A DNA stretch of 64,000 nt. It comes from Peribolospora baueri (lineage: Eukaryota; Basidiomycota; Peribolosporomycetes; Peribolosporales; Peribolosporaceae). Below are positions 1 to 64,000 of this stretch, one piece after another. How positions within the stretch are numbered: the first letter of the stretch is position 1; the number at the start of each line of letters is the position of its first letter. Under the pieces are notes generated by a model. That model ran no database searches and had not been told where the DNA came from. It was given only the letters and a program-made list of their open reading frames with translations. Location of the stretch: positions 62,001-126,000 of the forward strand of contig JAMDHS010000051.1 of the NCBI GenBank assembly GCA_029717555.1, written 5' to 3'. The position numbers were made by a program, and so were the translations under genes.

Positions 1-198
1 TAGGATAGAGACGAAGACAAAGCGGGGAAGGCAGAGCTGGAAACGTCCACCGTCTTTGTTCAATGGATCCGAGTGGCCACGGGCCTTTTGCTCGGCGAGC
101 ATGTTTCGCTGAAAAACCCAGACGGGTGATCATGTTCGTTCCAGAGTTTATATCCATGTCCGACATGGGCCGTCACCACACCGCCCCGACCCCGATCT

Positions 199-2573
199 TC
201 AGCTCGCCCATCCGACCCTCCTGCGCATCTCCATCGCCAGCCTCTCCCTCTCCTTCTCCACCCTCACCGCGGCCGCGCCCTTGCCTCCACCTCCCAGAAA
301 GTCCCGATTCTCCAAAGCCCTCCTGACCAGGTACGGTAGAACCTCCTTCAGCGGCCCGTAGGGAACGTACTTGAACACCATATGAGGGCCTACGCCATCC
401 TCGTTACCTCCCGAGCGGGGATCGAACACCAGACAGAGGGAGCGGGTGAGATGGTCAGCCATGCCTAGGAGTTGGCCGAAAGTGATGCGGCCTCGTACGC
501 CCGGAGTGAGTCGGAGATAGTACGGCGGATGGTCTTCCATGTCGTCCTCCGCTGCTGTCTCTGTCACGATCATCGCTGTTGCTGTCTCTGAAGCGAGTCC
601 GACTTTGACCATGTGCTGGATGGCGCGGAACGCCGAGACAGGATTGTGTGTTGCGAATATGACTCCGAGGTGGGCTGGTCGGTTCGGGCCGTTCGTGGAG
701 AGGTCCGTCTGGGGGGAGAAGCGAGTCGTTCGATTAGGCGATCGGTACGGTGACGAAGAGTACGAAAGGACGGCGGCCACATACCGCCACTTGTTCGACA
801 AGCATCTTGGCGCACCGCTCATAACACTCGTCCGTATCCTCTTTAGAGTCCCAACAGGGAGAACCGTGTCCGCTCGCACGGGCAGTTTTCCTTTCGAGAT
901 CGATGTAGGCGCCTCGTACGAGCTTGACGCCCAAGCTGTAGTTGCCTTTGCTGGCGCGGGTGAGGGAGGCACTGAGGTGGTGCGGTGTTCTATGATGGAG
1001 TACAACGTGTGAGAGAGAAGGAAATGGACGACAAACGCATTGTGGCGACTCACCTCTTCAAATAAGCCTGGAAAGTATTATAGATCAGAGGCTGCCTCAC
1101 TGTAATCCGAGCCTGGTCTTCGCGCCGGCCCGACGCCACCACGCCGGCAGTGATTCCCTTCAGGCGAGACCAGAGCGACGGCGGAGGCGACAAGCGATTG
1201 AACTCGGCAGCCAGAGCCTCGTAAAAGGCGTCGATAGCGGGTTGGTACCAGGAGTGTTCGGCGTCTATGACGAGACTATGAAAGGAACGTGGGGAAAGAC
1301 ATGTGCATGTTGTCACAGTGACGTAAGTCAACATCCGCTTCGTCAGTGACATTGTCGGCAGTCATGGAGGAAATCAAATACACACCTAACCCCGCCCTCC
1401 TCTCTTGCCGCCTTGGCCACCTCCCTAAGGGCCATCCAAAGCTCTAGGAGCGCTTTCCTGTCTTGCTCGCCCAGCCGCTTGCCAGGAAGGCCGAGATGCG
1501 TGTCCTGGACTTGAGCTTTAGAAGCCTGCTCCACTGCCAGCGCATCGGGAGGACAAGGACAAAGGTAGGACGAGGGATCGGAGAACGTCTCGGGCGACAC
1601 GATGGCGGCACTCGCCCTCTCCAACAAGGAAGGATCCTTAAGCAAGCCGGTGAGCTTGATGGCGATGCTCGTGCTCCCCGTCCTCGGAGGCGTCGTCGTT
1701 GCCGAATCCTCTTTCCGAGAGAGTTGGGATTGGAGGTGGAGTCGCTCGAATTCGGCGGCTACGCGAACGGAGTGGACGAGTTCAGCTATGAAGGCTTCGT
1801 GGAGGTGGGAGAAGCGGGGCAGGGAGGGAGGGAGCGAGTCGGCAGACGAAGATGGGGAACCGAGTGGCGGTGAGGCGGGTGCAGGTTGAGATGGGTGGGC
1901 GGAGATGGACGCTTCGACGGAGAAGCCAAGCAAGGCGCCTAGACCGTCGGAGGAGAGAGAAAAGAGCAAGGGAACGCAGTCGGTCATGGTATCTCCGCCA
2001 ACGAACTGCGATGGTGTTGGGGGAAAGGTCAGCTTTCGTCATTCGTCCTTTGAGGTGATGGGACAGGCTTCAGCGGGTACCTACTTGAGCGAAAAAGGTT
2101 GACCTGATGACCTTTTCTGCTGCCCACCAGACGCCAGGTGTCGACTGAGCCCATTCGAGCAACGCTGGAGCGGCATCGACAAATGTGGGAGAGGAGCAAA
2201 CGGTGTAGACGAGGTAAGAGCGGAGGAGAGAAAGGAAACGGACGCTGGACAGGGTTCCGATGACCTCCTGGCCTCCTTCGTCCGATTCTACAGGCGAGTC
2301 GAGTTGGATGGCGGACGCAGTGAGGGCGGAGAGGGTAGCTCCGGCGAGCAAGAGGAGAGAGGGTCGAAGCTTGTAGGTGCTGCCTGAGGAGCCGGGCCGA
2401 TGGGAGGTACTGAGCTTCCTTACGGCGGGGCCGTCTTGAGGGCTCGAAGACGTTCGAGGAGCGCACGTGAGCCTGGAGGTGCTCATACGAGCAGCGAGTG
2501 AGGCAGGCGCATGGAGGCGGCGGTGTGCGTGGGCAAGCGTCGATGGACGTAGGAGGAGTTTGGAGAGGACCAT
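199..2573 (-). CDS. PUT1: Proline dehydrogenase, mitochondrial
   Basis: FAD-dependent enzyme of the mitochondrial matrix side of the inner membrane that oxidises proline to pyrroline-5-carboxylate. Five exons on the minus strand (2573-2085, 2005-1386, 1275-1054, 971-785, 708-199) have GT-AG borders and agreeing phases, giving 675 residues. The start at 2573 begins MVLSKLLLRPSTLAHAHRR, a basic, acid-free leader as expected for mitochondrial import. Family landmarks in order: FVGGDT, LVIDAEHSWYQPAID, YNTFQAYLK, LGVKLVRGAYIDLER, IFATHN, FGQLLGMADHLT and KYVPYGPL, which together form the barrel with its substrate-binding Lys and Arg. The segment between LGMADHLT and KYVPYGPL is longer than I expect; it stays open and may be a lineage insertion or an unrecognised intron. 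The downstream neighbour on the same strand is mL41, whose stop lies 325 bp upstream of this start. Confidence 0.93.
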
Positions 2574-2898
2574 GTCGAGAAGATGGGATGGCGGCGAGAA
2601 GAATTGCGCACCGGCTCGACGACGCCGCTCGCTGGGCGTTGGAGGTGGTCGCCGTGCTATTATATACAAGCCCTTCCTTTATCTATCCTATCTCGTCCCC
2701 CCCATCACGAGGTCTTACAGCCCACCCCGCCTTCTCTCCACGTGCGCCCTAGCGCCAAACAAAAACTCCCGTCGACGGACTCGGTGAGCGGCGACCCAGC
2801 AAGGCGCCGCCCTGTCTAGAAGACAATTAGTGCTCTAACGTACACGATGGACGCCGCACCCTCGCTTCCACCCATCCAATCGCACCACACCCCACACG
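2574..2898. other. Intergenic, PUT1 promoter
   Basis: 325 bp between the PUT1 start and the mL41 stop. It should hold the PUT1 promoter and the mL41 3' end. I see no further gene. Confidence 0.5.
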
Positions 2899-3785
2899 TC
2901 ACGGCTTCTTCCCCGCCGGACCCTGCCCCGTCATCGCAGTTCCGTCCCGGTCCGCCCCCAAACGCTGCTTTTCCAGAAGGTTGGCGTAGTACTGGCCATC
3001 GACTGACCGTATTGAGAGGGGAGAAAGGAGATCAGGGCCGGCCATTTAGACTGAAAAAAAGGCAAGTCACCGAAGAAAAACCCGGCCTGCCGGAACCATA
3101 ACTCACAGCCCCGCGGTCCGTAAGGCAAGAAGTGTTCACCCGCTTGAGGGGACTTGACAGAGAGGTGCACGTATGGCTTGAGCTGATGGCCACAAGAAAA
3201 GAGGAAAGTTGAGGTGAGGAATGGGTTCCACGGAAAACCTCGGCGAAGAGGAAAGGCGACGGATGGGTGGACGGCGACAGATCGAAGGCGACATCGAATG
3301 CGAGGGATCGAAGGCGACATCGAATGTGACGGATCCAAGGCGACATTGACAGCGAGGCATGACCCAACCCACCTTGGTATCCTTCAATCCAGGCGGAACG
3401 GCAAAGTCAGTGATCCTCCTTTCATCGATCCGTCCCGTGCGCAAGTTCCACCAGCTCGACTCTCCTCCCTTCTCCACCACCTCCTTGGTCAGCCGGCGCC
3501 CGTTCCGGTCAATCGGAAAACCTTGGCGGTCCTTGAGCTCTATGCGCCTCCTCACTAGAATGTTGCCCGTTCGGGTGCCTGGATCGAAGGAGAGGAGAGC
3601 AAAGCGGAGGGAAGGGTTGTGAGCACAACCAACTGTTCGTCGTCCCTATGCACACAGCATGATCGATCGCCTTGCCTCGCCCGCACCGTGGCGCACGCAC
3701 CTTTGTAGAAGTCCTTGTTAGCCTTCTTGGACGTCAAAGGAAGTCTCGACGCCTTGCTGCATGCTGCTGCTGTCGGTCGGAACAT
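2899..3785 (-). CDS. MRPL27: Mitochondrial large-subunit ribosomal protein mL41
   Basis: Protein of the mitochondrial 54S ribosomal subunit. Four exons on the minus strand (3785-3701, 3578-3373, 3182-3107, 3002-2899) join in phase to 156 residues, close to the roughly 146 of yeast Mrpl27. The start MFRPTAAACSKASRLPLTSK is basic and precedes the conserved KKANKDFYKGTRTGN, then a stretch from RRIELKDRQGF to YVHL that includes LKPYV, the family's best landmark. The last exon was chosen because its acceptor at 3003 gives GFDGQYYANLLEKQR, a sensible tail; an earlier acceptor at 3051 would end the protein two codons on. Intron 2 holds short tandem repeats. The gene is divergent from SEC20. Confidence 0.82.
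3279..3353 (+). repeat. Short tandem repeat inside an mL41 intron
   Basis: Three imperfect units of about 25 bp sharing GATCGAAGGCGACATCGAAT lie in the second intron of the mL41 gene. They do not touch the coding exons. Confidence 0.7.
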
Positions 3786-4011
3786 GGCGCAATCTGGTTT
3801 GTAGTCTTCGTCTCTGGCAGACGCTTCTTGCCTGCTCCGACGTCGAGGACGAAGTAGCTGCGGTAAGAAAGCCGAGGTGATCGCCGCTTATCGCCGCCCG
3901 AGCGCCCCGGATCAGCGCTCGAGCCAGCCACCCAGGCGGCGGCGGTTCAACGACGTCCTCGAAGACGCTCCTCGACGGTCCTCGTAGACCTCATCGGCGG
4001 TCCTGCTGAAC
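3786..4011. promoter_or_regulatory. Bidirectional promoter region mL41 / SEC20
   Basis: 226 bp separate the divergent mL41 and SEC20 start codons, so both promoters must lie here. No TATA box stands out. Inferred from position only. Confidence 0.4.
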
Positions 4012-5408
4012 ATGCCCCCATCCATCCCCGGTCTGCCTCCAGACGCATCCTCTCATTATGCACGCCTCCATCGTCGCCTCTCGGACCTCGACTCGTATCA
4101 GGTCCCGCGACTGGGGGAGTGCATCGGTCCCACGACTTTGTTGCACCAGTTCAACGCCGAGCTGGGGGAGGATTTGAGGAGCGTGGAAGCAGAGTTGGAG
4201 GTGCGCCCGTACCTCGTCTGTCCGCGTTGAAACCTGCGGTGTGCTCATCCCTCGGTTTACTTCTCGGCTAATCTGCACAGACGTTCAAGCTCTCCGCCGA
4301 CGAACAAGAGCGACAGAGCGAGACCGATGCCGTCTTGGAGGCCGCGCGAGAACTTCAGGAGAGGTTGGCGCGGTCAGTTCGTCTTTTTTACCCTTATTTT
4401 CTTTTCCTTGCACGCTCACACATCCTATGCTCCCGCAGCGTCAAACGCGAAGCTCGCTCAGCCCTTCTGACCTCTCGTCGGGCGATCGCAGCTCGCACGG
4501 GTGACCAGCAGAGGGACGAACTGTTCAGGACTGCGGCACAGGGAAGGAAGGATGCTGGGGAGGGGAAGAGGTAAGTCGGTGAAGGCACGACGGGCGAAGA
4601 GCGGCGAGGATGAGGGGTCTCAATCGCGACCCTTTCCATCTTTTCCTCCGCGTCGCATCGCCGCAAGTACCGACGACCGACTGATGAACGCTACGGAAAA
4701 TGTCACCGAGGCTCTGCGACGCACGACGGCGCTCATGACGCAGGAGCTTGAGCGATCGAACCTGTCCACACAAATGCTGAGTGAGTGCCATTCGAACTGG
4801 CGGCGATCGGGCGCGGAGCGACACGTTCGCCTCCTTCCGGCGATGGACCGACTTGACGATGCTCACACCGCCCTTCTTCCGATCCAGGCGAGTCTACCCA
4901 AACGATGCGCTCCTTAACCACCGAATATACCACCTTTTCTGATCTCCTTACCGCCTCCAAATCCCTCATCACCGCGCTCGAGCGAGCCGACCTATTGGAC
5001 CGGTTACTCATCATGGCCGCCCTGGCATTCTTCTTGCTCGTCGTTGCGTTTGTTCTCAAGCGGAGGATCGTGGATAGAGGATTGAGGATCGCTTTCTTTT
5101 GGACAAGGTGGTTGCCTGGCGTGGGAAGGGCTGGGAAGGAGCAGGTCGGCGCTTTGACGAAGATGGGTGCACAGGGAACACTGAGTACAGCGGTCGAAGA
5201 CGTCGCTGCTTCTGTCACACAAGGGGCGCTGGGCGCGGCGCAAGAGTTAGCCGGGTCGCTTGGTGAAAGCTTGGAGTACGCGACGGGACCGGCGACCGAG
5301 GGCGGCGAGACGGGAGGAACCGTTGAGGACGAGTGGATCCACCCGGACGGCACACCTTTCGACTCTGACCGAAAGACGACGGAGCCTCTACAGCACGCTG
5401 AGCTTTGA
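4012..5408 (+). CDS. SEC20: SEC20-type SNARE, Golgi-to-ER retrograde transport
   Basis: ER t-SNARE that receives COPI vesicles with Ufe1 and the Dsl1 tether. Five exons (4012-4200, 4281-4372, 4439-4570, 4668-4780, 4888-5408) give 348 residues. The SNARE-like helix spans LMNATENVTEALRRTTALMT to LTTEYTTFSDLLTASKSLI (about residues 139-205) and is followed at once by one membrane segment, LLIMAALAFFLLVVAFVL (about 215-232), then KRR. This order defines the Sec20 domain. The roughly 115-residue lumenal tail ends in HAEL, reminiscent of the HDEL retrieval signal at the end of yeast Sec20. The gene converges on the RNase Z-like gene, with only 57 bp between their stop codons. Confidence 0.87.
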
Positions 5409-5465
5409 GGGACGATTCGGTTGTCCCAATATGTATGTACGTCGTTCATCGGAAAAGATTAAGCC

Positions 5466-7455
5466 TCAAGCACCGTCCTCCTTCGCCTCCACATCGACCT
5501 TGTCCCGTGCGGGCACCACATAGGACATCATATCGTACGCTGCCCAAGCCCTTCTATCCTCTTTGTCCCCGCCCCACGCCTTGGTCGCCTGGTCCTCGAT
5601 GCACCGCATGATCGCCAGTCGGCGCTCATCCTCCGGCGCTGCTAGGCGTGGCCTTGAGCGACCGACGGCGACGGCGCCTAGAGGCGCCCTTCCTCGATGA
5701 GGACGATTGGATAAAGGCTTGTCGCCAGCTCTCCCCTCCTCTTCGCCCTCCTCGCCAACCCCACCATCCTCCATCATCCCCTCTTCCTCCGTCCATCTCA
5801 GATGCGACCCATTCCCACCCTCCCCTCGCTCATCCATAGCGACTTCCCGCGCCTTCTCCCGCTCCATCTCCCGCTCCATCTCCCGCTCCATCTCCCGCTC
5901 TATCTCCCTCCGCTCCCTCTTCAGCTCCATCTCCCTCCGCTCCCTCTTCAGCTCCATCTCCCTCCGCTCCCTCTCCACCAGCCACCCAGGCGGAGCAAGG
6001 TACCTCACCGAAAAATGATTCAAGAGCAACATCCGAGCTCCCACCCGTCGCGCAAACTCGCCCGCCACCTCGGGCGTCGAATGCCCGCGCGACGCCGCCT
6101 TTTGTCGCACCGCTTCCTCCGATATTGTACCGGAGACATGCGGCGGGGCCGGGCGTGAAGGATGTGGATGCTTGCCCCGGCCCCGGCCGCCGGACGGCGG
6201 ATTCGGGATGGGTCGTTCGACCTCGGGTGGGATGGCGGCGTTCGTACACTCGTGTACAAGTACGTCCGCTCCCATTGCCAACTCTTCGATCGGCCCGGTA
6301 GCGTCGCTGCAGTCACCTAGCACGACCACCTTGCGCCCCGGTATATCCAACAGAGGAGGCTCGATCTTCGTCCCGTCCGGCAGCTCGACGGTCTCCCTCT
6401 TCCTCGTCACATTTGACAGTAGCATGCGCGGATTCCGGATCCCTCTTTCCGACAAGAGTCGATCCGCGTTAGCGTCTAGCAGAGGAAGGAGGGGGCGCGT
6501 GTCGAGCGGAGAGGCGCGCCAAGGTTCGGTGAACACGTATCCGAGGCATGGCACGCGGTGCACGATGGGCGCGGCCGAGATGGAGACGCCGTTGGGGAGG
6601 GTTACAAAGTCAGTCCAGCGAGGATGATCGGGTGACGCATAAATGTCTCGACCTGGCAACTCGTTCTCATGCAGAGGCAGGACGGGCAATACGCGGTTGC
6701 GGCCGTCCGGCGTGGGCACGCGCACGGACTCAGGAGCTTCGTCGGGCGACGAGGGAGAAGGATAAGGGGCATCGGTGGAGAAGAGCAGCTCGTGGACCGT
6801 GTATTTGCCGGCCAATTGGCAGTACGTCAGCGAGAGCGTCGTACGCAAGAGAGCGCGAAGACCCGAGGGGCCGAAGATCTCTATCCGGGGCTGGCAGAAG
6901 GAAAGGCAGGGTGCCCATCATCGTATCGGTCGCCGGGGTCGGTCGGTCAGCCGGCAGTCTGAGACGGGCTAGATGCGCCGTGCGAGAGACAGGGCAAGCT
7001 CACCTTCTCCGTCTCGCTTTCTCCCGGCGCGGCCTTTGCACCGTTCATAATGTCCGTCAGGAAAGGGACGATGCCAAGAGTGTGGTCCTGATGCAAGTGG
7101 GTTACGAGGATGGTGTGAAGGTTCGAGAGCCTGTTCCGCGAGCGTCGAAACTGGTTCTGCGTCGATTCACCACAGTCGCTGTCGACAGATGAGAGAGCGT
7201 GTATGAGCCCATATACCAGCCAGAGCGAGCCGACCACAATAAGTACAAGGCACGCACACCATGACGAGATCAGAGTTGTGCTTAACCAGCAAGCTCGAAT
7301 AGTTCCTGTTGCCGACGAGCAGAAAAGGAGGATCAGTCGGCCGTGGCGTCCGCATTAAGGCGAAGTTGTGGCTCGGACGCTTCTTCACGCACTCACCTCG
7401 TCGCCGAGGGCGCCGAGCTGGTGCCCAGAAACTGGACCTCTATGTGGTTCACCAT
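5466..7455 (-). CDS. RNase Z-like metallo-beta-lactamase hydrolase
   Basis: Zinc phosphodiesterase of the RNase Z fold, which in known members removes tRNA 3' trailers. Four exons (7455-7397, 7305-7258, 7178-7004, 6890-5466) give 568 residues. The N-terminus reads FLGTSSAPSATRNYSSLLV, the usual GTxxxxPSxTRN opening. Metal motifs follow: THLHQDHTLG (HxHxDH), LGDCSDA, LVHECTN, then RGHSTPEVAGEFA and LLLNHFSVRY. The long last exon also carries a C-terminal extension of some 170 residues, beginning with a highly charged helix of repeated RERREMELK and EREM units (about residues 400-435) that is not part of the enzyme core. It is single-domain, like ELAC1-type enzymes, rather than the long two-lobe Trz1 form. 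The true substrate in this organism is not known. Confidence 0.82.
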
Positions 7456-7559
7456 CGCCGTTGTCCAAGTGGCTAGCCGTCGATCGACAGGCCGCCTTCG
7501 AGATGGACGAGCAGGACGAAGGGAACGTCAGCTCGCGCCGCTTAGTCAGCCTCGGTCCG

Positions 7560-8065
7560 AAATACCCGAGTTGCCGCTGGCTGAAGACGCATCGCATCGT
7601 GCTTCGACAGGTAATTAACAACACCCGCTCCCACTCGGACCAACACCCTACTTTTTTCTCTAACAGGATGTAATGCTGGGTGCCACACCAAGTTATTCAC
7701 TTGGGACGGCATTCGTGTGTTGGACGGCGGACGGCCGAGTATGGAGCGGCATTTGGAGGGTTACCACTCGTGACCTCCGTGTCCGCCGTGCCTTCCTGTT
7801 AGTCAGCTGCTTTCCTGTGTGAGAATAACGTGGTATGTATTCATCAGGATGGAGCGTGGGCACAATGGTAATACACAAGGGTCTGGGGCGCAAGTCGGAC
7901 CAAATTCCCACGGTATGGCCACCGTCTGTGGCGAGGTTGTATACACCTCTATCTTTGAGTACAAAAGAACGCACCTGACTCGTTGTGATTACGATAAGGG
8001 AGGAGCTTTCGTGTCTAACTCCTTCTCCTCCTCCTCCTCGTTATCAGACGCGTCATCAGACGATT
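7560..8065 (+). repeat. Partial copy A of an unknown gene-family repeat
   Basis: Matches the 3' part of copies B and C further on: the CCGCTGGCT block, a conserved intron starting GTAATTAAC, a Cys-containing exon end (GCHTKLFTWDGIRV) and a downstream tail ending near TCGTTATCAGAC. It starts just upstream of the RNase Z-like gene. Only the 3' region is present and the reading frame before the intron differs from copy B, so I take it as a fragment. Confidence 0.6.
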
Positions 8066-8740
8066 GTTCACTCCAGATTTTTCTCCAACAATGATTGCTC
8101 GTTGTCGACAATGATTACGCTTTTCTAAGCCATCATCGATCGGAGGGTGGACCTTTAGTACGTCGCTCGGGAAAAATAAGCGCCAGCCAGACAACGATGG
8201 AGGGTGGGCGAGGCAGCGTCTTTTTGATCTGATCGTTCAAAGCTCGGATCTCAGACGCCTGCCCAACACTCGTCGTCGGTGATCAACATGAAGGCGGCGC
8301 GTGGTCCTACCCGCAACGGTGTTAGCTTGCTGCTGATGAAGGGTTATGGCAAGGACAGCGGACGATACCACCGTCGCGTCGCGTCGTGTTCGTATTCGCC
8401 GGTCTATGAATGACGAAAAGAGCCGGCGATCATTCGAGGCGAGTCAGCCGTCGGCTGGTCGACCTCCACCTCGGTGCCGGCGATGTTGGCGACGAGTCAC
8501 AGTTGCTCAAGAGTTGGCAACTTCTCCTCGCAGCATCGGTCAGTCGGTCGAGTCGGTGAGTCAGCCGGTCTCGCCTCGCCTCCCTCGCCACCACTCATTC
8601 GACGCATTCTTCAGCGATTAGACCGCATTTGCGAAGCTACGAGGCGACCTCGAGGCTTGGCAACCACGGCGACTTCAGCTACGGACCAACACAGCGGCGT
8701 CGCTCTGCTGTAAAAGACCCGCTTCCTCGTCGCCTTCTTC

Positions 8741-8828
8741 TTTCTTTCCACCATCCCACTTCTCCTGTTCTTCAATCCTCCCGCTTTCTTTCCACCATCC
8801 CACTTCTTCTGGTCCTCAATCCTCCCGC
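8741..8828 (+). repeat. 44-bp tandem duplication in copy B leader
   Basis: Two adjacent 44-bp units, both beginning TTTCTTTCCACCATCCCACT and ending CAATCCTCCCGC, differ at a few positions. They lie between the degenerate TATA-like block of copy B and its surviving exons. Confidence 0.8.
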
Positions 8829-8915
8829 AAAAACCGATGTCGTCGAGTTGGATAGTGTAAGCACGTTTCGTTGTTGCGACCAGGAACCCCGTTTGGATGC
8901 TAGTATGAATATCAG

Positions 8916-9340
8916 CTCATTTGGCTTCGCTTTACGCAGATTTGTGATCGACCTCGATGACGCCGCTGTCGCCGAGCGCATTGTAAATGGACACTTAGCT
9001 TTGAAGCAGCACATCGTTAGCTTGATCATGTCTAATGCCGCCCACGACGTCCAACATCTTTTTGGCTTGGCGTTCCTTACGGATTCGAGGCACGGAGTGG
9101 CAGAGTTCCTCACATCCGGCATGCCCGAGTGCCGCTGGCTAAAGACACATCGTCCTTCGACGGGTAATTAACCACTCCCAGTCGGACCAATGTTGTATGC
9201 AATTCTAAACACCCTCTTATTTTTCTCTAACAGGCTGTCATGGCGGGTGCCATGCCAAGCTTTTTACTTGGTACGGCATCCGTGTAGGCAACGGGCTCCC
9301 GACGATAGAGCGGAATCTGGAGGCTCATCAGAGGTGGTGA
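8916..9340 (+). pseudogene. Unknown gene family, copy B (3' half preserved)
   Basis: I do not recognise the family. Two exons, 8916-9163 and 9234-9340, join in phase across an intron that begins GTAATTAAC. They encode about 117 residues starting SFGFALRRFVIDLDDAAVAE, with ALKQHIVSLIMSN in the middle and a Cys/His-rich end CHGGCHAKLFTWYG. The 5' exons seen in copy C (coding from a TATA-proximal start) are not recognisable in front of it, so the copy looks 5'-truncated. The Cys-x3-Cys-His end might bind metal, but that is only a guess. Confidence 0.45.
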
Positions 9341-9639
9341 TGTCCGTGCATGCACCTGACAATGATGTGTCTCTTTAGGTAACTGCTTTCCATCGTCGAT
9401 TGCAAAGGAATGCGCCTAAATTAGTTCTAATTACGACAAGGGAGTGAGCTTTCACTAAACGCCTCTTCAGAGGACGGGTCGGACTGCGACGACGACGACT
9501 CGTTATCAGACAATTCACTCTCCCTTGTCGTAATCAGAACTATTCAGGCGCATTCCTTTGCACTCGACGACAGGAAAGGAGCTGCGTAAGAGGCACATCA
9601 TCGCCAGCGTCACCACCTCTGGCAACCCTCCAGATTCCG

Positions 9640-10349
9640 TTCTATCGTCGGGTGCCCGTCGCCTACACGGATGCCGTACCAAGCTTGGTATGGCACCCCC
9701 CGTGACAGTCTTTGGAGAAAAAATAAGAAGGGTGTTTAGCATTGGTCTGAGTGGGAGCGGGTGTTGTTAATTACCTGGCGAAGGACGATGTGTCCTTAGC
9801 CAGCGGCACTCGGGCATGCCGGATGTGGAGGGACTGCCCTAGGTGTAGCCGAGCCGACTCTGTGAGGAACGCCAAGCCGAAAAGATTCGGACGCCCTTGC
9901 CGGCATTGGTCATGATCAAGCCGACGATGTGCTGCTTCAAAGCAGCACGGTCAGGGAAGTGCCCATTTGCAATGCGCTCGGTGACAACGGCATCATCGAG
10001 TTCTATCCAAATTCTGCGCAAAGCGAAGCCAAATGAGCTGTCATTCAAACTAGCATCCAAAAGGGGGTCCCTGGTCGCAACAACGAAATGTGCTTACACC
10101 ATCCAGCTCGACATTAAGTCAATGTTGAAAGCTTTCTCGAGTGCGAGGATGAGCTTGTTCACGTGAGAAGAGGAAGTGAGTTTGTCCCGTGCCCGACGGA
10201 AACAACGCTTCAGTTTATTATCCTGTACGGAAAAGAAGATGGGAAGGAAGGAAGGGAAGCGCGCGGGGTAGGCATACATGGTCAGAAATAACGGTACGAT
10301 AGAAGGATGAGGCATTTGGGCGAAAAGAAAGGTTTTTCTTCTCAACCAT
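9640..10349 (-). pseudogene. Unknown gene family, copy C (5' half preserved)
   Basis: I do not recognise the family. From the start at 10349, exons 10349-10278, 10222-10098 and 10037 onward join in phase over introns beginning GTATGC and GTAAGC. The product begins MVEKKNLSFRPNASSFYRTV, has a basic helix KLKRCFRRARDKL, a stretch LILALEKAFNIDLMSSWM, then the conserved SFGFALRRIWIELDDAV segment. Compared with copy B the frame is disturbed in the later part of the third exon, before the conserved GTAATTAAC intron at 9774-9710, so the Cys-rich end is out of register. No signal peptide or membrane segment is visible. Best read as a decaying or strongly diverged copy; expression is untested. Confidence 0.45.
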
Positions 10350-10420
10350 AGGCGGCGTCGGCGTCGGATTTGGCGGCAGGATGGAGGAAGAGAAGGAAGG
10401 ATGGGGTGACGAGGAAGGGG

Positions 10421-10430
10421 ACCTTTTATA
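10421..10430 (-). promoter_or_regulatory. TATA box of copy C
   Basis: On the minus strand the sequence is CTGCTATAAAAGGTC, about 75 bp upstream of the copy C start codon. The matching place in copy B reads CTGTAAAAG, a degenerate form. Confidence 0.55.
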
Positions 10431-10967
10431 GCAGAGCGACGCCATTTCGGGTGGAGATGGGCCGAAGCGCTCGGACAAGACATTAAAATGGTCCGTAGCT
10501 GGCGTCGCCGTGGGCGGTCTAGTGGCCGAAGAAGCGTCAAGTGAGGGTGTGTTGTGTGGTGAGCGGGGAGACGACAGCGGGAAACGACGAAGGGAGGTCG
10601 CAAGTCCGAGCCACGTCGTCTAGACTGCGATGATGGAGCTATGGCGTGCCCATGTCATATATAGTCCGTCGATGAACCCGTCGGATGTGTGAGCGGCCCG
10701 TCGTGGGTGTACGGTCACCTGCGTCGTCATCATTCACTGTCTGAGAACAATAGAAGAGAGGAAAGGCAGTGCCGGGGCCAGAGCCAACCGAACGAGACAT
10801 CGTCGATGGTTGTCGAGGGATGTGAAACCGGTTGACTCTCCACTGGCTGACCGATGCTGCGAGGATCAGGCTCAGGCAAATCGCCTGGTGAGCACATGAT
10901 GTTGAAGTGCTCTAGAGCATCGACAGCTTCTCCGTCACTGCCTCCTCTATTCTCCACGTATAGCGAC

Positions 10968-11592
10968 CGGGACCTGTGCCCCTCCGAACTTTGTGCAAAC
11001 GATCTGGGAGGTTAGACTGAAGATTGAGCACAACGATCAGCACAGTTTGGAGGCGGACGCTTCGCAGATCGATCCCAAGAAGCTTGCAGGACTTCGAGAG
11101 ATGCTGAATGGAGTTATTGAGGTGAGCTCGGGTCGGGCTCGAAGTTTAGGCGTGCTCCTCTATTAATAGCGATTTTTTTTTGCCTTGATCACGCGAACAG
11201 ATGAGCGAGAAGTGCCCTATATGTTTCGACACTCTGAAGGAGCCCGTGAGTTCAATTCAGGATGGGTTTTCGCCTGATCCACCAGGATCCTCCGTGCTCA
11301 TCCTGCGCACTTTGACCAGGTGCGCTCACAAGTTCTGCCCCGCCTGCATCGAAGAAGTGATCCGCGTCCAGTCGAAGGTGTGTACGGAGGCTGAGGACAA
11401 GAGTCTGCTGGTATGCATTTCACCGGCTGACATGCTTGCTTCTCATCGCCCTCCAAGTGCCCTATGGACCGCGGACGCCAATCTGCGAGTTCGTTAATAA
11501 GCCTCGCGCCTCTCTCGCCCAACGAGGCAAAAGCCGACGACGGCAGCGAAACGGGTGAAGAGGTGAAAAGCGTTGCAACTCGGAGCAACTGA
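10968..11592 (+). pseudogene. RING-finger fragment of a RAD5/RAD16-like SNF2 protein
   Basis: Three exons (about 10968-11121, 11201-11377, 11458-11592) read in phase: a helical lead-in WEVRLKIEHNDQHSLEADAS, then LREMLNGVIE, then a C3HC4-type RING with CPICFDTLKEP, RCAHKFCPACIEEVI and CPMDRG. A helical linker running into a RING is the layout found inside the helicase region of Rad5/HLTF and Rad16 proteins. No SNF2 motors are present on either side, and the frame stops 45 codons after the last exon begins. The last metal-ligand position is Asp rather than Cys. I read it as a remnant, though a small stand-alone RING gene cannot be excluded. Confidence 0.5.
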
Positions 11593-12269
11593 AATGAGAC
11601 CCGCCCAGAATCCCTTTCATTATGAGGACTCGATGAAAAAGGTTTCGTCGTAGATTTGAATCATTATAACGGAACACATGTAAGACCTCGATCGAGCGAA
11701 TGTCCTTAAACGATACCTTGCCCTGTGAGAAGAGAGAAATGCGGAGAAATGTGATTCTCAGCGTTGGACGGTGGGGGGGAATGGTCCGCGTCCAAGAAGG
11801 GGGGCCAGAGACGAGGGATGGCATTCCTCACCCGGGGCAAAGTCGAGTCGGCGGATGGCGTTTACCGTGGCTATAGTGGAAGCTGCTTGCTGCTCCTTTT
11901 TAGTTTTTTGTGATGTGATGTTACCAATTGCTGGAGTTTTGGTTTTCTTTGCTTCAAGGTCAGTTCCGGTGGCACGGGTTGCCCCATCTTCTCCGCCAGG
12001 AAATTTGCTCCATTTGGCCGGGGTCTCTAGCCTTTTTCGCCGTGCTCGAGAATGACACCCCTCGTCAAAGGGGAGACCGCGGCCAAGATGACACCCCCTG
12101 TCAAAAGAGGGTGACCACAAAACTAACTTCCACTGCTGGTCCCCTTGTGAGGCCTTCTGAGCAGCAAGTTCCTCCTCCAGCTCCTTGATGCCGTTCGAGT
12201 ATTTGGTAGTTTATCGGACCAGCTGTGCGCCTAGCCCTGAATCGGCGGGACTCGATTGGTTCAGGACCC
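11593..12269. other. No supported gene; junction zone beside the PKC fragment
   Basis: Both strands have open frames (for example 11758-12120 on the minus strand) but no recognisable family. A minus-strand stretch near 12100-12180 reads GIKELEEELAAQKASQGDQQ, a possible coiled-coil exon of unknown origin. Two near-identical 25-bp units built on TGACACCCC(C/T) and GTCAAA sit at about 12052-12110. Confidence 0.4.
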
Positions 12270-13574
12270 TTAATGGTGAATAGATAGCATTTCCCACTTG
12301 AAGAAGTACCCCGAATGCCCTGGAGGCCCTCCGTGTGTGGAGCCTGGATAGTCAGGTCGGGGCATTCCTGAGCCCTCCATCTTGTCTGCCGAAACCCATC
12401 CGGATGCACCCAACTCGGTCTCGACCTTCTTGCGACGCATCTCCTCTGCGATGTTGGAGATGCGCACCCAAAGCATACCGATAGGCGTCGGGCGGTCTCC
12501 AGACTTGTCGTATACAGTAAGCTCGATCTCGTTGGCCTTGTCGATGTCGATCGAAAATGACTCGTCGAGCCATCTATCGTTCCGACTAGCCTTGGTTCTG
12601 GCCTTGACCGCATCTTCCACTTTGACGATGACAAAGGTCTCCGGGCCTCGGGAGAATCGTGAACTTGCGGCGTGGTCGACATCTTTCACGGCATGGATTC
12701 GCATGGTTAAGAGACCGGTTAGCGGCTTGCGCATGTTCGGACTGCTGAGCGATTCGTCTATTTGGGGGTCAGTTACTCGTGGTTATACCATTCGACATGA
12801 CATCCATACCATCCGGCGCATCAGTAGACTCAATGTCGACGTGGAGATCCTCATATCGCTTGAGAGCCTGCTTCAGGAGCTGGATCTTCTGGTTACTCTC
12901 GATGCGACGGCCCTCGGCATCCGCACGGCTCTTCCTGTCGCCTTCATCCTGATACAAGCGAACCATCTTCTCAATACCAGCCTTGTATTGTTTCTCGACG
13001 CTCAGCTTGAACTCGAGCTGGGACAGCATGAGCTGAATCTTGGGGCCGAGGTAGGGCGTGTCATATTTGATCAAATCTGCAATTCAGCCAGTCATGTTAG
13101 CAAATAACCCCTTCTCCATAATTTCCATGGAATGCAGGTAAATAACGCACCCAACTTTGTATAATTCGGCCTCGCCTTGGGGATAGGAGCATAAGGCCGC
13201 GGATCCGAGTATGGCGCGCCAGAAGGCATACTGCCCGTGCTTCCCTGAGGGTACCCATAGCCATCGCCGTATTTCCCACCGGCACCGGGATAGTCCTTCG
13301 GGGGCGGCGCGGGAGCGTTCCCACCGGCACCGGGCCCGCGGCGCTGGCCTGTAGGCGAGCCGCCACCTTCCTGTTCCATGCGACGGATCTGCGGCTCCTG
13401 CATCTTCTCCTCGAGGTAGGCAATATTTTTCCAGCCATCGCGGATGTTCGCGTCGACTCGCTGCTGCACGAGCGGGTTGTCGGTCGACTGCCGCATGTTG
13501 CTCGCCGCGGCGATCAGGGCCTTCTCCCGCTCGATCTTTTTATAGACCGCGGCAATAGGGTCGTCGCTGTCCAT
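12270..13574 (-). CDS. PKC1: Protein kinase C, N-terminal fragment only (HR1-C2)
   Basis: The beginning of a fungal PKC, the Rho1 effector at the top of the cell-wall integrity pathway. Exons 13574-13151, 13076-12810 and 12757 onward join in phase. [20 protein letters not shown] opens the first HR1 coiled coil; [20 protein letters not shown] opens the second; [20 protein letters not shown] to [18 protein letters not shown] is the C2-like domain, ending [10 protein letters not shown]. The frame then stops at 12270 about 30 residues later. The C1 zinc fingers and kinase domain, some 700 residues, are absent from the window. The wording matches my memory of Aspergillus/Penicillium PkcA far better than basidiomycete Pkc1. 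It can have no kinase activity as it stands. Confidence 0.85.
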
Positions 13575-14340
13575 GGTGGTGGTGGTGTTGTTTTTTTGGG
13601 GTGGTGGTGGTGAGGGTAGGAAGGGATGTGGTTGAAGCGAAAGTGGTTATCGCGGAGTCTGTGTTTCTCCGTCTCTCGCTCGTGTTGTTGACAGTGTGGA
13701 GGGGGAAAAGGTGAGACACCCGGGAAACTTTCGAGGGAGTGGGCAGGCGGTGGTGGGAGTGTGGGATCCAAGTGTTTCAGGCGTCAAGGGCGCCGTTACC
13801 GCCTGGCAGATGAGATCATCAGCGATGGAGATGAAGATGATGGAGAGAAAAAGAGAGAGGGAAGAAGAGAAGAGAAGAGAGAGAGAAAGGGAGGGGGAAG
13901 TGTAGTGTGGCCTGGCTATCGATAAGCCCCGACACGAAAACACAAAGTCACCGACAACTAAACTGAACTCGCGAGGATATCCCTTGCCGCGTGCATGGAG
14001 GGGTGGTCTTGTAGGATCTCCAGATATCTAGCCGAGTCTAGCAGTGCTGTGCATTCTTGATGCGAGCGAACAGTCTGTTGAGATACTACGGACTCAATAC
14101 GACACTCGGTGGGTAACTAAACACACCTCGACTCGTGATGTCACCAAGGCTAGACCCGACAATGCCATTATATTCATGATTGTTGGCTAGGGACTATGGA
14201 GTAATTCGATTTACCGGACAGACCTACATGCAGAGACCCTGAATGCCATATGCGAGCCTGCCCTCACCTAACTATGCCCACAACATATTGTACCGAAAGG
14301 GTATGTTGGCGAGCGACACGACAACCACCACAACCACCCC
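13575..14340. other. Intergenic between PKC fragment and MFS gene
   Basis: 766 bp upstream of the PKC start. It contains GGTGGT-type and GAGA-rich low-complexity tracts close to the start, as in a 5' leader. No gene seen. Confidence 0.5.
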
Positions 14341-15825
14341 TTACTCGGATCGCTTGGAAATCTTTGGCAGCAGAAGCCAACTGGTAGCCATCACTCCGTA
14401 CAATCCAATACAGATCGGGTGCAGGACCATAGTGCCCACATTCTGCGCCAGCAGACCCGTCAAGAATGGCGACACGGCACCGCCGCTGCTGCCGAGGGCG
14501 CTGACAAAGCTCAGGCTGGACATGTGCATGCTCCGGGGGAGCAGCTTAGTAAAAACCGTCGTGGCGCAGGGATAGACGGGCCCCAGGAGCAGGCCGAGGA
14601 TGGCGACGGAGACGGCATCGCCGATCACGTTGGGGATGAGCCAGGCCATCAGCTGGAAGGCGACGGCGGCAGCCACCATGATCACGACGGCGATCTTCTC
14701 GCCAATTTTGTGTGCCGGGTGCGTCAACACGAACCGGCCGGCCGTGATGCCTGCCCAGAAACCCGCGCTCACGTAGCCGACGTGCTTCGGGTCGCCGTGG
14801 CGGTAGCTGATTAGGAAGGAAACGACCCAGCCGGAGACGGAGACCTCGGCGCCTTGGTAGGCGAAGATGAATAGCGCCCCGAGCAGCGTGGTGCCGTTCT
14901 TGATGGATTTCAGGACGACCTGCAGCCGAGTCAGAGGCTCGCCATTGGCACCTTCGGGACGGGAGGCTGTGGGCTGAAGTGCCATCTGCGGCTCGATTGG
15001 GGTGTCTTCTTCGTAGTTGTAGAATGACCACGCGGAAAAGAGCAGATTGACTGCGGCGATGGCCAGGGCGATACCGTAGAAGAACGACCAGCGAATCCCG
15101 CTCGACACCATGGCCGTTGCAAACAACGGCGCCACGGTGCCTCCAATCCCATAGGAGCCATGCATACACCCCAGTGCCGTAGTGAAATTAGAGAGATTGG
15201 CACAGAAGACATTGCTGAGAGCCAGGTTGAAGGCCTGGCCGAAGCCCAACAAGAGGAAACTGGCCACCACTGCAGGGAAGGGCGGCTGGCAGACGATAAT
15301 CACGTATGCAGTCACGGAAAGGGACAGAGCCAGCGCATAACTTCGCGAGCGGCCGAGTTTGCTCTCGATGGTGTGTGTGAGCGGTGCGGCGAGGATAAAG
15401 CCTAGGGCATTGGTCACGAAGATGAGCGCGACCACGGCATATCCGATGCTGTAGTGCCGTTCCATGTATGGAATCAGAGCACCGGGGGCACTGTCATTCA
15501 TGCCATTCCCGAACTGGACCAGACAGCAGCTCAGTAGCCGCCATTTGGTCTTTGGTGGCGGTGCAGTGCGGTCAGCAGCAAATGTGGTGGTTGTATCTTC
15601 GTCTTGGATGGGTGTTGGTAGACGGTTCTCCAGCACGCTGGGAGTTGGCGTCGAAGACGACTGTTCTTGAGTCACTCGTGCGGAAGTGTTTGGTTGAAGT
15701 TCATTCAACTCATAGTCTGATGGCGCTGGGGCAGCACCTTCCTTGTCCTTGCGTACTGCAGCTGGTGGACTGGCCAGTTGGGCAGAGCTCTCGATTTCGA
15801 AGAGGGTGCCGAGAGAGGCGGCCAT
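14341..15825 (-). CDS. Major facilitator superfamily transporter, intronless
   Basis: Plasma- or internal-membrane transporter of 494 residues in one exon. A hydrophilic N-terminal tail of about 95 residues rich in Ser, Thr and Pro precedes twelve hydrophobic segments. FGNGMNDSAPGALIPYMERH at the first helix, SKLGRSRSYALAL in the loop between helices 2 and 3, LGFGQAFNLALSN, and a central loop at about residues 275-305 fit the FHS/fucose-permease-like branch, which in fungi includes Bsc6-type proteins. The second half has YQGAEVSVSGWVVSFL and GFWAGITAGRFVLTHPAHKI. The substrate cannot be read from sequence. The gene is divergent from the eIF1AD-like gene, 196 bp apart. Confidence 0.85.
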   Translation of the reverse strand: MAASLGTLFEIESSAQLASPPAAVRKDKEGAAPAPSDYELNELQPNTSARVTQEQSSSTPTPSVLENRLPTPIQDEDTTTTFAADRTAPPPKTKWRLLSCCLVQFGNGMNDSAPGALIPYMERHYSIGYAVVALIFVTNALGFILAAPLTHTIESKLGRSRSYALALSLSVTAYVIIVCQPPFPAVVASFLLLGFGQAFNLALSNVFCANLSNFTTALGCMHGSYGIGGTVAPLFATAMVSSGIRWSFFYGIALAIAAVNLLFSAWSFYNYEEDTPIEPQMALQPTASRPEGANGEPLTRLQVVLKSIKNGTTLLGALFIFAYQGAEVSVSGWVVSFLISYRHGDPKHVGYVSAGFWAGITAGRFVLTHPAHKIGEKIAVVIMVAAAVAFQLMAWLIPNVIGDAVSVAILGLLLGPVYPCATTVFTKLLPRSMHMSSLSFVSALGSSGGAVSPFLTGLLAQNVGTMVLHPICIGLYGVMATSWLLLPKISKRSE

Positions 15826-16021
15826 TCTGTCGAAATATATGTTTCTGGATTGATGTTGAAGTTCATTTCTAGACAGGAATCCAGATTCCGAGCCCTAATT
15901 CATGGTTTGTCGTCGATCTGGGGATTCCTTTTGCCCCACCGATCTACGGATTTTTTTTTCTTCCATTATTATTTTACTATCCACGATATTCTTTACGACA
16001 TTATTCTCGATATTATTCACG

Positions 16022-16516
16022 ATGGGCCCCCCGCGTCGCAAAGTGCTAGCCACAGCTGAAGAAACCCTCACACCCCCAGACTCCCTAGCCACCAACCAGC
16101 AGATCGCGCGCGCGATCAAGGCAACCGGCAACAACATCTACCTAGTCGAGCAGCCCTGCAAAACACAGTGTCTTGTGGAGCTGCCCGGGCGCTTCCGGTC
16201 AACCATCTGGATCAAACGCGGCTCGTACGTCGTGATCGATACCACGGCGCAGGATGAGCGCGACAACAAGATTGGCGGGGAGATTGTGAATATTGTGCGC
16301 GATGAGAAGGCGTGGCGGAAGGCGGCTTTTTGGTATTCCCTCCCCCCTTCCATTCAATTCAATTTCTTGTGGAGGATCATATATTGACAAATATTTGTCT
16401 TTTTCAGGCCGAAGGAGTTTGTGAAGCAGCCCGTCGTCGCTGCAATTGACTCGGACGATGAAGACGAATCGCGAGTCGGCCAGATGCCGCCCTCTGACGA
16501 TGAGTCGGATGCGTGA
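16022..16516 (+). CDS. eIF1A-domain (S1/OB) protein, eIF1AD-like
   Basis: Small nucleic-acid-binding protein with an S1-like OB fold related to translation factor eIF1A; the animal relative eIF1AD is nuclear and assists late 40S maturation. Two exons, 16022-16332 and 16408-16516, give 139 residues. MGPPRRKVLATAEETLTPPD is the usual start; GNNIYLVE, LVELPGRFRSTIWIKRGSYV and GGEIVNIVRDEKAWRK make the OB fold; the tail is acidic (DSDDEDES and SDDESDA). An in-frame ATG upstream at 15902 would add a hydrophobic stretch and is less likely. The gene converges on ALG3, with 70 bp between their stops. Confidence 0.85.
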
Positions 16517-16586
16517 ATCTAATATCTACGGATATGTTTCACCAGAGCAACGGTTTGAGATGTCTGGAATATGCCACTGGGTTTTT

Positions 16587-17940
16587 TTATTGGATGCGCT
16601 CTTTCCGAGGACCACTATTATCTACCTCGCTCGACCCATTCAACCACACCCCCAACACCTGGACACCGAGCGACAACACTACAACCGCCGAACTCGCGTT
16701 GCTGCTGGGGTAAACATTCCAAGCCCACTCCTGCAGTGCCCAGACGACATACACAAGAACCGGGTGGAGGCCTGTCCGCCAAAGCAGAAACGGGGTGGCC
16801 CATGACAAATAGGCGAAGAACTGGTAGTGCAGGGACCGGGCACAGAGCAAGCCGATGGCTAGCGAGCTCAGTGTGACGGTCATAATGAAGGATTTGGAGA
16901 GGGCGATTGGTTGCTGGCGGCCTTGGAGAAGGCCCTGCGCCCAGCGGAACACATTATTGGTGCCGGAGGGTCTTACCCAGGTGGCGGAGAAGATAGCCAG
17001 CAGGGAGACGTGGAGGACCAGCAAGGCTAGAGAGAATTCTTTCGAGAGAAATGTGTCTTCGCCGACGAATCGCCAATTCACCGTCCATTTGAACAAGAAT
17101 TGTCTGGAGAGCTCGAACGCGCGCGAGAGATAGCCTGTAGGATTGGCTTGGAGGAATGGCACCGCGAGCAGGACCTGCAATAATGCCTCATCAGTCATTT
17201 GTACACCTAGACATATTTCCGCACTACACCAACCTGGATCAGAACTGCCATAGTCCCCAACGCGACACTGCGCGTCAACCCCAGACTGAGCAGCGTGAGG
17301 ACCGCAATAGCTGGCACGAGCAGAACCAGCGTCATCTTGACCGCCACGCCGGCAGACCACACCGCAACGCCAGCGGTCCACTTGCGCTTCTGACAGAGAT
17401 AGATAGCCAACCACATAGCGAACGCGGCGACACCATCATTGAACAAGCGCAGCACGAAGATGCTGTGCAGGCGTTTGGACAGGACGAGCAGCGGGAACAG
17501 GTACGGCGGCGCACCGGAGTGTCTGTAGCAACCCAACACGACGACCAGAGTCGCCAGATACAGCCCCGCGAACAGAATCTGGCCAACCAGGATATCGCGC
17601 CCTTCATCGGTGAGATGGTAGAGGAGCGTGTAGATGTAGACGTGGGCGGCGGGGTAGACGAGTGGGCCGGTCGAGCCTTTGATCAGGGTGTAGTCGCGTT
17701 CTCCAGAGATGTAGAGCGAGACCTGCTGCATGTAGGTTGTCCAGTCAATCTCGGTGTCTAGAGTGCTGTGGTCAGTTTGGTTGAACGGGACATTTGTTGT
17801 TGTCGAGATGCGGGCTCACAGGAGATCTTCCAGATGACCAGCGCGCACAGGGCTGCATCGCCGAGGAGCAGCAGAGGGGCCATCCATTTTGTATGTCGTG
17901 GATTGGTGAGGATGTCGACTAGGAGGTCGGGCAGGGCCAT
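16587..17940 (-). CDS. ALG3: Dol-P-Man:Man5GlcNAc2-PP-Dol alpha-1,3-mannosyltransferase
   Basis: ER membrane enzyme that adds the first lumenal mannose to the N-glycan precursor. Exons 17940-17820, 17757-17234 and 17174-16587 give 410 residues. Family landmarks: [20 protein letters not shown] near residue 41, [71 protein letters not shown] and [19 protein letters not shown]. About ten hydrophobic segments are spread along the chain. Length and order match the family, so the gene looks intact, unlike the PKC at the other end of the island. Confidence 0.93.
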
Positions 17941-18891
17941 GGCGAGGTGGCTAGAGGGAGGTATATGAGGTCCCGCCCCCTCACATCTCCTTTAGTATAG
18001 GTTACGTAAGATCCTTAGTCGCCATTGGTTGACGTGAAGTATGAAAGGGCGGAGTTAGAACTACCTTACAAGTCAGGACCTCCTAGGGAGTGGACATGAA
18101 TATATAATATAATAATAACCATAATCATAATAAACACTGCTGATCCGGCCAACCCCGCGGATCCCGCTGAGGTACGATCTCTATCTTGTGTCATCTCGGC
18201 GTTGAGCAGGTACTGCCTTGCTTCCCTCGTGGAATAGGTTTTGGCGCATTACTCGCACTTGAACTTCTGGTCTAGCAAAGGGGTGCCTTTGCAGATCTTT
18301 CGGTGTCTAGTTAGGGCAGCAAACCAGAGTGATGTGTATGGGCATTGTCCATTGCCACAGTGAAAGACAAATTGGGTCGATGCGTCCTTACTCGTACCCT
18401 CGAGTGCAGCGCTATTCTTGAGCAAATTTGAATTCCACCCACAGGGATCCTTGGATAGACGCGGATTGGTGGGATGGAATCCACAGGCCCAAATCGAGAC
18501 AAGGGGCTGAAATGGAAGAGAACTAGACAGATGGAAGATCCCACTGCTGGCAGCCGTATCGGGACCAGGCTGGCAGTGGTTTGACGGATGAAAACAGTGA
18601 TACTATTCAGAAAGTGATGGGAATTGATCCAGTTGAATTGGTAATGAGGATGGATGCTAAAACGACGTCAATGTTTACTACAAAGGGTAACGATTTCAAA
18701 GGAAAACGAGTACAACAATATCATCACTACAAAGCGATAGCGTTTACGAGACTCGTGGAAACGAACAAACCGTGAGCTTTACAAGATTTCGCGTGAAGGA
18801 GTAATACAAACAATGCCGCCAACTGCAGTTGCTCCGCCAACTCCGCCAAAACCCGCATATCATCGCACTCACAACGATAGTAAATAAGTCG
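17941..18891. other. Intergenic, AT-richer; likely right edge of the island
   Basis: 950 bp between ALG3 and the first tRNA. It includes a run of AATATA/AATAATAA around 18100-18140 and one open AT-rich frame at 18581-18775. No recognisable gene. Confidence 0.45.
18581..18775 (+). CDS. Unrecognised small open frame with AT-rich codons
   Basis: 64 codons beginning MTDENSDTIQKVMGIDPVEL and ending AFTRLVETNKP. The codons favour A and T at the third position, unlike every gene around it. The frame stops at TGA inside CCGTGAGC, which could equally be a 5' splice site, so this might be one exon of a longer, lost gene. It resembles no family I can name. No promoter or acceptor site is evident. Confidence 0.22.
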   Translation: MTDENSDTIQKVMGIDPVELVMRMDAKTTSMFTTKGNDFKGKRVQQYHHYKAIAFTRLVETNKP

Positions 18892-18988
18892 GACCCTATA
18901 GCTCAGTTGGTAGAGCGTACGACTCCAGATTGCGCCTCGGATTCAGGAGTGCATCGTAAGGTCATCCGTTCAAGTCGGGTTGGGGTCA
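18892..18988 (+). tRNA. tRNA-Trp (CCA), with intron
   Basis: Acceptor stem GACCCTA pairs with TGGGGTC; the D arm is GCTCAGTTGGTAGAGC; the anticodon stem TACGA/TCGTA closes a loop carrying CCA at 18925-18927; the T arm is ATCCG TTCAAGT CGGGT. A 24-nt intron at 18929-18952 sits one base after the anticodon, the standard place. The mature length is 73. A poly-T terminator follows. Confidence 0.93.
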
Positions 18989-19070
18989 TTTTTTCTTCTT
19001 TTTTTCTTTCCTCCAAGCTGAAGAGGGAACGAGGGACTGGTGCTGCGGTCACCTAATTCTTTTGTCACGT

Positions 19071-19167
19071 GACCCTATAGCTCAGTTGGTAGAGCGTACG
19101 ACTCCAGATTCCGCCTCGGATTCAGGAGTGCATCGTAAGGTCATCTGTTCAAGTCGGGTTGGGGTCA
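19071..19167 (+). tRNA. tRNA-Trp (CCA), second tandem copy
   Basis: Same fold as the copy 179 bp upstream, with anticodon CCA at 19104-19106 and an intron at 19108-19131. Two substitutions are seen: one in the intron, and one in the T stem that keeps pairing as G-T. A T-run follows. Confidence 0.92.
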
Positions 19168-19297
19168 TTTTTTTTTCTTTTTTCCTTTCCTCCAAGCTGA
19201 AGAGAGGGAACGAGGGACTGGCGCTGCGGTCACCTAATTCTTTTGTCACGTGCAAAGCTGCTGTAATCATCACGTATGGAAGCGCCACTATTGTCAC

Positions 19298-19324
19298 TCG
19301 TCCGTTCAAGTCGGGCTGGGGTCA
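19298..19324 (+). pseudogene. tRNA-Trp 3'-end fragment
   Basis: CGTCCGTTCAAGTCGGGCTGGGGTCA with a T-run reproduces the T arm, acceptor 3' strand and terminator of the two full copies. The 5' half is missing. Confidence 0.7.
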
Positions 19325-19369
19325 TTTTTTTCTGCGCCTTTTTTTTTCCCTGCCGAAGGCTCGTTGTCG

Positions 19370-20935
19370 CCATAATAGTAGCTGGTCTTATCGTTCATTT
19401 ATACGCGTTGATCTCCCCGCCCGTTCTCGCCTTCCCTGACTGGACTCGGCCCTTTATCTCATACGTCGACTCCTCCCTCACCGGAGTCGCCATCGTCCTC
19501 CACCAAGCTTTCCCGAACCCTCGACGCGCCGACGCACAAGCCCTTCCCGTCTTTTCCGTCGACGGCGCCGCAGCACGCCGACGAAGACATACGCCCGTGT
19601 GAAAAACGTCAACGACTTCTCCCTATCCGACGATGGCCTCCTGTGCCACTTCGACCCCCTCGAAGGAGAGCCAAATTTTTCCACCCTCGCCTTTCCGACC
19701 TCGTCCGTCAGTACCTGGCCCATTGCCCGACGTGACGTGCCTCCGGATCAAGGTCCCCCGGCGACTTCCGCCCGGCGCGCATCATCACTGATAAGGGCTC
19801 CTTCTTCATGAGTGTCTTCTTCACTTAGGTGATGAAACGCCTGGGCACGGAGATTCCCCGACGTCCCTGCATCATCAACAGGCTGATCCCGCCGAGCGGC
19901 ACATCCAGACGGCCGAGGCAGTTCTGCGCGGATTCGCTTCAGACTACCCGCGCCTCTGGTCCTCTTTTCTTCCCCTCGCCGAGCTCGCTATCAACTCGCT
20001 ATTAACTCATCCGTCAACACCGGTCGGTCCCCTTTCGACCTGCTCTACACGACACACTCCGCCCTCGAGGATCATGTCCTCCACACTGCTGATGGTGTCA
20101 GGAAGAGCCAGGGCAGCGCGAGGTGGAGTGTGTCGTGTAGAGCAGGTCGAAAGGGGACCGATCGGTGGCCTCGTTGACGGCGGGATTCATCGCGAGCTCA
20201 GCGAGGGGAATGAAAGATGACCAAGAAAGATGACAGCCGTCTTCAAGGAGGTCGTCCATGCTCGAGGCCCGGGACACGATCGACTCGGAGGCCATCCGCA
20301 ACCAAACCGCGCTGACGTGCAACTGCCAACACGACGACCTGATCCAGACCGTCGGCCTTGAGTTCCGTCAGCTTCTCGAGTCGAGGCCCAGATCGGTGCA
20401 ACCTTTCTTCGACTTTGTCGACAACGACATTTGGCGTCGGTTCCTCGGCGAGGGCTCGGCCGAAGCGCGTTCCAGATCGTCAAGCTCTTCTTCGACGACC
20501 TCCTCGGCCTCAAAGTCCTTCACACCGTCGCCCTCTCCATCAGCTCCATCTCTGCCTTCGTCTATCACCAAGACGCGGTCATCCCACGACCGACGAGGAC
20601 ATCTTCTCTCTGCCCTCCGCCGCTCCCTTCCAGTTCCTTTTCATGTGTCCAGGCCGACGCATCTCGTCCCCCTTTCGCTCAGACTTCGCCTCTTTCTCTT
20701 TATATTTCTCCCTCACCCTCTGTTTCCGTCCATTTCATTTTCATGCGTCCGGGTCGACGCATCTTTTAAGGGGGAGGATGCCACGGTACCTTGCCCAGAT
20801 CACCATGGAATCCAGCCTTCTGCCACCATCTTCACCTGAAGTATCCTTACACTGGGGGTTGTTTACGGCCTTGCGCCTCTTCCCTCGGTCTTCCTCTACA
20901 TGTTGAAGCATGCCCTATGGTGATCATGACTATAA
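19370..20935 (+). mobile_element. Ty3/gypsy LTR retrotransposon fossil
   Basis: Broken remains of a Ty3/gypsy-type element. A reverse transcriptase/RNase H junction piece on the plus strand (FPDWTRPFISYVDSSLTGVA) is followed by integrase pieces, one on the plus strand near 19980-20070 and a second, inverted copy near 20100-20240. A purine tract AAGGGGGAGGATG at about 20768-20780, directly before a TG start, looks like the polypurine tract and the edge of a 3' LTR. There are many breaks and the pieces are rearranged, so it is old and inactive. It lies close downstream of the tRNA genes. Confidence 0.7.
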
Positions 20936-21464
20936 AAAAAATTGCTCGCCAAGCTCCGTATGTTAGAATCTAAGATCTTTCTCGAGCACACGTCTGGAAC
21001 GTACACGTGAGCGCTGATTTCCGAAAGATGATGACCGCATTTGGTACAGCTATCGGCTCTAGTATCGTTAAGCGACAGGCACATGGAAGCCCTTGCCCCG
21101 ACGACTCCCCGATGGACAAATAACTTGGACACCCCGACGCGCGACGAAGGGACGCTGTTCCTCCGACCCGATCGAGAACACAATGCCTCGCGTGAGCAAA
21201 GTCGAGACCTTCTCGATCCAAGGTGAACACTGCAAAGACAAGACAAGGTCTCTGTTACGGAAGGAGCGAGGGAAGGAGGTGCGTGCGCGCCCGGTCACGT
21301 CGTTGCTTCGTTTCGCTGACTCCAGGATCGTCGGTCTTCCGTTCGAGTCCGGTCGGGGTCATTAATTTTGTATTCTTTTTTGCCTGCATCCGGCCCTCGA
21401 TCACCCGTGCCTGCACTTCTCCCCCGTCCTCCAATCCGTTCGCCTCCCGTCCTCACCCTCTCGA
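20936..21464. other. Intergenic, promoter side of the glucosyltransferase
   Basis: No gene seen. A tRNA-like 3' end lies at 21336-21361. Confidence 0.45.
21336..21361 (+). pseudogene. tRNA-like 3'-end fragment
   Basis: CTTCCGTTCGAGTCCGGTCGGGGTCA has the form of a T arm plus acceptor 3' strand. No matching 5' half precedes it. It differs from the tRNA-Trp copies, so it is either a diverged fragment or came from another tRNA. Confidence 0.45.
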
Positions 21465-23136
21465 ATGCCTCTGCTCAGCAATGAGCTAACGCCCACGCTC
21501 CCTCCGACACCCGCCATGGTCGACGGCGCTCCGGATCACCAAGCCACCTCGTCCGCCGTCCAAGCGGCCTGGTGCCTGCTATCGGTCATCGGGTTCACCT
21601 GGTGGTGCATTATCTGGGCCATCTGCCTTCTGGGCTGTAGAGTAGCGTGAGCGTCCATCACGGACGCCCTTGCGAGGAAATGACCCAACCGGCTCGTTCA
21701 CCGCTTTCTTCCACCTTGCTTCCTCCTCCAGTCGCACCCGCTTCAGCCACGCCCCCGCCTCGCCGCTCTCCTCCGCGCCCGCCTCCGCCGTCCCCGGCGT
21801 TAGCATCCTCCGCCCGCTCAAGGGGATCGACTGCAACCTGTACGAGAACCTCGAGTCGTGCTTCCTGCAGGACTATCCCAAGGAGAAGTATGAGATCATC
21901 TTTTCCGTCAGTCACCAAAACGACCAGGCGCTCCCCGTCGTCGCAGAGCTCCTACGCGCGTACCCCGATGTCAATGCGAGGGTCATCGTCGGTGAGCTGC
22001 CATCTCTCTTCTACACCCCGTTCGCCAAGCTGATCCCATCCCCACGCCGTGCGCGTCCGCTAGGCGAGGAAGTCGTAGGCGTCAACCCAAAGATCAACAA
22101 CCTCGTCCGTCCGTACCGCGAAGCGGCCCACGACATCCTCTGGGTCCTAGACTCGAACGTGTCCGTGTCTCGCGGCACGCTCGCCCGCGCCGTTGACGCC
22201 CTCGTCCGCACACCTCCCGGGTCGAAACCGATCGGCCTCGTGCATCACGTCCCCTTCGCCGTCTCTCCCTCCGACTGCTGGGGCGCCCGCGTGGAGCAGG
22301 CGTTTCTCAACACGACGCACGCCAAGATGTACCTCGCAATCAATGCTGTCGCGATCGACTCTTGCGTCATGGGCAAGAGCAACCTGTACAGGAGGAGCGA
22401 TATTGAGCGCTTGCCACTCTTGCCCGGCGAGAGCGACGACGATCGCACTTCTCTCTTGGCTGCCATTGACGGTCCTTCTTTCCGTGGCCTCGCTCGCTTC
22501 GGCCGATACCTCGCAGAGGACAACATGCTCGCGTCCGCCATCTGGCACGACCTCTCCCTCCGCCACTCGCTCCCCGGTGGAGATCGCGCGCTCACCGCGC
22601 TCGGCGACATGGACCTCAGCACCTACTTCTGGCGCCGCGTCCGCTGGATCCGCGTCCGGAAACGCATGGTCACCGCCGCGACGCTCCTCGAACCCCTGAC
22701 GGAGAGCCTCGTCGCAGGCCTCGTCGGAGTTGCCGCCGCACACGCCCTCCTCGACGGTTGCCTCGCCCTCCCGCGTTGGCTCTTCTTCCTGCTCCACGAG
22801 GCTGCCTGGTACGCCCTCGACCAGGCCGTCCTCACCGCCCTTCAGGGCCATCCGCTCCCCGCCGACCAGAGGTGGGACTTTTTCCGAGCGTGGGCCTTGC
22901 GCGAGATCCTCGCGCTGCCCATCTGGGCATTCGCCATGGCTGGCAACACGGTCGGATGGAGGGACAAGAAGTACAGGGTGGCGAGGAACGGTCAGGCCGA
23001 AGACGTACCCCCGCCCCGTCGCCCCACCGGCGGCCGCCGACGGCCCGCCTTTCTCGACCGCTTAACCGCGTGGAGGAGGCCCGACGATGGTGAGGCAAGA
23101 GGAAGATACGAGCGACTGTCCGATGTAAGAGATTGA
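21465..23136 (+). CDS. Ceramide glucosyltransferase (GT21)
   Basis: Golgi-type membrane enzyme that moves glucose from UDP-glucose to ceramide, giving fungal glucosylceramide. Exons 21465-21646, 21732-21991 and 22064-23136 join in phase to 504 residues. One N-terminal membrane anchor (VIGFTWWCIIWAICLLGC, about residues 40-57) precedes the GT2-like fold: VSILRPLKGIDCNLYENLES (D1), LWVLDSNVSVSRG (D2), RYLAEDNMLASAIW (D3) and the RRVRW form of the (Q/R)xxRW motif. C-terminal hydrophobic segments follow, then a basic tail. The second intron is a multiple of three, so the frame also runs through it, but splicing restores the usual IVGEEVVGVNPKINNL. Confidence 0.92.
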
Positions 23137-23259
23137 CTCGGATCATGTCCGGTCCGAGCTACTATGGAATGGAGGTTGGAATTCGACGGTACACACATAC
23201 ACCGCCGACAACGCTTTTTTTCGCTCTTCCGTTCGCGCAACACTCCTCAGCGGCACTTC

Positions 23260-26200
23260 TCAGCCGAGCACCTCCAGTCGAGCAGGTCTGCACACGACGC
23301 TCTCCCGATTGCGAACGGCGACAAGGCGATCGAGAACTCGCCGTTGTCTGGGACATGGATAGTATTACCGGAAACTGTATCAGTTTCGTACGTAAATAAA
23401 TAAAGTCTTTCAGGATTTTTACTCACCTGTGTCGTGCCATGAGGTCGATGAGAGCGCAGAGGGAGACGCAACCGAGGGCCGAGCCTCTGCCTTGGGAGAG
23501 GGAATAATCACCGGTCGTAACGTAACCTATCGCTTGTTCGGGACGGAGGCCAGTCTCGTCCGGCGTCTTCCCCTTTCCTTCTTTCTCCAAGACGACAACA
23601 GCCTCCCTCCAACGCTCCTCCAGCTCCTCAGAAAGGGCGTACACGATCCCGAGCTCCGTAAACGCGCCCTTGCCAACGGGGACGATCCGCACCTGCACGA
23701 CGGCCGTCGACAACGTATCGAGAGCCATCCCGAGATCGACCTTGGGTTTCTCCTGCTCGGTGCTCGTGCGAGAGCAGGACGACATCGACATCGCCTCCTC
23801 ACTCAACAACGTCGCGAGGGCCGCGGCGCGACTGACCGAGTCTCCCTGGCTGCCACGCGTGGCAACGTCGACGAGACGCTGTAACAACGTCGGAATCTTT
23901 GGCCCCCGCAACGGCCAAACGCGATCGAAACATTCCGCAGAACCGCTGTCGACTTCCTTGCCTTTGCCCTTGCCTTTGCCCTTGCCCTTGTCCTTGCCCT
24001 CGCTGTCTCCTGGTGCCGATGAGAGACTGACTTCCAGGTGTTGTCGAGCCCACTTAGCGACCACTCCGCCGCCCTCCAGATCGGCCGCCTCTTCTCCTCG
24101 TTGCTCGGCGGCCCAGGTCTGGAGACGTCTGGTGATGAGCTGATCGAATGCGGGGATCAATCCGAACGGATGCTCGGTCCCCAACTTGGACCAACTCGCT
24201 CTCTTCGCCGGCGGCTTGCTCTCCCATCTCCTTCTCTCCTCTTTCTCTCTCCCACCTTCTTCCGCCCTCCACGCCCGCGTTCCGACCCAGTCCCAAGGAA
24301 AAGACGGCAGGCCAGCCTCAAAGTGTTGCTGCCTCCTCTGTTCGATGCCCGCGATTTTTGCACCCGTTTGCACGAGAGAAAGCCAGAAAGGAAGAGCCCA
24401 GTGGCGTGGAAGGAAGATGGTGAAGCCGTGGAAAGAAGTTGGCGAGTCTGCCCGTGGCGGTCGGTAGGGTCTGAGCGCGTTGCACGAGGAAGACTCGGAG
24501 GAAGAGAGTGTGTGCTGGGCAATCAGCACGGGGACACGGTCGTCTTGTGCTTTGGGGATCAGGCGAGAGCCAGGGATGAATTGCTGAAGGCGATGAGCAA
24601 GAAAAGGCCGTTAGTCAGACCGCAAAGCTCGCCAGCTCTCGGTCCATTCGCTTCCCACCTGGGACCTCCGGCTGTCTATCTCTCCTTTCGTAAACGCCGG
24701 TCTTCCTTTGCCTTCCTTTAAAAGTTTGCTGTGCGCCAGATCAACAGAAGGATTCAGGGCGAATGACAGCTCTCCGTCGTTGCCGGCCGTAATCGAGCCT
24801 TGCTTCACGACCTTGGGTGGAAAACTGAGGCAATGAGGAATGACGTATGAGACCAATGCGAGCACTCGGAAAGCGCGTCCTAGAGTCCTAGGCCCTCACC
24901 TCAAACGAGGATCGTAGACCTCCAGTCCGAGAAGAAGACCCCGAGGGATGAGAGCGGGTGAAGAGCATGCGGTGATCGACCTGAATGCCTGGTTTGGAGA
25001 CGCAGTGTGAAACCCAAAACAATCAACACCTGTCCTCTGAAGCTGCACTCTCGCGAGGATCCCACCTTCTTCTTCATCGTCTCCTCCGCCTTGACCACCT
25101 TCAAAACTCCACCAAGAACCTGTGCAGCCCGGGGGCCGACGATCTCAAAGCAATTGAAGCCATCCACTTTTTCCACCTTGACGGACTGCTCCTCATGCAG
25201 CTTCTCGGCGTCCAAGTGGTTGACATCTATCGTGTTCACGTCCGCACCGCTTTGAGCCTCCGTCGAAGCGAGCTGGCAAGCGGAGAGGCACACTCGAAAT
25301 GCCTCGTCAGATGCGGCTGGATGTACTCGAATAAACACGGTTCTGCGAGCTTTGATCGGGTCGTCGGCGTCCCTTTCGTCGTCTGAAGGGCTCGATCTCG
25401 GAACCCAAAGGACGTCGGCAGGACAAACGGGTCGAGGGAAAGACGGCGCTGGCCCGGGAGAGGGACCGTACAGGCATACGGAGGCGAGACGAGACCCGTG
25501 GATGTACCTGGGGGGTTCGGCGCGATGGAAACAATGAGCACAAGGGCCACACGGGTGCTGGGTCCGCACCCATTTGCGCGCCTCTTTCTCCCTTTGCGTT
25601 GGTGGCACTTACCGTGCACCCGCAACGCCGCTTTCAGCGCCGCACAAGACCGTCAGCGCGCCCTTCAAGTGCTCCTGCTTGCCCTCGAGCCTGATCCAGT
25701 TGAAATAAGAGGCATCGTGGAGAATGACGTCGTGCGCGGAGGCACGGTAGGAGGCACGGTAGACTTTCTCCGTAGGGCTTAAAGCCTGGAAAATGAAGTC
25801 AAAGGGAGAAGGGCGATCGTCAGCGACATCGCGCTTCCGGCTGTATTCACCGATGGCACTCACGAGTCTGTACGCCCAGCGATCCTGCATATGCATCCTC
25901 TTGGCATGCCACAGGTGCGTCTCAAGCCACTTTCTGTCTTTCCTCTGACGCGACTGGAGCTCCTCCTTTCGCCTCCTCTGCGTCCTCGTGGACGAAGACT
26001 TTTCCTTCGTCTTTTTCTTTTTTGCGTTCGCGTCCTTGTCCTTCGTATCGGCAGGTTTGTTAATGTGCGAAGCTGCGTTCTAGCGGGAAGAAGAGGAGGG
26101 AGAAGAGAAGACCAAAGGCGTCGGTCAGAGCAGCACCATCGTGAACGGGCAAGAAACGGAGAGAGCAGAAAAGGTACGGAGCTCGACTAACCTCGGCCAA

Positions 26201-26926
26201 CGCCTTCTCCCTGAGGCGCACTGGCAAACGTTTCACGTTATGGCTTGCCGCTCGTCGTCGCAAATGTCGGGGTAGGGATTGCCAGGCACGCTGCGCACCC
26301 GCGTCGCTGCAGAAAGAATGGCGGAGGAGAGAAATAAAAAGCTCTGGCGGTGAGCGAAGGGGTCCTCAGACGCCAGGAGGTAGCGAGGATCGCCATCGCT
26401 CACAGCGCGTTCTTCATTGCCCGTTTCATCGCCTTGATCTCAAAGTTGCGAGCCTGAACAGGATGGCGGAGACCGTAAAGGGGGCGGTCAGGATTACAAG
26501 AAGAGCGTCGGGATAAACGCATAGTGGGCAGCGCGACGTCGAACATACCTCTGCAAATTGCTCAACGTCCAAGGAGGGAGGGAAGGTGGCCCTTGGTGTC
26601 GTCGTAGGCGAGGCTGGGGAGAGACGAAGGTGGCACCCCATGGGTCACTCAGTAGTCCCGCCAGCATCGGCCAGTAACCGTCTCGCCGCTTGCTCCTACT
26701 CATACTCACGACTGGCACCGGCCCCTCCAACTGCCAAAGCAGGACTCGACCTGGCCACCGCTGCGCCAACGGGCGGCTGAGCCTGAGTGGGAATAACGCG
26801 GGCCTCTCTTCGCAAGTCTGCGCGCGCGTGCTTCTTCTTGCTGGGTTGACCAGCGTCCCCGGTCGCCGCTCTCTCTCCCTCTCGTCCTTCGCCATCTTGA
26901 GATGGCCGAGGACGCTTGGGAGCCAT
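23260..26926 (-). CDS. POP1: RNase P/MRP protein subunit POP1
   Basis: Largest protein of the RNase P and RNase MRP ribonucleoproteins (tRNA 5' and rRNA processing, nuclear). Eleven exons: 26926-26710, 26613-26549, 26453-26404, 26306-26192, 26079-25864, 25785-25613, 25507-25030, 24988-24900, 24824-24659, 24583-23427 and 23347-23260; all phases agree, 937 residues. The N-terminal POP1 box reads DVEQFAEARNFEIKAMKRAM, then RRRAASHNVKRLPVRLR and ETHLWHAKRMHMQDRWAYRL. The POPLD region shows GFTIFLPRHWALPFWLSLVQ and RQQHFEAGLPSFPWDW. The end has IGYVTTGDYSLSQGRGSALG. A (GK)n run near 23960-23995 lies in a linker. The gene converges on the glucosyltransferase, 123 bp apart. Confidence 0.93.
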
Positions 26927-27191
26927 ACTACCTGCTTTGCTTTGGCCGTGCGCGGTGGACGAGATGATTTTCTTTCGTCTTCAGCAAGCAAGGCCCGTGC
27001 CCGATCGCTCTCTCTCTCACCGGCGCTGCGGCACCTGCCTCAAGGTCACTTCAAGCGCGGCGGCTGGCGGGTCGTCGTCGATTGGAAATGTCAGGTTGGA
27101 GGAAGGGAAGGAGAGACAACACCGCTTCTGGAGAGGACGCTCCCCTTCTCTTCTCCTTTGTCCTGGCGTCGACGAGGCGTACTGACCGAGC
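26927..27191. promoter_or_regulatory. Bidirectional promoter region POP1 / SUZ protein
   Basis: 265 bp between divergent start codons. The role is inferred from position; no specific element is claimed. Confidence 0.4.
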
Positions 27192-28331
27192 ATGCCGAGG
27201 AAAAAGGCGAGCAGGCTCGTGGAGGAAGATGTCGTGGACGATTGGGAGACGGTGAGCTTCCTTCCGTGTGCCTCCCTTTGTTCGCTCGCGCTCAGAGTGG
27301 ATGGGACCTGCCGGCGGACCTCGTCGTCGTTTGCATATTATGTCGGTGCGCTGACGACAGCTGACCGATATCGCCTGTTTCGGCTCATCGTCTTTATGCG
27401 TCAGGCGGATATCGACGAGGCGGACGAGCAACCATCGTCGGCGAACATCGGCGCGCTGGCCAAGTCGATTCTAACGCCTGACCTCTCGGCGGCTCGCCAG
27501 GCACAACTCAGAAGCAGCACTTGGGAGGAAGAAGGGATGCATATGAACCCAGGAGACGGGACGACGTCCTCGCGACGGGGCGCAAGTGCCAAAGGGGAGG
27601 AGGAGGAGGAGCAAATGAGCAACAGGGAACTCTGGGAACGAGCGTGAGTGAGGGCGACGGCGTTCATGTCTAGCATATTGTTATGGTACAGCCTCCACGA
27701 CAGCTCAACCAACCCGCTCTTCTTTCCTTCCCTTCCCTCCCTTCGACCCCCGCTTAACGTATCCAGGAACGCCACGAGCGATCCATCATCGACCGCGACC
27801 ACGTTCATCTCCCCCAGCGCCCCTCCCCCCACAGCCTTCGCAACCTCGCTAAAGATCCTCAAACGACCTTCTACTTCCAGCCAAGCTGCCGCAAATGCGG
27901 CGGCGGCGGCGAACAAGGCGGCTCAGAGGAAGACGTTGGAGGAGAGGGAGAGGGCGTACAAGGAGGCTAGAGGAAGGATTTTTGGAGAGGAGGAAGAGCA
28001 AGCAGCAGAAGGCAAGTGGGGCAAGGAGGCGACTGAGAGGAATGGCAGTGGCAACGAAGACAGGAGGGCCAAGGGACATCGGGAGCAGATTGTTGTCAAG
28101 GCGCAGCGAAGGTCGAGGGGACCGCCGGGTCAGACTCGTCGAAGGGAAGCCAAGTCGGTGGCGGCGGATGAGGACGAATCAAGCGGCGGCGGGAGCGGAC
28201 GAGCACCTAACGGGCTCACGCGGGCGCCGCGGGGTCCTCCTCCTCCTTTGTCGACACAAGCGGGTCCCAACGGCGATGTGTTAAGCGAAGTGGGTTTTCA
28301 GAGAAGGAGAGGAGCGAGGGATTTGAGTTGA
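27192..28331 (+). CDS. SUZ-domain RNA-binding protein (SZRD1-like)
   Basis: Exons 27192-27251, 27405-27643 and 27767-28331 give 287 residues. After an acidic start (MPRKKASRLVEEDVVDDWE) and a low-complexity middle, the SUZ domain appears as SLKILKRP followed by AAQRKTLEERERAYKEARGR and IFG (about residues 130-180), the RNA-binding signature. The tail has NGLTRAPRGPPPP and GFQRRR, which resembles a SUZ-C motif. It probably binds mRNA; the target is unknown. The 3' end of the coding region overlaps the 3' end of TOM20 on the other strand. The rest of the protein looks disordered. Confidence 0.75.
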
Positions 28332-29410
28332 CAGATTCGATAGAGGAACGGACGAGATGGTCATGAATACAAACCTTGGTGTCCACAGCCGTCTTCTCTT
28401 CCTGCAGGCCAGACTCTTCGGTGTCCTCCGAGGCGGTGGGGGCGGGAGCGGGGGCGGGGGCGTCGGCCTCGGAGTCGGCCTTCGCCTCGACCTTGGCCTC
28501 GGCGTCGGCCGCGGGGGTTGGAGTTGAAGCCGGAGGCTCGTTCGAGTCTTTCGTGTCTTCCGAAGCATCACCACCGGTCGCCGGTGGAGCCGACGTGGAG
28601 GGCGGCGGGATCGAGTCCTCGACGTCTGAGGCGTCACCAGCCGACTCGCTAACCTGTACGCGCGGACAAGGACAAGCCACAAAAGAGCACGGTAGGCCGA
28701 TCAGCATGAATTCTGTCCATGATCGTCGAAGTGGAACAAGTCGTCGGACGCACTCACCTCGCTCTGGACGAGCTGCATGATGAGAGCGAAAACGGCCTCG
28801 GGCACGGCTTTCTGGTAGATCATGATGAGCTCGACGGGAGCGGGGTAGACCTTGAGAGCCTTGTAGAAGGAGATGGCGGCGGGGACGTACTGGTGCTGGC
28901 CTAGAGGGTGATCGACGTGATGGAAGGAAGAGGAGTCAGTCAGAAGGGGCACTCTCGCGGCGGCAGAACGTATACGCCAGGACACAAAGCGAAGCAGGGG
29001 AGGCGCACCTTGAGCGAAGAGCTGCTCGCCGATGGCGACATGCTCCATAAAGTACTTCTCCTTCTCATCGACACCGGTCGGGAAGTTTTCCTTCTTCACT
29101 TCCTCGATCGCGCGTGACAGCTCCGCCTTGTCTTCGGCCGCCTTTTTGTCCGCTTGCACCTTGGACGCCTTGAGGAGGCGCTTCTGCTCTTTGCCTGTCC
29201 TCAAGTGTCAGACGGACGAATGAAACGAGGCGGAGCCCAAGGTCAGAAGCCTCGATCGACAGGAGGGCGGTGAGGGACGGAGGACTCACGGAGCTTCTTA
29301 CGGAACGAGGGATCGTTTCTTCGCTTGTAGTCGAAATACAACGCATACGCGGCCAGCCCGGCCAGGGCGGTGGCCGCGGTGGCGGCGACGACGGTCGTGG
29401 CTCTGACCAT
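28216..29410 (-). CDS. TOM20: Mitochondrial import receptor TOM20
   Basis: Outer-membrane receptor for presequences. Exons 29410-29290, 29194-29009, 28900-28758, 28653-28375 and 28245-28216 give 252 residues. A single N-terminal anchor (VVAATAATALAGLAAYALYF, about residues 7-26) is followed by DYKRRNDPSFRKKLR, the typical anchor-flanking basic patch. The receptor domain has PTGVDEKEKYFMEHVAIGEQ, YVPAAISFYKALKVYP and a helix ending VFALIMQLV. The acidic Ala/Pro-rich tail is longer than in yeast. The last, 10-codon exon (EEEDPAAPA) was chosen because its acceptor is the only AG available; unspliced, the frame reaches the same stop. Either way it overlaps the SUZ gene. Confidence 0.88.
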
Positions 29411-29977
29411 CAGTATGGGGGGTGAGGTGAAAGAAGCTAGAGTGTCTGGGCGGGCTTGACGATGGACGTGGACTGACTGAAGAAGACAGATGGTCGTCGT
29501 CGTCGTTGACGGACCGTCGACGTATTTCTTTCTGCTCGTCGTTCCATATCTTCGATCGCCGACGGCTCTCACGCACCGAAGACGCCGCAGCACGTCGATC
29601 GTCCGTTCCACGCCGAGCTGGGTCACGAAGGCAAGGCAAAGGGGCTCGCACACCATCTCAAATCTCGCAATCTCATCAGCCTCGTCGCCTCCCTTGAGCC
29701 GTTGGAGCCACCGACACACGAAGGGGACATGGACCATGCAGAGCGACAGAGGAAGGAAAACACATGGACGACTCCATCAGACGACGTTCTCCGTAACTTA
29801 TTTGCTACCAAACTGTTGGGGGGGGGGGGGGGAAGGTCTGATTCGACTCTGAGGTTGGGTATGATGAACATGGGCCCAAAGAATGAAGAAAAAGAACAAA
29901 AAACATATTCCGATCGCGCCATAGGGAAGAGACGCACGCGCTCCCCTGGTCCGGTCTTGTTCCTGTCCATCAATCAA
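29411..29977. other. Intergenic, TOM20 promoter, with G15 run
   Basis: 567 bp between TOM20 and the acyltransferase-like gene. An uninterrupted run of 15 G lies at 29818-29832. No gene seen. Confidence 0.5.
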
Positions 29978-32885
29978 TCAAGCCTTGAAAAGCTCGAGGT
30001 TGGCGGTGACGCGGTCCATAAAGGCCTCGACGTACTCGGCGTCGTAAAAGTCCGAGTACGCGGTCTGCACCGAGAGGCGACCGTTGAGCGAGAAGGACTG
30101 CATCCAGGTCATCGGAAGCGTCATCCTGTGGTCGGCGACGTCGTTCGTGGTCGATCGGCGTGATGAGCGAACAGCGGCAGCGACACAAAGCCCAAGAAGA
30201 AATGGAAAAAGCTCACCTCCAGTGCAGGCTGAAATCGACAACACTGAAGACGGGCGCTTCGCCCTGCTTGCGCTCCCGCTTGCCGCCCTTAGTCGGCGAG
30301 TCCGGAGCGTTGTTGGCATACGTTGCCTGGTTGCCGTCGCCCTCGTACCAGAGCGTCTGCAGCTTGGTGTCGATGACGCCGATGGAGGAAAGCTGGGGCA
30401 TCATCATCGGCGTCGTGGGGAAGGTACTGGAAAGCGAACGAACGAACGGTCGATAAGACGACCGTCGTCCGAGCCGTCTTCCCGCCAGACCGTGCGTGAC
30501 ACGTCTTGGATCGCAGCCGAGTTTGGAACTCGGCTTAGCCATGCGTAACAGATAAACTCACGCTTCACGACTGTTGAGCTTGGTCATGTTGAGCAGAATA
30601 GTGTTGCCATCGATGATGTGCGGCCAATTGACGTACTTGTCGCTCGTTGACTTGGCCACTTCGATCATGCTCGCCAAGGCCTGCTTCTTGGCCTCTGCGT
30701 CCTGGACGACCTCGCCGGAAGAAGCGATGGTCAACTCGGCGGGCGTTCCAACGGGGAAGCAACAGGTGGCTAGTGAATCGAATACGTAGAGAGAACATGA
30801 CACGGTTAGGCCTCGAAAGGATCATCTTCAGGTACGCAGCATCGATCCGCTCACTCGGCATCACTTGGGGTCCCCACAGGTCAAGCTGCGGGAAGTACTT
30901 GCGGGCAGAGAGCGCGAACGCTTGAGAGGACGGACGGAACGGCAGAAACGAGCGGGCAGAAGGGCCGGCATGAGCTCATGGATCCACCCATGCGATCGGT
31001 CCGGGGGGGATGAACGATCGGGCAGGCGACTCACGGAAAGAGAGCAGCTGGTGCTTCTTGATGTCCTCCGTCGTGACCGACTTTGGCAAAGACTCGACGA
31101 CAGCCAGGTTGGAGGCGGCGAGGAGGGCCTGGGTGACAGTCTGCTCTCGAAGTAGTTGGATGACGGCCAAGGGCGAAGGCGAAAGAAACGTCAGCGAAGA
31201 GGAAGACCTTGATTCCCGCTTCTCCCTCCAATGGGGTCTCTGTCTCTGCACGCGTCGATCGACACGGTCATGCATGCTAGCCGATTGAAGAAAGAAAAAA
31301 AGAAATCAAAAGGGCTGTCTCGTAAACTCACATAGCCACCGAGCTTCTTGATGCCACGCTTAAGCGAGTCAAGCTCTTCAGGTGATAAGTACCGGACAGC
31401 GCGGAACGACCTGCCGAGCTTGATCGGCTCGTCCCGCTGGGCGGTGAGACCCAAGCTGGGCTTGCTGGCCACGGCACCTAGCATTTCCATCACGCCGGCT
31501 TGCGAGGCTGCGGTGACTTCGGCGGTGCGCGCGGGGAGCAAGTCGAGAGCGGCGTCGGCGAAGTATTTATTCTGAACGGGTGCAAGGGTAGTCGGTAGAA
31601 GACATCATCGTTCCGCTCATCAGTCCTCCAGACCCAGACCTCGGATGCCCCGCGGCCCAGAAGGAAAAAGAAAAAAGCCAGCGAAGCAGGCCCGGCATGC
31701 TCACCGGCTTTTCCTGGCCCCAAGCGAACTGTGCGGGGTCGACGGCAGGGGACTTTGTGATGATGCGGAAGAGGTTGTGGACTAGAATTGGAGCCAAGGA
31801 GGACAGATGATGAGATTTTATAATTCTTTGCTCATCATCAAAAGCCCGCCTCGTGGCGTCGGCAGACTTACAGAACACCCAGTGGCCTTGAGCGTCAAAA
31901 TACTGATGAGGGCTGTGAACGACCAAGTCGACCCTCCTCGCCGTCTGAGCGCTCGTGCTCGTGCCATTGAGGGCCGCCTCGGCGGCGAGGTGGCCGTCAA
32001 AGTTGTCGGGCAACGGGTTGACGTACAGCTTGAGCCAGTTTCCAAGCGGCGTCGGGAAAGGTGCTTCGGTGTTCAGGTCTGTTCGGTCGCGGGTGGGGGT
32101 CGAGGGGAAGAACGCGCGGTGAGCCCGAGTGGTGAGAGCGAGGAGAAAGGGAAGAAAGACGCCGACTCACGTTCGCCCAAAGCAAGCGGGGTAAACTTTC
32201 CCTTGGGCAAAAGCTCGACGGCCTCTTCGGCCCATGCCTTGACCTCATCGTAAGACTTGGCGGGCGTGTAGACGTAGGAGCGCCAATTGGGCGACTGGAC
32301 GCCCATCTCCATCTTGGCTGACGTTATGAGAAGGGGGCATTCAATCATGGATCCATGACGTCAATCATCCCACCGGCCCTCATTCCACCAAAACCGGCAG
32401 CAACGCGCTCACAAGCGAGGTGCGGGCACTCCCAACGGAGCACGGCCAAGGCGTTGACGAGGCGGCGAACGAGCTCTTCATCGGACAAGGTGGTGACGAG
32501 ACCTGCGCCGGCCTGAATCTCTACGAAGTCCTTGTGGTTGAGCCAGAGCTGGTCCCAGCACATCTGAGATTAGCAACCGGGGCCGGCCGGCGGGCAGGAA
32601 GGATGGGATGGAGGGGATGCAACGGCAAGAGAGGAGACGCGGGGGTAGGTGGCATCGGCGTGGTGCGTCAGCGACTCGGGCCCGAGACGGAAGGAGAGCT
32701 TTGTTGGAGAGAGAAACAGGACGCTTGCTCGCTCGCTCGCCACTCACGTCCAAGCCGTAGCAGCTCCTGACCCACCGACCATCGTCGAGGCGCGTCCAGC
32801 GATAGATGTCCGAGGTGACGGGCGGGACGACCGGAGCGGCGTCGGGGGCGGCTTGGGGAGCAGGAGCGGGTGCGCTGGAGGACAT
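29978..32885 (-). CDS. HXXXD acyltransferase-like protein, function unknown
   Basis: Eleven exons (32885-32748, 32563-32413, 32317-32171, 32078-31872, 31781-31705, 31571-31332, 31140-31035, 30920-30855, 30769-30562, 30426-30217, 30125-29978) join in phase to 565 residues. The start at 32885 avoids a longer upstream frame and opens an Ala/Pro-rich tail. VDLVVHSPHQYFDAQGHW (about residue 200) contains HQYFD, an HXXXD motif as in CoA-dependent acyltransferases and condensation domains. Late segments FSLHWR, MTWMQSFSLNGRLSVQTAYS and YVEAFMDRVTANLELF resemble the closing strands of that fold. There is no signal peptide or membrane segment. No cluster of biosynthetic genes surrounds it. An acyl- or acetyltransferase is likely; the substrate is unknown. 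Confidence 0.6.
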
Positions 32886-35191
32886 GATGGCTGGGGGTGG
32901 AGGGAAAGGAAGGATGATGGACTTGGAAGTCGGACGAGACGAGGTGAGGAGCGCGCGGGGTAGGAGCAGCGGCGGGATCGACGAGCGGAGGGAGCGATAT
33001 AGCGACGGGGAGAGGCTAGTTAGGGCGGGACGGATGACCAGAAGGGTTACTAGAAGGACAGGACGTAATCGGAATCGCGGCAATAGCAATTGGCGGCTGG
33101 AAGAATACGCGACGGAAGGACAGACAGACAGGATCGATGGCGGATTGGCGAATTCTGAGACGGCGGCGAGGATGGAGGGCGTCTGTCTGTTGGTCTGTCG
33201 GGTCCGATGGTCCGCCGTCGTCGTCGGTCACGCCGATCAATGGAGCACTCCATCTCAAAAAAGGGGAAGCGAGGGAAAGGGGGATGCGGGGGCAGTGGGA
33301 GGATGTGATAGGGTGGGAGGAAGGAGGCGAGGAGGTCGAGGAGGAACGACTTTGGCTGCTGCTATCTTCTCGCTCGGCGTGAAGGTTGGGCTGAGCGGCG
33401 CCAAAGTGGTCCACTTTGCGTCCGTCTGCCGGTAGACGTAGATGGCTCAGGGTCAGGCTAAACGCTCATGCGCCCATCATAAATATCATGCATGTCCGTC
33501 TAGCGTCGTCTCTTTCTGTCGTCCCTGGCGTCGGCTGCGGACATCCGAACCGAAACGAACCGTATCGTATCGTATCGTATCAAATCGAGTTTGTCCCGCG
33601 CCGCGTCAAGGATCCGTCGCTGTCATCCTGGCATCGTCGACGGCCGGGGCACGCCTCGGTGTGGGCGAGTCGCATATGGAGGTCGGCGGTGAAGGACGAA
33701 AGAAGAGCAAACCGGTTGAGTGTGATCGAGCGGAGATCGAGGCTAGCAGGCGGATGCGGAGGCAGACTTAGGTTAGTAGATTATGTAATGGCCAACCGGG
33801 CAGCTGGCCGTGTCCACCCCGACATCCATGCCCATGTCCATTACACGACATGGGCAGAAAGGAACAAACGGTGACCCGCCGCTCGTCAAGCCGTCCCCAA
33901 CGTTTGCGCCGGCGCAGTGGGCTAAGGACGGACGACCGGACGACCGGAGATGTTGGTAAATGAATGGAAATGAATGGGACGGGTGGCGCGGCTTAGAGCG
34001 TTGTCTGGTGTGTCTGTCTCCTCTTGGAGCGATGGGGCTTTTCTGGGAACAGGAGGAGGAGACGGTGGTCCATGTCGGGCGCAGTCGGTCGGTCGATCAG
34101 TCGGTCGGCGGAGAAGCGGTTTCGTTCGTTGCGGACGACTACGACTTACGAACGAACGAACGAACGAACGAATTTACTTACGGATAACCGCCAAGCCAAG
34201 GCAAGCCAAGCTGGTGCAGTCGTAGTCGTCGCTCCACTCCACCCTCATACACTAGCGTATTGCCCACCTCAGCATGGCTGCTCGCTCGCTTCTGTGAAAG
34301 CACCCGTGTCGCCAGCCAGCCGATGTCGGACAAGCGGACCGACGACGGACCAATCATCCATCCATTTATCCATCATAGCCGTGTAGCCATGTAGGCCGTG
34401 TAGCCGCGTAGCAGCAGCAGTGCGGGGCGGATCACTGCTTTCTCTCTCGCCGAGCAAGCTACGTTGGCATCGGGGCGTCGTCATTGGGCGCAGGTACCTC
34501 TTTCTTTCGTACTCTTTCGTATTCGGCTCGCTTCGTACGTTCCTCGCGCATTTCATTTCCCGAGTGCCATCTCACGTCCCTCGCCGGCCCCTTATCTGCG
34601 TCTCACCCGGTCCACCGTCGCCATCGCCGTCGCTCCTCCTAACTTTAGCACCCTTGCCTTGATGATTTGTCCTCCGCCCTTGGCTGTCTGCTCCCTGGCA
34701 TCTGACGCCACCTCCTCCGCCCCCGCCCACCGCCTAAGCCGCTGCGTCTCGCTGGCCAATATGATGATCCATGTCCACCCACGGCCACCGTCTGCTTAGG
34801 CTAGCCCCCCGTCCGGACCTATTTTCAAAACTTATTCCCCCCTTGCTCTCTCTCTCGCCCGCCCCCGCCCATCTCGTCCTCCCCAGCTCGGCGCTCTCTC
34901 TCCTTTTTTCTCGACCGACGACGACGACGACGACAACCCACATCTCCATCCATACATAAGCCGGCTGACGCTGATATCCCCCCGTCGCGGAGCTTTCTCA
35001 TCCGCCTCCTTCCTTCCCCGGTTCGGTTTTCCCCCGCCTCCATCTCCCTCCTTCTCCCTCCTCGCTGACCGGTCAGTCGAGGCAACCGTCCTCTCGACGA
35101 CCGACCGCCAGGCCTGGTTCGCCCCCCCTCCCCCGCGCCGTCGTCCACCTCATCGTCCTCGGTCCATCACTACTACTTCGCCGCCGCCGCC
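32886..35191. other. 2.3-kb divergent intergenic region
   Basis: Lies between the acyltransferase-like start and the membrane-protein start. It holds low-complexity tracts: (GTATC)n at 33561-33583, (CGAA)n at 34149-34172, pyrimidine-rich DNA from 34600 on, and (GAC)n at 34917-34933, the last probably in the 5' leader of the membrane-protein gene. No supported gene. Confidence 0.5.
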
Positions 35192-36707
35192 ATGACCAAC
35201 TTCAACTCGCCCGAGGCGATCCTGCGCAGCATCGAGGCTGAAAAGGCCTTTCTTATGACCCAGCTTGGTTTTTACGCTTGGGAGTGAGTCGAGTCCCAAC
35301 GGTGGACCCGCGTCGCAACGCGTGACACGCTCCTCTCGCTCCACGTCTCGACCGCACCTGACCTCTATCCAACTTTATCCATCGTCTCCTCCCTCCCTCT
35401 TCCTCGCCCGCACGCTCGCTCAGGTTTGTGCTCACCTTCTGGTTCGAATGGTCCATTTTCACCGGCCAGCGAAAGTGGCGCTGGGCCATGCTCCTCTACT
35501 TCATCGCCCGCTACAGCGTCATCGCCGCCGACACGGCCAACACCGTCTTCGTCACGACCGCACTGCCCGTCAACTGTCAGGCAGCCGTGTCGACGGCCAT
35601 CGCCTTTGCCGCTCTCGTCCACACCTGCTCTTCAGGCGTCTTTGTCCTCCGCACCGTCGCCGTCTGGGGCATGAACAAGTACATCATCTTCCCCATCGGC
35701 CTCATCTGGCTCGGCCAGAGCGCCACCTGGTTCCATTCTACCGTCTCCGTCACCACCCAATTCAGTACCACCGCCAACGCCTGCATCGTCACCGCCGAGG
35801 GCAACTGGCTCTGGGTCACCTACGCCTACACCGAAATCGTGGACACCTTGACCCTCGTCCTCACCATGTACAAGCTCTTCCGCTCCGAGGGTTCCGGCAC
35901 CAGGTATTCCATCGGCAGGATCTTGATCCAGCAGGGGTGCGTTGCGTGTTTTTTTCGTCCCACCGTCCAATCGTACCCTCACACACCCCACCTTTCTTTC
36001 CTCCCCTCCAGTCTCATCTATTTCATCGTCAGCTTTGCTGCCTCGACCTTTGCTCTTCTCATGGTTCTCTTGCGCGTGAGTGTGCTCTGGCTTCTGTTTT
36101 CAACCTCGGTCTGAGAGATCCTTTTTATCCTCCTCCCTTCGTCCGTCCACCTCGCCCCTTTTCTTCCTCCCCCCTCCCAGCTCAACGACGTCCTCTACCT
36201 CATCGGCTCCCAATTCGGTCTCACCGTCTCCGGTATGGCCGCCTGCCGTGCCTTTATCCATCTCTCCACCAACTCGGCCATCCACGATTCCGACGAGATT
36301 TACAGGTCACGCTCCGACGGTTTCAACAACATGAACCCCGGCTACAGGCGCAGGACCGGCCTCTCCAGCAGGGGCGGCTCTGGCAGAGTCCCCGGCTTGC
36401 GCTCAGCCCATCTCAGGAGCCACGAAAGCGCTCTTGGACCCAATGGTGATGGTGCGTCCGGTGCGAGTGGCAAGGCAGTGCTTTTGGACGAGACGAACGG
36501 TGCGTTACCGCACGAGAGCCCACGATCGCAGACTTAGTATCGCTCACACCTTCTTTCCTTCCAGGTGTCAACATCACCCTCGAGCGCACCGTGCACAGGG
36601 AAGAACTCGCCGAAGTCCCCCACGCCCACTTTGCTGAAACCGAAGACGGGTCCGAGACCGGCCCCAAGAGTACCCATCCGTTTGCCGGCTATGACCGCTC
36701 CTACTGA
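35192..36707 (+). CDS. Seven-pass membrane protein, unknown function
   Basis: Exons 35192-35283, 35424-35936, 36012-36075, 36181-36499 and 36565-36707 give 376 residues. After a short polar start (MTNFNSPEAILRSIEAEKAF) come about seven hydrophobic segments: FYAWEFVLTFWFEWSIF, WAMLLYFIARYSVIAA, AAVSTAIAFAALVHTCSSGV, MNKYIIFPIGLIWLGQS, WLWVTYAYTEIVDTLTLVL, LIYFIVSFAASTFALLMVLL and VLYLIGSQFGLTVSGMAACR. A cytosolic-looking tail of roughly 110 residues follows. This layout is common among expanded basidiomycete membrane families; I recognise no receptor signature. A 5' leader rich in pyrimidines precedes the start. Confidence 0.78.
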
Positions 36708-37139
36708 GCCGAGTCAAGTTGCCTCACGTTGGTCGATTTTCTTCTCTCCTTCCTTCGCTCCACTTTCCCTGCACTCGTATTCCCCCCATTCCCGCATCCC
36801 CCCCCATTTATTCGGCTGGCCCTCGCATATCCCCCTCCTCTCTAGCGGACGGACGCACGAACCTCTCCGTGGACGTTATTAACGGAAACGCCAAAAAAAA
36901 AAAAGGGAAAAAAAGGCGAAAAAAGGTATAAAATCGGTTAGTCATAGGCAAATGTCCGTACCGCGGACAGGTGGCCACTTCTGGCTTGCAATAATACCAC
37001 TCGTTCCCTCTCGCGTCGAGTGGAACTCGGCTGGGTTTCACCGACGAGGACGACTTGTTGTAAAACCATACCTGCGCGTGGCGGACGGATTCGAGGATGG
37101 CAGTCTGTCAGTAATAACCGCGGCCTGCACCTGCGAGCG
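36708..37139. other. Intergenic
   Basis: 3' region of the membrane-protein gene with an A-rich tract near 36893-36920. No gene seen. Confidence 0.45.
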
Positions 37140-38250
37140 TGGCGCGCCCACGACGGCTCCGCTGCGTCGTGGTCTTGTCGCGCACCGCCAGGCACCATGA
37201 GGAGGAGGAAGGACGTCGAGAAGGTCTTGCGAACGCTGTTTGTCCGCCCATCAGCTCTTCGTCCTCTCCTCAACGAAGCGAAATACAAGTAGGCTCAACG
37301 GCTCGATTCATTTTCTCGGGCACATCGTTCGTTGACGCCCAAGGGTATACGCACCGATCCCGATCCCCGCCAAAGTGTCTCGGGGTCATCATTGACTGGC
37401 CCGTACCAGCCAACGTTACCGAGCTCTGCGGCTTCCTCAACCACTACTACCTCCGCTTCATCCCAGGGGTTTCGCACAGCGCGCATTCGACGCGCTCAAG
37501 AGAGCTTGAGAGCTCTGTTGGACTTCCGCCAACTTTTACCGGCGATTTCATAAACGGACGGCTATTCGAGCATCATCGTCCTTCCTTCCGCTCACTCGCC
37601 TCAAGACCGCTCGCTTTTACCGAGTCTAGTCCCCGGCCAGCGTTTTCACCATCGACACGGACGCAAGCGGGGGGAGGCGATCGGGGCGGTTCCTTCAGCA
37701 GGAGCTGAAGCCTAGCGAGGGGGTTGGACGACGACGGGCCGTTCGAAATTGACCAACCGCTTCCTTCATCCGATTTGCGTACGAATCTCGGAAGCTGACC
37801 GACCAGCACCGAGCAACGCTGCTCGGCGCAGGAAAAGCAGCTGCTGGCGATCAAGCATGGCCTCAACCAACTTCCGCACCACCAGTCGCTGAAGTACTTG
37901 CGCAGCCAGAAAGAAGTGGGCAAGCGGATTCGGCGTTTCATCAGCGGCTGAGGGCCCCTCTTCTTCGCCCCTCTGGAGGAGGAGCAACGAGCAGCAAGAA
38001 GAGCGGCCGTCCACCAGGTTAACTCTGACGACTACGCCCACCACGAGGCGGTATGCGCGAAGCTGGACGCGCACACACCTGTTCCAGCGTACGTACGGCC
38101 TCGACCAAGGCTGGTGGCTCTGGAAAACACCAGAAGAAGGACCGCACCGCTCCGAGCGCCGGTCAGCCGCGCTCTTCACAAAGGGACATGTTGCCGTCGA
38201 GGAGTCGTCGGCTCAGTTTTTCTGAGAGAGGATACCGGTGAAGTAGGTGC
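37140..38250 (+). mobile_element. Ty3/gypsy LTR retrotransposon fossil, pol fragment
   Basis: Plus-strand remains of Ty3/gypsy pol: a late reverse transcriptase piece (IIDWPVPANVTELCGFLNHY, then YLRFIPG) followed by RNase H-like pieces (FTIDTDASGG). No LTR pair or target-site duplication is visible to me. It is broken in many places and looks old. Confidence 0.65.
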
Positions 38251-39570
38251 CTGCCGACCATGGTTACGAGCAAGTGCGTAAGCCTCCAAGTCTATGCGGA
38301 ATCCACAACCGCTCCCCTCCACTGACTGACGACTCCACGGCAAGATACCCCGTCTGAGCCGACAGCAGGGCCAACCTGGAAGCGACCTGAAACGCACCAT
38401 CATATCTGTAGGTAACAGCGCCGATGACGCAATAGAACAGGGGCCTCGCGTTGCGAGAATCAGCGATGGAAGATGTAAAACAAGGAGAAAAGGGTGTTCA
38501 ACGAGAAAGAAACGAGTCTTCAACGGGGAGGGAAGATAAATCAGCGAAGAACAAAAAAAAACGAGAAAGAAACGGGTGTTCAAACAGGGAGGGAGGATAA
38601 AGCATCGAGAAGAAACGGTTCGTCAGGATTAACAAGCGAGCCGCATTCGATTCGATTCGATTCGAATGGGATCGCCGTGTGTGCCCTGATGATCAGTCCA
38701 AAGTCTATCTAAGTCGCTTCGATTCGCACGAGGGGGGATGGATGTGACGCAAGGCAAGAAGGGCGAACGACGAACGAATGACTAACGACAAATCGAATCC
38801 GACTTTGGGAGACCGAGCGCGCTCGGTCGGCTCGGAAAGGACAAAGGAAGGATTAACTGGAAGGACGAGCGATATAGGCGCGGCGGGCGGGGCCGGCGTG
38901 GGACCGGTACAAGAATGAAGAAGGAAAAAGTGTCCGACGAGGGCGAGGGCGAAAGAAGAAGGCGGGGTTGAACCGGGTCGAATGGGCCGTGCTGTGCTCT
39001 GTTGTGTGTGTGTGAGCGGCGTTGAAAAACGGACGGATCATGGTGGGATTGCGAAGCGAAGGGGCGGAAGGGAAAGCTCGAAGACGACGACGAGGTATGA
39101 CGAGCGAGCGGGCAAGGAACACCGCTTTTGAGCCCAAGGGAAGCAGAGCCGGAATGGGACGTGGGGTCGTGAAATAGGAGCGTCCGTGTGGCGAGAGGCG
39201 AAGAGACGAGATGAAACGAGGCGAGGCGACAGGCGAAGAGATGAGGGAGACGAGGCGAGACAAGGGAAGGAAACAGCCCGGAACACAACACAACAAAACA
39301 AACAGAAAAAAATGCATGCGTGGAGTGAAGCTTAAGAGGAGAAAAAAAAAGGCGGGAATATACCGAGATCGAATAATCGTCCAAGGTCGGCGTGCGTCGG
39401 CCGAGAGATGGTCTTGTCAGGGTCGTGTCGTGACGGTCATGGAGGCGTGTTCTGGTCGGGGAATACCGAAGGAGGCTCCGTCGGGGAAGGAAGGAGTCCG
39501 TGACGAATCGAAGAAAAAACAAGGCGAGAGAGGAAGATAGCGAAGAGCAGAGGCGGTGGCGAACGGAGGC
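38251..39570. other. Intergenic, 3' of KRE6
   Basis: No supported gene. Two imperfect units of about 60 bp built on AACGAGAAAGAAACG lie at 38500-38615, and a short (TTCGA)n run is at 38649-38667. Confidence 0.5.
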
Positions 39571-42500
39571 TCAACAGCCGGCGAGACTGTTCTTGGGGAT
39601 CGGATACTCGGTACTGTTCCAGATGGTCAGGTTCGGGTTGTTGTACGCGTCCCAGTGGCTGTGAAAGAGAAGCGAAAGAAAAAGGCGGGACGAGGTTGAG
39701 CAAAAAAAAAAAAAAAAGCCAGCTGCGACGGAGGACCCACCGATGGATGTAATCCGCCGTGGGATAGTCCTTAGGGTCGCAGCCCACGTTATCCTCCTGC
39801 CCATCCTTCTGGTAGAAGCGCACGTAATCGACGTTCAAGTAGGCGGGAAAGACGAGCCTCTGAAACTGGGGAGTCTGGAAGGCGGGCGAGAGAGCGAGGT
39901 TGATGACCATGGCCTTCGCGTACGGAAGGGGGGAACGGGAGGAAGACAAAAAATGAAGCACCGTCAGTAAGAAAGTAGACGCCAACGTGTTTCTCGCCTC
40001 GGACTCACCATCGGCTCTTGGCTGACGAGCCTCTGCCCGATACCGGTAGCCCCGTTCGGGCCAACGGCACCCGCTTTGGCGGTCCACGAGGGCTGCCCGT
40101 CGACGTACCACGTCACGTACCCGTTCTCCGGATTCTCCTTATTCGGGCTAAACTCGACGCCGAGCTTGATGTAAGCGGGCGTCTGAACGGTGGATTGGTT
40201 GTAGTACTGCGCGCCGTAGCGGGTGAGGACGGAGAGAGACTCTTGGTTGATGCCGCCGTGGTAAGTGTTCTGTACGGTGATGGCAGGGTTGTACAACACC
40301 GCGCCGGCGCTCGAGTTGTCCCAGTTGTAGCCGGCGTCGATGGGCGCGATCTGGAGGGACTGGCTGGCGGAGCCCTCGGTGACGCCGTCAGAGTACGTCT
40401 TGACTTGGGCTTCGATCAGATCAATCTCGGGCGCGCCCCTGCCCACGTTCACGTTCGGGCCCGGATGATCCTCGCCGGGGCAGGTACAAGCGGAGACGCG
40501 CTGACCGGGGAGCCAGGACAGCTCTCCACCGTAGTCTGTCGAGCCGCTCGTCTTGGCCGCCGGCGGACCGGTTTGGTTGACCCAGGTCTGGTTGGGCAGC
40601 GTGCCGACGTCGCACGTAGAGTAGCTGTACGGCCACATGCCGTCCGTCGTCGCGCCGTAGCCCGGCCGGCCGAGGTTGCCCATCATCCACACGGCGGGCC
40701 AGAAGCCCTGCATCGCGGCCGAGCCGGGGAACTGGACGAGGGCTGGCGGTCAAAAAAAAAAAGGAAGAAGAAGAAGAAGAAGAAGAAGAAGAAGAAGAAG
40801 AAGAAGAAGAAGAAGAAGAAGAAGAAGAAGAAGAAGGTCAGCCACGGGCGGGGGGGAGATGACGCTCTGAAAAGCTCACCTTCAAAATAACCACCGGTGA
40901 AGCAAAGCTTATTCCAGCTCTGCAGCATACCACTCTGGTAGTTAAGGTTATGCTGGGCAATTTCATCGATGGTGATCACGAGTTTGCCGCCGGCCGTCGT
41001 GATGGCCTCTGGTGTATACCATTCGTAATCTTGGGTTTGGTAGTAGTGCAAGTCGACGGCTTCCCAGTAAGGATCGTCTCCCGGGTAGAACGTCCGTCCG
41101 TCGAGGTTGAATTCGTCGGAGAAGACGAGGTGGTAAGGCGTGCCGTCCTGGGCGGTAAACTTCATGGCGTGTTTGGGCGTGTCGATGTCGACGAGCTGCG
41201 GCAAGTTGGCGATGTACGGCACCTGACCCGAGGCGTTGATGCCGCCGAGGCCAAAGCCAAAACCGATCCAGCGATGCGTCTTGTACTCGTAAATGATGGG
41301 GTAGGCGGCGAAGAGGGCGATGATGCCGGCGACGAGGATGCACAGCACGGCCATGTTCATGAACCCTCGACCGTCCATGGTTGCGAAAGCGCCCTTGCCC
41401 TTGCCCTTGGTGTCGGGGTTGTGCAGATGGTCGTCGTCCTCTTCCTCCTTGCCGTCCCAAATGAGGGCCGTGGTGGTGGGCGTCATGAAAAATTTGGTGT
41501 CCGATGGCGAGTCGCCCATGCTCGCCAAGCTGTACCCGCTCATCATGCTGAACCGGCTCGGCGCCCAGCTCGCCTCGCGGTTCATCGGACCCGGGGTGGC
41601 GCCGGCGCCCGTGGCGCCGATGGGTCGGAGGAACTCGACACCTTCGCCGCTCGCTCGAGCGCTGACCGATGCGCTACTACCTCCTCCTTCGGCAGCATTG
41701 CCATTGCCATTGCCATTGCCATTGCCATTGCCATTGCCATTGCCATTGCCGTTGCCGTTGCCGTTGCCGATGGCAAGGTTGGACTGACTGAGTCTCAAGC
41801 TGCCGGCCGTGGCAGGGCCGCCGGCGGCGGCGTGGGGCGAGCCGGGCGGGGTGAAGAGGCCGGCGAGGGTGCCCTCGGACATGTGGGAGTAGGGGCCGTA
41901 GCCTGCGCCGATGGCGCCGGTCATGAGGTCCCTCATCGTGCTGCTGCGGCCGCCTTCGAGGGTGGGGTAGTAGTCGCTCATTCGGTGGTTCATTCCCTCG
42001 CCGAGGGAGGCTATGCCGAACAGGCTCTGGGTCCGGCCGTGGTGGTGGTGGCCGCCGCCGGAGGCCGAGGACAACCCGAGGGCGATGCCGGGTGCGCTGT
42101 GTCCGGACCCGCTGGCGCTGGCGCTGTGGCTGTGCGAGGGGGAGGACTCGTCGGAGGCGTCGGTGCGGCCGTACACGAGCAAGTCGCTCGTCGGTCTCTG
42201 ATACTTGGGGTTCAGCGGAGAGGGGTTGACGGGGATGGATTTGGAACGGTCGTTGGCGAAGGAGGAGGGGAGGAGGGCCGAGAACGGCCTGGGCTGCTTG
42301 GGAGGCAGCGAGGGTGGAGCGGCGCTCGACGAGGACGAGGACGACGAGGGCGCGGCGGAGGTGGGAGATGTTCTCTGAAGATGCGAGGAGGAGGAGGAGG
42401 ATGGGGCGGCGGATTGAGAAACGGAGAGCGAGGACATGGACGACGAGGCGAGCGGCGTAGGACTCTGGGACACTGCCGGCGACGGCTGGGTGGTGCGGGC

Positions 42501-42893
42501 GGCGGGGGGAGGTGAGAGCTGGTCCGGGGACGAGGGCTGTGGTGGGACGGGAGAGACGTCGACGGAGGGCGGCACGGGCAGCGGATTGCTGGACCTCCTG
42601 GAGGAGAAGAAGGAGGAAGAGGCGGGGGTCGGTCCCAATGGAGGGGTGCTGATGACTGACGACGGCAGGGCGGGTAAAGGGTTGTTGAGCGACGTCCGCA
42701 CGGACGGCGGCGGGGAGACGGCGGTAAAGCGATCAGCGATGGGCAGAGGGGAATAGCGGGTGCCATCGGCGGTGTTGACGTCTGCGTCGGCGGTGGTGGG
42801 CGACTCTGGTGGAGAGGAGACGGGGAGGGAGATGTAGGCGGCGGCGGAGGAGTAGAGACGGGCCTCGTCTGCGGACGGACGGGGATCGGCCAT
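39571..42893 (-). CDS. KRE6: KRE6/SKN1-family beta-1,6-glucan synthesis protein (GH16)
   Basis: Type II membrane protein of the secretory path needed for cell-wall beta-1,6-glucan. Exons 42893-40880, 40742-40009, 39913-39741 and 39658-39571 give 1002 residues. A long Ser/Pro-rich cytosolic domain (about 1-505) contains an Asn-Gly repeat; one membrane anchor (MNMAVLCILVAGIIALFAAY, from residue 512) follows. The lumenal GH16-like domain shows YHLVFSDEFNLDGRTFYPGD, LCFTGGYFEALVQFPG, GFWPAVWMMGNLGRPGYGAT and APEIDLIEAQ, which keeps the acidic residues of the GH16 site. The end has FPAYLNVDYVRFYQ and a Cys close to the stop. Intron 1 carries a long triplet repeat. Confidence 0.93.
40763..40837 (+). 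repeat. (GAA)n triplet repeat in KRE6 intron 1
   Basis: About 25 uninterrupted GAA/AAG units (TTC on the transcribed sense) next to an A-run, all inside the 137-bp first intron. Confidence 0.95.
41695..41768 (+). repeat. Hexanucleotide repeat coding Asn-Gly in KRE6
   Basis: About twelve ATTGCC/GTTGCC units; on the coding strand this is (GGCAAT/C)n, giving alternating Gly and Asn in the cytosolic domain. Confidence 0.92.
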
Positions 42894-44567
42894 GGCGAAG
42901 GAGGGATCGGGTTAGGTGATGGTGGTGGGAGCGATGTGGGCCGACAGAAGACGGCTCGCTTTTCTCGCTCTCTGGCTCGGCTTGGCTTGGCTTGGCTAGG
43001 CTTGCACCGCCTGGCGGTCGACGACGGCGTCGATTGTATTCGACAGCCAAAGGCGACCTGTGTACGCGCTGATACGAGCCGGCCGTGGTCTGGTCTGCTT
43101 TGTTTGCCTTACGAGGGGGCGGTGTGGCGTGTGTGGTGGAAGGGGTGGATGAGAGGGAAGACGGAGGTGGGAGGAGAGGGAGGCGATGTGGTGGGAGGGC
43201 GGGAAGAAGAGAAAAGGTGGGCGAGGCGGGAGGAAGGGGGAAGGAAGAAAGGGTGAGGGTGCCTTGCGTCTGTGGGCCGTCCCGTACGTAACGGTATGTG
43301 GTTATCGCAGATGAAGGGAGGAAAGAAAGAAAGCGCGGCAAGGGACGATGCTTGGTGGTCGCCTACACCCCGTCACGTCACCTCACGTCGCCCGGTCTGC
43401 TTCCGGGGCGGTGTGGACGGAGGGGGAGGGGGAGGGGGAGGGGGAGGCGGTCGTATGCAGTGATGGTGGTGTTGGTGGTCGTCAGTCGTCGGTCGTCGTT
43501 CGTCGCGCACAAGAGGACGGAGGAGACGGTGAACGGGGTTCAGGAGGACGGAGGGTTAATGGACGGAGGCGGAGTGGGACGAGACGAGACGACCTTGTTT
43601 GACGGAGGCGGACGTCGAAGGAGAAGGCGAGATGAGGCGAGATGAGATGGATGAGATGAGGCGAGCGCTGGCTCGAGTCGGCTTGGCTCGACGGACGACG
43701 ACGAAGACGAACGACAGACGGACTGAAGGACGGAGTGACGGACGGCCGACGACGATGGCCAGCCACGCGTGAGGGGAACGGGATGGTCGTCGTAGGCAGC
43801 GACGGCAGCGATCGTAATCGGCGCGCGGCCGATTATAATCGACAGCCGGGCGACAATTGTAATCGACGGCCGCGCGATCGTAACGGCCAGGCGACGATTG
43901 TAATCGGCGGGTGGACCCACCGCGTGCTGGCTGCGCCTCCCTCTCGCCTCGCCTCGCGTCGCTCCAGCCAGCCGCGCATGCCGACGACCGTCGCATCCGC
44001 CGACGATCCCGACAAGACAAGACGCAACACCGCCGTCCCATCCGAGACCCGACATGCCGCAGTCGCCGTTGTCGACGCCGCCACGTGATAAGCGAAAGCC
44101 GAAAGCCAAAAGCCAAAAAGCAAAAGCAAAGCTGCCGAACCGCGTGTCGCCTGCCGCCGATGTGCATATCTCTCTGTCTGTCTGTCTGTCTGCCTTGTCT
44201 TCGCACAAGGCGCGACCGTACCGTGGCGGTGCTGCAACCCCAGCCAGCCATGCACGCCCTCTCCTTTCTCTGTCTGTCGGCTCCTTGTGCTCCCATCCCC
44301 AAGAAAGAGGGACACACACACAGGAAAAAAACTCGCATGCTTAACCCGTTCCTCAACAGCAGCTACTGCATATAGATAGATAGAGAGACAGGCAGATCAC
44401 AACGCTGTCGGATCGGATCGGCACTAGAAGCAACGAACGAACAAGTTCCGATCGTTGCGTCGACGGCAGGAGCTGGAACTGGACGTGACGTAGTCGGGGC
44501 ACCGCGCCGACGCCGACGACGTTAGAATCTACATCAACTCGGCCTGCATCCTCCCCTTGTCCGACGC
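42894..44567. other. 1.7-kb upstream region of KRE6
   Basis: Between the KRE6 start and the WDR70 stop. It contains a (GGGGGA)n tract at 43420-43447 and a phased motif array at 43808-43910. No supported gene. Confidence 0.5.
43808..43910. promoter_or_regulatory. Array of TAATCG motifs spaced about 21 bp
   Basis: TAATCG occurs at 43815, 43836, 43860 and 43901, with the variant TAACGG at 43881. The steps are 21, 24, 21 and 20 bp, near two helical turns. Each lies in a GC-rich context (GCGCGGCC-like). It sits about 0.95 kb upstream of the KRE6 start. A regulatory role is inferred only from the spacing. Confidence 0.35.
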
Positions 44568-47381
44568 TCATCGCCTCGACCCAGATGCAGACGCACCCCT
44601 CCCCCGTTCCTCCTCTCCCTCCTCCTCCTCGTAGTCGTAGTTCGTGTCGAACACCGGCTTCGGCTGCGTCTTCTTCCATGCTGCGTGTAGAAAAAGCGAG
44701 GCCGATCAAGACCGACCGTCTGTCAGCCAGGCACCCCCACCATCCATCCCTAAGACGCGCTCACCCGAAGTCCATTGTGGATCCTCGTCCGCGTTCGCGT
44801 ACTTGAGCAGCGCTTCCCGTGGCTATCCGATTCGATTCAGGTGCAGACAGAAACGTCAGCGCGCTCCAACACCGCGACCGAGCACCACATGGGCCGACAT
44901 CGACTCACGTCTTCGAGCCTCGAATTGTCCCTGAAAATACTCTGCACCACGTGTTGCGTCGCGCTCGACCCCACCCGTCCCCCACGCCCGGGACCCTGCA
45001 TAGGCCGGAGGGGCATCTTGGTCGCCCGCGCGTCGTTGCGGAGTTTTTCGAATTTGCGCTTCTTTGCCGCTTGGCTTGCTGTTGTCTCTTCTCTGAACGC
45101 CGGTAGCGAGTGTGGGGTGATGATCGGACGGTCCAGTTGCGAGTCCAGGTCGTCTACCGCCCGCGCACGCGGCGCTTTCCCCACGCATAGCAGCGCACCT
45201 CGGATCGATGACGTGGGCGAGTAGAGCCCGTGGACCGTCCCGTCCGCCGACCCGGTGAATATCTTTCCGCGGACCGATCGCAAAGGGAGAAAAATTTCAA
45301 TGACAACTCCCACCCTTCGACCGATCCGATCCCAACCCACCTGGTTGATCCGCGAGTGCCACAACACCTTGACCACGCTGCTCTCCGACACCCCGATCGT
45401 CCGCACCACGTCCAGCGTGCTCCGATCCATCACCACCACCTTGCCCATCCCTTCCCCTTTCCTCACCCCGACGCCCGTAAGGATGTGCCTCTCGTCCGGG
45501 CTAAAGATCACGTTCGTCTCCGCGTTGTACGACGTCAGTCCCGATCGCGTGCTCATCGGTTTCTTTAACGACCGACAGTCCCAGACTGGCACACCCACCG
45601 AGGCGAGACCTAGCCGTCAGCATTCCGCCCCCGCGAGTGAAGATAAAAGAGAACAAAAAAAAAAGGCGGCGCTCACGCTTCACCGTGTCGTCGCCGCCTC
45701 GAGTGGCAATGGTGCGATTGTCCACCGAGAACGCGATGCTCGAGATCTCCGTGTTTTTCGTATGTGCGTTCTCGACCGTCTGAGAGAGCGTTAAACGGAC
45801 GTCAGCGGCCCGATTTCGGTAGCGCCGTGGAACCGGACGGGTTGCCACTCACGGCGTTCGGCCGCGTGAACGTGCCGGCGGTGCTCCACAGGTGGATCGC
45901 ACCGTCCAAACAAGCTATGACGATCGACGACCCGTATCACCGTCAGTCCGTCCGCACTCACTAACCGCGGGTGAGCCTCGTCCACAACCTCCCCCTCGCA
46001 CTCACCCCCGGCGATCACCTTCGAGTCCGGACTGTACGCGCAAGCCGTCACCTTTGTTCGCGTCCCTCGCTCTTTGCTCTTTACGACGATGATCTGCTTC
46101 TGCTTCCGTTTGTTCTCCACGTCCCACAACCTACACATACCAACCGGCGCCGCACGTCAGATCAATGTGCGCGGCAATAGGGACGGGACGGGACGGGACG
46201 GGATGCAAAGGCCAAACAGGACGGCTCACCGAATGGTGCTGTCCGCCGACGCGGTGATGAACGTCGTCCTGTCCTGTGGATGCCAAGCCGCGCTCGACAA
46301 CTCGGCCACGTGGCCCCTGCCAACGTCGCGTCGGGAACAAGTCCACCGGGCGCCGGTCAGAAAAGAAAACAGGAGCGAGTCGATCACGAGCACGCGTGCG
46401 TTCTCACGTAGTATGTCGCATGTCACGAAGATAGACGTCGCCTTTCTGATAGGTGTTTCTGAAGAGAGGGTAAAGCATGGTTCAGTCAACGAAATCCTTT
46501 CCCATCCCGACCCCACGATGAGCGGGCCGGCGACAAAAGAACCCAAGCCGCTCAACATAGGATGACCGTCGCGATCATAAAGCTGCGCCTGCGACGTCCC
46601 GGAGATGACCAAAAACGAGTCACCGGTGGTGGAGAATTGAAGATCGTGGATCTGGTAGCTCCCCGCAGGCTCAAAGCTTCGAAACGGTCGAAAGCCCGAA
46701 TCCATGCCGCCAAAGTCCCATAGCTTGACGTCGTAGTCGTACGAGCCCGAGGCAATCCGCGCGCCGGCTGGGTCGATGGCCAGTGCGGAAACGGTCTGCG
46801 ATCGGAGTGGAGCCAAGAAAGAAGGCCACGTCGTCGGTTCCTTTGCGGCGTGAACGAGTAAAATGGGGCGCCCAACGAAAACATTACCTTTGAGTGGTCC
46901 TTCATTATGATCTCGTGAGACACTGGCAATTCGTCGCTCGGCGTCTCCGGCTCCGGTCCCAAATCCACCTCCTCATCGTCTTCCGGCGCCGCACCGCCGT
47001 TCCCTGCAGGCGGCAACGGCGGCCCGACTTCCTTGTCCTCGTCCTCGTCCTCCCCTACTCCATCTTGGTCATCCCCGTCTTCGGCCTGGTCGACGACCTT
47101 GGTGGATTCCTTCGTAGCAGGTCGCTCCGGACCTTGCTGGGGACGAGGGCCCGGAGCTGCCACTTCTTCTTCCTAATGACGTCGGCCGAGTAGATCTAGT
47201 CAACATCCGATCGCCACGACCCAGCCGATGAACACGCGCACCTGCTCCCTCGTTCACTCACCGGTGCCTCTACCCTACGCGTCTTAGCCACTCGCCCTGA
47301 AATGTCCTGCTTCTTCTTCTGCGTCTGCTTGCCGAACGACATGGGCATCATGGCCCGCAGAGCTTCTTCGTCCATGTCCAT
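44568..47381 (-). CDS. WD-repeat protein 70 homologue
   Basis: Nuclear WD40 protein; relatives act in chromatin and DNA-damage responses. Twelve exons (47381-47262, 47172-46888, 46795-46557, 46458-46408, 46316-46230, 46130-46006, 45914-45853, 45779-45677, 45585-45341, 45262-44909, 44822-44765, 44680-44568) give 613 residues. MDMDEEALRAMMPMSFGKQT opens it, then an acidic linker, then HEIIMKDHSKTVSALAIDPA and about seven blades, including ASGSYDYDVKLWDF, GHVAELSSAAWHP, ITASADSTIRLWD and TRGGDDTVKLWD. The C-terminus has the family-specific IITPHSLPAFRE, then PREALLKYAN, DPQWTSAWKKTQPKPVFDT and an acidic end. The donor after YDRDGHP at 46557 is GTTGAG, chosen because it restores KGDVYLRDMRHT. Confidence 0.9.
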
Positions 47382-47675
47382 GTTCGCCTTGATCAGCTCC
47401 TTCCGTGCAAGGCAAATTCCTGGGCGATTCTGCTCCCGTACCGAGTCAGGGCGATCCTTGTGGGCTTGTCAAAGGCAATGTTGAGCCTGGGAACACGGCG
47501 GTGGACAAGTGGTGGTGGCGCCGATACACGAACGTCACCCACCCAGCCGCGCGCACCGGGAACACAAGTGATCGGGATGGCCGCAGCACGTTGATCGGAC
47601 CCAAGTCGTTCGAGTCTTCTCGAGGCGAGCCCATTCCGAAGGATCTCGTCGCCTCCCATCTCCTTCCCTCCAACA
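47382..47675. promoter_or_regulatory. Bidirectional promoter region WDR70 / NAD kinase
   Basis: 294 bp between divergent starts. The role is inferred from position. Confidence 0.4.
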
Positions 47676-49997
47676 ATGGTGCGCGCCGCCAGCGCCCTCT
47701 TCCTGGCCGACAGCCTCCTGTGCTTTGCCTTCCGACCTTTGCCCAAGCGCCATGGTGCCTTCGTCGCCCGGGCGCTGTCGTCCACGGCTGTCCACAGCCA
47801 GAGGAGGAGGATGGACGAGTTAAGAGACAAGGTTGACCTTGAGATTGAGCCGTTGGGAAGGTCGGTTCAACGGATCGAGCGAGCGCATTCGTGAGAAGGA
47901 GTTGTGGGCGCGGACCATTTCCAACGACAGGCACGAGCCATCTTCCTTCCTTTTGGCTTTCCCCAGGCTGTCCAAGATCGTACCTCCCAAGCGCGGTCGA
48001 GAGATCACGACGCGCGTAGGCTCGACGTATGGGTAAGCGAGTGTGCGCCTCCGCTGGGCGAGGTTCTGCTCTCGAGGCCGCGCATTTCCTCAAATGTTGC
48101 ACCAACGGTGCTTCTTGTATCACTTCTTCTGGCTCATTTTGGCCTCATGCCAGCGGCAATCATTCTCTTTCCTGGGTGTCGCCGCCCCGCACGGTCCTGT
48201 TCGTCAAGAAGCCCCAGGACCCGCGCACATCGGTTGCGATGGCACAAGTGGTAGAGTGAGTATAATAAGATGGTGTGCTGCTGTCGCTTCTTTGTCTGTC
48301 TGCTCGTAAACTCACGGCCCGTCTCATCTCATCACCGTTGCGAAGACATATGCGCACGGAGTATCCGGATGTAGACATCGTTGTGGAGGAAAGCGTCTAC
48401 TCGGAGTTCGTCGACCGGTATCCTTTCCTCGTGCCGTACCGCTCTTGTAAGCGCCCATTCCTCCCCGCTCGCTTTTTTGTGCCAGTACGCTTGAGGGATC
48501 TTACTGAGGAAGACATCCATCTGGATTACCCTCCGTCGTCTACAGCTGACAAGACTCTCCTGGCCCAGAAGGTGGACTTTGTGGTCACGCTAGGCGGGGA
48601 TGGCTCCATCTTGCATGTGTCGGGCATGTTCGACAGATCGGCGGTGCCTCCCGTGCTGAGCTTTAGCATGGGCACATTGGGCTTCCTCCTCCCATTTCGT
48701 GAGTCGGGCAGAGGCATTTAAAATCCTCTGTTCGATGGATGGGGAAGCGTGGAGGACCCACCTTCCTGTTTGGATGGCTGGCTTACGACCTGCTGTCCAA
48801 TCCGTCCAGATATCGACCAATTCCGCACCGCCGTCGCGGACCTGTTCGCGTCGCGCGCATCGCTCCTCTTGCGCATGCGACTGTGTCATTCTGTGCATGG
48901 TCCGGATGGAGAGGAGTTGAGAGGTCGCGGGTGGGACGGAGGCGATCTTGGGGAGGGTCTCGGAGGTGAGCTGGCGACGACGCGCTGAGGACTGCTGCCG
49001 CCTGTGGCAGTAAGGAATGATATGAAAGAGGTCGCAGCGAGTGTCGTTTGTTGATTGGGCCTTCCTCACCCGATCCGTCCTAGGCTTTCACCTCATGAAC
49101 GAGGTGTGCCTTCACCGGGGACGAAGGCCACATATGACGGTGATCGACGCGTTTGTCGATGGCGAGCACCTTACAGAGGCGATCGTGGGTTGCCGGCGGC
49201 CTCCCTCAGCTTTTTTGAAGTCCCTCAAGTGTCCTGATCCTGATCCTGTCTCCTTCATTTCCTCTTCCTTACCGTCTTCTCTTGCTCACACCCAGGCTGA
49301 CGGCCTGATCATCTCCACCCCGACCGGATCCACGGCCTACTCGCTCTCCGCCGGCGGGCCAATCGTCCACCCTTCTGTGCAATCCCTTGTGCTCACGCCC
49401 ATCTGTCCGCGGAGCTTGAGCTTTAGACCGCTCCTTTTCCCCAGTGATGCTACTATCGAGTTGAAGGTGCGCAAGTAAGGCTTAAAGGTGGCTGCGAGCA
49501 CGCGGAAGGAGTGGATGGGAGAGAGTCTGGCGCTTTACTCCCCCACTCAGTCTTTCGGAGATATTCTAACCCATCCTGCCCTTTCCGTGGCTTGATTCGA
49601 ATGGCAGATCGCATCCAAATCTCGCTCTCCGGCTGACCTCTCCATCGACGGCCGAGAGCTCTCGACGCTTCCGCCGGACCACTCGGTGCGAGTGTGCATG
49701 TCTCCGTATCCCATTCCTTGCGTCAATCGCCCGCCGCCTCCCTCATTTCGCGAGGACGTGACAGAAACAGTCGGAAGGCGTGCCGGTGGGTTGTTGACGA
49801 GCGGAAGTGGCGGTGGGGGCGTGGCTTCTTCGAAGGTGGGAGACGACGGCACGCTAGGGGTCGATGCTCAGAAGGAGGATGCCCGGTCGAGAAACAGCGG
49901 CGATAACTGGGTGCGCGACATCAACACGCTACTCAAATTCAATGCTACTTTCGGCGGAAGAGGCAGACTGGAGCCGCCCGAGGGGGAAGGCAGGTAG
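47676..49997 (+). CDS. NAD(H) kinase, probably mitochondrial
   Basis: ATP-dependent kinase making NADP(H). Nine exons (47676-47890, 47967-48032, 48154-48255, 48346-48446, 48486-48698, 48810-48965, 49084-49184, 49296-49466, 49608-49997) give 504 residues. [20 protein letters not shown] with [16 protein letters not shown] is a basic leader without acids, as in yeast Pos5. Core motifs: [35 protein letters not shown] (GGDG), [25 protein letters not shown] (the NE/D motif), then [20 protein letters not shown] and [13 protein letters not shown] follows. The C-terminal tail of about 100 residues is low in complexity. Yeast Pos5 prefers NADH; preference here cannot be read. Confidence 0.9.
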
Positions 49998-51420
49998 CTT
50001 GCGACAGTTGTCAGGTCCCGGTCCTTCTGACGGGCTCCTCGTTGACATGGGCCGGCGATGGAGGCACTCATCCGATAGCGTGGTTCGGCATCGATCGACT
50101 CGCCTCTTTGTTCGCTCTGTTGGCACGGGTGGATGACGTTACTGGCGCCCTTTGCTGGCTCTGTTGAAGAATCAAGATCGACCGAGCAAGAGCGCGCTCG
50201 CGAACGCGCATCATGTCGCGTCGCCGTCGCACCGCCCGCCTGTCCCTGTGCGGCGTTTTTCGTCGACCAGTCCCAAACGTGTCAAGGTTTGGGGTGCGCA
50301 GGCGACAAGACACGTCAGCCAGGGCGTAATCCTTTCTCCCTGTTCCCGCGGCGGGGTGGCTGTCGGAACGCAAGTCCGCGCGGACTAGACTTAGAGGCGT
50401 ATGCGGTTCGTTTTTGGTGAACGCAGGGCGTAGCCGTGTGTGGACGAAATGGCAACAAATGAGCTGTGTTCGGCTGGAGCTGCTTCACATTGCCCAGGAT
50501 GAGCTGTGTACAGCTTGGTTTTGCTTCTCTGTGGAGGCGAGAGATGAGGCTCGGTTGTGTCCGACAACGCCAGTGGAGTCGTCGGATCGGAATAACAAAA
50601 ACAGACACGAACTGTAGTGATCTGATAAAGAATTTGCAAGCCCTAGTCGGCACGGGACACGCGACCAAGTTGTCCGACGCGATGTCCTCTTCGTTAACTT
50701 GAGGCTACACACTACCCCGGTCCTGCCGCCGATGCAATGACCACTTCCTCTGCTTTTTCCTGCACACCTAGAGACGTCACTTGTCCCCGTCCTTCTCCTC
50801 GGAGCTACGTCCGCCTTGTCATGTGTCCACGCCACATATCTAGGGGCGTGGAAGTCGTTTATCATTGTGGACCACCTTCCGTGCCGTACCGAGTGCATGT
50901 CGCTGAGAAGTCCGATTTACCGGGCGCGGCGACGCAAGGCTGCCAGAATGGGCATCATGCGTGAGCTCGACGCAGTCCACGCGATACGCACAGGATTCGG
51001 ACGGCTATCAGGACGGACATTTGCAATGGACAGGTGGATGAACGGGTTTATAGCACATGAAGGAGCGAGCGGTTTTTGAGCGACGAGGCGAAGGAAACGA
51101 AAGAGAAGCGAGCGAGCGACTGGAGGAATAGGGACAGGGATCCTATTTGATGTCGAATCCAGGCAGCCAGGATGGAAGAATGGCGCGACTAATGTGACCG
51201 AACTGCTTGGACACGCCTTGATAACGAGAATGAGCGGGAAAATGAAGGAGAGTGGGGTGACCGACGAGGCGGGAGTGACAACTGGGTAGGCAGAAGGGTA
51301 TATGCACGAACAGATATACAAGAATATGAAGCGAACAATAGGCCGATGCAGCGACGCGCCTTATCGAATAATCTCCCCATGGTTTTTGGCCTTTCGAGCT
51401 CGGAGAACGCGTTTGGAAGC
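49998..51420. other. 1.4-kb intergenic region between convergent genes
   Basis: Lies between the NAD kinase stop and the antiporter stop. Only short open frames without recognisable content. No tRNA or repeat seen. Confidence 0.5.
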
Positions 51421-54212
51421 TCAATGCGAGCAGTACTGCTGGAAGAAGTCCGTAGATGAGGATGGGTAAAACCAGAACGACACGGCGACAACCTTTTCAA
51501 ATGAGGACGAAGGGAAGCGAAAGGTGGCGAAACGACGGTCAGCGACGCCTTCCGGCGTATACGAAATCTTCACCTGAAGCTGGACACGCACGATGTATAT
51601 CATCTGACGAAGTCATAATAAGGATAGAGGCGAGAGGGAGGATGAAAGATGAGTGGCCAAGAGACAATGTCAGTCAGGTCGAAGCCGGCCGAAGCACCAA
51701 TTCAAGTTTACTACGGAAAACACACCATCTGGAGGTTAAAAAAGACGACGGAAAAGAACACTCTGGTCAGCACGATGTGGTACAGTCAAAGGGGACGTGC
51801 TAACGAAACTCACCAGCTAATATTTCCAGGACACGCGTGGAGGCGAAACAAAGACGTAAAACGAATGTGAGCCAGGCAAGCTTGGCCTTGCCCGCAGAGC
51901 GTGCACCTCCACGCCGCGCAACTCACAATAAATCCTTCCATCCAGTTTGCCCGCCCGTCTTGGATACAGTAGTTGACTGCGAGCACGGTGAAGAAGAGGA
52001 TGATTGTGGAGTACGGATCGAACAGGAGCGAAAGTGGCTTTCCCGCAATCCATGCAATGACGACGAGAAGGGGCTGATCGGCAGAGATGCAGAGTGAATT
52101 CGTCAGCGCGTTTCCAAGGTCAGGGAGAGTTTGTGCGACGGGATGAGTTGGCGAGGTACGTACAATGACGAAGAGGGCGATTTGCTGTCAAAGGCGGGGG
52201 AGAATATACTCGTCTGGTCAGGACGTTCAAAGCAACAATGGATTTAGAGATCGTGCAGCCGCTCACAATAGAAGACCCAACAGCGACGCCCATCGAGAGA
52301 TCAAGCTTGTCCTTCCAAGCGACTGTGACGGCAGTTACGTGTTCGGCCTGGAGCAGAGCGAATTTAAGCGAAGAAGCGAACCATCAGTGACGGAACACCG
52401 CGAAGTGGGATCTCAGAAGATTTGAACACGCACAGCATTGGACGCGATCGGCAAGAGGATGATGCCGGTCCAGTAGAGGTTGGCGCTCGTGTCCTGAGTG
52501 AAACCGTCGATGGCGTCAACGAGCCACTCGGCCGTCACGCCGACGAAGACGGTGACAACGACAAGGAGCATGATGGTGTAGGGGAAGTTGAGCTGAGGGG
52601 TCTCCTCTTCACCGCTCTCTTCGTCTTCGTAGAATTCGGTGTGCGTGTAGAGGGAGAAGCCGAGGTAGCCAAGGTAACTGTGGGAAATGGCACATGACAA
52701 GCTAAACGGGTCAGGGCTGGGCGACAAAGTGGCGAAGACGGCCAACAGACTCCTCACATGAGAAGGAGGATGACCGCCGTGCCTCGGCTGAGTTTCAACA
52801 GGTCGACTCGTCTGCGAGAACGTTAAGAGGTCAGCGAAGAAGTTTGCTGATGAATGGGGAACAATTGTACTTACTCGGTAGGGTCCGGAATGTCATTCTG
52901 AAGGACGACAGCGGACAAATCGTTTAAGGAGTCAGAACTAGGAACCACCCTCAGAATGCATGATTACTCACACCGAGGGTGGCATGAAACGCGGCGGGGA
53001 TAATGAGTGAGATGACGGCCATGGTCAGAAGCGACGAGTTCAGCTGAGCAGCGGTGACCTTGAACTCTTGTTCCTTGAATCGGACGCCACCGACGAAGAG
53101 GCACATGCCAAGGACGAGGAGGAGGTTGGAGAGGATGGAGCCCAGGAGGGAAGACTGCACGACGACTAGCTCGCAGTGGAAGAGAGCGATGATGGCGACG
53201 ATGAGTTCCACGGCGTTGCCGAGAGACGCGTTGATAAGGCTGTTTGGAGGCCACCCTCGATCAGCATGGTGAGGTAGGCAAACGCAAGCCGATTAGAGTC
53301 AAGTGCCTCACCCCCCAAGCGTCTGACCGACCCGTATTGACAATTCCTCCGTCGCAAAACCGAGCAGCTTGGCCAAAGGGATGATGGCCAAGAACGCGAC
53401 TGCGAAGGCGAACCGAGTCCGGTCAATCATTTATCCGCCTGCAAAGCAGACGGCCGCCGGCGTGACCGAGCGGTAGACATGCGCTTACAGATGAACTCCG
53501 CCAAGGGTGAGACTTTGCTTGGGCTGAAGAAATGGCATGCCCAGGATACGGGGATGAACAGGAGCAGAACGTTAAGCCTGAGAAGTAGGGCACCATAGGC
53601 AAGGCCACGGTATACGAAGTGAGAACATCTCGCGTCAGCTCGTTCAACACAGCCCCAAATCAAGAAATGGTTGTAAGAAACGGCGGCTAACCAGGAGCAT
53701 TTCACGGTGTTCACGAACGATCGCGTGTACGACGGTGCCTTGCCAATTTTCTTTTCCGGTCTGAGGAGAGTGGACATAGACCTACAGGTCGGGCATGAAT
53801 GACGGGGCAGGGCATGAGGTCAACGCCAACGAGCGAGGGAGAGTGGGAGGTTGTGGAGTGCGACGAATTCTGCTCACCTCTTCAGCGCCGCGGAGTCAAT
53901 CGTCACCCTCCTGGGAAGACCATGACCACCGAGCCCAGCGTCCGGGTCCGTGTCTGTTCTAAGCAATACCCCTGGCTCTTCAGCATCGGGCGGCGCAAAG
54001 TACTCGTCGATCCTGGCGCTCTTGCGACGGTTGATCGTGCCAGAAGGAGAGCGGGACGAGCTCGCACTGACGTTGCCATTGCCGTCGGCCCGGGAGAGAA
54101 TATTGGTGGGCGGTTCCTCGCTGACCGCCGTGCTGCCGCCCCAGGCCGTGGTGGGCGATTCACGTTCAGGCGAGAAGCCGCCCTTTTCGACGTCGTCTAC
54201 CTTCTGAGACAT
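51421..54212 (-). CDS. VCX1: Vacuolar-type Ca2+/H+ antiporter (CAX family)
   Basis: Exchanges cytosolic Ca2+ for vacuolar protons. Exons: 54212-53878, 53781-53692, 53577-53489, 53399-53312, 53239-52972, 52897-52875, 52811-52758, 52677-52434, 52347-52267, 52184-52164, 52073-51927, 51816-51814, 51603-51592, 51492-51421; 508 residues. A cytosolic N-terminal region of about 140 residues precedes eleven or so membrane helices. The first CAX repeat has [20 protein letters not shown] and [13 protein letters not shown]; an acidic loop ([10 protein letters not shown]) separates the halves; the second repeat has [20 protein letters not shown] and [18 protein letters not shown]. Both carry the GNxxE-type cation motifs, the second as SNAAEH. 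The 3-nt and 12-nt exons near the end (giving L and MIYI) are needed to join EGFI to [10 protein letters not shown]; they are tentative. Confidence 0.87.
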
Positions 54213-54867
54213 GGCGGCGCTAGTTGGGTTGCGAAGGAGACGGAACGGACGGAGATGGAGGGTGAGACGAAGCGATCGGGGATGGAGGATATACAATGTT
54301 GGAGAGGCAGGTTCGGGACGGGAAGGAGGGAGGAAGCGAGCGTTGTGCTCGAAGCAGCGCTGTAAGTTACCGTTGGTGGGCGCTGGAAAGGGGGCTCGAG
54401 TGAGGTAGTGTGTCGGAGAGGCGGTGGTGGAGGAGGACGATGATGGACGACGGTGGGTGACGGTGAAGCGAACGGAAGGTGATGAATGTCGCTGAGCGCC
54501 AAGAGTGGAAGCGATCAAGTTCCTGTCTCTGAGCTGATTGATGGATGATGACCTGTGCCGTGCCAGCTTCTGAACGGCGCCGCGCCGGCGTGGTGGGCTT
54601 GGCACGGTAATAAGAATTTCACATTTACTTGGCACCCACACGACGCGACCGAGTTCGATTCCACCTGCCCCGACGAACCTTCGAAGAAGATTCGCTTTCG
54701 AAAGCCGGGCACGGAACTGGCTGGCGAACGGTGCAGAGCCCGTCCTATGCGGCGCCAGAACGTTGCCTTTCTCCAAGCCCTGGCACGGCATCCACTGCGC
54801 GTTTCAACCTCGTACGTACGGGAGCCGCAGCAGCCAAACAAAGGCATATCGATCCTGACTACCTTCA
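54213..54867. other. Intergenic, antiporter promoter side
   Basis: 655 bp between the antiporter start and the deaminase stop. A long open frame runs upstream from the antiporter start but has no family features. Confidence 0.45.
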
Positions 54868-56473
54868 CTACTGAGCGGTGAAACCAGCGCGCATGCCGTC
54901 CCGCGCGATCCTCTCCACCTCATCGTGGGTCAGGCCCAAGCCCACAGGAGCTTGGGCGAGGAGAAGGGCGTACTCGCCCACGAGAGAAGTGCGAAATGGC
55001 AGTGTGTCATCCGTCTGGCCAATGCGGGCGGTGCAGCCAGAGAGAAGGAAGGATCGGTTATCAGATCTCACTGTTGCGTGGACAGGCTCGCAGATGCCGT
55101 GGCGCCGCATCGCCCCAGCACGCGATCTCAATGGAACGCATGCGCAGACGGAAAGCCAGCCACTCACACAGATCGCGAACGGGTGTCGACGTTCCAAAAG
55201 AAAATGGAGGTGGTGAGATTCAAGGTCAGGTACCGTCTTGCAGCTGACACAGCGCACGCAACATGCCCCGAGACATCGAGTTCGGGAAAGCCAAAAAGCC
55301 AAACGGACGAGAGGAGCAGATTCAGTCGTCCGACAATTCCGTCATCGCGGCGGTCGCCGGATTGGAGGGCACCACTCACATTAAGTTGGAGCTCAGGCAG
55401 ATTTCAATAGGGGTCCTCCTCTCCAGCACCAGGTCAAGGCTCGCTTCCGCCTCTTCCTGCATGGACTGCCGGCTGGACCCACCGGCGAGCGGAAAAGTGA
55501 GCTCTTCTCCGTCTGCCCGAGCCGGGCGACGGAGTTGGAGAAAAGTGGCATGACCGAGCCGATCGGGGTAGAGAGAGAGGAGGTCACGCAGCTCGCCTGG
55601 TGGAGTATTAGGGATCTGGCGAAACATAAAGACCGACCAACTAAGCTTCAAGGATATTTTTTTCGAAAAGCCCAAGAAGACTCGCCTCTGCGATATGGGT
55701 GGTAAACCGGAGCCCTCCCTCCTTTGCTTTCCTCAGAGCAGGTAGCAGGAGACGCACGTCGCCTTTCGAGACGTCGCCGCAAAGGTCGACGCCAACGATC
55801 TTGCTACCTTCCGCACCCGTCTGCCCCCTGAGGCTGAGCGCGAGGTCGACGACTCGATCGGCCACCTCTGGTGACATGCGACGGTCGGTCGCGACAATAA
55901 GAGCGGTACGCATTTGTGTCTCTGGCTGTCCATTCCGAGATTGATCAAACTCTTCCATGGCCACTATCACCGATCTGAGGTACTGCTCCATGTCCATGGC
56001 CACCTTTCCAGCCTTGTCGAGCACCTCGCGCGGGGTGGTTCGCAACTCTAGGTAGAAGCATCCGTTCGCAGCAAAGTCCTCTAGCACGGCCAGCGTCGCC
56101 CGTCGTATGGCCGCGGGCGTGGAAGTGAGAGCGTAGATGGCTGGGAAGAGGCCGAAAAAGCTGCAGACAAGTCGAGAATGGGCCGGGCCAAAACACTCAA
56201 CTTAGTTCAGAGAAACCAACGAGGGCAGGTCGAACGAACTCACTCTTCGACTCTATCGAGCTCGACTCCCTCCTCAAGCTTGCGGATCCCTTCCACGATG
56301 GTCCAATCCTGTATGTTCTTCTCCGCCCTCTCCCTAGCCAGCGCTCGAAGGCATTCCAAGGGTATCGATCCATTGAGATGGGCGTGCAGCTCTGCCTTGG
56401 GTAGCTTGCGCAACCAGTCCTTGTCCTTGTCTGTGAGTGCGGCCAGTGCGAGCTGGGACGGAGAAGCCGCCAT
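54868..56473 (-). CDS. Adenosine deaminase-like protein (N6-methyl-AMP deaminase type)
   Basis: Zinc amidohydrolase; ADAL relatives turn N6-methyl-AMP into IMP during disposal of modified nucleotides. Exons 56473-56244, 56160-55686, 55615-55380, 55243-55168 and 55014-54868 give 387 residues. Motifs: PKAELHAHLNGSI (HxH metal ligands), DLCGD, RFTTHIAE (His plus catalytic Glu), YPDRLGHATFL, IEICLSSNL and HPFAICTDD (Asp-Asp). The HIAE and LSSNL wording points to ADAL rather than classical adenosine deaminase. The second intron starts with GC (GAG|GCGAGT), a GC-AG intron; no GT alternative keeps the frame. The gene is divergent from SPO22, 280 bp apart. Confidence 0.9.
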
Positions 56474-56753
56474 TCTGTACAGTTCTTTGTGACGGCGAGG
56501 ATGTGATTTAGAACAAATGCATTCCTGGATTGGAAGCCGTAGATGCCAGATCCGGTTCTGACCTGGAAGAAGGCTGACACGAGGCCAGACGGTGGTCAGT
56601 GAAAGTCGAAGTGAGGGGGATAGCATCTCGTATGGCCGGTGATCGTGACTTAGGGCTGCGAGACACTCATCGCGTCCAGACACGTTCGCCTGTTCACTTC
56701 CTCCTTCATTACCACCACCACCAAGTCATTGCCACACCGCACGAAATCTAAGC
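56474..56753. promoter_or_regulatory. Bidirectional promoter region deaminase / SPO22
   Basis: 280 bp between divergent starts. The role is inferred from position. Confidence 0.4.
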
Positions 56754-59700
56754 ATGGTGATGCCAACAGGAAGACGTCTTTTACGACATGAAATTTCTGA
56801 GCCCGTTGAAGAGGGGGACGAGGACGGTTCACTCACGAAATCGGACAAGCCCGTAATAGACGCCGTCAGCGAGTACCTGACGTCCATCCTGACTCTCACG
56901 CATCCACCTGCTCGTCGCTCTCTTCATTGATATTCGCGCTTAGGCCTTGAAGCTGACCCGCTGACTTACCGCCACTCGCAATCAGCGCTCTTCAAGCGCG
57001 TAGAGCCTTGTCTGAAGTATTCGGAGCGTTCCAACGCCCAGCTCCTCCTGGACCTCAAAGCGCTAGCACAATCAGCAAAAGCCGCTTCGAAATTTGAGGA
57101 GACGTGCAAACAGGGGGGCTTCGCGGAGGCTATGGACGCGGCCGGTGAGATAGTACGGAGCGTGCAAGGGACGTCTGAAGGCTCTCTCTACTGACGGTCG
57201 GAGCCGGCGTCAGGCGTCCAACTCTGGAACGCTTCGGCCTACATCCAGCGGGAGGCCACGGCCCAAGGTGAAGACGAAGAGTTCAGAAAGTTTTTTGCAG
57301 CCAGTGAGTTCCTCCGACTGCGAATTGAGAAGATCTGTGCACCATAGACGATTGTACTCAGCAAGACCTTCCCATCACCGTCTACGATAAAGTACGCGTT
57401 GCCGGAGCAGCCCTCATTGAAACGGCCTGCATGAGACCGTACGACGATGACTGTGCGTGGGAGACCGGCACATAAGGTGCACGATCAGCTGTGCTTTGTG
57501 ATCTGCTCGCTCATCCAACGTTCAAACGCTTCCCGCTGGTCAGCGCTTATTCGTTTGCTCCATACGAAAAGCAAAGCCGCCGCCGCCCTCGTTGGTGAGA
57601 TGCGGACATACAGCGGAAGATCCTTTACTCATACACTTGCGATTTTGCTGACACTGGAACTCGTGCAGCCGCTGGAGACAAGGGGGAAGCCAATGAGCTA
57701 CTCGAGAGCATAGCAGAAGTTCGCATACAGCCCGGTTCGTATTCCTTAGGATATTCTGATGGCTCATGACCACATATTTTCAGATCCCCGGGCGGCTTGG
57801 AGAATATGCCACCACCGATCAGGGGGACGAGGAGATGCAAAAGCAGTACTGTTCGGCAATGCAGAGCTTTTTCCTGACCAGGGTCGATCTGGTAACCAAC
57901 TAGTCTCCCGCTCGCAGCGCTCTCTTGGGTACAGGTCCTCTCCTAACGTTGTGTGCACCATGAATGCGGCTCACAGGCCTGGAAACAGCACAAGGAGGAC
58001 GTCACGTTCTATCACCTTTCACAGGCGTGTGGTAAGTGGGCTTGCATCTGCACAGCAGCACACATGTAATTTGCTAGTACTTAATCTTCCTCCCACCTAG
58101 CCTACGAGCTTCTCAATCTGATGTCGCCGTCGGAGGTGACGACTAGTGGCTTCGTCTCGATTTCGAACTACTTACCTTCCCTGACGAGATCTTTTGGTTT
58201 CCCCGCAGCTGGAACGCTTGGCATACAAAGTGGCGTCGATCGGTTCTACGGCGTTCGACAGTGCGATTGGGACGCTCTCATCGTCAAATATGGCAACCGA
58301 AGAGGGACAAGGTGGAAACCCCCGGTCAGGCGCCCTCGCCTGGTCTATCAAGGTTCTCAATCTCGCCCTCCGCTTGGCAGATCATCTGGACTCCACCCGT
58401 GGCCTGACGGTATTCGAATTGAGGGTGCGGGTTTCAAAGGTTCTACGATACGTCTACTGTACTTGAAGACAATCTCTCTGTGCTTTTATCCTTAGGCAAA
58501 GGTCCTCAAGGCTCTGGGCGAGTACAGCGTCAAGACGCGCTTCTAATCTTTGCGACTGTTCTGAACGTCGTCTATGCCTCCAGCGAGAGCATATATCGAA
58601 GTTTCAGCAGATGATCCGTCGAGCCTTGCGGAAGGCGAGAAGGCAGTAGATGAATTGCTCCAAAGCTCAAGCAGAGAGCCTTATTCGGATCAGTTGGCCC
58701 AGGTATCTCCAGTCGGGCCCTGCTCTTGGGCTGGAACACAAATTCTAACAATCCTTGCCTGTCTCCATTACAGGAGCGCCTTAGCGTCTTTTCTCTCAAA
58801 CTTGAGATATTGCGCAAGCGCAGTGCCAGCGTCTTGGATCACTTCGAGCTCGTTAATGCGATGGCCGCCAGTGTCGTTTTCGAAGAAGGAGCTTTCAACA
58901 TGTGCGTGTGTGTGCAATGTGCTTTGTGCTTGAACCGCGCTTTAGTCCGAGTTGACAAAGTTGGGATCCATACAGTGTCCTCGGGCAATACCGCGACCTC
59001 AGTGAAACGCAGTGAGCAGTGATGTACCCCTGGCGTTTCTGACGAGCTTCTGTTTACAATCTGCCTCATTTTCAGACCTGACATCACTCGACACACCCTA
59101 CAAGCATTTCTTAAAGGAGCCGTCGCTGCAGAGCAAGCGTCCGGGCACGCTTTCATTCCACGTCTCCTCGTCGCCATTGTCCTCCTCTCCAAACCCAAAG
59201 TACGACTGGAGGCGGCCACAAAGGAAATTCGGCAAGCTTTTGACAGTGCGTGACCTTTGGTGGTTTATTTTTGGTACGGCTACCCTTACTTTTGTCTTTG
59301 CTGAATTTCGTAGCCGTGCAAGCCGATACATCCATCGAGCTGGGTGCAGATGTAGTATTTGCTTGCCAAATGGTACGCTGAGAAGACGACAGGCTTTTCC
59401 AAGCTGGGACCAAGATCGAATGCTCAGCCGCTCTGCTCGGTCCACTCCATGTTTTCTACAGCTGCTGTGGAAAGACGCGGATACCTTTTACCACAAGGAG
59501 CGCTTTGAGCAAGCTGCGCATCTCTACTTGCTCGCCTCACATCCCTGCTTCAAATCTGCTAACGTCAAGAACCTATCCAAATGCTACAGGCGAGTCATGG
59601 CTAATTTACGCTTTCGTCGCTCGGCCAAGACCCAATCTCTCTTCTCTCTTCCTCTTCCTCTCTCTCTCAGAAAAGCGTCACTTTGCCACGTGAAGCTGGG

Positions 59701-61919
59701 CGATTATGACAAGGCTGCCGACATCATTGGTCAAGCCGCTGCCAACGACGACGATATCGCAAATCATTACTTGGTCTTTCTCGCAGCAGCTCATCGAAAC
59801 GACGAAGGCCAAGGTGAGCGTGTCAAGGTATATGAACCAGCGAGATCGAGTTGGCCGCTCACAAACTTCCACCGCGCCCAGCAATTGCTGCGATAAAGTC
59901 GATGGTTCGCGCTCCAAACTACAGCGTGAAGATGCTTTTTGGGGCCATCCAACAGGCCTACGATGCCGGCCTCAAGGACCTCCTGCTAATGATCCTTGCG
60001 CAAATTTTGGAGGATGTGCTCTCGGGCAGCGGCGAGGCGGCTGAGCTCTCGGAGGTCGACGCACTTATCTTGCTCCGTTGCATTGTCAAAGCATCTGTAG
60101 AGCTTGAAGATGAGCATCGGCGTGTGGAGCAATTAGCCACTCACTTTAAAACAGGTGCGCCTCTCTCAGCGAACTAGTCTTGTCGTCACGAGCTAAACCA
60201 CTTTAACTCTCTTTTCAGCGAGTGACCTCTTAGCAAAGGCTTTGACGTCTCCAGCGCCGTCTTCGAGCGCCGCTCTCGATGCTGCCTGGTTTTTCAAGAC
60301 CGGTAAGTTGGACTTTTCCCTTGGAAATCCATCCTGGAACGGTTCTAATTCGTATCGCCTAATCCCCTCCTGCTTGAACAGCTTACAATGTTGCCATCCA
60401 AGCGTTGATGACTTGCTCTCCCGAAGAGACGAGCAGCCTTTTCGAGGTTGCCTTAGAGGTGATTTCTACTGATGATTTTCCGTCTGCTCAGGGCGCCGTC
60501 CTGACCATGCTTGTCGACCCTCAGCTCATGAAACTCTACCAGAACATTCCCAGCGCGCCCCATGAGCCTGAACTGAGCTCATACATGGTCTGGAGCAAGC
60601 TAGCGCAAATCGTCGGTCGGGTTTTCAACGCCCGCACAACCGACAGTCCTGATTTGAGAGTAAGGGAATCAGCTCATGGAGAAGTTTTGACCAGGCTGAC
60701 GGAGCTACATTTTTGCGTTTATAAGTCGTCCGAGTTCGAGTTGGTGATCCAAGACATCGACGAATGCAAGAGCCTACTCAGTGCTGCTTGTGAAGCCGTA
60801 TCTGATGGAGCTTCCGACGATCCAGCGTTTCGCATTCGAGTGAGATGGACAGAGAAGGACGGATGACATAGATGACCATTTAACCTCTTCTGTTTTGTTC
60901 TTGGCTTGGCAGTGGGGGCTCCTAATTTTGCAACTGGAGACCATGGTCGGACTGTCGGCGTGGGATGGGGCGCTGGCGCTCATAAATGTAAGCTGTGCCG
61001 CCGAGGCATCATTCACTTGACGAACTGAACTGATCCCGTCTGCCCGTGAACAGGAAACGCTCGTAGTCGAGGATTGCCCGACATGGGTGTTTGAGGCTCT
61101 TGTGGATATCCTCTGGCAGGAAAGCGCCTGCCCGACTCATAGTATGTCAACGCTCTTGTACTCATACGTTGCAGCTACTAACACTGCGATTTTTTTTCAT
61201 GCTCTGCCACGCAGTCCTTTCTAAAGCGTTGAAGGTGCCTATTGGACGATCTGAGCACTTCACCGAAGGTCCCTTCAAACTGACGTCGGCGTTCTCATCG
61301 CTCGCAGGTGATCCTCCGGGTCTTGCTAGCCCGCAAGTATCTTACCTTGGAGAAGTACTCTCGCTGGTTGCGAAGCCTCATCTATCTCCTGCTCAGCGAG
61401 GGCGACTCAAACGAACGCTCGGAGGCCGCCGAGTTCGCGAAGCAAGCCCTGCTGCTCGTGCAGAGGAGCGCAACGGTATCGGCAGATTGTAGGACTACGG
61501 GGTATCCGCAAGACGAGATAGTGTGGCTGATGACTACATGTTGGCGCACTGGGCTTGAAGCTTTCTCGTGAGTGGTGATATTTAAGGAAACGACTTGTCA
61601 TTTGGATTTTGCTCCTAGTCTCGAGGATAGTAGACGTAATGCTATGCTATATCCGAACGCAATGAGCAGGACTTCGAACTTCGCCGCTGCAAGGGAATGG
61701 TGCGAGTTAGCCATCAACTTCGCTCGTCACGAGATGGGCGGGTTCCCCTCGGCCCAAGTAAGCAGGCTCAATTACGGAACGTTTGCCTTCTCAGAAGTTC
61801 TAGCGCTCATTGCCGGTGTGGAACAATTTGAAAAGATGCAGACGGACTACGATCGCCTTCTTGACAGATTCGGCGTCACGGAAGAACAACAGGGGCATGA
61901 TTTGCTCATGGGCGATTGA
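56754..61919 (+). CDS. SPO22: SPO22/ZIP4-like meiotic TPR protein
   Basis: Tetratricopeptide-type scaffold of the ZMM crossover machinery (yeast Zip4/Spo22, mammalian TEX11). I trace 26 exons: 56754-56826, 56944-57144, 57214-57303, 57348-57452, 57544-57594, 57669-57718, 57784-57891, 57977-58031, 58101-58135, 58209-58424, 58496-58521, 58588-58702, 58774-58901, 58976-59011, 59076-59245, 59314-59372, 59462-59589, 59671-59813, 59882-60154, 60219-60302, 60382-60839, 60913-60987, 61054-61141, 61215-61234, 61308-61567, 61670-61919; 1098 residues. Helical repeats dominate; the SPO22 core has LLWKDADTFYHKERFEQAAH followed by LYLLASHP, and RKASLCHVKLGDYDKAADII. The intron after 59589 starts with GC. 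Exon 1 and the end of exon 6 are the least certain. Confidence 0.72.
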
Positions 61920-62023
61920 TGCAGGAAGATTCAATGTATCGAAAGTGCAAGTAGATGCGGCGTGAGATACAAAATGCAAACACATTAACCAAACCGATGC
62001 ATTGAGTGTAGGGACACCTGCAT

Positions 62024-64000
62024 TCAAGCCGAGCCGAGGAAGTGTCTGAGACCGTACAAAAGCACCCTGCCTCGCTGATTACCGATGGCCACGTACTCGC
62101 TCTCTCGCGAAAAATCGAGCGATGTTACGTGGCCGAGAGGAGTACCAGAGGTAGGCCAGTTTGAAAAGATTGTGAGCGAGGGTAGGTGAACCTGAACGAT
62201 GGTAACGTCCCAAAGAAGATCAGCCGATGTCAGATAGCTGATAGACGCGACAAACCGAACACCGCTACGCCTCGACTTTGCTCACCATCCTCAACGCGTC
62301 CTTCTTCGCCCTGCTGGCGATGGCGAGCACCTGTGAGTCATGGTTGAAGCGCATGGTGGAGATGGACGTGCTCAAGTTGTCGATCGCTCGGTTCGGCTTG
62401 CGCAGAGGAGCATCGCCCGCAGAGGCGGTTGCAGGTGCCGTGAACGGGGAGGCGACGGAATCGAACATGTTAACGATGCCCATCGTCGATCTTTCCATCA
62501 AAAGAAGAGAAAACGTGGACCAGCGATAAGAATCAGTCAGAAAAAGCTCCAAACAATTGCGCCTTTCCATTCCGTCAACTCACCCTATAGCAGTATACCG
62601 CCCACTGGGGTCCACCTCCAAGCGCGTCGGCCCGAACCCTCCATCATCCCTCCACCTACTGACACATCTCCTCGAGCCGACGTCCCACACATACACCTCG
62701 CTATCCTTGCTGAGCGTAACGAGTTCTCTTCCGCCGTTCGCAAACGCAAAGTCCTCGACATGCGAGTTCATTTTAATGCTCCCTACCATCTGAGCGCCCG
62801 CTCCCGAGCTCGAGGTTGAGCCCCAGTCCATGAGGTGGACGTAGCCGCGTCGAGAAGCAAGAGCAACTAGCGAACCATCTGGGCTGAATCTGACCTTGCT
62901 CAGATCCCTCTCCTCGTCCCCACCGCCTCCTCCTCCTCCGCTTCGCCCAATATGCCTCCCAGCATGGGCGGTACCCCACAGTCCTCGGGAGGAACGAGCG
63001 ATACGACCGGATTGGAGGTCGTACGTATAGAAAAAGGGGCGTTGACCTGTGAGAAGAATAGAGTTGCCGGAAGGGTGAAAGCGTGCGCTATGGATTGGCA
63101 GGTCGGGTATAAGGATGGAGGAGAGGAGAGGGTTCCTGTTTCCGTCGATCTGTAAGAGGGGAGAGAGAAGGGAGACGCCGGAGAGAGACAGGATTGGTTC
63201 GGAACGAAGCAGGCTGCATCTGGAGACATAGAAAGCAACGCACATGAAATAACCGCAGGTGCTTATCCATCCCAGCCGTCAAGAGCACTTGTACTTGAGG
63301 ATGGAACTCCACCGAGGTGATAGCCGACTGTTTAACAGTAGCAAACGGCGACATTGACAATTCATTTGGGACATGGCATCAGCACCGAAGAAATGAGCCA
63401 CCGATTCGTGGCAGTTGAGAAATGGAGAAAAGCAAAGGGGGACACTCACATCGCTAACAGCAGCCTGGTTCGCGTTTCTCAGCCTCTCTACCTCTAGAAC
63501 GCCTTTCGCCAACCGACCGCCCCGCCGTCGACCCGCTCCTTCCCCATCGCGGATGATACCACCCGTTTCACGCATTAGCTGAGCCATATCTTCGTCCCCA
63601 GCCGCCACTCGACCGTCCTCGTCCACCTCTTCTTCCTCATCCTCGTCGGAAACGAAGCTACTGGCCGGACGCTTGTCTTTACGACGCTTCGTTGCCCACG
63701 CGGGAGCTGGGTTAATCTTTTGGAACCTGAACGGGGCAAGGACGAGACGTCAGAACAAAGGAGAAACTTATTGTCACCCCCAGCGTGCACAAACGACGCA
63801 TTTCCGGAGGAACAAGAATGAGGACGATGAAGACAACACTCACTGTTTCCTCAACCTCAGCTCATACTCTCTCCCCCCCACGTCTTTCTCATCAGCCGAC
63901 TCCCTCAACTTCCTAAGTCTCGATGCGCCTTTCCCAGCTTCACTCTTCCGACCAGTCAAGGAGATCGTGAGCCGCTCGTCGTCCGGGTCGTCCCAGGCCG
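62024..64000 (-). CDS. UTP18: U3 snoRNP protein UTP18 (partial, N-terminus outside window)
   Basis: WD40 subunit of the UTP-B part of the small-subunit processome in the nucleolus. Exons read here: 64000-63844 (continues beyond the window), 63726-63450, 63327-63244, 63149-62584, 62490-62286 and 62191-62024, all in phase. FQKINPAPAWATKRR and an acidic stretch precede the propeller: SAITSVEFHPQVQVLLTAGM, HLRLFHIDGNRNPLLSSI, HSARFHPSGNSILLTGQRPF and FYTYDL, KVRFSPDGSLVALASRRGYV, HVEDFAFANGGRELVTLSKD, and at the end IFSNWPTSGTPLGHVTSLDF followed by VAIGNQRGRVLLY. This order and the NWPT segment are typical of Utp18. It converges on SPO22, 104 bp apart. Confidence 0.9.

What the first reader, a model, noticed from the sequence alone, without database searches (positions are those of the whole stretch)
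12300..17990. Ascomycete-like gene island inside a basidiomycete-type locus
Four neighbouring genes (PKC N-terminus, MFS, eIF1AD-like, ALG3) have zero to two introns each, while genes on both sides have four to twenty-six. Their protein wording, above all the PKC start [20 protein letters not shown] and the eIF1AD start MGPPRRKVLATAEETLTPPD, fits Eurotiales-type fungi as I know them. Either a multi-gene horizontal transfer or a chimeric assembly would explain this, and the two mean very different things.
Basis: partly seen in the sequence, partly recalled or inferred. Interest (0 to 1): 0.85.

Follow-up and report, generated by a model that had tools for sequence, protein, structure and literature searches.

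The report
Aspergillus-type chromosome fragment in basidiomycete contig
A stretch of about 6.5 to 7 kb inside this basidiomycete-type contig looks like a broken-off piece of an Aspergillus-type chromosome (part of a protein kinase C gene plus three whole neighbours), which is either a contamination chimera in the assembly or a very recent DNA transfer; only sequencing reads or PCR can tell which.

Summary
The block is in the sequence and looks foreign. It holds a protein kinase C gene cut off after its C2 domain, an intact MFS transporter, an intact eIF1AD-like gene and an intact ALG3. The strongest new evidence is gene order: in Aspergillus niger ALG3 is An18g02360 and pkcA is An18g02400, four tags apart. 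The three most deviant of 63 two-kb windows in dinucleotide signature lie in the block. Codon usage separates it only weakly (rank 42 of 330). Around it lies a patchwork of repeats and gene fragments. The truncated PKC frame is undamaged, so any transfer should be recent. I favour an assembly chimera with Eurotiales DNA (0.55) over a very recent real insertion (0.37). No reads, fungal database or host genome were available, so this is not settled, and similarity to Aspergillus sequence was not measured.

The parts
12270..13574 (-). PKC N-terminal fragment: exons 13574-13151, 13076-12810, 12757-12270; 392 codons, two HR1 repeats and a C2 domain. Pfam support ends near 12,432; the codons from there to the stop at 12,270 were judged by eye only. 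C1 domains and kinase not found
   Evidence: Pfam HR1 and C2; spliced model; motif search of the window
14341..15825 (-). MFS transporter, 494 aa, no intron, intact
   Evidence: Pfam MFS_1 E 6.5e-34; frame open
16022..16516 (+). eIF1AD-like gene, 139 aa, exons 16022-16332 and 16408-16516
   Evidence: Pfam eIF-1a E 2.9e-17; PDB chain named EIF1AD (6zxf_j) E 1.8e-12; model; end of exon 2 read
16587..17940 (-). ALG3 alpha-1,3-mannosyltransferase, 410 aa, exons 17940-17820, 17757-17234, 17174-16587
   Evidence: Pfam ALG3 E 8.8e-58 and 2.9e-73; model; PDB 9s6r, named as this enzyme, E 8.3e-35 with the first 215 residues
17941..18891 (.). further stretch of block-like composition (GC 0.466 over 17,991-18,890) up to the first tRNA; holds a frame with one C2HC-finger-like motif on the minus strand (18602-18249)
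   Evidence: no Pfam family reaches its curated score
18892..19252 (+). right border: two tandem tRNA genes (18892-18988 and 19071-19167; anticodon CCA, i.e. Trp, read by eye) in units spaced 179 bases
   Evidence: Rfam tRNA 54.2 and 52.3 bits; direct repeats
11862..12432 (.). zone that should hold the left border: Pfam-supported PKC coding ends near 12,432; composition places the edge at 11,862 or 12,199
8842..10112 (.). left flank: nested inverted repeats (five pairs, arms 53-114 nt, 85-93% complementary)
11189..11497 (+). left flank: RING-finger frame, apparently a gene fragment
   Evidence: Pfam zf-C3HC4 E 1.4e-09
19270..19602 (+). right flank: possible retroelement RNase H piece
   Evidence: Pfam RT_RNaseH_2 E 3.3e-05, 24.3 bits, below that family's cut-off of 29.8
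20234..20836 (+). right flank: fragment weakly resembling the RFX BCD domain
   Evidence: Pfam BCD_RFX E 1.8e-04, 21.5 bits, below the cut-off of 24

Best explanation
From an edge somewhere in 11,862-12,432 to about 18,890 the sequence is one broken piece of a Eurotiales (Aspergillus-type) chromosome, the pkcA-MFS-eIF1AD-ALG3 neighbourhood, joined on both sides to basidiomycete-type DNA. It is cut inside pkcA on the left and in intergenic DNA beyond ALG3 on the right. That the block is foreign I hold at about 0.95 (the sum of the three foreign readings). That the joins were made by the assembly, from contaminating Eurotiales DNA entering a repeat-rich stretch, is my preferred reading at 0.55 and is inferred, not shown.
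For: Gene order: A. niger ALG3 is An18g02360 and pkcA An18g02400, while here ALG3 and PKC lie about 3 kb apart with two genes between. Dinucleotide distance to 20.9-50.5 kb is 0.124 for the block against 0.048 for the control stretch 1-7,000, and the three most deviant of 63 two-kb windows lie in the block. With Markov models trained without the tested stretch, 19 of 26 block windows score as block-like against 3 of 208 windows of 1-7,000 and 20.9-56 kb. Frames and splice sites are undamaged even in the PKC part, which lacks its kinase: simulated neutral change of 5% leaves that frame open in 13% of runs without indels and 0.15% with indels at a tenth of the substitution rate (2,000 runs each), so the join should be young. 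Precedent for a seamless chimera: a ~4-kb E. coli insertion inside the C. elegans X chromosome (PMC7218494, passages).
Against: There is no N anywhere in the window, and a chimera needs two false joins; PMC7218494 says contamination is mostly short contigs, contig flanks or parts flanked by Ns, and PMC10831095 calls chimeric contigs likely rare. The right border falls at the start of a tRNA gene, and the neighbourhood is already a patchwork, as expected of a real insertion site. Codon usage does not separate the block at the level of whole genes (rank 42 of 330). Outside the 208 control windows, some windows at 7.6-8.0, 11.8-12.4 and 56.2-62.2 kb also score above zero. Similarity to Aspergillus sequence was not measured.
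Confidence: 0.55

Rival explanations
1. Very recent real insertion: a linear fragment of Eurotiales DNA, from a neighbour, prey or partner fungus, was captured by end joining at a break next to a tRNA repeat in a repeat-rich part of the host chromosome. The PKC part would be dead, while ALG3, eIF1AD and the MFS gene arrive whole with their own promoters and introns.
For: No N at either edge; the right edge by composition (18,914 in 5 of 9 settings) lies 23 bases into a tRNA gene; the surroundings are a patchwork of repeats and gene fragments; reported Ascomycota-to-Basidiomycota transfers are used as a test set, with Armillaria genomes, in PMC10831095 (passages).
Against: Three of the four genes are of ordinary kinds that a host should already have (inference), with no obvious benefit; no shared end sequence longer than 10 nt was found between the edge zones (chance level not computed, words under 9 nt not sought, so a short target-site duplication is not excluded); the absence of decay demands great recency.
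Confidence: 0.37
2. Native basidiomycete genes that happen to be intron-poor and adjacent, so the island is only apparent.
For: GC3 and pooled codon usage overlap with flanking genes; GC is low over a wider region; some flanking genes also have long stop-free stretches.
Against: The pkcA-ALG3 neighbourhood matches A. niger; single codons differ (CTG among Leu 59/159 against 47/231, p 3e-4; AGA+AGG among Arg 7/71 against 57/195, p 0.001; uncorrected, seven contrasts chosen after looking); the dinucleotide break; PKC would be a truncated native gene.
Confidence: 0.05
3. Old transfer kept by selection, with the block maintained because one of the three whole genes is used.
For: The three whole genes are intact.
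Against: The PKC part, which cannot make a kinase, is equally intact, which neutral decay would not allow for long.
Confidence: 0.03

Closest known systems
Aspergillus niger An18g02360-An18g02400 neighbourhood (ALG3 ... pkcA)
   Same: Same two end genes close together (PMC1894978 and PMC3554566 for ALG3, PMC7761569 for pkcA; passages seen)
   Different: I could not see which genes carry the three tags between, nor compare sequence; here pkcA is cut after C2
E. coli segment in the C. elegans reference X chromosome (PMC7218494, passages)
   Same: A ~4-kb foreign stretch joined into a chromosome sequence, judged there to be contamination
   Different: There the donor matches perfectly and another assembly lacks the segment; neither could be tested here
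Ascomycota-to-Basidiomycota transfers reported for Armillaria (test set in PMC10831095, passages)
   Same: Same direction between phyla
   Different: The passages give gene counts only; nothing I saw shows a contiguous, undecayed, syntenic block

Membership tests
Aspergillus-type pkcA-ALG3 chromosomal block | ALG3 and pkcA near neighbours, as in A. niger | tested here: met
   Tags An18g02360 and An18g02400; about 3 kb apart in the window
Aspergillus-type pkcA-ALG3 chromosomal block | Eurotiales branch in protein trees, high DNA identity | not testable with these tools
   No fungal database; 4 of 4 protein scans of viral and prokaryote contigs empty; megablast of phages and plasmids empty
Fungal protein kinase C | HR1 and C2 regulatory domains | tested here: met
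   sub-domains of fungal PKC from PMC4546635 (passages)
Fungal protein kinase C | C1A/C1B domains and kinase domain | tested here: not met
   No motif in six frames of the window (limited sensitivity); none in five left-flank frames by Pfam; the A. fumigatus protein is 1,106 aa against 392 codons here
Contamination chimera | Joins not supported by reads, depth change, other contaminant contigs | not testable with these tools
   No reads, no whole genome held
Contamination chimera | N gaps at the edges (common, not required) | tested here: not met
   No N in the 64,000 bases
Horizontally transferred segment | Foreign composition between host-like flanks on both sides | tested here: met
   (5 of 9 segmentation settings)
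Horizontally transferred segment | Joins present in independent isolates or reads | not testable with these tools
   No such data
Transposon-borne insertion | Terminal repeats or target-site duplication at the two edges | tested here: inconclusive
   Only 9-10 nt words shared between 11,700-12,600 and 17,850-19,400; shorter words not sought and the left edge is known only to within about 570 bases

The most novel reading that the evidence does not exclude
A basidiomycete chromosome has very recently captured a 6.5-7 kb random fragment of an Aspergillus-type chromosome at a tRNA repeat, caught before decay, showing that raw intron-bearing DNA moves between phyla and not only selected gene clusters.
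Probability: 0.35. Interest if true: 0.75.

Novelty: new member of a known kind. Interest (0 to 1): 0.38.

Why it matters
If the joins are real, this is a freshly captured piece of another phylum's chromosome, including a dead gene fragment, which would let the mechanism of DNA uptake between fungi be read from its breakpoints. If they are not, the record carries three Aspergillus-type genes under a basidiomycete name, and they could keep appearing as false horizontal transfers in gene trees.

Tried and rejected
Codon usage as the main discriminator: rejected as weak. The four block genes rank only 42 of 330 possible groupings of 11 gene stretches, the strongest groupings being driven by the high-GC3 stretches GT21 and KRE6. 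A run with a wrong ALG3 splice site gave rank 86 of 330, and the leave-one-gene-out likelihoods (also with a wrong ALG3, 38 codons) did not separate the groups: PKC and MFS scored slightly host-like, and three of seven host stretches slightly block-like. Host genes were stop-free stretches trimmed by hand and may contain non-coding codons.

Shared ends or a transposon around the block: only 9-10 nt words. ARAGORN (bacterial setting) found no tRNA, Rfam two. Relatives in other collections: 2 scans of viral contigs and 2 of genome contigs matched patterns but gave no relative; plasmids and phages by megablast of 12,000-20,900: none. Other Aspergillus tags: four Afu5g neighbours of pkcA, 0 papers; A. 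nidulans AN0104 and AN0105 only in papers unrelated by title, AN0103 in one paper on phosphatases that I did not open, AN0106 is PkcA (PMC3591445, passages); alg3 with Afu5g1, 0 papers; pkcA with alg3, one review, not opened. So the gene order is confirmed in one species only. Searches for earlier reports of such transfers gave listings in which I opened nothing new; I make no claim that the case is absent from print. A second composition outlier at 57-62 kb holds frames with weak SPO22/TPR matches below the cut-offs, so I take it for a host gene. I considered calling the RING fragment an intron-dense piece of a helicase gene and dropped it: the splice phases do not work out, and only the RING is supported. 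An integrase piece that I thought to see near 19,900-20,070 has no Pfam support.
Full report
What is there. The stretch 12,270-17,940 holds four genes. On the minus strand, a protein kinase C gene starts at 13,574 and runs through two HR1 repeats and a C2 domain (Pfam E 3.1e-16, 9.8e-22, 3.4e-07). Its three exons join in frame to 392 codons. Pfam support ends near 12,432; the last 50 or so codons before the stop at 12,270 are judged by eye only. Fungal PKC also has two C1 domains and a kinase, and the A. fumigatus protein has 1,106 residues (PMC4546635, passages). A motif search in six frames found no C1, HRD or DFG motif in the window. Its sensitivity is limited, since it also missed the RING fragment at 11.2 kb, but five left-flank frames given to Pfam showed no such domain either. 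Next come an intronless 494-residue MFS transporter (minus), a 139-residue eIF1AD-like gene (plus, one intron) and a complete 410-residue ALG3 (minus, two introns).

Is it foreign? Gene order is the best evidence. In A. niger, ALG3 is An18g02360 (PMC1894978, table passage; PMC3554566, table passage) and pkcA is An18g02400 (PMC7761569, table passage). I looked these tags up because I recalled the neighbourhood; the papers confirm both ends. Like look-ups for A. fumigatus and A. nidulans brought no paper naming the neighbours, so this rests on one species. With tags in steps of ten, three tags lie between, against two genes here; which genes they are I could not see. Gene order is not expected to survive between Ascomycota and Basidiomycota (general knowledge, not tested), so the match points to a single block from an Aspergillus-like genome.

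Composition agrees. The symmetrised dinucleotide signature of the block differs from that of 20.9-50.5 kb by 0.124, while the control stretch 1-7,000 differs by 0.048. Of 63 two-kb windows the three most deviant lie in the block; the fourth, at 59-61 kb, lies in what I take for a host gene. With third-order Markov models trained without the tested stretch, 19 of 26 block windows score as block-like, against 3 of 208 windows of 1-7,000 and 20.9-56 kb; some windows outside these controls, at 7.6-8.0, 11.8-12.4 and 56.2-62.2 kb, also score above zero. A two-state segmentation returned a single segment ending at 18,914 in 5 of 9 settings, with the left edge at 12,199 (2 settings) or 11,862 (3 settings). 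In the other 4 settings it returned wider low-GC segments, including 7.0-7.6 to 19.4 kb and parts of 50-64 kb.

Some codons differ (AGA+AGG 7 of 71 Arg against 57 of 195; CTG 59 of 159 Leu against 47 of 231; ATA 0 of 77 Ile against 8 of 82; uncorrected contrasts chosen after looking), but GC3 lies within the range of seven flanking gene stretches, and the block ranks only 42 of 330 among possible groupings of four out of eleven. The intron contrast is also softer than stated: KRE6, a GT21-type gene and POP1 have stop-free stretches of 742, 496 and 395 codons.

Where it ends. On the right, block-like composition continues through an AT-rich stretch to the first of two tandem tRNA genes at 18,892 (Rfam; the Trp anticodon CCA is my reading). 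Beyond lie a possible retroelement RNase H piece and a fragment weakly resembling the RFX BCD domain (both below the curated cut-offs). On the left, beyond an edge zone of 11,862-12,432, lie a RING-finger fragment and nested inverted repeats. The block therefore sits in a patchwork of fragments. The edge zones share no word longer than 10 nt. That gives no sign of a transposon carrying the block, though words under 9 nt were not sought and the left edge is known only roughly.

Age. The PKC part cannot make a kinase, so it should decay if it has sat in the host genome for long. Simulated neutral change leaves its frame open in 42% of runs at 2% divergence without indels and in 8% with indels at a tenth of the substitution rate; at 5% the figures are 13% and 0.15% (2,000 runs each). 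The junction is therefore recent or artificial. A selected role for the HR1-C2 part would weaken this argument.

Chimera or transfer? For a chimera: mostly ordinary housekeeping cargo, breaks with no visible logic, repeat-rich surroundings, undecayed DNA, and known seamless contaminant inserts even in a reference genome (C. elegans X, PMC7218494, passages). Against: no N in the window, two false joins needed, chimeric contigs held to be likely rare (PMC10831095, passages), and a right edge that coincides with a tRNA gene inside an already broken-up region. I put 0.55 on a chimera, 0.37 on a very recent real insertion, 0.05 on native genes and 0.03 on an old, selected transfer.

Limits. No whole genome is held for the window, no reads are available, and no fungal sequence collection could be searched; 4 of 4 protein scans in viral and prokaryote contigs and 2 of 2 DNA searches in phages and plasmids were empty, which is uninformative about fungi. 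The statement that the PKC and eIF1AD starts read like Eurotiales agrees with my own recollection but was not tested.

Noticed in passing
18892-19252: Tandem duplication of a unit of about 180 bases carrying an intron-containing tRNA gene (anticodon read by eye as CCA, Trp); the 134-nt core of the second copy is 97% identical, and by eye the 3' end of a third partial copy appears near 19,295.
   Followed up: partly
8842-10112 (with a related arm at 7595-7643): Nested inverted repeats with arms 53-114 nt and 85-93% complementary, suggesting two copies of an element in opposite orientation.
   Followed up: no
20018-20167: Short 46-nt inverted repeat, 96% complementary, in sequence that looks retroelement-like by eye (no Pfam support), beside a fragment weakly resembling the RFX BCD domain.
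   Followed up: no
18602-18249 (minus): A 117-codon frame with one C2HC-finger-like motif in the AT-rich stretch beyond ALG3, followed by a stop; no Pfam family reaches its curated score.
   Followed up: partly
57000-62000: Most deviant dinucleotide signature outside the block; a frame there gives weak SPO22/ZIP4 and TPR matches below the cut-offs, so probably a host meiosis-type gene.
   Followed up: partly
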